In this document: in pieces, positions 1-31,740 of the stretch
Position numbering within the stretch: position 1 is the first letter of the stretch
Layout: each line of letters starts with the position of its first letter
From: a virus
Direction: 5' to 3' (one strand)
IMG/VR virus record: IMGVR_UViG_3300042450_001318
Location: 1-31,740 of that record
Length of the DNA stretch: 31,740 bases
Notes under the pieces: model-generated
The model's database searches: none
Seen by the model: the letters and a program-made list of their open reading frames with translations, nothing else
What the model was told of the DNA's origin: nothing
Translations under genes and position numbers: made by a program

Positions 1-76
1 ACGCTAAAGAATGCTTTGGGTTTACCGACTCGGAACACAATTTCTTTGTGCGTGGCAGAAACTACGGAAACATCAA

Positions 77-367
77 ATGACTCTACCACATGAAGAAGTA
101 AACAGTCTGAAAGAAACACGCAAGTTCTTGGTACAATTGATGTGTACCAAGCCTGCAGCACCAAAGTGGATTCGTCAACAAGCATCCGCTTTGCTTAAGC
201 ACTTTCCATGGGAGTATAACGGCGTAAATTTTATTCCTCAAGAAGAAATCGGATTTGAAGAAAAGACCTATGCCAAGGCAGACAAACGCTACGACGAGAT
301 GGTTCTGGAAACAGGAAAGAAAGTTATGAAGAAATACAAGAAAGCCCTGAAGAAACTAAAGGACTAA
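77..367 (+). CDS. Small conserved phage protein (BPSL0761-like)
   Basis: Encodes about 96 residues. The N-terminus, MTLPHEEVNSLKETRKFLVQL, followed by a Pro-x-x-(I/V)-R-x-x-A segment and LLKHFPW, resembles small proteins of T4-like phages and of the BPSL0761 family: an (S/T)LP..EV..L..TR.FL opening, then a basic helix, then a (L/C)(L/K)H(Y/F)P motif. No function is known for these. The C-terminus is strongly basic and Lys-rich, which suggests but does not prove nucleic-acid contact. An upstream in-frame ATG at 11 would add 22 residues that do not look conserved. I prefer 77 because the family-like sequence begins there, although the Shine-Dalgarno site is weak for both. A structured non-coding segment follows after the stop. 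Confidence 0.6.
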   Translation: MTLPHEEVNSLKETRKFLVQLMCTKPAAPKWIRQQASALLKHFPWEYNGVNFIPQEEIGFEEKTYAKADKRYDEMVLETGKKVMKKYKKALKKLKD

Positions 368-378
368 ATACAGATCTT

Positions 379-474
379 GAATGCGATTCGGGGGTTGTTC
401 TTATTATGTGGGAAAAGCAGAGATGCATCCTATCAGTAAGAATTCACTGAAAGAGCAGCCCTCGAATCGCATTC
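379..474 (+). promoter_or_regulatory. Long structured RNA element upstream of the HNH nuclease gene
   Basis: Two arms, 379-397 (GAATGCGATTCGGGGGTTG) and 456-474 (CAGCCCTCGAATCGCATTC), pair over 19 positions: 12 consecutive Watson-Crick pairs, then a mix of G-U and Watson-Crick pairs. Inside, TTCTTATT (398-405) pairs with AGTAAGAA (435-442) and stacks directly on the outer stem. A small GCA-GAGA-TGC hairpin lies at the tip (417-426). A CTAAATA motif, which also forms the preceding stop, sits just before at 364-370. The element fills the gap before the nuclease start at 486, so it could be a 5' leader regulator, a processing site or a small RNA. I do not recognise a known riboswitch or ribozyme class. 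Confidence 0.5.
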
Positions 475-485
475 ACCAACACACC

Positions 486-875
486 ATGTCTAACCTATTC
501 GATAATTTTGATGACATGGTTGATGCACCAAAAAAGACCTGCATTTATTGCAAGGAAGAAAAGTCTTGTCGTGAATTTCCCAAGCATATTCAACACAAAG
601 ATAGATTAGATACAAGATGTAGATCCTGTATAAAAACTCAAAGTCAGTTAAGAGCAGTGCTTCATAAACAAGCACCACCCAAGCCAGATGTGTGTGAGTG
701 TTGCGGAAAACCAACTGCTAAGTTTTGTTTGGATCACGACCACAAAACACTAAAGATTAGAGGATGGCTGTGTGATCCGTGTAACACTGGTATTGGAAAA
801 CTTGGAGACACTTTAGAAGGAATTGAAAAAGCTTTAAATTATTTGAAAGCGCACAAACAAAAGGAGACCGAATAA
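486..875 (+). CDS. Recombination endonuclease VII-type HNH nuclease
   Basis: 129 residues. The C-terminal half carries the endonuclease VII signature: a CxxC at C70/C73, then LDHDH (D83-H86), then RGWLCDPCN with C96, C99 and N100. In T4 gp49 the equivalent Cys residues bind zinc and the DHxH...N residues form the beta-beta-alpha metal active site that cuts branched DNA. An extra zinc-ribbon-like pair (C19/C22 and C45/C48) precedes it, as in many phage relatives. It may be the functional gp49 Holliday-junction resolvase, needed for packaging branched DNA, or a free-standing HNH nuclease; sequence alone cannot separate these. The start at 486 is chosen over 381 because the extra 35 residues would be encoded by the inverted-repeat element. 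No clear Shine-Dalgarno site. The stop overlaps the next start (TAATG). Confidence 0.88.
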   Translation: MSNLFDNFDDMVDAPKKTCIYCKEEKSCREFPKHIQHKDRLDTRCRSCIKTQSQLRAVLHKQAPPKPDVCECCGKPTAKFCLDHDHKTLKIRGWLCDPCNTGIGKLGDTLEGIEKALNYLKAHKQKETE

Positions 876-1270
876 TGCAAATTAATAAAAAATTAGAATA
901 CCTAGCAGAACAAGCCAAGCTTCGATTAAGTTATCGAGCACAAGGATTATCAGAAGAACATATCGACCAGCTTCTTGCTGGTAAGGCAAAGGATCCTGTT
1001 CCTCCTGTGGACTCAAAAAATTTCTTCTGTACTTCACGCTACAATCAACCTCGTTATTACGACCTGTTGCCTAACGGAGACATTCTGCTATACGGCAAGA
1101 GCGAGTTTGTTCGTCAAGGAGAAGGCATGTTTGACTTTGAGGGTGGACCATTCATTATGGCTGGCGACCCCCTAATGTCGGACTCTGGTACTATTGGCGT
1201 TGTTGCAGATGTTGTGTTTCACGATGAAGGTCCTGAAGGGTTTACTTGTTGCCGCATTACTTTAAAATAA
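875..1270 (+). CDS. Hypothetical protein, 131 residues
   Basis: Not recognised. It starts one base inside the preceding stop (TAATG) and has a good Shine-Dalgarno site, AAGGAG at 861-866, so translational coupling to the nuclease gene is likely. The first 45 residues look helical and charged (KLEYLAEQAKLRLSYRAQGL). From about residue 50 the sequence looks like a beta-rich domain, with FDFEGGPFIMAGDPL near residues 87-101. It has no signal peptide, membrane segment or obvious catalytic motif. The acidic, glycine-containing middle might be a small binding domain, but no function is claimed. Confidence 0.75.
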   Translation: MQINKKLEYLAEQAKLRLSYRAQGLSEEHIDQLLAGKAKDPVPPVDSKNFFCTSRYNQPRYYDLLPNGDILLYGKSEFVRQGEGMFDFEGGPFIMAGDPLMSDSGTIGVVADVVFHDEGPEGFTCCRITLK

Positions 1271-1283
1271 TACATAATATACT

Positions 1284-1670
1284 ATGCAAAATATTAAAGA
1301 AGAATTAAGACAAATGATTAAAGATAAAATCTTATCCACCATTATGGAAGGTAAGAAATCCGAGAAACCTGTTCACGCTCCTCGTGGTGCTTCTAAGCAA
1401 AGACCAAAGAGTTGGAACAAAGGCGTAAAGTCTGGTTCTGAAATGAAGAAGGAAAGAGAAGAAGGCAAGAAACAAGCTGCTGGAATGTACGAAGCGTCTG
1501 GTCCTTCTGATGGACAGATTCTTACTGATATTATTGAAAAGCGAGCAAAAGAACTAGCAGACAAGCCTAAATCTAGTCCACGTGGACCATCCGTGGATAT
1601 CAAGGATTTAAAGGTTTCTGACCTACTTTCTCGCTATAAATCACTGATGATGAAAAATAAAAAAGCCTAA
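1284..1670 (+). CDS. Hypothetical Lys-rich protein, 128 residues
   Basis: Not recognised. The protein is highly charged. Residues 35-70 are rich in Lys, Arg, Ser and Gly (around RPKSWNKGVKSGSEMKK) and look disordered or nucleic-acid binding. Residues 75-128 are predicted helical and end in a basic tail. The SWNKG segment loosely recalls DNA-binding minor-groove motifs of phage nucleases, but there is no nuclease domain. The start at 1284 lacks a Shine-Dalgarno site; the next in-frame ATG at 1314 has a purine-rich AAGAAGAATTAAGA stretch upstream and is a plausible alternative. Its stop codon overlaps a CTAAATA motif that precedes the structured segment at 1673. Confidence 0.65.
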   Translation: MQNIKEELRQMIKDKILSTIMEGKKSEKPVHAPRGASKQRPKSWNKGVKSGSEMKKEREEGKKQAAGMYEASGPSDGQILTDIIEKRAKELADKPKSSPRGPSVDIKDLKVSDLLSRYKSLMMKNKKA

Positions 1671-1672
1671 AT

Positions 1673-1757
1673 AACTATGATCGGGCAAAGGATAGTGCCA
1701 GTGCGAACTGCGCTATTCATGCTAAAAAGGAACCGCTACCTTTCGACCATCGTAGTT
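1673..1757 (+). ncRNA. Candidate structured small RNA or leader
   Basis: The segment folds as one unit. The outer stem pairs AACTATGAT (1673-1681) with ATCGTAGTT (1749-1757), with one G-U pair. AAAGG (1687-1691) then pairs with CCTTT (1739-1743). An inner hairpin pairs ATAGTG (1692-1697) with CGCTAT (1711-1716) and CAGT (1699-1702) with ACTG (1707-1710), closed by a GCGA loop with one bulged C. A second AAAAAGG (1724-1730) could compete for the same CCTTT, giving an alternative fold. A terminator follows one base later. It may be a free small RNA or a switch controlling the gene at 1920. I do not recognise the class, and it does not fit a tRNA. Confidence 0.5.
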
Positions 1758-1758
1758 C

Positions 1759-1784
1759 AAAAAGAGGCAGCAATGCCTCTTTTT
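1759..1784 (+). terminator. Rho-independent terminator with GCAA loop
   Basis: A perfect 11-base-pair stem, AAAAAGAGGCA pairing with TGCCTCTTTTT, closed by a GCAA tetraloop; the 3' arm ends in five T residues. It follows directly on the structured segment at 1673-1757 and would give that RNA a defined 3' end, or terminate the upstream operon. Confidence 0.85.
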
Positions 1785-1835
1785 GATTCTAGAGACAATT
1801 CACACAAACAAACCCCTCCCAAATCACTACTAACG

Positions 1836-1886
1836 TCTAGGAACGCTCCAGGATCAATCCTAGAGCCTCACAGGGCATGCTAGCCC
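1836..1886 (+). other. Further hairpins in the leader of the next gene
   Basis: TCTAGGA (1836-1842) is an exact inverted match of TCCTAGA (1858-1864). An alternative hairpin using the same bases pairs GCTC-c-AGGA (1845-1853) with TCCT-a-GAGC (1858-1866) around a TCAA loop. A GGGC/GCCC hairpin follows at 1873-1886. None has a T run after it, so these are not simple terminators. The gap 1785-1919 contains no convincing gene. Confidence 0.35.
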
Positions 1887-1919
1887 CTAACACTAACAAG
1901 AAGAAAGCGACTTTATATT

Positions 1920-2240
1920 ATGCGTGTATACCTTAAATTTAAACGATGGATTGGCAAGAAGATGATTGACAAGGGATTTGACATTCTGCTCAGTATGGAT
2001 GAGAAGGATTGGAACCCTAAAACCAACAAATACAGCGGTTCCATCAAGCAGGTTAAATATGCCATAGGCTTCTGGATGACCACCTTGGGCATCAAGGCTG
2101 AAACCAAAGCCTTGGACAAGTTGAATTGGCCTGGCTTCGAGGATAACAAGTACTTTGACAAGAACTTCTATATCAAGAAGCCTATACGAAAGCCACGGCG
2201 AAAGCCGTCGGAAGACTCAGACAACGAACCAATGCTTTGA
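1920..2240 (+). CDS. Hypothetical basic protein, 106 residues
   Basis: Not recognised. The first half is basic and aromatic (KFKRWIGKKMIDKGFDILL), followed by a helical region containing YAIGFWMTTLGIKAETKALD. The C-terminus changes from a run of basic residues with repeated KP/RKP to an acidic tail. It has no membrane segment or signal peptide. There is no strong Shine-Dalgarno site before 1920; the ATG at 1962 is an alternative start. The stop codon directly abuts, without a gap, the stop of the minus-strand gene at 2241-2750. Confidence 0.65.
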   Translation: MRVYLKFKRWIGKKMIDKGFDILLSMDEKDWNPKTNKYSGSIKQVKYAIGFWMTTLGIKAETKALDKLNWPGFEDNKYFDKNFYIKKPIRKPRRKPSEDSDNEPML

Positions 2241-2750
2241 TTATTTAACGAATGAGTTGAGATAATTCAATAAAATATTATGACTGCTGGTTTCGTTCAG
2301 AGAAGAATTCATTTCGCTGAAATCTCGACCCTTAGAATCTCGTGGGGGGCGTGGGGTTGGCCTGGACACAGGACCAGTCCAATCGCCAGGCGATGCTGGC
2401 ATACCGTGATGATTGGGCAGTGGACCCCTATTATCTCTTTGACTTCTGGGTGATGGTGATAGACTTGGTTTATTTGATTGTGGACTTGGTGGACCAACAA
2501 ATGGTTCAGGTTCTTCGGTTCTCGGTGGCTCTATTGGTCCATCTTGATCATATGAATCATCTGAAGGAGTTGCTGTTGGTTCTTTTGGGGTTCTATATTG
2601 ATCATATTGAACCAAACCTCCATCACCATACTTATACTTATCGATTCCAGTCCTTAATGGTGGCTCTATTGGTCCATCTTGCTCATTTAGTGTTCTTGAG
2701 TGGCTACCAAATGAATTCAGGTGACTGAGGAAATTCGTGAAATTGTTCAT
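2241..2750 (-). CDS. Hypothetical Pro/Asp-rich disordered protein, 169 residues
   Basis: Not recognised. The protein is rich in Pro, Ser, Asp, Arg and Gly and is probably disordered. A motif EQDGPIEPP / DQDGPIEPP occurs twice (about residues 23-31 and 69-77) and is encoded by a 23-base direct repeat. The two ends resemble each other (NFLSHLNSF near the N-terminus, LLNYLNSF near the C-terminus) and may be short amphipathic helices flanking a flexible middle. I believe it is real because the composition and repeat make sense in this frame and its stop abuts that of the convergent gene at 1920-2240. Against it: no Shine-Dalgarno site, and a long antisense open frame exists. Function unknown. Confidence 0.5.
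   Translation of the reverse strand: MNNFTNFLSHLNSFGSHSRTLNEQDGPIEPPLRTGIDKYKYGDGGLVQYDQYRTPKEPTATPSDDSYDQDGPIEPPRTEEPEPFVGPPSPQSNKPSLSPSPRSQRDNRGPLPNHHGMPASPGDWTGPVSRPTPRPPRDSKGRDFSEMNSSLNETSSHNILLNYLNSFVK
2524..2681. repeat. 23-base direct repeat pair inside the Pro-rich gene
   Basis: Copies at 2524-2546 and 2659-2681 are identical over 23 bases (core GGCTCTATTGGTCCATCTTG on the plus strand). They encode the repeated QDGPIEPP motif on the minus strand, so this is probably a coding duplication. Confidence 0.85.
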
Positions 2751-2768
2751 ACAATTATCTATAATAAC

Positions 2769-2798
2769 AAAGCTCCCACCGTCACAGGTGGGAGCTTT
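2769..2798. terminator. Strong hairpin, likely terminator
   Basis: A perfect 12-base-pair stem, AAAGCTCCCACC with GGTGGGAGCTTT, and a six-base loop (2781-2786). It has no long T run on either strand, so termination efficiency is uncertain. On the minus strand it follows the 44-residue gene and precedes the Pro-rich gene, where it could separate the two or act as a processing site. Confidence 0.7.
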
Positions 2799-2826
2799 GC
2801 TTTGTAAAAACTTTAATTCGTTTTCT

Positions 2827-2961
2827 TTACTTTACTTGTTTAACTCGTTTGACTGGGGTTTTAGGATTAGTAATTTTCTTTATTTTTGTTAAAATCTTCT
2901 TAAGTTTAGATTTAACTTTGGTAAGAACTCGTTTAATTAGGGTTTTGAGCTTGGTTATCAT
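2827..2961 (-). CDS. Very basic 44-residue small protein
   Basis: A small minus-strand frame of 44 residues beginning MITKLKTLIKRVLTKVKSKL and ending KRVKQVK. Lys and Arg alternate with Ile, Leu and Val in a three- to four-residue rhythm typical of an amphipathic cationic helix; the last third has TNPKTPVKRVK. Such a regular pattern is unlikely by chance in an AT-rich gap. It could bind nucleic acid or membranes, but no family is recognised. A CTAAATA motif lies at 2972-2966 just before the start, and there is no Shine-Dalgarno site. The strong hairpin at 2769-2798 lies downstream. The rest of the gap up to 3071 holds only regulatory-looking sequence. Confidence 0.45.
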   Translation of the reverse strand: MITKLKTLIKRVLTKVKSKLKKILTKIKKITNPKTPVKRVKQVK

Positions 2962-3010
2962 ACTGTATTTAGTAAACTTGTATTTTCTATAGATACCAGT
3001 GTATCCGATT

Positions 3011-3025
3011 GATTAAGGGTTAATC
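3011..3025. promoter_or_regulatory. Palindrome upstream of the DUF5856 gene
   Basis: GATTAA-GGG-TTAATC is a perfect six-base inverted repeat, sitting 15 bases before a possible -10 element TATATT (3041-3046). It could be a protein-binding operator, but inverted repeats of this size also occur by chance in AT-rich DNA. Confidence 0.3.
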
Positions 3026-3071
3026 TATTCATTATTAGAGTATATTAGTTAACTATTAGGGGAAAAAACAA

Positions 3072-3428
3072 ATGATCGACAAACTTCTTGGACTTCAAAA
3101 TCAACTTCGCATGTACCACTGGCAGACCACCAGCTATTCTGAACACAAGGCTCTAGGCAAGGCTTACGAAGCCCTAGACGCATCTGTCGATGCTTTTGTA
3201 GAGACCTGGATGGGTATTAACGGCAAAGTCTCTGTGGCAGGTGGTATTCGTATGACTCTGCTAGACTATGCTTCAGGTGCTGTCACGAAGCTGCTGGATC
3301 AAGCCACGGAATTCTTCACCACTGGTGAATTAGGCTCTGCCCTGAACGGTAACACCGATCTTGCCAATATTCGAGACGAAATGCTGGCTACGATTAATCA
3401 CACCAAGTATCTGTTGACTCTTAAATAA
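3072..3428 (+). CDS. DUF5856 / ferritin-like phage protein
   Basis: 118 residues. The opening LLGLQNQLRMYHWQTTSYSEH followed by KALGKAYEALDASVDAFVETWMG matches the DUF5856 pattern seen in phages and large DNA viruses: L..LQ..LR.YHWQT.SY.EHKALG.aY..LD...D.FVE...G. The layout of helices with HW and H followed by an acidic helix recalls Dps/ferritin-type four-helix proteins, so metal or DNA binding is conceivable, but the family has no established function. AGGGGA at 3058-3063, eight bases before the ATG, is an excellent Shine-Dalgarno site. The codon usage is more GC-rich than in the neighbouring structural genes. It has its own upstream gap and appears to be a separate unit. Confidence 0.8.
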   Translation: MIDKLLGLQNQLRMYHWQTTSYSEHKALGKAYEALDASVDAFVETWMGINGKVSVAGGIRMTLLDYASGAVTKLLDQATEFFTTGELGSALNGNTDLANIRDEMLATINHTKYLLTLK

Positions 3429-3432
3429 ATCG

Positions 3433-3440
3433 TATAAATA
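3433..3440 (+). promoter_or_regulatory. T4-type late promoter octamer
   Basis: TATAAATA is the exact T4 late-promoter consensus recognised by the gp55/gp33 system. It lies 44 bases before the giant gene in an intergenic gap, on the correct strand. The genome also encodes gp33, consistent with late transcription of this kind. Confidence 0.7.
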
Positions 3441-3444
3441 TGTG

Positions 3445-3468
3445 TAATGAGTGACTCAATATTCATTA
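3445..3468 (+). promoter_or_regulatory. Overlapping palindrome and hairpin in the leader of the giant gene
   Basis: TGAGT-G-ACTCA (3448-3458) is a perfect palindrome. It overlaps a larger inverted repeat, TAATGA (3445-3450) with TCATTA (3463-3468), extendable by G-U pairs. Both lie just downstream of the late promoter, so they would be at the 5' end of the mRNA. Confidence 0.35.
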
Positions 3469-3484
3469 TTAAAAGGTTTATGCC

Positions 3485-6400
3485 ATGCCAATAAATGTCT
3501 GCTGTTGTGACCAACAAGTTGTACAGCTAGGTTGTGGTGGACCTATAATGGTTAAGGCAGGCTGGTATCATTTTCTCGTATTAAGTTCTGGAGGTTGCGT
3601 ACACACCTTTACTGGCAGTCCTCAACTAGCCTATACGGAAACTGTTCTGGAATCAGAAAAGCAATACTGGAAACCTAGCTGGGGAAATGATGAGCTTGTT
3701 GGCGAAGACGGAATTGATTTCTCTATATGGCCAACTCAAGGTTCATTTTCAAAAAGATCAAAAGCACTAGACGGCGATAGACGATACCATCCCTGGACTT
3801 ACGCTGACTGCTCCTACAATATTGCCGTTGACGGATTTGACAAAGAGTGTCCAAGAAAAACCATAACAGCATTCGACAGTAAAATCGAAACACACGGAAT
3901 AATTTTTCATAATTATCCTGCGGATTTTGAAGATCTTCTTCCTCTTGGATCTTGTGACTACCAAAGTGAGGGTGCTTGTAATCAAAAATGTACCTATAAG
4001 CCTATCGGGTTTCACTCTTACAGATTTATTGATTCTGATTCAGTAGTAGCTAGACCATGGTATCTAGAACCATATTTAAAATTTGATGGAACCAGCGAAG
4101 GAACAGGAGTTACTCTGTACGAAGCGGAAGGAAAGGGTCTTCCCAAACTAATAAATGCATACAGTCCTGCTCAACTTGCTCCTAGTGGTCATCCCCTAGA
4201 AACACCAAAAATTCTTCTTGGAGTAAAAGATATTGAGTGCGGAGCATACCACAACATTGTTCGTTTATCTAACGACTCTATAATGGCATGGGGTCTGAAC
4301 AGTATGGGACAGTGCAATGTTCCAGACTCGTTACTTCCCGACGAACTACGTCCAGCAGGCGTTAAGCCTCACCCAAACAGACAAAATATATGCAGCCTTC
4401 ACGCTGGATTTTCCACAAGTGCTGTAATGTTTAATGACGGAACCGTGTTGTGTTGGGGTGATCCAGAAGTTGCAGACAAAGTAAACAAATGGAAACACCT
4501 AAGAACATCGCTAATCAAAACCTCTGAGAGTGGAAGTCAGCAATGTTGTATTGGAGCTCCTTCTATTGGATTCCCAGAGTGTCTTCCTGGAACAGATTGC
4601 AGTAAACCAGAAAACTGGGTTCCAGAAAATAAATATAATTTAGGAAGATATAATGCAAACAATGACTGGGAAGGTTACTGGCATAACGGAGCAAGTCCAG
4701 CCTATCCGCATTTCGATCTGGGTGTGGAAACTGAATACGTGTATCCTGTAAACTTTGGTCATGTTGTTAAATTATCAAGCGAACAACTAGGCAGTCATGC
4801 CAGTAGTTCTGCGGGTCTTGCTGGTCCTACAATTCCTGGAGACACAGATGAAGGTGGTGTTGATGTTCCCCAATACTCTTATCGATACGCACAGAAGTGG
4901 AGTTCGCATGATGATAAGTCTCGTTGTGCAGCAAAGGGAAAGATTAAAACGGATTTTGCTGTTGGCATGTTACGAACTGGTCAGATACTAACCACACGAA
5001 CAGAAAACTCTGTAGATAAATCCGAAAAACATTGTCGTGATTGCAGTCAAGATGTTCATCTTACCAGATCAGACGGAACCATTGTTTCTTCTAATCAAGG
5101 ACCAGCAACCAATTTGGATACTTGGTGGTATTGTACAAACGGAACAAATACTGATGAATCTGATCAAAACTGTAGAAATGGTAAAATTACTATAATTGAT
5201 TGTGACAAGTTATTAACTGTTGACACTAGTATTGTTGTGAAATGTAATAATTTTGTATGCGAATCTAAAAAACGATGGTACTTTGAGGAACTAACCACCT
5301 GTGATGCTTCTACAGAATGTGGTGGTCCGAATGGAAACATACTACCAAATGATGCCAAAGATCCTAATAAAAATTTATGTCTATCAGTAAATAGACCAGA
5401 AGGAATTGGTTGTTTTAGTTCCACCGATAATGAACGTGGCTACGATCCAAATTGGCAAGGCAAGACTTTATACTTATCTGCTGGACACGTAAGAGGATAC
5501 GGTAGAAGCAACCAACCAGTTAATAACGGAACACATCCTGTCTGGAATCTTCAACAAGCAGATTATGGATGGGCCAGTCTTCCTACACCTCAAGACAGAT
5601 TTAAACCACAAGCTAAACCGTTAAATGTACATCCCTTGTGTCGTGCTGCTGGAACATATATTTCTGCTTGTGTTAATTATTTTGATATTAATGCAGAATG
5701 TGGTAGTGAATGTCCAGAATTAGATTATGAAAAGAGAGGAGGAAACAGAGCTGCTACTCCTGGATTAAATGGTCAAGGAGATTTGCCTGGAAGTGCTGGA
5801 TTTTTTCATTACCCTGAACACATGCATTCGTTTGGTTGTGTTGCTGGAACTAATACAGTTACTTGGTTAGGACCACAAACATTACTTAGCAAAACACTAA
5901 CTGATTTACTTTTCTTTCCAAATTCTAATGCTACTAATACTGATGCGAATGATGATATAACAAGAACAGACAAATCTAGCTCAGCAATGCTTTCGTACAC
6001 ACAAAATGTTTTTAGCAATAGTTATAATAGCGATGTTTGTCCTGGGTGTGATCACGTTGGATCGCATAATGCACAAGAATATAATGTGTGCAGTCTTTCT
6101 CACGGAGTAATTTATGGTAATAGTGATCCAGATCCAGACGGAATGATAAATCCGTTAAGTGGAAAGTGTAATTGTGTTCCCCTATCATCATGCAGCCCAT
6201 TTACATTATTAGAGACAATAACTAGAGAAGCAGCAATCAAACCGTCTAGACCTTGGGGTCCTTGGCAGATTGCGCAAAATCTTGGAGTTGTTCCTAGTCC
6301 TCCCATCATGGAATACGGTAATTTTTACGATAAGTCTAGAGGAACACCACTCTGGACTCTAGGAATGCCAACAATACTATGGGAAAGGAAAGACACTGAG

Positions 6401-9400
6401 AAGAGAGAAGATGACGGAAGAATACAAGACACGCAAAATTTCTTTGTAACAAATAATGGTAAAGAAGATATAATTAATTATGCAGAAGCTTTGTCTTCTC
6501 CAGAATGGTTTACTGCATACGATATAAAATTAGATTGGCCAGAAATACTTAGAAAACCAGCAGGTAGTTCACGCATGTGGTCTGTTCCGTGTGATTGTAA
6601 TAAATATGTTTGTTGGGCTGATGATGAAGTAAATGGGCAAGGAACAGGTCTTGGTGGAGACGGTCTTGGTTGTGCTGCTGGAGGCAATTTAGCAGGAGAT
6701 CAACAAGATACTTGTAGCGGAACATATTATTATGACTGTTCAAAACCTCCTAAAAAATATAATCCAAACGGAAAGGCTTTACAAAAAACAGGATCTGGGT
6801 TTACTCTATATTCTAATTTTTCTAATGCTTTATCTGGATCATACACTTTATTACAAGCATTTTCTCCAGATAAAACTAAAGTAGTTACAATTTCTAATGC
6901 AATAACTGGATTTTTAAAAATAGAACTTTGGAATATTAGCGATAATCATAATCCTTTAAATGTATTAATAAAAAGTATTAGATTAGATGGTATTGGTCTT
7001 TCAGATCCTATTAGTTTAAATTGGATGAAAGATAATACTCTTGTTGTTGGTATGGCAGGAGGAAACGGAATTATTAATTATGGTGAAATTACTGGCATTT
7101 TAACACTAACATCTAATAATCCTGTTATTTCATATAAACAAATAAAATTTTTGACAAATAAATGGTCAGCAACTAATATTAGTTTATGGTCAGAAGAATC
7201 ATCTCTACAAATTAATGTCGACAATTCTGTAATTCTTAATCGATGTGCTGTAGATGATCGTTCTGGTAAAAATTACATAGCAATACACCAAAAATCTACC
7301 AGTGATCCAAAAATAGATTTAGTTGTTTCCGTTTATCAACCTTGTAATGATGGTTTATGTCCTGACGGAACTATTAATATTCCTAATTCTGTCTATAATA
7401 AAAAATTATACAAATATTATATAAAGTCTGGTAATGTTTCTATATACGAAGCTTTAACACCTGCAAGAAAAAATGCATTAGATTTTATTAGAGGCATTAC
7501 CACATCAGAAGTACCTGATACGCAACCAGACGCTTGCACAAATTCAACCAATTCATTGACACCATGTTGGGATCAGACTAATAATGGTGTTGATTGTATT
7601 TCAACAGACAACGGTGGTATTCATCCTGGTAATTTTGATCCAAATACACCAGTAGACCCTGAAGCAGAGTCATGCCCTTGGGTATTTGACGAACCAGCAA
7701 ACTGGGTTTATGGTGGTCATGTAGATCGTATAGCATTTACTGGAACTGGAGATTTGGTATTAAATTCAAATGATTTATACACAACAGTATATTGGGGGTT
7801 TGTAAATAACATACCTAATCAAACTCCTGAAACAGAAAAATTATTATTAAAATTAAATTATAATCGTTATGCCCAAACTGCAACATACGAAACAGCTCCA
7901 GTGCCTGTTGCTGATGAAACGACAAATACAACTACTAGTGAAGCCATGTATAAAGCGGAAAGTTTGTTGCAAGGCTTACGCAATAATCACATATACGTTA
8001 ATGATGATTCCAGTAAAGTTGGTATTGTTGGATGGTGGGATGGCGATCCTATTACTGGTTTTATAGATCCATCTTTACTTACAGATTATTGGTATTCTAC
8101 TGCTGTGGCAACATATGATCTTCAGTGGGGACCAGTTTCTAACTCTAAATATAATCCTGGCAATCAAAACGAGTTAATACTAGTTACTGGTGATGGATTC
8201 GGAAATAGTAAGACTGGTACAGGAAACGAACAAGTACCAATTAATAGTTGGCATCAGATTCAAGAAAGTTTTGTAAAATTTGATAATAATTTAAAGTATG
8301 CTATTATTGGTAAATTCCGAGATAATGATACAAGATTAGTTCAAGAATTTAATACTGTAAATATATCAGAAAAAACGTTTAAACGTTATGGTAATGTGTT
8401 TGGTGATGATTATACTTCAAGACCTAATTATTCTAGTTTTGGTGCATTATCAAATAATACATTTTTCATAACAACAAGTGCTGTAAACCGATCACCAACC
8501 GATGCTACCAAAATACCTAACGGCATAATAATTGACGGAAATATAGATTATACTACTAATTCTCTTGCATTATGGAATCGTCGTATATGCGGGTCAAGAT
8601 CTTGCCTTGGTTCTGCTCCTTTTAAGGGTTGGACTGGAGGAGGAAATTTTGGTTGTGCTGACAGCTTTGGTTTTGATAACTCTCCTGGAAATACTTACAA
8701 TTCTGAAAATGTTGCAATTGGTTTTGATATTAGAGATCCCACAAAGGGCGTGAATGATTTGTTGTGTCCAAATTGTGACAAAACAAGTGATGACGGATAC
8801 AGTAGATGGGGAATGACTCATCCAACTATATCTTTTGCAAGTGGCAGAAGTTGGAGTGTTCATTTAAGAAATCTTCCTTGGTACAGAGATACTTCTAGAG
8901 GATCAATCTTCTACAAAAAGCATCATTGTGAAGAAACTGATGAATACGGTCTTTCTGAATATTTTGATTCTGGTGGCTTCACCAAACAAAAATCAATGAA
9001 TCATGTTACAAAAAATTATAATGATATTGTGATATGGGTAACTGGTAATATGATTGATCCTTGTCCTCCTTGGCCTTTAGCTACATGGAATCCAGATAAT
9101 GGCATTGATGAGATTGACATAGAACTTCCTCGACCATCTGAAAATATAGAAAACATAATAGTTGGTTCTTCTAACATTGGTCCAGACGGTTTAACGTATG
9201 ACGAAGGAACATCATTAAGTATGTCGATACGTCATTGCGGAAAATACCCATCCTGGGTTCCTGTTCCAAACATCTCTGCTACTGCTACAGATAAAATGCC
9301 ACAACGATCCTATAAGGGGGTTTGGAGAAATGGAACTTGGAATTCTGGATTATACGGAATTACTAACGGATTCGTTAATGGTTTATCTGTTACTGGTGCA

Positions 9401-9778
9401 GGTATATCAGCACAAAACATTTTAGATATAATTAAAATAACTAATGCTGTTGGCGTTACTGCGGCATACCAATCTAGTTGTGTTACTTGCGAAAAAGCTT
9501 GGACCGAACCATTACCTCCATCTTCCGATATTGTTGGTAAAAAATTCTTCCGACAAGGAGTTGGTATGGCTTTTGATACACAAAATTCAGATGATTCGAG
9601 TTGTAATAATCTAAAATTAGGAGCTTGCTGTAAGCAAGATCTTTTTGGAATAACCCAATGTTTCTATGGCACAGATATAGCCTGCGCTTATACTGGCGGA
9701 GACGTACTAATGTCTTGGGGGTTCACTGCAGGAGTATTTCACGAAAATATGAAATGTGACCAAATTACTTGTATTTAA
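3485..9778 (+). CDS. Giant virion-type protein with RCC1 and WD-like repeats
   Basis: 2097 residues with a good Shine-Dalgarno site (AAAAGG, eight bases before ATG) and a T4 late promoter upstream. RCC1-type blade motifs are visible near the N-terminus: AGWYHFLVLSSGG (about 25-37), CGAYHNIVRLSNDSIMAWG (about 251-269, followed by LNSMGQCNVP) and AGFSTSAVMFNDGTVLCWG (about 307-325). Around residues 1120-1150 there is a WD-repeat-like stretch (FSPDKTKVVT, then LWNIS), and around 1410-1425 DRIAFTGTGDLVL. The protein is rich in Trp, Cys, Gly and Asn, with many C-x(2-4)-C pairs; the C-terminus from about 2045 (GACC...QC...AC...GG...KC...C) resembles Cys-rich secreted-protein repeats. I infer a large surface or tail-fibre/adhesin protein of beta-propellers, held by disulfides or metal. 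Coding from about 6770 to 8500 is markedly more AT-rich, which suggests a mosaic origin. Confidence 0.75.
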   Translation: MPINVCCCDQQVVQLGCGGPIMVKAGWYHFLVLSSGGCVHTFTGSPQLAYTETVLESEKQYWKPSWGNDELVGEDGIDFSIWPTQGSFSKRSKALDGDRRYHPWTYADCSYNIAVDGFDKECPRKTITAFDSKIETHGIIFHNYPADFEDLLPLGSCDYQSEGACNQKCTYKPIGFHSYRFIDSDSVVARPWYLEPYLKFDGTSEGTGVTLYEAEGKGLPKLINAYSPAQLAPSGHPLETPKILLGVKDIECGAYHNIVRLSNDSIMAWGLNSMGQCNVPDSLLPDELRPAGVKPHPNRQNICSLHAGFSTSAVMFNDGTVLCWGDPEVADKVNKWKHLRTSLIKTSESGSQQCCIGAPSIGFPECLPGTDCSKPENWVPENKYNLGRYNANNDWEGYWHNGASPAYPHFDLGVETEYVYPVNFGHVVKLSSEQLGSHASSSAGLAGPTIPGDTDEGGVDVPQYSYRYAQKWSSHDDKSRCAAKGKIKTDFAVGMLRTGQILTTRTENSVDKSEKHCRDCSQDVHLTRSDGTIVSSNQGPATNLDTWWYCTNGTNTDESDQNCRNGKITIIDCDKLLTVDTSIVVKCNNFVCESKKRWYFEELTTCDASTECGGPNGNILPNDAKDPNKNLCLSVNRPEGIGCFSSTDNERGYDPNWQGKTLYLSAGHVRGYGRSNQPVNNGTHPVWNLQQADYGWASLPTPQDRFKPQAKPLNVHPLCRAAGTYISACVNYFDINAECGSECPELDYEKRGGNRAATPGLNGQGDLPGSAGFFHYPEHMHSFGCVAGTNTVTWLGPQTLLSKTLTDLLFFPNSNATNTDANDDITRTDKSSSAMLSYTQNVFSNSYNSDVCPGCDHVGSHNAQEYNVCSLSHGVIYGNSDPDPDGMINPLSGKCNCVPLSSCSPFTLLETITREAAIKPSRPWGPWQIAQNLGVVPSPPIMEYGNFYDKSRGTPLWTLGMPTILWERKDTEKREDDGRIQDTQNFFVTNNGKEDIINYAEALSSPEWFTAYDIKLDWPEILRKPAGSSRMWSVPCDCNKYVCWADDEVNGQGTGLGGDGLGCAAGGNLAGDQQDTCSGTYYYDCSKPPKKYNPNGKALQKTGSGFTLYSNFSNALSGSYTLLQAFSPDKTKVVTISNAITGFLKIELWNISDNHNPLNVLIKSIRLDGIGLSDPISLNWMKDNTLVVGMAGGNGIINYGEITGILTLTSNNPVISYKQIKFLTNKWSATNISLWSEESSLQINVDNSVILNRCAVDDRSGKNYIAIHQKSTSDPKIDLVVSVYQPCNDGLCPDGTINIPNSVYNKKLYKYYIKSGNVSIYEALTPARKNALDFIRGITTSEVPDTQPDACTNSTNSLTPCWDQTNNGVDCISTDNGGIHPGNFDPNTPVDPEAESCPWVFDEPANWVYGGHVDRIAFTGTGDLVLNSNDLYTTVYWGFVNNIPNQTPETEKLLLKLNYNRYAQTATYETAPVPVADETTNTTTSEAMYKAESLLQGLRNNHIYVNDDSSKVGIVGWWDGDPITGFIDPSLLTDYWYSTAVATYDLQWGPVSNSKYNPGNQNELILVTGDGFGNSKTGTGNEQVPINSWHQIQESFVKFDNNLKYAIIGKFRDNDTRLVQEFNTVNISEKTFKRYGNVFGDDYTSRPNYSSFGALSNNTFFITTSAVNRSPTDATKIPNGIIIDGNIDYTTNSLALWNRRICGSRSCLGSAPFKGWTGGGNFGCADSFGFDNSPGNTYNSENVAIGFDIRDPTKGVNDLLCPNCDKTSDDGYSRWGMTHPTISFASGRSWSVHLRNLPWYRDTSRGSIFYKKHHCEETDEYGLSEYFDSGGFTKQKSMNHVTKNYNDIVIWVTGNMIDPCPPWPLATWNPDNGIDEIDIELPRPSENIENIIVGSSNIGPDGLTYDEGTSLSMSIRHCGKYPSWVPVPNISATATDKMPQRSYKGVWRNGTWNSGLYGITNGFVNGLSVTGAGISAQNILDIIKITNAVGVTAAYQSSCVTCEKAWTEPLPPSSDIVGKKFFRQGVGMAFDTQNSDDSSCNNLKLGACCKQDLFGITQCFYGTDIACAYTGGDVLMSWGFTAGVFHENMKCDQITCI

Positions 9779-10632
9779 TATTTAATGAATACGCCTGATC
9801 GTAATTGACATTGATATTTTGTTGCATTTTTAATTGTTATATTATCGCTAATAATACAATTACCAAAAACAGTTGAATCCACCGTAGTAGAAGGAGATCC
9901 TATACGTGGTTGATATAGATTTACTATTGAGGGTGATCCTATCAGTTTTTCAGAAAATGGAACACCAGAAAGCACAATAAGTTCTCTGTTATTCAAGAAC
10001 AAAATATCTAAAATCTGAAACCGAACTCCAATATTTATTGAATTTCCGTTTATTATTTCTAGAAGATCTCCAACATACAATCCTAGACTAGATAATGATT
10101 TTCCGCCAACATTAAGGCAGACTAATGCATTTCGTTTTGTTGTTGTGTTTTGCTGTAATGATAGTCCACTTTTAATTTGTGGAGTATTAATAAAATATTC
10201 AGAATTATAGACATCAGTTTGTGCACTTTTATTTGTTGTTGAATTTACTGTTGCAAATACGTAATTATTTTTAAATTCGTTAAATGTTAAGTTTGAGGAA
10301 AGGTCTGCTTCTATTTCCTTTGGTTCTTCTAAATACGAAGAATTAGATAAACTTATACCGTTTGTTTGGTTCATTCCTACAAAGAAATTTTTAAGGTATG
10401 TTTTATCTGTAGTATTTGCAGCACTATAATCTAAAATAACTTTATTTACTGCATTTTCCGTATAGAATATTATATTAGGTTTAGATGATAATGAGGAATC
10501 TGAACTGTATAGTTCATTTTCGTAATTTATAAACTCAAGAAAATAAAATATATCAGTACGAGCAAGAACATATTCAACTCCAGGAGTTATGTTTTGAACT
10601 GGCGAACCACTTTTTGTATTTCGAACAGACAT
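9775..10632 (-). CDS. Hypothetical virion-type protein, 285 residues
   Basis: Not recognised. The composition is rich in Asn, Ser, Thr and aromatic residues, with short predicted beta strands, like many phage structural proteins. Near residues 175-195 a GDLLEIINGNSINIGVRFQI segment suggests a small beta-barrel. It begins four bases after the stop of the 408-residue protein and has no clear Shine-Dalgarno site, so coupled translation is likely. Its stop codon overlaps that of the convergent giant gene. Its position with another beta-rich protein, facing the giant gene, suggests a tail or fibre accessory, but this is inference from context. Confidence 0.7.
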   Translation of the reverse strand: MSVRNTKSGSPVQNITPGVEYVLARTDIFYFLEFINYENELYSSDSSLSSKPNIIFYTENAVNKVILDYSAANTTDKTYLKNFFVGMNQTNGISLSNSSYLEEPKEIEADLSSNLTFNEFKNNYVFATVNSTTNKSAQTDVYNSEYFINTPQIKSGLSLQQNTTTKRNALVCLNVGGKSLSSLGLYVGDLLEIINGNSINIGVRFQILDILFLNNRELIVLSGVPFSEKLIGSPSIVNLYQPRIGSPSTTVDSTVFGNCIISDNITIKNATKYQCQLRSGVFIKY

Positions 10633-10636
10633 ATAA

Positions 10637-11863
10637 TTAGGTTGCTATAAAGGTAAATGATGCAGATCCAGACGCAACGCTGAAACTAATATTGCTTAGG
10701 TTGTTAGTTTCAATAAACAATATTTCGTTGCTTCCTAAAGAATAAGTATTGTTTGATGTACCATTACCCTGAAGATTAATATCAGTTGTTGATTTATTTT
10801 TAACGGTAATTCCAGTATTTAATGACTGTGAACTTAAAGATGTAATTGTTCCAAAGGTTATTCCCCTAGTTCCCGTATACACCATGCTTGGACGTGCAAT
10901 ACCAGTAATCTTGGTTTGAACTGGACTGCCTGTGACTCCACCACTAGTCATGGAGGTGTACATGTTATTGGTGTTAGTAATTAGAGTATTTAATTTAGAA
11001 TCTAGAGTTAATATATTAGTATTAATTGCAGAGTCATTCACAGAAACTTGATTGCTTACAGAAACCGATTGAGGAGATTCTGACGGAAAGATTACCGCCA
11101 TTGCTTTAGATGCTCCGAAAGTTCCGACAACACGAACTTCTGGACCAGCCGTAGCTCCTGCAATATAGAACGGACTTGACTGACAAACGCCAACCACGGC
11201 AGCAACGCTAACGGTAGCAGTAAAACCTGATCCAACCAGATTAACGTTTAGTGCTCCGCCAGATGAGCCAATCGCATCACCAGTACCACTAAACAGAGTA
11301 ACTGGTATTTGCGTTGCTCCTGCAGTGCTGTAAATACGAATACTGTCTGCGGTTTGTGATAAGTATGGCATGCTGGAAATTGCAACAGTACTTCCTCGAA
11401 TACTAACACTATCGGTAATATAGTTTAAATTACGACCACCAGTAATGCCTACTGGATTTACAAGAGAGAAAGTACTGCCACCAAGAATGGTTACGGCGTT
11501 AATAACATTAACTGATCCAGTAACGCCAACTAATACGCTATTAGTAACCCCTTGGATTGTTCCGTTTATTTGAACTGGAGCATACGAGGAACTGGTGGTT
11601 CCACTAACAACTATTGTGGAGGTGGTTCCGTTAATAACTTTAAAATTACCCAGACCATAAACGCTGCCTGTAACCCCCAGAGTTGCGGTAACCGTCTGAA
11701 TGTTTACTGGGAGCGGAGTAGACGTAGTAACTCTATTAGCCGCTCCAGTATCCCCCCAAGCAAGTTTATTTACCTGAAAATGACTACTGTTTACGTAATC
11801 GGTGGCAATAGCGGCAGTTGTTCCTGTTATGTCTACTGTAAGGTTTTGGTCTGTATCTGGCAT
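10637..11863 (-). CDS. Probable virion structural protein, Ser/Thr/Gly-rich, 408 residues
   Basis: Strongly beta-predicted and rich in Thr, Ser, Val and Gly, with almost no charged stretches until the C-terminal third. The motif G-(V/I)-T-G recurs (LGVTGSV, VGVTGSV, VGITGG, GVTGSP). Residues 280-300 contain a short helical segment (ILTLDSKLNTLITNTNN) that could trimerise, followed by a compact beta C-terminus. TPLPVNI near residue 50 resembles segments of virion proteins in aquatic T4-like phages. The start has a strong Shine-Dalgarno site (GGAGAAATAA before ATG on the minus strand). It is divergent from gp33 and leads a two-gene unit. Decoration, whisker or fibre roles are all possible. Confidence 0.75.
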   Translation of the reverse strand: MPDTDQNLTVDITGTTAAIATDYVNSSHFQVNKLAWGDTGAANRVTTSTPLPVNIQTVTATLGVTGSVYGLGNFKVINGTTSTIVVSGTTSSSYAPVQINGTIQGVTNSVLVGVTGSVNVINAVTILGGSTFSLVNPVGITGGRNLNYITDSVSIRGSTVAISSMPYLSQTADSIRIYSTAGATQIPVTLFSGTGDAIGSSGGALNVNLVGSGFTATVSVAAVVGVCQSSPFYIAGATAGPEVRVVGTFGASKAMAVIFPSESPQSVSVSNQVSVNDSAINTNILTLDSKLNTLITNTNNMYTSMTSGGVTGSPVQTKITGIARPSMVYTGTRGITFGTITSLSSQSLNTGITVKNKSTTDINLQGNGTSNNTYSLGSNEILFIETNNLSNISFSVASGSASFTFIAT

Positions 11864-11893
11864 TTATTTCTCCAAGTATTATTTGTATTATTC

Positions 11894-12151
11894 ATGAAAG
11901 CTGTTATATATATGTGTACTATGGTCCTATTTTTTGATAATGAAACCCAAAATGATTTTTGTCGTCAGGTTGAGAAGTACGTAGAACAATGGAGTTCAAC
12001 ATATATAGATGCCGTCATCAGTGTATGTGAGTCCAAAGATCTACCTGTCGAAAGCGTAGCTAAATTTTTATCTAAGCCTATTGTGGAGAAAATCCAACAA
12101 GAAGGCGAAAATTTGAATTTTCTACAAAAAACAACAAAATTATTATTTTGA
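11894..12151 (+). CDS. 33: Late transcription co-activator gp33-like
   Basis: About 85 residues. The core VEQWSSTYIDAVISVCES followed by LPVESVAKFLSKPIVEKIQQE aligns by eye with T4 gp33 (VEEFGMSYLEATTAFLEE, then IPETQFAKFIPSGIIEKIQSE). gp33 binds the host RNA polymerase flap and the sliding clamp to activate late promoters with sigma gp55. The position next to gp32 agrees with T4, where gp33 lies near gp32. Start uncertain: ATGs at 11894, 11912 and 11921 are in frame and none has a strong Shine-Dalgarno site (GAAAG at 11896-11900 would serve 11912). Upstream sequence TATATATA may be a -10 element. It is divergent from the 408-residue protein. Confidence 0.8.
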   Translation: MKAVIYMCTMVLFFDNETQNDFCRQVEKYVEQWSSTYIDAVISVCESKDLPVESVAKFLSKPIVEKIQQEGENLNFLQKTTKLLF

Positions 12152-12152
12152 C

Positions 12153-12180
12153 TTGACAACCTTGTTTTTGCCTGTATACT
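12153..12180 (+). promoter_or_regulatory. Sigma70-type promoter for gp32
   Basis: TTGACA (12153-12158), a 16-base spacer and TATACT (12175-12180) give a near-consensus host promoter, starting two bases after the gp33 stop and ending 23 bases before the gp32 start. A second possible -35, TTGACT, lies at 12148-12153. Confidence 0.8.
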
Positions 12181-12203
12181 ATTCTTACAAAAGGAGATAC
12201 TAC

Positions 12204-13079
12204 ATGTCATTTAAAGATTTGAAGAAGAATTCGTCGGATTTCAGCAAACTCCAATCTGAGTTGGAGAAGCAAAACAAAACTAACGATTATAAGGATGATC
12301 GTATGTGGCGACCAGTACTGGATGCAGCCAGTAACGGATACGCCGTAATTCGGTTCTTGCCAGCAGTACAAGGCGAGGACATTCCGTGGGTCAAGACTTA
12401 CCAACATGCATTCCGTGGTAAGGGTGGCTGGTTTATTCACAATTGCCCAACAACGCTTGGTCAAAAGTGTCCAGTATGTGAAGGCAATAGTGAACTCTGG
12501 GCTTCGGGTACTGAAAGCGATAAGAATATTGCTCGTGATCGTAAGCGCAAGCTTTCGTACACTTCTAATATTTTGATTGTTGAAGACCCAGCAACTCCAC
12601 AAAACAAGGGTAAGGTGTTCTTGTTTAAGTACGGAAAGAAGATCTTCGACAAGATTCAAGAACAGATGAATCCTGAATTTGCAGACGAATCAACAGTCAA
12701 TCCGTTTGACTTTTGGAAGGGTGCTAATTTCAAGTTGAAGATTCGTAAGGTTGAAGGTTACGTTAATTACGACAAGAGTGAGTTCAGCGCAGCATCTGCT
12801 GTGTTTGATGGTGATGATGCTAAGATTGAAGCTTTGTGGAACAGTCAGTATCCACTGAAGCCCTTTGTTGATCCAAAGGAATTCAAGTCATACGCAGAAC
12901 TCAAGGTGAAGCTTGTGGATGCCCTTGGCGGCAATCTTCGTAGTGAAGCGGGTGAAGAGGATACTTTTGAGTCAGACACAAAGGCTCGTCAAGGGACACG
13001 TCCTGGTCGAAATGCTCCAAAGCAGGAAACTGAAGACGTTGATGTTGATACGTATCTTAAGTCACTTGGCAACGAGTAA
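12204..13079 (+). CDS. 32: Single-stranded DNA-binding protein gp32
   Basis: 291 residues, close to T4 gp32 (301). The zinc site typical of gp32 is visible: H68-x12-C81-x7-C89-x2-C92 (T4: H-x12-C-x9-C-x2-C). The N-terminus is basic and helical (FKDLKKNSSDFSKLQSELEK), matching the cooperativity domain. The core carries aromatic and basic residues for DNA binding. The C-terminal region is acidic (GEEDTFESD and EDVDVDTYLKSLG), as used to contact other replication proteins. The start at 12204 has a strong Shine-Dalgarno site (AAAGGAGA). It coats single-stranded DNA during replication, recombination and repair. It has its own sigma70 promoter and a downstream terminator, so early and middle expression independent of late genes is likely. 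Codon use is more balanced than in the structural genes, suggesting high expression. Confidence 0.96.
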   Translation: MSFKDLKKNSSDFSKLQSELEKQNKTNDYKDDRMWRPVLDAASNGYAVIRFLPAVQGEDIPWVKTYQHAFRGKGGWFIHNCPTTLGQKCPVCEGNSELWASGTESDKNIARDRKRKLSYTSNILIVEDPATPQNKGKVFLFKYGKKIFDKIQEQMNPEFADESTVNPFDFWKGANFKLKIRKVEGYVNYDKSEFSAASAVFDGDDAKIEALWNSQYPLKPFVDPKEFKSYAELKVKLVDALGGNLRSEAGEEDTFESDTKARQGTRPGRNAPKQETEDVDVDTYLKSLGNE

Positions 13080-13106
13080 TAATTCAGATTTCTCTGAGTT
13101 AAAAGG

Positions 13107-13130
13107 AACCCCCAGCAATGGGGGTTTTTT
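13107..13130 (+). terminator. Rho-independent terminator after gp32
   Basis: AACCCCC (13107-13113), loop AGCAAT, GGGGGTT (13120-13126), then a run of six T residues (13125-13130). It sits between the gp32 stop and the stop of the convergent minus-strand operon. For the minus strand it is also a hairpin but lacks a long T run. Confidence 0.92.
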
Positions 13131-13131
13131 A

Positions 13132-13641
13132 TTATGCTATATTTCCTCTCCAACTAGGCATTTGTTCATAATCTCTACGTAATCCAGTAAGATAATCCAT
13201 ACTAATATTAGTTATAGATTCACTACTATTTGATACATTTGATGAACTAGAAACATCTTGAGTAGGTGTCTTGTCTGGCATTTCTACACCAGTTTTAGCA
13301 ATCATATTCATTACTCTAGCAGTCTTAGCTTCTATATCTGCAATACTATGATGATTATAGGCTGCAGATTTAGCTTGTGCTAATGCTTGACTAAACGACA
13401 AATCTGATGATCTATTTGTCTTATTATATTTTTTATTATGAATATTTTTTATAAAATTTTCTTGTTGAAAATAAGGATTGTTATTAGTCGAGACATTATC
13501 CTTTTCTTCTTTTGCTTTTGTTGTTTTTGACAAATCTAATTCCTTTTTATGGAATTTTTTCATTTCTGGAAGACTTACAGGTTTAAAGTACCCATCACTG
13601 GTTTTAGGTTTTCCGTTTTCGTCTCTTTGTGGGTCTAGCAT
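13132..13641 (-). CDS. Hypothetical protein at the end of the gp4-gp26 operon, 169 residues
   Basis: Not recognised. It is hydrophilic and largely disordered in its first 70 residues (many Lys, Asn, Asp). A helical middle (SFSQALAQAKSAAYNHHSIADIEAKT, about 83-108) is followed by a Ser-rich linker and a C-terminus with YLTGLRRDYEQMPSW. The start overlaps the stop of the gp26-like gene by one base (TAATG), so it is probably translated together with it. By position it could be a small baseplate hub or assembly factor such as T4 gp51 or gp28, but I see no sequence support for either. Confidence 0.7.
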   Translation of the reverse strand: MLDPQRDENGKPKTSDGYFKPVSLPEMKKFHKKELDLSKTTKAKEEKDNVSTNNNPYFQQENFIKNIHNKKYNKTNRSSDLSFSQALAQAKSAAYNHHSIADIEAKTARVMNMIAKTGVEMPDKTPTQDVSSSSNVSNSSESITNISMDYLTGLRRDYEQMPSWRGNIA

Positions 13642-14534
13642 TAAAAGCTCATTTCTGTGGTATTATTCAATCTATTAGTTTCTTCTTTTAGATGGGTTCT
13701 TATTTGTTCCAGATATACAGTTCGTTCCCAGGGAATCATACCTTCTATTTCGTCTATATTGTAATGATGATAATATTTCATTTGAAAATTTTGTCGGTAA
13801 TATAGTTCCAAGGTTAAGTGATCAAAAAAAAAATTTATAAAATTAAATAGACCTTTTATGGATATTTCTCTAGTAATACCATCAGAAGTCTTATATTTGG
13901 ACACTATCTGAACTGTTGGCAAACAATCAAAATATTCAATAATCATTTTAAATTGTTGTGGTGTTAAATTTTGAATAAATTCAACAATTTCCTTTTCTGA
14001 TTTATCAGAACAATCGATTATTTCTTTGTGTGTTTGGATTTGTTTTAAACAAGAAGCAATGTATGGGTATATTTTTTCAGAATCTGTATTGTAATCTGGA
14101 TATTTTATCAAAGTTTTGATTGTTGGCGGAACCATAATTAATAACAAATTATTATTAATTTTGATTTTTGGACTACATTTAGATTTACTTATTTTTATAT
14201 CATTTAATATATTAATCTTTAATACCACATCTTCTCCTGTATTTGGACATTTAATATTAAATTCTTCCATTTCTCCTAGAGATTTAGCTCTTAATAATAA
14301 AAATGCATGCTCTAAATCTGCAATAGTCGAATTTTTAATATCAAAATCTTCAAAACAAGAACTGATTATGTTTGTTATTGTTTTAAGAATACTTGATTTG
14401 TCGTTTGATTGCTTTACTAACAATAACGACTTTTCTTCCATAACTACCATAGGACGAAAACATGATGTTTTTCCTGATGATAAAGTTTCGCAATACTGAG
14501 GAAATGATGATGTTATTAGATCTTTTAAAGCCAT
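13641..14534 (-). CDS. 26: Baseplate hub protein, gp26/gp51 family (T4_baseplate)
   Basis: 297 residues from the ATG at 14534, which has a Shine-Dalgarno site (AAGGA) upstream; the longer frame would begin inside the preceding gene. Features typical of the T4 gp26-type family are visible: an N-terminal helical region, a LLVKQSND...ILKTITNII...CF segment, LEHAFLLLRAKSLGE (about 88-102), and the beta segment FNIKCPNTGEDVVLKINI around 105-122. A helical C-terminal part contains YYRQNFQMKYYHHYNIDEIEGMIPWER. This C-terminal part resembles tail-assembly proteins with a YHY...E...M.P.ER motif. T4 gp26 has 208 residues, so this version is larger. In T4 it acts in assembly of the central hub. It sits between the tube-fold gene and an unknown. 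Confidence 0.75.
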   Translation of the reverse strand: MALKDLITSSFPQYCETLSSGKTSCFRPMVVMEEKSLLLVKQSNDKSSILKTITNIISSCFEDFDIKNSTIADLEHAFLLLRAKSLGEMEEFNIKCPNTGEDVVLKINILNDIKISKSKCSPKIKINNNLLLIMVPPTIKTLIKYPDYNTDSEKIYPYIASCLKQIQTHKEIIDCSDKSEKEIVEFIQNLTPQQFKMIIEYFDCLPTVQIVSKYKTSDGITREISIKGLFNFINFFFDHLTLELYYRQNFQMKYYHHYNIDEIEGMIPWERTVYLEQIRTHLKEETNRLNNTTEMSF

Positions 14535-14544
14535 AATATAATCC

Positions 14545-15114
14545 TTAAATAATTTCGTAATACCGATAACTAAGATCAACCATTAATGTTAAATATTGAT
14601 TTGGTGTGTCATTACTGAATTGTGTGGGAATTATAGTCTTTGGCCAAACATCGTATAATATGATTGTTCGGTTAATTGTATCATCGTCTGCCAGTGCTTC
14701 AATTCTAAGTTTTCCAACAATTTTAGTCCAATATTCAATTTTTGTTGAATTTTTACTTATGGTATTTCTTGGACTATTTAAAAACATAGCATTTATCCAA
14801 GATTCAAAAAAGTCTCTAATATTCCAGTTTTTGTCTACTATAAATTCAATAATATACCGATCATCATAATTTCTTCGAAGAGGTATACTGATTGGTGGAC
14901 CAGAAGGAGACATGGTATCTTCATAGAAAACTAATGCCTGTGTTGGTGTCTGGATAGTTGTTGCAAAAATTGCAATATCAGTAGGAATATTAAAATTAGC
15001 AGGAGGAGTTATAGTAATACGAAATCTATTGGTTTTTTGAAACCCAGACATTCTTGAAAAATTCGTTAATAATGAACTAATATCTGATTCTTGTGGTGTG
15101 TTTGGATTTATCAT
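14545..15114 (-). CDS. Tail-tube-fold protein (gp19/gp48/gp54 family)
   Basis: 189 residues. The pattern matches T4 tail-tube-type folds: KTNRFRITITPP near 27-38, ATTIQTPTQ near 51-59, IPLRRNYDDRYIIEFIVDKN (about 76-95) followed by a helix with FFESWINAMF, and the C-terminal ILYDVWPKTIIP...LMVDLSYRYYE. These correspond to the gp19 layout in which a D.W/F..W helix is followed by L.+.+PT.I...+......V.L.YRY. Whether it is the main tube protein gp19 or a baseplate-tube initiator is open; proximity to gp4 and gp26 rather than to a sheath gene favours a baseplate/tube-initiation role. The start lies one base beyond the gp4 stop. Confidence 0.7.
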   Translation of the reverse strand: MINPNTPQESDISSLLTNFSRMSGFQKTNRFRITITPPANFNIPTDIAIFATTIQTPTQALVFYEDTMSPSGPPISIPLRRNYDDRYIIEFIVDKNWNIRDFFESWINAMFLNSPRNTISKNSTKIEYWTKIVGKLRIEALADDDTINRTIILYDVWPKTIIPTQFSNDTPNQYLTLMVDLSYRYYEII

Positions 15115-15115
15115 A

Positions 15116-15547
15116 TTATGCTCGGAATAAATTATCTTCTGTTAATATCTTAAAAACCCAACCTCGTTCTTTGCAGAATATTTCAGCTGCTTTCCATTTG
15201 CATGTGTTAGTTTCGTATGTGATACACTCGTTTAGATGTGCTCTTTTGTTCTTTTTTGGTGTTGGTTTCACAGTTTGCTTTTTAGGTTTGATTTCTACTA
15301 CGTAAGTTTCTATTATTCCATTTTTTATTGCTTCAAACAAGAAATCTGGATAATAATGGTGCATTTGTTTGTCTATAGTAGATAGGTAAGGAATTTTTAA
15401 TTCTTCACTACACCAGCGAATAATCTGTTCGTTTTGATCTAAATATTTACAGAATTTACGTTCCCAATTTGATCTACAAATAATATTGTCGGCATTGCCT
15501 ACATATTTGGTCGTAAATTGTGGTTTATATTTAGTCTTGTATGCCAT
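15116..15547 (-). CDS. 4: Head completion protein gp4 (PD-(D/E)XK type)
   Basis: 143 residues, close to T4 gp4 (150). Alignment by eye with T4 gp4 is strong: KYVGNADNIICRSNWE, WCSEELKIPYLS, then VEIKPKKQT, KKNKR and KAAEIFCKERGW. The catalytic arrangement of a PD-(D/E)XK nuclease is visible: E29 in NWE, P67-D68 in YYPDFLF, and E85-x-K87 in VVEIKPKK. T4 gp4 (with gp50/gp65 naming in related phages) completes the packaged head so that tails can join. The start at 15547 is chosen over upstream ATGs because conserved sequence begins there. It leads the minus-strand operon and is divergent from the baseplate operon with only 24 bases between start codons, TATA-rich on both strands. Confidence 0.93.
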   Translation of the reverse strand: MAYKTKYKPQFTTKYVGNADNIICRSNWERKFCKYLDQNEQIIRWCSEELKIPYLSTIDKQMHHYYPDFLFEAIKNGIIETYVVEIKPKKQTVKPTPKKNKRAHLNECITYETNTCKWKAAEIFCKERGWVFKILTEDNLFRA

Positions 15548-15571
15548 AATTGCAACTATATATCTATACAA

Positions 15572-16369
15572 ATGGCAATAGTATACCAATTTCCTCCAGA
15601 TGGAGATCCTTCCTCCTTCCAAAACGACATCCCAGTATGGATGTATTTTTATTGTGCTGATTATAGTACTTTTTCTCAAAATCGAACAAGAAACCATATT
15701 TTGGGTAATGCTAATTTTGAATTAAGAATACCGTATCCACAACAGCATAATACCTTGAATTCACAAACATATCAAACTGGTGGCAGCTTAAATGTTAGAG
15801 CAATAGAAACAGGAAATATTGGTGAATTGATTGGCGCACAAATTAGTGCTACTGCAGACATGGCTAAAAGTTTTTTTAGTGGTGGTGGTTTATTAAGATT
15901 TGACCATTTTGAAAGCATTCTTTCTCCAGGAGCAAGAAGAACACATAATTTTAATATTAATTTTGTTGCAAAAAATACTCAAGAAGCAACGGTAATGAAT
16001 ACAATTGCTTTAGCATTCCAGACAAACGTATTTCCAATAGCAACAAATAATTTTTTAACCATGAAACACCCCCCATTATGGTATTTCAAAGCAGTTGTAG
16101 TAGATCAAGCAATTGATTTTTCTATTCAAAGTGCTTGGGACGGTCAGCCTCTACCATCAGTTTTGACTAAAGTAGACATTAATCGATCTCCTATTTTAAA
16201 TACTCCCTTTATTGGATCTGATTTTAGACCAGTAGCATTAAATATCAAAATGTCGTTTATAGAACTAGAACCCGCCCTTCAATCTGGAGGAGGTTTATTC
16301 AACATAATAAGTCGTTCAGAAAGATTGGCAGGAATTGGGCAAGCAGGATTTAGGAATCCAGGCGAATAA
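15572..16369 (+). CDS. Baseplate tail-tube cap/initiator, gp48/gp54-like
   Basis: 265 residues. It starts at MAIVYQFPPD (15572), only 24 bases from the divergent gp4 start. Residues 40-90 form a Gly/Ala-rich beta-helical region. The segment GARRTHNFNINFVAKNTQEA, then a helix ending FQTNVFP and then HPPLWYFKAV, is typical of the tube-like proteins gp48/gp54 in aquatic T4-like phages, which join the baseplate hub to the tube. The C-terminal LNIKMSFIELEP followed by a Gly-rich tail also matches that group. The exact one of the two cannot be settled. It leads the baseplate operon, with three bases to gp53. Confidence 0.75.
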   Translation: MAIVYQFPPDGDPSSFQNDIPVWMYFYCADYSTFSQNRTRNHILGNANFELRIPYPQQHNTLNSQTYQTGGSLNVRAIETGNIGELIGAQISATADMAKSFFSGGGLLRFDHFESILSPGARRTHNFNINFVAKNTQEATVMNTIALAFQTNVFPIATNNFLTMKHPPLWYFKAVVVDQAIDFSIQSAWDGQPLPSVLTKVDINRSPILNTPFIGSDFRPVALNIKMSFIELEPALQSGGGLFNIISRSERLAGIGQAGFRNPGE

Positions 16370-16372
16370 TAC

Positions 16373-18169
16373 ATGTTTGAATACTTTCCTAAAATCCAGT
16401 ATAATTTTGACGGCATTACTCAAACAGTAACAAATTTGTTCAAATCAGTTAAGGTTACAGTAGATGATCAAAATACCACATTAACAAAAACTACAATTCC
16501 TGGAGAAAGACCAGACCAATTATCATCAAGATTATATAATAGAACTGACTATTTTTGGTCTTTATTTCTTCTCAATGGCATCAGAAATCCACTGCGAGAA
16601 TGGGCTCAATCGCAAGACAGCTACACTAAACAAATTGAAAGTGAATATGATGGTAAGTATTACCAATTTGCAAACACTTCTAATTATCTTCCTGGAATCA
16701 CTACTTATCAAGATGTCAGTAAAATTGATCCATATCTAGGAGTAGATTTATCTGGTATTAGTGTTGGTGATTTAATAATTTACGAAACAGGATCTGGACC
16801 ATTTTCTATTAAATGTTTGGGTGCTGGAGGAGTTACTTCTTCTAATAGTTGCGGTAGTCCTCAATTCGGTCAAAGTTTAATTCCTGATAATTTTGATAAA
16901 CAAAATAGTGTAGTTCAAGTATCTGCAGGAGATTATTTTACTGCGTGTTTAGATTCTAATGGTTACATATATGCATGGGGAAATGTTCCTTCGTTTAATT
17001 CTTCTCAATTTACTGAGAATGATCGATTATATTCTTCCAACATAGGCGGATATTCGTTTATTGATGCTAGTCAAGATAATCTAATAGCTATTTTTAATGG
17101 TGATTTGGTTTGTTTTGGTGGTTGCACTGCATTTAATACTAATTATTCTGGTGAAACTGGGATTGTTAAAACCTCTTGGACAACTAGTGGTGTTAGTGGT
17201 GGTGTTGGAATTAAAGTTGATGGTACTGTGGTTAATTTTGGATTAAGTGGTCCAACGGGTGTAACATTATCTAATATTGATTGTGGATATAATTTTTGTG
17301 TTGGTGTGTTAGGAACTACCAGAGGAATTACCGTTTGGGGTGATAATACGAATAACCAAAAATCAATTCCAGGCATTACAGGTGTTACTGCTATTGCTGC
17401 TGGTTTTGGTCACGCACTAGCATTAACAGATTCTGGTGATGCTTATGCTTGGGGGTTAAACACCGATGGTCAGGCTACACTTCCGTCTTCTAAATATTCT
17501 TTAGTTTCCGCAGGTTTTAAACACTCTGCAGGATTAAAACTAAACGGAAGTTTAGAATTATGGGGCAATATAACAACATATAATGCTGATTGTACTGGTT
17601 CACAAACTACAACTCCAGCAATAGGAATGACTGGTTCTTTTTCTAGATTAGCTTCTGGAAAAGATCATATAGTCACAAAAGGATCAGGAACAAATTTTAA
17701 ATATACTGGTGTTGTTAGTTCTGTTGATTCTTTATACAAAAGAATTTTTGTAAAGACTTATCAATTTACGGAAAATACTTCAATATTTTTAGACAACTCA
17801 TCGGGTAGTATTGTGTCATTTTGGAGACTAAATGATAAAGGAAAATACGAACAAATCAAAACTATACAACATCAATTATTAACAATTGATACGTATTTGA
17901 ATTCTACACTATACATTCAACAAAATGGTATGGTGTTAAACGTAACAGATGACAATATTTGGCAATCAGTTTATTTGGCTGATTACAAAACACCAAATAA
18001 TAATGAATTTTTTATAACACCTCTAAAACAATTATTAGATGTAGATCTATATAATAAAACGCAAATAGATTATTTAAATATCGATAAAGTTAATCTATTA
18101 ACAGGAAAAATAAATAATTTATTAGTTACTGATGATGTTATTAATATAAAAACAAGTGAATTGATATGA
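16373..18169 (+). CDS. 53: Baseplate wedge protein gp53 with inserted RCC1 propeller
   Basis: 598 residues against 196 in T4 gp53. The N-terminus is gp53-type: MFEYFPKIQYNFDG, then RPDQLSSRLYNRTDYFWSLFLLNG with IRNPLREW (about 50-80). At about 138-150 a small beta-barrel starts (LSGISVGDLIIYETGSG) and resumes at about 440 (FKYTGVVSSVDSLYKRIFVKT). Between them lie RCC1-type blades: AGDYFTACLDSNGYIYAWG, GIKVDGTVVNFG, CGYNFCVGVL...ITVWGD, AGFGHALALTDSGDAYAWG with LNTDGQATLP, AGFKHSAGLKLNGSLELWG, and ASGKDHIVTK. That is roughly a complete propeller of six to seven blades inserted in a loop. gp53 links neighbouring wedges; the propeller would project as an added surface domain. The stop overlaps the next start (ATGA). 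Confidence 0.9.
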   Translation: MFEYFPKIQYNFDGITQTVTNLFKSVKVTVDDQNTTLTKTTIPGERPDQLSSRLYNRTDYFWSLFLLNGIRNPLREWAQSQDSYTKQIESEYDGKYYQFANTSNYLPGITTYQDVSKIDPYLGVDLSGISVGDLIIYETGSGPFSIKCLGAGGVTSSNSCGSPQFGQSLIPDNFDKQNSVVQVSAGDYFTACLDSNGYIYAWGNVPSFNSSQFTENDRLYSSNIGGYSFIDASQDNLIAIFNGDLVCFGGCTAFNTNYSGETGIVKTSWTTSGVSGGVGIKVDGTVVNFGLSGPTGVTLSNIDCGYNFCVGVLGTTRGITVWGDNTNNQKSIPGITGVTAIAAGFGHALALTDSGDAYAWGLNTDGQATLPSSKYSLVSAGFKHSAGLKLNGSLELWGNITTYNADCTGSQTTTPAIGMTGSFSRLASGKDHIVTKGSGTNFKYTGVVSSVDSLYKRIFVKTYQFTENTSIFLDNSSGSIVSFWRLNDKGKYEQIKTIQHQLLTIDTYLNSTLYIQQNGMVLNVTDDNIWQSVYLADYKTPNNNEFFITPLKQLLDVDLYNKTQIDYLNIDKVNLLTGKINNLLVTDDVINIKTSELI

Positions 18170-20292
18170 TTAAACAAACAGAAATTAATTTTCCAAATAT
18201 TACTGTTAATAATGTAGGTATTGTTACTAATACTGGTAATAATTTCGAAATATTTCCTAGAAGTAATTTTGCAAACAATGAATCGTTTTTATTAGATCAA
18301 ATTACAATAACCGAAGATATGTTTTCTGAAGCTATATTTGGGTCTATAAGTTTTTTCGATTCAACGTATATTACAGATCAATTAAATTTGAACAGTACTC
18401 ATGACAATGTTTATTTTACCTTTAACGGAAAGGCATATAATTATAGAGTATTGGATATAAGTGTAAGTTCTGATCTTGCTAGTAAGCAAGTAAGTGGACC
18501 TATTGGTACTGTAAACAAAGTAACTATAAGATTCTCATCAGAATTATTTGTTAATAAAAATTTTGATACTGCATTTGAGTCGCATTATATTGGAAAAATC
18601 TCAAAAAATGCAGAATCCAAACCATCTTCTATACTTCCAGCAGGATTTGATCCAGCTGAATTCAAGAAACACGAAGCTTCTATGTCTGGTTTTGTTCAGG
18701 ATATGATGGCAAAATTTGCACCAAACTTAAAATTAGAAGCAGATAACACATACAATGATATTTGGTTAAAAACTGAAAATTTTTTCTATCCTTTATTTAA
18801 AATTGCAACTGGCTTAAGAATTTCTCAGTTGATGAATTATATTTGTGAATATGCTTGTTTTATTGATAATCCTAAAGCTGTTAATTTTTTCTTTTGGGAA
18901 GATTTAAATAAATGGAATTTTAAATGTGTTGAATCTTTATTAAAGGATAAAAATAATTTTAAAGGAACTTATAATCTAGCAGGAGATCGTGGTCAGAGTG
19001 AAAATTATCAAGACACAATAATTTCAATGGAAGTTATTAGTGATACTGCTCTTCTTAAATTGTACGATTCTGGTGCAGCATTTAGCGAATATATTAGAAT
19101 AATTCCAAATTGGGGTAACGCATGGCGTGGTTTTATGGATAATTCTATTGGTCTTACTGGAGCTACTGCTGTATCTGGTAGTCTTTTGCAAGAACAAATA
19201 ACTTATAATTATAAAACTGATGGTAATAAATGGTTGCGAATTGCGTCTAATCCTCCATTCAATAAACAATCATTAAATGATTTTTTTATTAAAATAGATT
19301 ACTCAGCTATTAGAATTTCTGATTTAAATTATGGATTTTACAGCAATGCAAATAACGCAAAAAATCTTCCTTGGTGGAATCACTATGATTTTAGTTCTTC
19401 TCATGGTTATTTGGGTGATAAATTAGCCTTATCTAAAGAAAATGGTGGTTATGATATTCGTAATAAACAAGATTTGCTGGATAAACATCCAGGAGCTAAA
19501 CAAGTTTCTAGAATTGAATCTGAATATTGGCAAGCGCAATACGATTTTTCTGAATTACCTGGAGCATTTCTTCGAACAATTTATAAAGATATTAAATGGG
19601 AATTAACAAAAGCTAGAACTGATTATGCTAATGCCAAAAGAATTAAAATGCAATGGGATGTGTATCGTAATACTATTTGTTGTGATCAGTCTACTCTAAG
19701 TGGTAGTTTTTTCGCAGTCCTTACTAAGGCAGTCCCTGTAACTGACGGTCCACCTAGTGGAGTTTATCGATACGAATGGAAACAGGTAGAATTATGGCCT
19801 AGATCAGAAGTTGATAAAATAACAGACACATCTTATGAAATTATAGAAGCCGAAGGAAATATATCCTTTTGGTTTGTTTTTATTAGTTCACCAAAACATG
19901 CTAAAGGGAAAAGTGCTTATAATTTAAACGAACTTTTAAATTCATTTATTCCTTCTAAATTAGAAAATGGAAATCAAACTTTAACTATAGGTCCTGGAAT
20001 CTCTGTTCCTGCTAATACACTAAGTTACGAAGACAGACAACTAACAACTTCATATCCAAAACATTTTAAAATGATGCCTGTTGGAGAAAATTTAATAGCT
20101 ATAAAGAACAACTGTAGTCCCGACCAAACATATTATGGTGGCAGAATTGTGCAATTACAAGCAGTATCTTCTGATGTTATGCAGAATATTAAAGGATTTA
20201 CTGCAGGAATTAATAAGCAAAAATCTAATATGTACTTATTTGATGTAGTGAATGCTCATGATGGTATCTGTGGAAAATGTTCTGGCGATTAA
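18166..20292 (+). CDS. Baseplate hub protein, gp27-like
   Basis: 708 residues. The N-terminal part resembles hub domains: LLDQITITEDMFSEAIFGSI (about 43-62), then FNGKAYNYRVLDISV, then KQVSGPIGTVNKVTIRFSS with a membrane-free beta layout. Residues around 220-260 carry the pattern LRISQLMNYICEYA...NFFFWEDLNKWNFKCVESLL. This is the hub signature of a helix that positions the domain, followed by a FF(F/W)E(D/T)...(F)F.+...L strand pair. The C-terminus has a second beta region and ends in a small Cys cluster (DGICGKCSG). Hub proteins form the central trimer to which gp5 and the tube attach in T4. It is longer than T4 gp27 (391), so it may include gp5-type or other domains. The start overlaps the gp53 stop (ATGA). 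Confidence 0.65.
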   Translation: MIKQTEINFPNITVNNVGIVTNTGNNFEIFPRSNFANNESFLLDQITITEDMFSEAIFGSISFFDSTYITDQLNLNSTHDNVYFTFNGKAYNYRVLDISVSSDLASKQVSGPIGTVNKVTIRFSSELFVNKNFDTAFESHYIGKISKNAESKPSSILPAGFDPAEFKKHEASMSGFVQDMMAKFAPNLKLEADNTYNDIWLKTENFFYPLFKIATGLRISQLMNYICEYACFIDNPKAVNFFFWEDLNKWNFKCVESLLKDKNNFKGTYNLAGDRGQSENYQDTIISMEVISDTALLKLYDSGAAFSEYIRIIPNWGNAWRGFMDNSIGLTGATAVSGSLLQEQITYNYKTDGNKWLRIASNPPFNKQSLNDFFIKIDYSAIRISDLNYGFYSNANNAKNLPWWNHYDFSSSHGYLGDKLALSKENGGYDIRNKQDLLDKHPGAKQVSRIESEYWQAQYDFSELPGAFLRTIYKDIKWELTKARTDYANAKRIKMQWDVYRNTICCDQSTLSGSFFAVLTKAVPVTDGPPSGVYRYEWKQVELWPRSEVDKITDTSYEIIEAEGNISFWFVFISSPKHAKGKSAYNLNELLNSFIPSKLENGNQTLTIGPGISVPANTLSYEDRQLTTSYPKHFKMMPVGENLIAIKNNCSPDQTYYGGRIVQLQAVSSDVMQNIKGFTAGINKQKSNMYLFDVVNAHDGICGKCSGD

Positions 20293-20305
20293 TAGGAATA
20301 TAAAA

Positions 20306-21244
20306 ATGAGTAAAATAATTAAAATTTCTAATTTTTCAAAAGACGATTATGGTCCAATTGGTTCTGGAACAGAAAAAGCTTATGATGTCGTTTTAAATAC
20401 TAATTCATTAGGATATTTTGAAATTGATGAATTAGGACCTTGTATGAATCCTAATGGATACGTTTCTAACGAGGAATGTCCCGAAAGCGATCCCCTTTGT
20501 AATTGCCCTAAAAATTTAAAACCTGGTGTAAAAGAGCCAACTAAAGAAGAATTACGTGATTTAAAATTTAAAACTAATGAATGTAATTTAATAAAAAAGA
20601 ATCTTTCTGTAGATTGGTTTGGAATTGATTATTCTAATCCAGCATGTTCTTATAATTGCGCAGATATACTAGGCGTTACTGGTTCTACTTCAGGATTTAC
20701 TGGTATCAGCAAGGGCATTAGCACTGAAAATACTTATAATATAGATGCTCCTGTCCGAAAATCATACGGATTAACTGGTGCTTCCTCAGGAGGAACAGCA
20801 TCCTTTCCATTCGATGGATTAACTGGTGCCTCTGGTGCCTCTGGTGCTTCTGGTGCTTCTGGATCAACAGAAGAAAATGGCACCAAAATATCATACTTTC
20901 CTCGTTATTTAGAATATTCTAAAACAAATGCTACCTTCTGGAATACTCCTAAAGAGACACCACTCTACCGACAAGCTCAAACTGCTTTACTAACCTATCA
21001 ACGTGTAAAAATTGTTGTGAATGGTGATTTCGATATAAAGCCAGGTAATCTAGTAAATATAAACATGCCAACACCAGAAATGAAAAATATATCTGAAACT
21101 AGATTTGCGGGAAGGTGGATGGTTTATAAGAATGAACACGTAATTACTAGTCAAAAACACTCCATGATATTATATCTAATGAGGGACGGAAATTATCACG
21201 ATCCTGATTATCAATACTCAATAAATACTAGTAAAAGAGGTTAA
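20306..21244 (+). CDS. Second hub-type protein with Gly-Ala-Ser repeat
   Basis: 312 residues from the ATG at 20306, which has AGGAATATAAAA upstream. Residues 40-80 are Cys-rich (LGPCMNP...EECPESDPLCNCPK). Residues 120-195 contain G-x-T/G-A-S collagen-like motifs, including four tandem GAS units. The C-terminal 110 residues (RVKIVVNGDFDIKPGNLVNI...ETRFAGRWMVYKNEHVI, SMILYLMRDGNY) look like the last beta domain of hub proteins: G.(F/Y).+..GdlV.+..P......(F/L).G.(W/Y).+....H.I. In many phages this domain is part of a single hub polypeptide, so it may complete the hub together with the preceding gene. Function inferred only from fold pattern and position. Confidence 0.6.
   Translation: MSKIIKISNFSKDDYGPIGSGTEKAYDVVLNTNSLGYFEIDELGPCMNPNGYVSNEECPESDPLCNCPKNLKPGVKEPTKEELRDLKFKTNECNLIKKNLSVDWFGIDYSNPACSYNCADILGVTGSTSGFTGISKGISTENTYNIDAPVRKSYGLTGASSGGTASFPFDGLTGASGASGASGASGSTEENGTKISYFPRYLEYSKTNATFWNTPKETPLYRQAQTALLTYQRVKIVVNGDFDIKPGNLVNINMPTPEMKNISETRFAGRWMVYKNEHVITSQKHSMILYLMRDGNYHDPDYQYSINTSKRG
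20825..20860 (+). repeat. Four tandem 9-base units encoding Gly-Ala-Ser
   Basis: Units GGTGCCTCT, GGTGCCTCT, GGTGCTTCT, GGTGCTTCT at 20825-20860, in frame with the hub-type gene. Variation is only at a synonymous site. Units of this size can expand or contract by slippage. Confidence 0.9.
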
Positions 21245-21247
21245 TTT

Positions 21248-21622
21248 ATGGCAACTACAAAATTTACTGATATAGATTTTTTACTTACTAAAAACGAATT
21301 AACTAATGATATTAGTGTTAAATATGATGCCAATGCTATTTCTCAATCTATTAAAAATATAATTTTAACCACTCAAGGAGAAAAATTATTTTCTCGAAAT
21401 TTTGGAGGAAATGCGTATAGTTTAGTATTCAATAGTCCTTCCAGAACAGACATAGAAAGTAAACGATTATCCTTTGCGGCTGCTATAGCTTCATATGAAC
21501 CAAGAGCAGACATACAAACCATAGATATTAGGGATTCAGGAGAAGGAAATTGGATTATAACTGTAGAATATCGTACAATTTATGACCAAAACACAATAAA
21601 AGTAGTAGTAATACCATTATAA
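21248..21622 (+). CDS. 25: Baseplate wedge protein gp25 (GPW_gp25 family)
   Basis: 124 residues against 132 in T4. Typical family features: an N-terminal FTDIDFLLTKN segment, SIKNIILTTQGEKLFSRNFG (about 33-52; matches the conserved helix ending in LxT..GE+.f...FG), and a final beta hairpin region with ITVEYRTIYDQNT. gp25 has a lysozyme-like fold and starts sheath assembly at the baseplate; related proteins occur in type VI secretion systems. It is followed by gp6 with a 12-base gap, as in other T4-like baseplate operons. Confidence 0.95.
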   Translation: MATTKFTDIDFLLTKNELTNDISVKYDANAISQSIKNIILTTQGEKLFSRNFGGNAYSLVFNSPSRTDIESKRLSFAAAIASYEPRADIQTIDIRDSGEGNWIITVEYRTIYDQNTIKVVVIPL

Positions 21623-21634
21623 TAAAGTAACCAC

Positions 21635-23347
21635 ATGGCAAACCCTAAAATAAACATATCATCTCTCACTTTTGATGACATTAAAACTTCATTAAAGGCA
21701 TTTTTAAATGATGCAACACAAAATCCTCAATTTATTGGTTACGACTTTTCTGGATCTGCATTAAATACTCTATTAGACGTGTTTGCTTATAACACATTAT
21801 TTTATTCATTTTATAGCAACATGATTGCTAATGAAACGTTTTTAAGTACTGCTAGTTTAGAAAATAGTATTGTGTCTTTAGTCAAACCGTTAGGTTATTT
21901 GGTTCCAGGAAAAACATCAGCTAAAATTGAATTAAATGTGTCACCTTCTGCAGGAACAGTACAAGTTGCTCCATATTTAACTGCGTTTGTTGCTTTTACT
22001 CCATCAGGAAATTCTTATCTATATTATTCACTAGACCAAATCAGTGTAGCCTCAGAAACAGATTTGGTTCTTTATGAAGCATCATCTGTTGTTAATAATT
22101 TAGAAATTGGCGTTGATACTGCAGAACAAAAGGTTTTCTTAGGTAATACTAATATTGATATTAATACGTTAACTGTAAAAGTTAACGAAGTTGTTTGGAC
22201 TAGACACAACACAACTCAAGTTGATTCTGGTTCGGAAGGAAATATTTATTTTTTAGACAGAACAAGTGCTGGATTTTATATAATATTTGGTAAAAGATCT
22301 ATTAATGATTATCAATCAACTTTTGGTAAAAATATCGTTGATACCGATGTTGTTACTGTGTCTTATCTGATTCCTTCTGGAGCTGCAGCAAATAATACAA
22401 ATTCAGTAATTAATAGTGATTTTGTTGTTAATAGTGTAACGACATCTAGTGGTGGTACTGATGGTGCTGATTTAGATTTAATTAAATTCTTTGCTCCTAA
22501 AATGTTTGCTTCTAATGATAGAGCAGTAACACGAGACGATTATTACGGAATATTACTAAATTCCGACACTCTTCCCGCTAACATTACTTCTCAGGATCAG
22601 TTAAGTATTTGGGGCGGAGAAGAAGCAGATCCTCCAACTTATGGAAGAGTATTTGTGTCTTTTGCTGACGAAACATTAATAAAAACTACACCATCGGTAC
22701 AAAAATGTATTACTCTGTTGAATTCTAAGAGTGTAGTCACAATCATTCCAGAATATATACAATCTCAAATAATAACTGCAAATATGAATATATTAGTTAG
22801 TGGAGCCAGAACCTCTCAAATAACTCTAATCCAGAACACTATTAATGATTTATATAATACCACTAAAACCTTTAACGACAGTATTAAAATTGGAGACATA
22901 AAACAAACTGTGTTTGGTTTATATCCAAATATAACTAGCATATCATTAAATAGTATTTCTTTAGTATTGAGTGTTTTTGGTTCAAGTGTATCAAAAAATG
23001 TATATTTTAAAAATGAATTTCTTCCAGTAACTAGCAGATCTTCAACAGGATCTGCAGTATATTCTGATTCGTTTTCCTACAATGGATCTAGTATTATTCT
23101 TAAAGATAAACCAACTATTTTTGATTCTAGTGGTTTTGGTCTAGAGGGCAAGCTTCACGGTTATGTGGGATCTACTGATATTGGAAGTTTAGGATTTGTT
23201 AATTATACAAAAGGTTATATCACTATTAACGCAGATGTTTTGCCAAAAGATATAAAAACTTCAATAATAGTAACTCCAAGATATCCAGATAATATTATAA
23301 TTAAAAACGAATTCATATTAGTAGCTAACACAACAATAAGTACATAA
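21635..23347 (+). CDS. 6: Baseplate wedge protein gp6 (baseplate J-like)
   Basis: 570 residues (T4 gp6 has 660). The N-terminal FDDIKTSLKAFLNDATQNPQ, then DFSGSALNTLLDVFAYNT and ETFLSTASLENSI...LGYLVPG is the recognised gp6/J-like start, in which helical segments run through the wedge. The middle contains DGADLDLIKFFAPKMFASNDRAV...DDYYGIL (about 275-305), another conserved baseplate-J feature. The C-terminus is beta-rich. Six copies per baseplate (as dimers) form the inner ring that changes shape on contraction. It sits between gp25 and the gp7-like gene, as expected. Confidence 0.95.
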   Translation: MANPKINISSLTFDDIKTSLKAFLNDATQNPQFIGYDFSGSALNTLLDVFAYNTLFYSFYSNMIANETFLSTASLENSIVSLVKPLGYLVPGKTSAKIELNVSPSAGTVQVAPYLTAFVAFTPSGNSYLYYSLDQISVASETDLVLYEASSVVNNLEIGVDTAEQKVFLGNTNIDINTLTVKVNEVVWTRHNTTQVDSGSEGNIYFLDRTSAGFYIIFGKRSINDYQSTFGKNIVDTDVVTVSYLIPSGAAANNTNSVINSDFVVNSVTTSSGGTDGADLDLIKFFAPKMFASNDRAVTRDDYYGILLNSDTLPANITSQDQLSIWGGEEADPPTYGRVFVSFADETLIKTTPSVQKCITLLNSKSVVTIIPEYIQSQIITANMNILVSGARTSQITLIQNTINDLYNTTKTFNDSIKIGDIKQTVFGLYPNITSISLNSISLVLSVFGSSVSKNVYFKNEFLPVTSRSSTGSAVYSDSFSYNGSSIILKDKPTIFDSSGFGLEGKLHGYVGSTDIGSLGFVNYTKGYITINADVLPKDIKTSIIVTPRYPDNIIIKNEFILVANTTIST

Positions 23348-23351
23348 TATT

Positions 23352-24473
23352 ATGATTTTGTTTTTTAATAAAAATATTCCTAATAAAACAAATCAAACTA
23401 ATACTGAAGTATCTAGTATAGGGGAAGTAGATTCGGAAACAAAATTTGGTTCTGTGGCACAACCAATTGCTCAGTTTTTTACTCCATCACAACCCCTTCC
23501 AAGAACATGTAAATATCCAATAAATATTAGCGAATTATTTCCTTATTGGTTGCAAAAAGATAGTGGTGATTCTGCTAGTCTAATCGCATTAACAGATGCA
23601 TATTATCAATGGTTAAACTGCTATACTAAAGACATTAATGAAGTAAGTTTTTTTAGATTAGAAGATCTTACTGATCTAGAACAAATGCCAGGAGATTATG
23701 TAAAATATCTGGCTAGTACTTATTTAAATTCTTTACCTTCTGAATACATTAATAGTCCAGGATATACTGATGGTATAGTAGACGAAAAAGATATAAAAAA
23801 TTTAATAGATAATGTAAAAATTAATCTATATTCTCGTAAAGGAACTGATGAGAGTTTTAAATTAGTTATAAATGAACTATTTGGTGTGGAACCAGAACGA
23901 ATATCAGTTTCTTATCCTAAAAAATATGTAATGCGGTTAAATAGTGGTACATTTGATTGGATGCAAACTGAAACTGAGTTTCAGGTTGATAATCCTACAA
24001 CATTTAACCCACAAATGACTGCTAGTTATTTGAATTTTTCCGTATTATATGATGCAAACGATATATGGCAAGATTATTCGTATGTGGTTAATGTGTCTGG
24101 ATTATCTCCCGCAAACTACGAAACTGTGGTTCGTCCTCTACTCCATCCAGCAGGAACTAGTGATTTCTTTCAAACCAGACAAGATATTTTTGATAATGTC
24201 GAAGATGATATTGTAGCAAAAACTTTTGAAACACCAATAATAATAAATTATCGAGGATATACTTTAGGTTCTTTTGATTCTCTTGCTGTCTGCTATCCTG
24301 GATTCACTTCTGCTCCAACATACACATTTCCTTCATGGGATGAAGAAATTTCTGTTAAATATTTTCCTGGGATGACATTTGGTATGATAAATATAAAGGA
24401 CTTTGTGTTATTATCTCCATTGGAAGGATTTACTTTTCCTAACGAAACTAGAAGTATTACTGTTTGCCCTTAA
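23352..24473 (+). CDS. Baseplate wedge protein, gp7-like (short form)
   Basis: 373 residues. The order after gp6 and the sequence pattern (KDINEVSFFRLEDLTDLEQMP, YVKYLASTYLN, NLYSRKGTDESFKLVINELFG, then PKKYVMRLNSG) match the start of gp7-type wedge proteins and tail protein I (gpI) of P2-like phages: an N-terminal helical region and a K(G)T...S...(F)..LFG helix followed by strands. T4 gp7 has 1032 residues, so this is much shorter. It may be a reduced gp7, or the missing parts may be replaced by other proteins. It ends with a beta-rich domain. The start is four bases after the gp6 stop. Confidence 0.65.
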   Translation: MILFFNKNIPNKTNQTNTEVSSIGEVDSETKFGSVAQPIAQFFTPSQPLPRTCKYPINISELFPYWLQKDSGDSASLIALTDAYYQWLNCYTKDINEVSFFRLEDLTDLEQMPGDYVKYLASTYLNSLPSEYINSPGYTDGIVDEKDIKNLIDNVKINLYSRKGTDESFKLVINELFGVEPERISVSYPKKYVMRLNSGTFDWMQTETEFQVDNPTTFNPQMTASYLNFSVLYDANDIWQDYSYVVNVSGLSPANYETVVRPLLHPAGTSDFFQTRQDIFDNVEDDIVAKTFETPIIINYRGYTLGSFDSLAVCYPGFTSAPTYTFPSWDEEISVKYFPGMTFGMINIKDFVLLSPLEGFTFPNETRSITVCP

Positions 24474-24489
24474 TTAACAAAGAAGAATC

Positions 24490-25860
24490 ATGCCACAAAT
24501 TAATTTATCTAACCTCACGTTAAACAAAGTACCTAAAGAATTATTTCTAGTATTAGGTGGAAATCGTACTGCTATTGATGCTGGTTTTGAACCCAACGCA
24601 GATTCTTCTTTTGCTCAAAGAATTCCAGAAAACAAAAGAGCTTTAGTAGCATCAAATAATCCGTGGCAAGCTGGGAAAAAATATGTTCCGTGGACTCCAG
24701 GAATAACAGATAATTATTATGTTTTAAATCAGAGTAATAATATTGTATATTTGTGCGTATCCAGTAATACAAATAATCGAGTAGACGGATCCGTCATTAC
24801 TTCAGCAGTGATACCAAACCACGAAACTCCCGCAGTACAAAGTTATTCTGATGGTTATTCTTGGTTGCCTTTGTTTAAACTGGATCCTAGTCAATTGATT
24901 TTTCTTAATGATACCGACCTTCCTCTATATGATATTAATGTTAAACAGGAATATAGTACATTTGCAGAAAAATACGAACCTCTTTGTGGTTCTGGAGTAA
25001 CTAGTTTTGGGTGTTGTTGTTTGTATTTTAAAAATACTACTTCAGACGAACTTACTGGCGAAGTTTACAATAAGGGTGATGTATCTAACGAAACTATATT
25101 TTCGGATTGTTACGAATGCCAAAAATTAGCTGATATTCTAGACAGACAACCAATATTTTTAAACGGATATACTGCTGGGTCAATCACATCCAGTAGCACT
25201 GGAGAAAATCCTCTTTGTGCGGCTACCACCATCATTTCCACTCTTGCTGAAACCCTAGAAGCAAACAAATATGATTTTGTTCTTGGAAGTAGCAACGAAT
25301 TTGCTTTGAGTCTATTGAGTAATTTCACAAACACTGCTGGTGTTATGAAAGCCACCATTGATCTAACTAATTTAACAACACAACAAAAGACTGTTTCCAC
25401 ACCAAATCCAATAGTAAACGTAATTGATCCGATTGGAACTGGGGCTAGTGTTCAGCTCAAGACCACGCAAACTGGAGTAAATTCTTATGAAGTTTACGGG
25501 ATTGAAACTCTATCTCCTGGTCAAAATTACTTGGTTCCTGATCATTTAATTTCTGGAACTACTGCAGGCAATATACTGAATACTGTTATCGACTTATACA
25601 CATTCCCAGAAGGAATCTTTGAAAGCACTGAATTATTAGTTCCTGCAAAGAGTTATAAAATTAAGAGTAGTCTGTCGAGTACTGAAGTTAAAGCAGCTTC
25701 TGGTATTGACACCATAAACAAATACGCAATAATGGCAAATCCAGGACTAACTGGTGGTGGTCGAGCCGAATTTACTCAAAATAGTAGTGTGGTAACTAGT
25801 ATGGAATATCGTGTATTCCTTAAATTAAAATCAGCTTTTACACAATGTGGATTATTATAA
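24490..25860 (+). CDS. 8: Baseplate wedge protein gp8-like
   Basis: 456 residues (T4 gp8 has 334). The pattern NPWQAGKKYVPWT, then NYYVLNQSNNIVYLCVSSN and SDGYSWLPLFKL (about 58-137) fits gp8, where a Y.....vY.C....... segment is followed by .P....GY.W.++++++. A Cys-rich insertion follows (FGCCCLYF, about 173-180; DCYECQ, about 206-211). The C-terminal two thirds are beta-rich, with a final FLKLKSAFTQCGLL strand. gp8 dimers sit on the outer side of the wedge. The upstream AAAGAAG acts as Shine-Dalgarno. Confidence rests on operon order plus motifs. Confidence 0.75.
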   Translation: MPQINLSNLTLNKVPKELFLVLGGNRTAIDAGFEPNADSSFAQRIPENKRALVASNNPWQAGKKYVPWTPGITDNYYVLNQSNNIVYLCVSSNTNNRVDGSVITSAVIPNHETPAVQSYSDGYSWLPLFKLDPSQLIFLNDTDLPLYDINVKQEYSTFAEKYEPLCGSGVTSFGCCCLYFKNTTSDELTGEVYNKGDVSNETIFSDCYECQKLADILDRQPIFLNGYTAGSITSSSTGENPLCAATTIISTLAETLEANKYDFVLGSSNEFALSLLSNFTNTAGVMKATIDLTNLTTQQKTVSTPNPIVNVIDPIGTGASVQLKTTQTGVNSYEVYGIETLSPGQNYLVPDHLISGTTAGNILNTVIDLYTFPEGIFESTELLVPAKSYKIKSSLSSTEVKAASGIDTINKYAIMANPGLTGGGRAEFTQNSSVVTSMEYRVFLKLKSAFTQCGLL

Positions 25861-25870
25861 GGATTATTAA

Positions 25871-26278
25871 ATGGCAGAACAAACCCCATACATACCAAGA
25901 AATCTAAACACGTCACCTACAAATTATGGTACTGTGAGTACTACCAGAAATGTATTTCTTGGTGGTTATAATGTGTTTTCAACGGTAAGACGGTCTGCTA
26001 ATGGTAAAATCTCATATACTACTGATATAGAAAGTTGCACGGTGGATGGTGTGATTGCTTATGTTACCGATAATCCAGGAGCGATAAGTTTAGGAGACAC
26101 ATGGACTATTGACGGAACAGAATATGAAGTATGGTATATAGAAGCAGCACCAGTCTTGGATAAAACTCAGGGAGAATACTTGTCGGCTGGAGTATTAGAT
26201 GTTCCTATATCAAACGGAAGCACAGGAACAGTTAAAACATACAACTTTGATATTAGTATAAATACATTTACAGGATAA
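25871..26278 (+). CDS. Small structural protein, unknown, 135 residues
   Basis: Not recognised. Probably beta-rich, with short Gly- and Thr-rich loops, an aromatic patch (WTIDGTEYEVWYIEAAP, about 78-94) and no charged N-terminus or signal. It lies between gp8 and a DUF4815-like gene with 10-12-base gaps and a good Shine-Dalgarno site (AAGGATTATTAA before ATG), so it is part of the baseplate operon. A baseplate rim or fibre-attachment role is likely from context only. Confidence 0.7.
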   Translation: MAEQTPYIPRNLNTSPTNYGTVSTTRNVFLGGYNVFSTVRRSANGKISYTTDIESCTVDGVIAYVTDNPGAISLGDTWTIDGTEYEVWYIEAAPVLDKTQGEYLSAGVLDVPISNGSTGTVKTYNFDISINTFTG

Positions 26279-26290
26279 AAATAACTACAA

Positions 26291-27025
26291 ATGAGCATAA
26301 CAGACCCATTCAAAACAGGATTTCCGCTTACCACTAATCCTTTTCGCAGCCGTATAGAATCACAGATAGATGCTGCAAAGAATTATTATGCTGTGGCATT
26401 TAGACCTGGATTTCCTCTTCAAGCTGCGGAACTCAATGAAATGCAAGAAATTTTTTATGTTCAGCAGACTTTGACTCAGACTATGGGGTCTTCCTGGTTA
26501 ACCAAGGCAATATTTGATACTGCCTCTGGTGGTTCTGTGGAAGGTCCAGGATGGGACGGATGTACACCTCTTACTCCCACTCTTATCACTAGTACTGGTA
26601 CCGCTACTTCTATATCCTTGACTGCTGGTGCTGGCTGGTACTTGGCAAAAAGCAAAAATTTTAATGGTGGTCTTGGAGTCTGGGTTTATAATGCCACAGA
26701 TCAAACCTTAATTTCAAATTTTACTACTGCTTCTCCACCATCAGCGAGCACCAACTACGGAATGATTGTGAAACCAATTACAATTTCTTGCACATCAACG
26801 GTTCCGCCAGGAACAGACGAAGACAACACCATTCAAGATCAAACTAATATTAATGTGATTAATGGTCCTTGCGGTGCTTCCCGACTACAATTAAAGGTGG
26901 TAGGATTTGGAACTAGTTCGTCTGTTGGTACAGGCGAAACCTTTCTTCCAATATGTGGTGCAGTAAACACAACAACTAACGCAGAAGTAAATTTCGTAAA
27001 CAACTTACATATTATCAGAATATAA
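26291..27025 (+). CDS. Baseplate/fibre attachment protein, DUF4815-like start
   Basis: 244 residues. The N-terminal segment AKNYYAVAFRPGFPLQAAEL followed by NEMQEIFYVQQ (about 28-60) matches the DUF4815-type start of phage structural proteins (f.pG.plQa.ELne.Q), which occurs near the baseplate-fibre junction. The rest is beta-rich with Thr/Ser/Gly repeats and a few Cys residues. Its place between gp8 and the first fibre is where T4 has gp9/gp10-type fibre connectors. Function inferred from position and motif. Confidence 0.65.
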   Translation: MSITDPFKTGFPLTTNPFRSRIESQIDAAKNYYAVAFRPGFPLQAAELNEMQEIFYVQQTLTQTMGSSWLTKAIFDTASGGSVEGPGWDGCTPLTPTLITSTGTATSISLTAGAGWYLAKSKNFNGGLGVWVYNATDQTLISNFTTASPPSASTNYGMIVKPITISCTSTVPPGTDEDNTIQDQTNINVINGPCGASRLQLKVVGFGTSSSVGTGETFLPICGAVNTTTNAEVNFVNNLHIIRI

Positions 27026-27042
27026 TAGGATATTTTTAACAA

Positions 27043-29706
27043 ATGCCAACACCAATCACACCGCTAACAACATCAGATACATTTAATACCTGGTTTAATA
27101 CTACAAACACAGCCATTAATGCATTGAATGGTATCAGCATGTACAAGGGATTTGCTGGTGACGGTATTGGTATCACCTACACTAATTCTGGCAATTACAC
27201 GTTTAGTCACGCAAACACAGTAACTACTGGAGTAACTTTTGACGGCAATATCAAGTTTAATGGTACCGTAACCTTTGCTGGCGCAGTTCCTTCAATTTCC
27301 AGCACCACAATCAGTATTACTCCTGCAGTTTCTGGCTTAACTACAGGTAATGTGGTCCGAGTAGATTCCGTATTAGGATTAACGTTTGCCGTAGCATCTA
27401 GTGCAAGCGGATCTGAAGTTTTAGGTATTGTTGTAGATAAAACTGCGTCTAGTACCGTTGTTGCAACTTATGGTTCCATTAATAATACGGCATTTGCTAA
27501 GACTATTGGAAATATTCTAGGAATTTCTGGTGGAACCCTGTCTCCAGGACAAGCATACTTTCTGAGTCCAACTGTTCCTGGAGGAATCACAACAGTTGAG
27601 CCAACTAGTTACGGACACGTATCCAAGCCTATCCTGTTGGGAATTACAGGAAATTCTGGAGCAATTCTTCCGTATCGTGGAATTCTGATAGAAGGAATTA
27701 GTGCTGGTATTAGTGCAGAACTAGACAACAAGATTGTGGTTCAGGTAGATTATTCTGGTAGTGGATACTATGATGCCACTATGAATGAATATGGAACTAC
27801 TGCCAGCATTAAACCTGGAGATTTAGTTTATCTGTTTCCTGATAACGCAACTAGTGAAGTAATAATAAATGAGGGTGTTTATTTTGATGTTGGTAATAAT
27901 TCAAAATGTAATTTTTGTAATTTAGATAATGTAAAATTATCTGGAAAATTAAATAATTCTTCTCATAAAAATATAATAGTGTTAAAATATGATAATAATA
28001 ATACAGGTGACGTTTTAGATCTTTCTTTTTTCACTGGTCCAAACTTTTTAGGTTTAGTTAGTGAACTTATTTTAGACACAGGAACTTCTGTAATTTTAGA
28101 AATAACTACTCCAGGAGGATCTTTTACTACTGCAGTTACAAATTTAGATACAAATTTTTATCCTCTTACAGAAACTGCTTTAAGTGGTAATTTAAGTATG
28201 TCTAAGTTGGAATCAGATGCAACAGTAACATTTCAAAACACAACAAACACAAATAGTTCTGGTTCTTTACTATTTACTGACACCAATCCTTCTTATAAAT
28301 TTTTAGATTTTATTAAAACTGATGCCACTACAGCAGTTATTACCTTAGACAAAACACAAAATCCAACAACAGTTTATATAAATGATTTGACAAATTCTTT
28401 AAATGTTGTAGCACAACAAGTAAATGCTCTTGCTGGATTAACTGGAGATTCTGACGAAAGCGGAGATTTATTAATTAATGGATCTTTCCGTATTTGGCAA
28501 AGAGGGGTGACTGGTCTTACAACAGGTTCTCTGAGTACATTTTCAACACCATTTGCCGATAGATGGTTTGTGGTTAAAAATCCAGAAGTTTGCACAGGAA
28601 TAACTCTGTCGGTTGAGAGACAAGGCTTTACTGGTGGTAATCAAGGAGTTTTTGGCGGTAGTCCATATTATATTGATGTTGCTTGTCAGTTTAGTAGTAT
28701 AACTTCAGCAAGAAATTCTTTTAGACCTGTAATATACCCAAGAATTGAACATATTCAAAAGGGTGCCAAACTTGGTTTAGATCGTACATTATATTTATCT
28801 TTTTGGTCAAAAACTGTAGGTGGCATCACGGGAACTATTCCTCAAATACTAGTAACACGATATGCAGACAATCCTTTTGCTGATATTCTTGGTTCGCCTG
28901 ATGGTAACGGCATTACTCATTCCATACAAAATGCTGTTGCAGTATATAATAATAATACTATAAATGTTTCACCTACATGGCAGAGATATGATCTAGTAAT
29001 TACTCCTACTCAGTGGTTACACCAAAGTGGATGGGTGGGAGCAGAAACCACTGCAACAAGACTTAATAATTGGAATGCACCCATCACGGTAAGCGGAGAA
29101 GAAGACGGTTGGTTTGGTATAGGTTTTGGTATTGGCGGTTTAACTGCTGGTAAACTCGGAGGAGTAACACTAAGTATTGCTCAAGTTCAGTTGGATTATG
29201 TTCCATACGGCAAGGATGTGTTAGTAGATACTCAACAAGAATTGTTGAAATGTGAACCCTATTACCAAACAACTTACGAATTAGGTCAGACTGCTGGCTG
29301 TTCAGATGATACTAGTTTAAACCATCAACGGTTACAAATAGGTAATCTTAATACACAAAAAACATATTTTATAGAATTTCCAACAGAAATGGTTCAGTCT
29401 CCTGTAGTTGGGCTGTACACACCATCTGGTGCTGTAGGTGATATTTTTAATGTAAGTTCAGGTAACAGATTAAATGTAGACCCAGGGACTGGCGGTTTAG
29501 GAGGTGCTAGTTATACTTATCCTTGGTCAGGAACAACTACATTTACTCGTTTGGGAGCAGGCTCACTTCCCTATAGTAATGTTGCAGTTTCTGCTACAGG
29601 AAAACGTGGAATGAATATTTCGTTTAATAGTGCTAGTGGTCCAGTAGCTAGTTTAGATGAAGTTAAATTTCACTATACCGCAGACGCAGATTTTAAATTA
29701 CAATAA
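27043..29706 (+). CDS. Tail fibre protein with C-terminal carbohydrate-binding-type domain
   Basis: 887 residues. The N-terminus (LTTSDTFNTWFNTTNTAINALN) is typical of fibres in aquatic T4-like phages. Residues about 90-225 form a module (GLTTGNVVRVD...YGSI...GQAYFLSPT...KPILLGI...YRGILIEG) shared with the next gene. From about residue 475, DLLINGSFRIWQRG...FADRW begins a jelly-roll domain found at fibre tips and thought to bind surface sugars. Coding between about 27866 and 28400 is unusually AT-rich and Asn/Lys-rich (residues about 275-455), which suggests a swapped segment. The protein probably trimerises and contacts the host. Confidence 0.85.
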   Translation: MPTPITPLTTSDTFNTWFNTTNTAINALNGISMYKGFAGDGIGITYTNSGNYTFSHANTVTTGVTFDGNIKFNGTVTFAGAVPSISSTTISITPAVSGLTTGNVVRVDSVLGLTFAVASSASGSEVLGIVVDKTASSTVVATYGSINNTAFAKTIGNILGISGGTLSPGQAYFLSPTVPGGITTVEPTSYGHVSKPILLGITGNSGAILPYRGILIEGISAGISAELDNKIVVQVDYSGSGYYDATMNEYGTTASIKPGDLVYLFPDNATSEVIINEGVYFDVGNNSKCNFCNLDNVKLSGKLNNSSHKNIIVLKYDNNNTGDVLDLSFFTGPNFLGLVSELILDTGTSVILEITTPGGSFTTAVTNLDTNFYPLTETALSGNLSMSKLESDATVTFQNTTNTNSSGSLLFTDTNPSYKFLDFIKTDATTAVITLDKTQNPTTVYINDLTNSLNVVAQQVNALAGLTGDSDESGDLLINGSFRIWQRGVTGLTTGSLSTFSTPFADRWFVVKNPEVCTGITLSVERQGFTGGNQGVFGGSPYYIDVACQFSSITSARNSFRPVIYPRIEHIQKGAKLGLDRTLYLSFWSKTVGGITGTIPQILVTRYADNPFADILGSPDGNGITHSIQNAVAVYNNNTINVSPTWQRYDLVITPTQWLHQSGWVGAETTATRLNNWNAPITVSGEEDGWFGIGFGIGGLTAGKLGGVTLSIAQVQLDYVPYGKDVLVDTQQELLKCEPYYQTTYELGQTAGCSDDTSLNHQRLQIGNLNTQKTYFIEFPTEMVQSPVVGLYTPSGAVGDIFNVSSGNRLNVDPGTGGLGGASYTYPWSGTTTFTRLGAGSLPYSNVAVSATGKRGMNISFNSASGPVASLDEVKFHYTADADFKLQ

Positions 29707-29718
29707 CAAGGATAATTA

Positions 29719-30837
29719 ATGGCTTACACATCCAGTTCTCAGAATACAAGAGTTTTTGCCCCATATGTGTTTTTGTCACAAGATACGTCTCGTATTTTTA
29801 TAAAGGTACAGACTGGTCAAGGATATAGTATCCAGTCTGGTATTACTGCTGGTGATGTGGTTCGATTTGATCCCACATCGGTAAGTGCTGGTATAACTGG
29901 AATGTATAAAAAGTCTCAAGCAGACTCTGAGATGAATGCCGAAGTAGTTGGCGTGGTAGAGTCGATTTCTAGTGGTCAGTACACCATTGTTACTCACGGT
30001 TCTATATCATATCCTGCTGCTCGTTTAGCTGGATTGTGTGGATCAGCAGGCGGTCTTGACATCTTATTTTTAGATGCAACCACTTCTGGAAATTTAGTGG
30101 GAAATATAGACACCTCTACTCCTGGAGAAAAAATTGTTAAGCCAGTATTTCAGGTTGCTCCTCACGGAAGTTATAACGGCATTGTTACAAATTATATTGG
30201 TTACAAAACAGGAGGAAGTGCTAGTGTAAGTATTGTTGCTGCTGGTGCTGGCAACATTCAACTTCTTCCTTCTACTGTGGTAGCCGACAGCAATTGGTTG
30301 AATGTTAGCTCTGATAGATTAGAAGAAAAATCTCTATATCCAGAATTATTTCTTATTTATTCAACAACCGCAGGTCCGTATGTTGAAAAGGTATCAATTG
30401 CTTCTCCTCCTTCTGGTTGGGTTGGTAAACAAATATTTCAACTTAACGGAACAGTTCGAATAAATCAAGGAACAGTTCTTTCTGTAAACTTTAGTGAGGG
30501 ATATATTTTAGTTCAAAAAGCTTCGTTTGAACCGTCTATGAGTATTGGCTCTGGAATTCTTATTAGTATTCCAGGCGGAACACAAACAGCTATTGCAACC
30601 GCAACAGAAATAAATAAATTTACAATTCCAGCAGTTACTGTGCCAACAGGATTCAATCAATCTGGACTTTCTCTTGTGCCGTACATACAGACTACAAGTG
30701 GTGCCTCTACATTTGTTCCAGACTCATTAACGGTAGAATCCCTGTCTGTAACAGGAAATCTTTCTGTAGGAACAACTACTAATTTACAAGCAACATTAAC
30801 TTCGTTAAGCAATCGAATTACTGCATTAGAGGCATAA
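29719..30837 (+). CDS. Second tail fibre-type protein, 372 residues
   Basis: Residues about 38-165 repeat the module of the preceding fibre (GITAGDVVRFD...AEVVGVVESISSGQYTIVTHGSI...DILFLDATTSG...KIVKPVFQVA...YIGYKTGG). A Ser/Thr-rich region with DRLEEKSLYPELFLIY (about 201-216) resembles the start of phage tail-collar domains. The C-terminus is a short coiled coil (NLQATLTSLSNRITALEA) that probably trimerises the protein. Shine-Dalgarno: AAGGATAATTA. It is separated by 12 bases from the preceding gene and by six from the next. Likely a short fibre or a fibre connector. Confidence 0.75.
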   Translation: MAYTSSSQNTRVFAPYVFLSQDTSRIFIKVQTGQGYSIQSGITAGDVVRFDPTSVSAGITGMYKKSQADSEMNAEVVGVVESISSGQYTIVTHGSISYPAARLAGLCGSAGGLDILFLDATTSGNLVGNIDTSTPGEKIVKPVFQVAPHGSYNGIVTNYIGYKTGGSASVSIVAAGAGNIQLLPSTVVADSNWLNVSSDRLEEKSLYPELFLIYSTTAGPYVEKVSIASPPSGWVGKQIFQLNGTVRINQGTVLSVNFSEGYILVQKASFEPSMSIGSGILISIPGGTQTAIATATEINKFTIPAVTVPTGFNQSGLSLVPYIQTTSGASTFVPDSLTVESLSVTGNLSVGTTTNLQATLTSLSNRITALEA

Positions 30838-30843
30838 TACAAT

Positions 30844-31740
30844 ATGGCTACACGTGGCTCCAGTGTTATTAACGGACTTATGGGTTCTGGTGCAACAGGA
30901 CCTACTGGTCCCACTGGTCCGACTGGTGCTACTGGTCCCGTTGGATTTGGATTAACTGGACCTACTGGCTCTAATGTGGTTGGAATTACTCTAACTAATC
31001 GATTTCTGGTAACATCATTTTCTGATGGCTCAACCTATTCCACTCTAGTACAGATATACGGAGCAACTGGAAATGCCTCTTATTTACTAGCAATTTCTAA
31101 TATAGGCACTGGTGTTAGTCTAGGTTACGGTGTTACTGGTAATAATATACAAACCAGACCTATACGATTTGTCAACAGCTCTAACACAACATTCACAGTT
31201 ACTGATAATACTACTAGCGTAGACGTTAATCTTCTTAGTAGTGCTTCTGGCGTAACATTACCTGTTTCTGCTTCTACTGACAGAAATTTAATAACATTCG
31301 GTTCAACTGGATTACCGCAAAGAGTTTCTAATACTTTTGGTGTAACTCTACCATCAGATCCCACTAATGTTGGTGTGGAATCTGTTACTTTTGTGTCTGC
31401 AAATATTTTCGAGCTGGTTCGTGGCGGAGGATGGACTGGCTCTACCGCTGCCATTAATTCTATAGGTTCTGGTTCAGGAATTACCTGTACCATAAATCCT
31501 ACTATTGGGGAATTTGATGGTCAGATGTACGGTTCTAGTTCTCGTGTGTTTGTTGCTGATTTTCGTGGAAGTACAGGAACTATTGTTGTTACTGATCCGC
31601 CAAACGATAAAAAAGTTTACGGTTTTGATCTAATACTTTCTGGAGCATTAAATCCAGATATCCTAACAAACAGATTTAGTTCAAACGTTAAATGGTCTTT
31701 AAATCGCACACCATGCTTTTCTTTTGGTACGGGAGCTCCT
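30844..31740 (+). CDS. Collagen-like fibre protein, partial
   Basis: Open from ATG 30844 to the right edge with no stop (299 codons). After a short start (MATRGSSVINGLMGSG) there is a collagen-like G-x-T stretch (GATGPTGPTGPTGATGPVG), then GFGLTGPTGSN and a beta-rich, Thr/Ser/Gly-rich body with repeated G-V-T patterns. Collagen-like repeats are frequent in phage fibres and often act as trimerising shafts. It is the next gene in the fibre operon; the C-terminal end is outside the window, so total length and tip domain are unknown. Confidence 0.85.
   Translation, partial: MATRGSSVINGLMGSGATGPTGPTGPTGATGPVGFGLTGPTGSNVVGITLTNRFLVTSFSDGSTYSTLVQIYGATGNASYLLAISNIGTGVSLGYGVTGNNIQTRPIRFVNSSNTTFTVTDNTTSVDVNLLSSASGVTLPVSASTDRNLITFGSTGLPQRVSNTFGVTLPSDPTNVGVESVTFVSANIFELVRGGGWTGSTAAINSIGSGSGITCTINPTIGEFDGQMYGSSSRVFVADFRGSTGTIVVTDPPNDKKVYGFDLILSGALNPDILTNRFSSNVKWSLNRTPCFSFGTGAP

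Follow-up and report, generated by a model that had tools for sequence, protein, structure and literature searches.

A seven-bladed RCC1 propeller inserted in a gp53-type baseplate wedge protein of an uncultured T4-like phage lineage

Results

A gp53-type wedge protein carries an inserted propeller

The 598-aa protein encoded at positions 16373..18169 (+ strand, ATG start) of the window, the whole 31,740-nucleotide stretch of viral DNA that was analysed, is a baseplate wedge protein of the gp53 type in which an RCC1 propeller has been inserted. The preliminary description of this DNA had proposed that such a propeller splits a loop of the small gp53 barrel, and the structural model, profile searches, synteny and comparison with empty insertion sites all agree with that proposal. 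Its distribution among homologous sequences, universal among scored members of the near clade and absent from the next clade out, marks the propeller as an insertion that became fixed and was inherited, and not as ordinary gp53 sequence.

The N-terminal part (aa 1-110; 16373..16702, +) includes a LysM-like segment at about aa 37-91; a LysM domain has also been ascribed to T4 gp53 (PMC10966104). Pfam Phage_gp53 matches residues 4-87 over its curated cut-off (E 2e-5) and PHROG 232, 'baseplate wedge subunit', matches residues 1-99 (E 6e-19). A profile built from 21 homologues matched the solved T4 gp53 structure 5hx2_F over residues 2-93 (E 1.1e-9), as well as 9f4a_AL, and its middle region matched UVR8, BLIP-II, RCC1 and phiKZ gp131. 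The RCC1_2 family (PF13540) was found in the middle of the ORF with an E-value of 8.3e-22 (76.8 bits for a cut-off of 22). Both partners thus score over cut-off in the HMM search with RCC1 and gp53 profiles that had been suggested at the outset, and at the sequence level these matches far exceed what chance would give.

The upstream neighbour is a predicted gp48-like baseplate tail tube cap gene (15518..16369, +; PHROG 230, E 3.5e-10; start codon uncertain). A head closure gene (PHROG 218), a tail tube gene (PHROG 45) and a hub gene (PHROG 150) also lie upstream of gp53, with gp32 (PHROG 224) still further away. Downstream are two tail/hub-like genes (18166-20292 and 20252-21244, +; PHROG 350), then gp25-like and gp6-like baseplate wedge genes (21248..23347, +; PHROG 261, 5e-22, and PHROG 219, 6e-69) and, at 23352-30837, further wedge and fibre-like genes. 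The Pfam, PHROG 232 and T4 gp53 profile matches, together with the gp48, hub, gp25 and gp6 genes on either side, confirm the predicted assignment of the ORF to a gp53-type wedge protein of a T4-like phage from an uncultured lineage. The gp53 proteins of T4 (PDB 5hx2/5iv5) and of Kyanoviridae (Syn1, DSL-LC03) share the homologous N-terminal LysM-like part and have the same neighbours (gp48, gp32 and other baseplate genes). In the cultured phages examined, where gp48 adjoins gp53, the latter is 182-221 aa long and has no insert, in contrast to the 598 aa and propeller of the window protein.

Fold and limits of the insert

From 6 homologues AF2 produced a low-confidence model (mean pLDDT 45), and the model computed with 21 homologues was used instead. 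For the full protein it gave a mean pLDDT of 84 and a pTM of 0.75, with most propeller blocks at 86-97. Its strands follow one another at residues 134-139, 146-437 (propeller), 442-452, 457-465, 480-486 and 492-499, the propeller standing between the two gp53 parts. Residues 143-438 superpose on residues 41-311 of BLIP-II (VIA Z 29.9, rmsd 2.1 A over 249 residues, 26% identity), the next VIA match being the C-terminal domain of phiKZ gp131 (Z 14.3); the propeller region took up these alignments, and the fold comparison therefore covers the propeller only. Foldseek matched the propeller at 1.7e-19, and its best PDB sequence matches were BLIP-II, UVR8 and RCC1.

BLIP-II is a seven-bladed propeller. 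Because the alignment spans essentially all of it, the modelled insert is a complete seven-bladed RCC1 propeller. An RCC1 propeller does occupy the region of about residues 150-440 given in the preliminary description, but its limits had to be corrected to about 143-438 (16799..17686, +). It is preceded immediately by the first barrel strand (aa 134-139; 16772..16789, +), recognised in the model and in the joined-profile alignment, and is followed by the remaining gp53 barrel (aa 439-507; 17687..17893, +; modelled strands 442-507). The C-terminal part (aa 508-598; 17894..18166, +) is the least conserved of all segments. At the joins, Gly140 and Gly439 are invariant over the 21 sequences and Gly142 nearly so. 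Model and sequences together support placement of the propeller in the loop that links strands one and two of the small barrel. Strand 146-150 closes the last blade in the model; since the first and last strands of the propeller share one blade, it can occupy a hairpin loop and leave the barrel undisturbed.

The empty site in propeller-less gp53s

Related loci were gathered with a gp32-anchored survey and with a broader alignment. Phages whose gp32 is at most 62% identical have gp53s of 267-362 aa devoid of RCC1. (RCC1 was not found in nine partial records of propeller-less phages either, a weak result since no control gave a signal.) A profile of eight propeller-less gp53s matched residues 1-97 of the propeller-bearing ones with an E-value of 2.6e-18. 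The empty site can be seen in marine relatives of this gp53, about 335 aa long, where the strands align ungapped across the join: once the propeller columns are removed, GDLIIYETGSG...GVVSSVDSLYKRIFVK aligns ungapped to DDVIVRRDITG...GIINDIDHFHHRVDVK. The barrel-only match of the joined profile to these marine proteins reached E 1.1e-4, compared with 0.046 for a control in which the join was shifted.

The post-insert barrel, with its GVVxSVDxxYKRIFVK motif, also aligns to propeller-less gp53. The earlier claim that both ends of the protein look like gp53 is supported at one end by the Pfam, PHROG 232 and T4 profile matches and, more tentatively, at the other by this barrel. Taken alone, the C-terminal piece gave a short, weak match to the propeller-less profile (E 0.0027), so that the case for the C-terminal half rests on the joined test and the model. 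The last 90 residues of the protein have no significant alignment to that profile.

A single gain in the gp32 tree

In the gp32 tree, the 12 propeller-positive rows form one clade (SH-aLRT 100) and all 15 propeller-negative rows fall outside it. The insert is present in 12/12 scored near-clade phages and 0/15 outside, a count that leaves out several gp32 relatives whose sequence ends before gp53. One change suffices, and a single gain of the propeller explains the tree. The possibility that all relatives of the group share this region as ordinary gp53 sequence thus holds in the near clade and fails in the next clade out. All additional full-length homologues that we found also have the propeller; the search that produced them used propeller-bearing queries.

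A scan of genome contigs found no relative, and tblastn with the C-terminal piece or with a distant member matched no cultured phage. When the propeller alone was the query, four phage records matched, with a gp53 annotation in none of the three whose annotation was examined. Across 50,697 phage records, tblastn detected no gp53-RCC1 fusion. No psbA or psbD match came from eight related records, mostly incomplete ones, a result compatible with a cyanobacterial host or another.

Selection, loops and cysteines

Among close relatives, dN was 0.064 for the N-terminal part, 0.114 for the propeller, 0.094 for the barrel and 0.136 for the C-terminal part, with dS at about 0.6 (rates computed without the noisy locus L006). 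The propeller, with a dN of 0.11 for a dS of 0.58, has a dN/dS near 0.2 and lies within the range of the other gp53 parts; it is under purifying selection and is conserved, not hypervariable. Its inter-blade loops are variable (entropy 1.8-2.2) except the first, residues 151-179, which adjoins the join and has an entropy of 1.34. All eight gp53 cysteines fall within the propeller, and the number of sequences that retain a given one ranges from 14 to 21 of 21; C304 and C309 occur in every one and five others in 19. These conserved residues could possibly form disulphides.

Split and enlarged gp53s in relatives

Two related records, G003 (L159:678-8796) and G009 (L160:797-9084), whose main DNA alignment shows about 70-74% identity, contain a split gp53, and a third, G010, contains the end of such a second ORF (L161:2-1243). 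ORF1 is open for 1,314 codons in G003 and 1,361 in G009 and covers gp53 positions 1 to about 330. ORF2, open for 1,394 and 1,418 codons respectively, ends with gp53 positions from about 337 to 598. The break in gp53 falls inside the propeller, and each ORF contains extra RCC1 repeats. ORF1 stops at a TAA, and the ATG of ORF2 follows 4 nt later in G003 and 2 nt later in G009. A programmed frameshift shared by both phages was considered and rejected as unlikely because the relative frames differ, ORF2 being in +1 in G003 but in -1 in G009. From their sequences, the two ORFs are most likely two adjacent genes, of about 1,350 and 1,390 codons, apparently made as separate chains of a protein grown about tenfold. 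The remainder of these incomplete records yielded no intact gp53.

We consider it fairly probable that gp53 has behaved as a modular scaffold in this lineage, with one gain of a propeller in the barrel loop, a later enlargement to about 2,700 residues in all in a sub-lineage, and a split within the propeller that leaves two polypeptides which have to come together again. What is a core subunit of about 200 residues in T4 would there be a protein of two chains, made up mostly of RCC1 and other added domains. Such split relatives could show how much rebuilding a core wedge protein tolerates before assembly fails.

Discussion

A possible role for the propeller

In T4, gp53 is present in six copies that lie around the hub in the upper dome, together with gp6 and gp25, and its binding triggers the joining of wedges (PMC3004832). 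An ancestor of the present lineage appears to have acquired one complete seven-bladed RCC1 propeller in the barrel loop of this protein. With the T4 stoichiometry, the six copies per baseplate would carry a ring of propellers, one per wedge, and these would be exposed platforms that dock or stabilise another virion protein, for example a fibre or an accessory tail protein. That the propeller is such a platform, and neither an enzyme nor the primary receptor-binding tip, is a function which we infer and to which we give about an even chance. In phage A-1(L), an extra domain inserted in the wedge protein gp31 holds the long tail fibre (PMC10966104); gp31 is a different wedge protein from gp53, and the comparison concerns the insertion and the proposed role. 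Because of the position of T4 gp53, the A-1(L) insertion and the slow evolution of the propeller, the docking or stabilising platform is favoured over direct receptor binding.

A secondary receptor- or glycan-binding module that touches the host surface once the baseplate opens seems rather unlikely. Propellers are indeed present in proteins that bind receptors or lie at the baseplate periphery, such as the phi11 RBP and the C-terminal domain of phiKZ gp131, for which receptor binding has been speculated (PMC4901313), and additional RCC1 proteins are encoded in the window and in 3/8 related records. However, direct host contact is disfavoured by the location of T4 gp53, inside the upper dome and close to the hub, and by the slow evolution of the propeller, whose dN is intermediate among gp53 parts and not raised, even though slow evolution would fit a conserved host ligand as well. 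The best-conserved inter-blade loop (151-179), adjoining the join, would moreover fit contact with the gp53 body.

A purely stabilising insert, packing on neighbouring wedge, sheath or hub proteins and perhaps locking them through its cysteines, is unlikely. Purifying selection and the eight cysteines, all in the propeller and two of them universal, would suit such a role, and phage Milano has disulphide-locked tails (PMC10811340); the variability of the inter-blade loops other than 151-179 speaks against it. A tolerated ornament with hardly any function, retained because it can fold on its own, is very improbable given the presence of the propeller in every scored clade member, its dN/dS and its conserved cysteines, although folding can accommodate an insertion in a loop, and in relatives this site has taken up about 2,000 more residues as well as a gene split.

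Comparison with known propellers

The closest solved fold to the insert is BLIP-II (PDB 1jtd, 3qhy), which has seven blades and aligns over its whole length. BLIP-II is a free beta-lactamase inhibitor, whereas the propeller described here would be a domain of a virion protein, for which no inhibitory role is implied. Nor would a phage virion protein be expected to have the Ran exchange activity of RCC1. The C-terminal domain of phiKZ gp131 (PDB 4gbf; RCC1 match, E 1e-5) is a seven-bladed phage propeller at the baseplate periphery (PMC4901313); it belongs to a separate peripheral protein, whereas that of the window is internal to the core wedge protein. Eleven RCC1-like proteins are reported for phage phAPEC6, and virions contained several of the proteins listed there under DNA condensation (PMC7247149). 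The phAPEC6 proteins are of about 30-42 kDa, and no fusion to baseplate parts is reported for them, in contrast to the RCC1 domain inside gp53.

In the titles and abstracts that we found in the open-licence literature on RCC1 or propellers and baseplates, an RCC1 domain or propeller inside gp53 was absent. Within that literature, RCC1 propellers of phage tails are known (phiKZ gp131), but one fixed inside a core wedge protein appears to be new. gp53 is one of the small conserved parts that keep T4-like wedges joined; additional domains in phages are usually found on fibres or peripheral proteins. A propeller fixed in gp53 suggests that even the core can bear a binding module of its own, and points to a place open to foreign domains.

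Other RCC1 proteins

The window encodes a second RCC1 protein of 2,097 aa (3485-9778, +), with RCC1 sequence at about residues 240-330 and no PHROG match. Several other large ORFs with RCC1 repeats, of 814 to 5,047 aa, occur in three related records (G001, G004 and G008; loci L108, L109, L105 and L111), and RCC1 domains would therefore have multiplied in this phage group. On an unrelated phage contig, a 443-aa RCC1 protein (L008:4494-5825) adjoins apparent tail-end genes.
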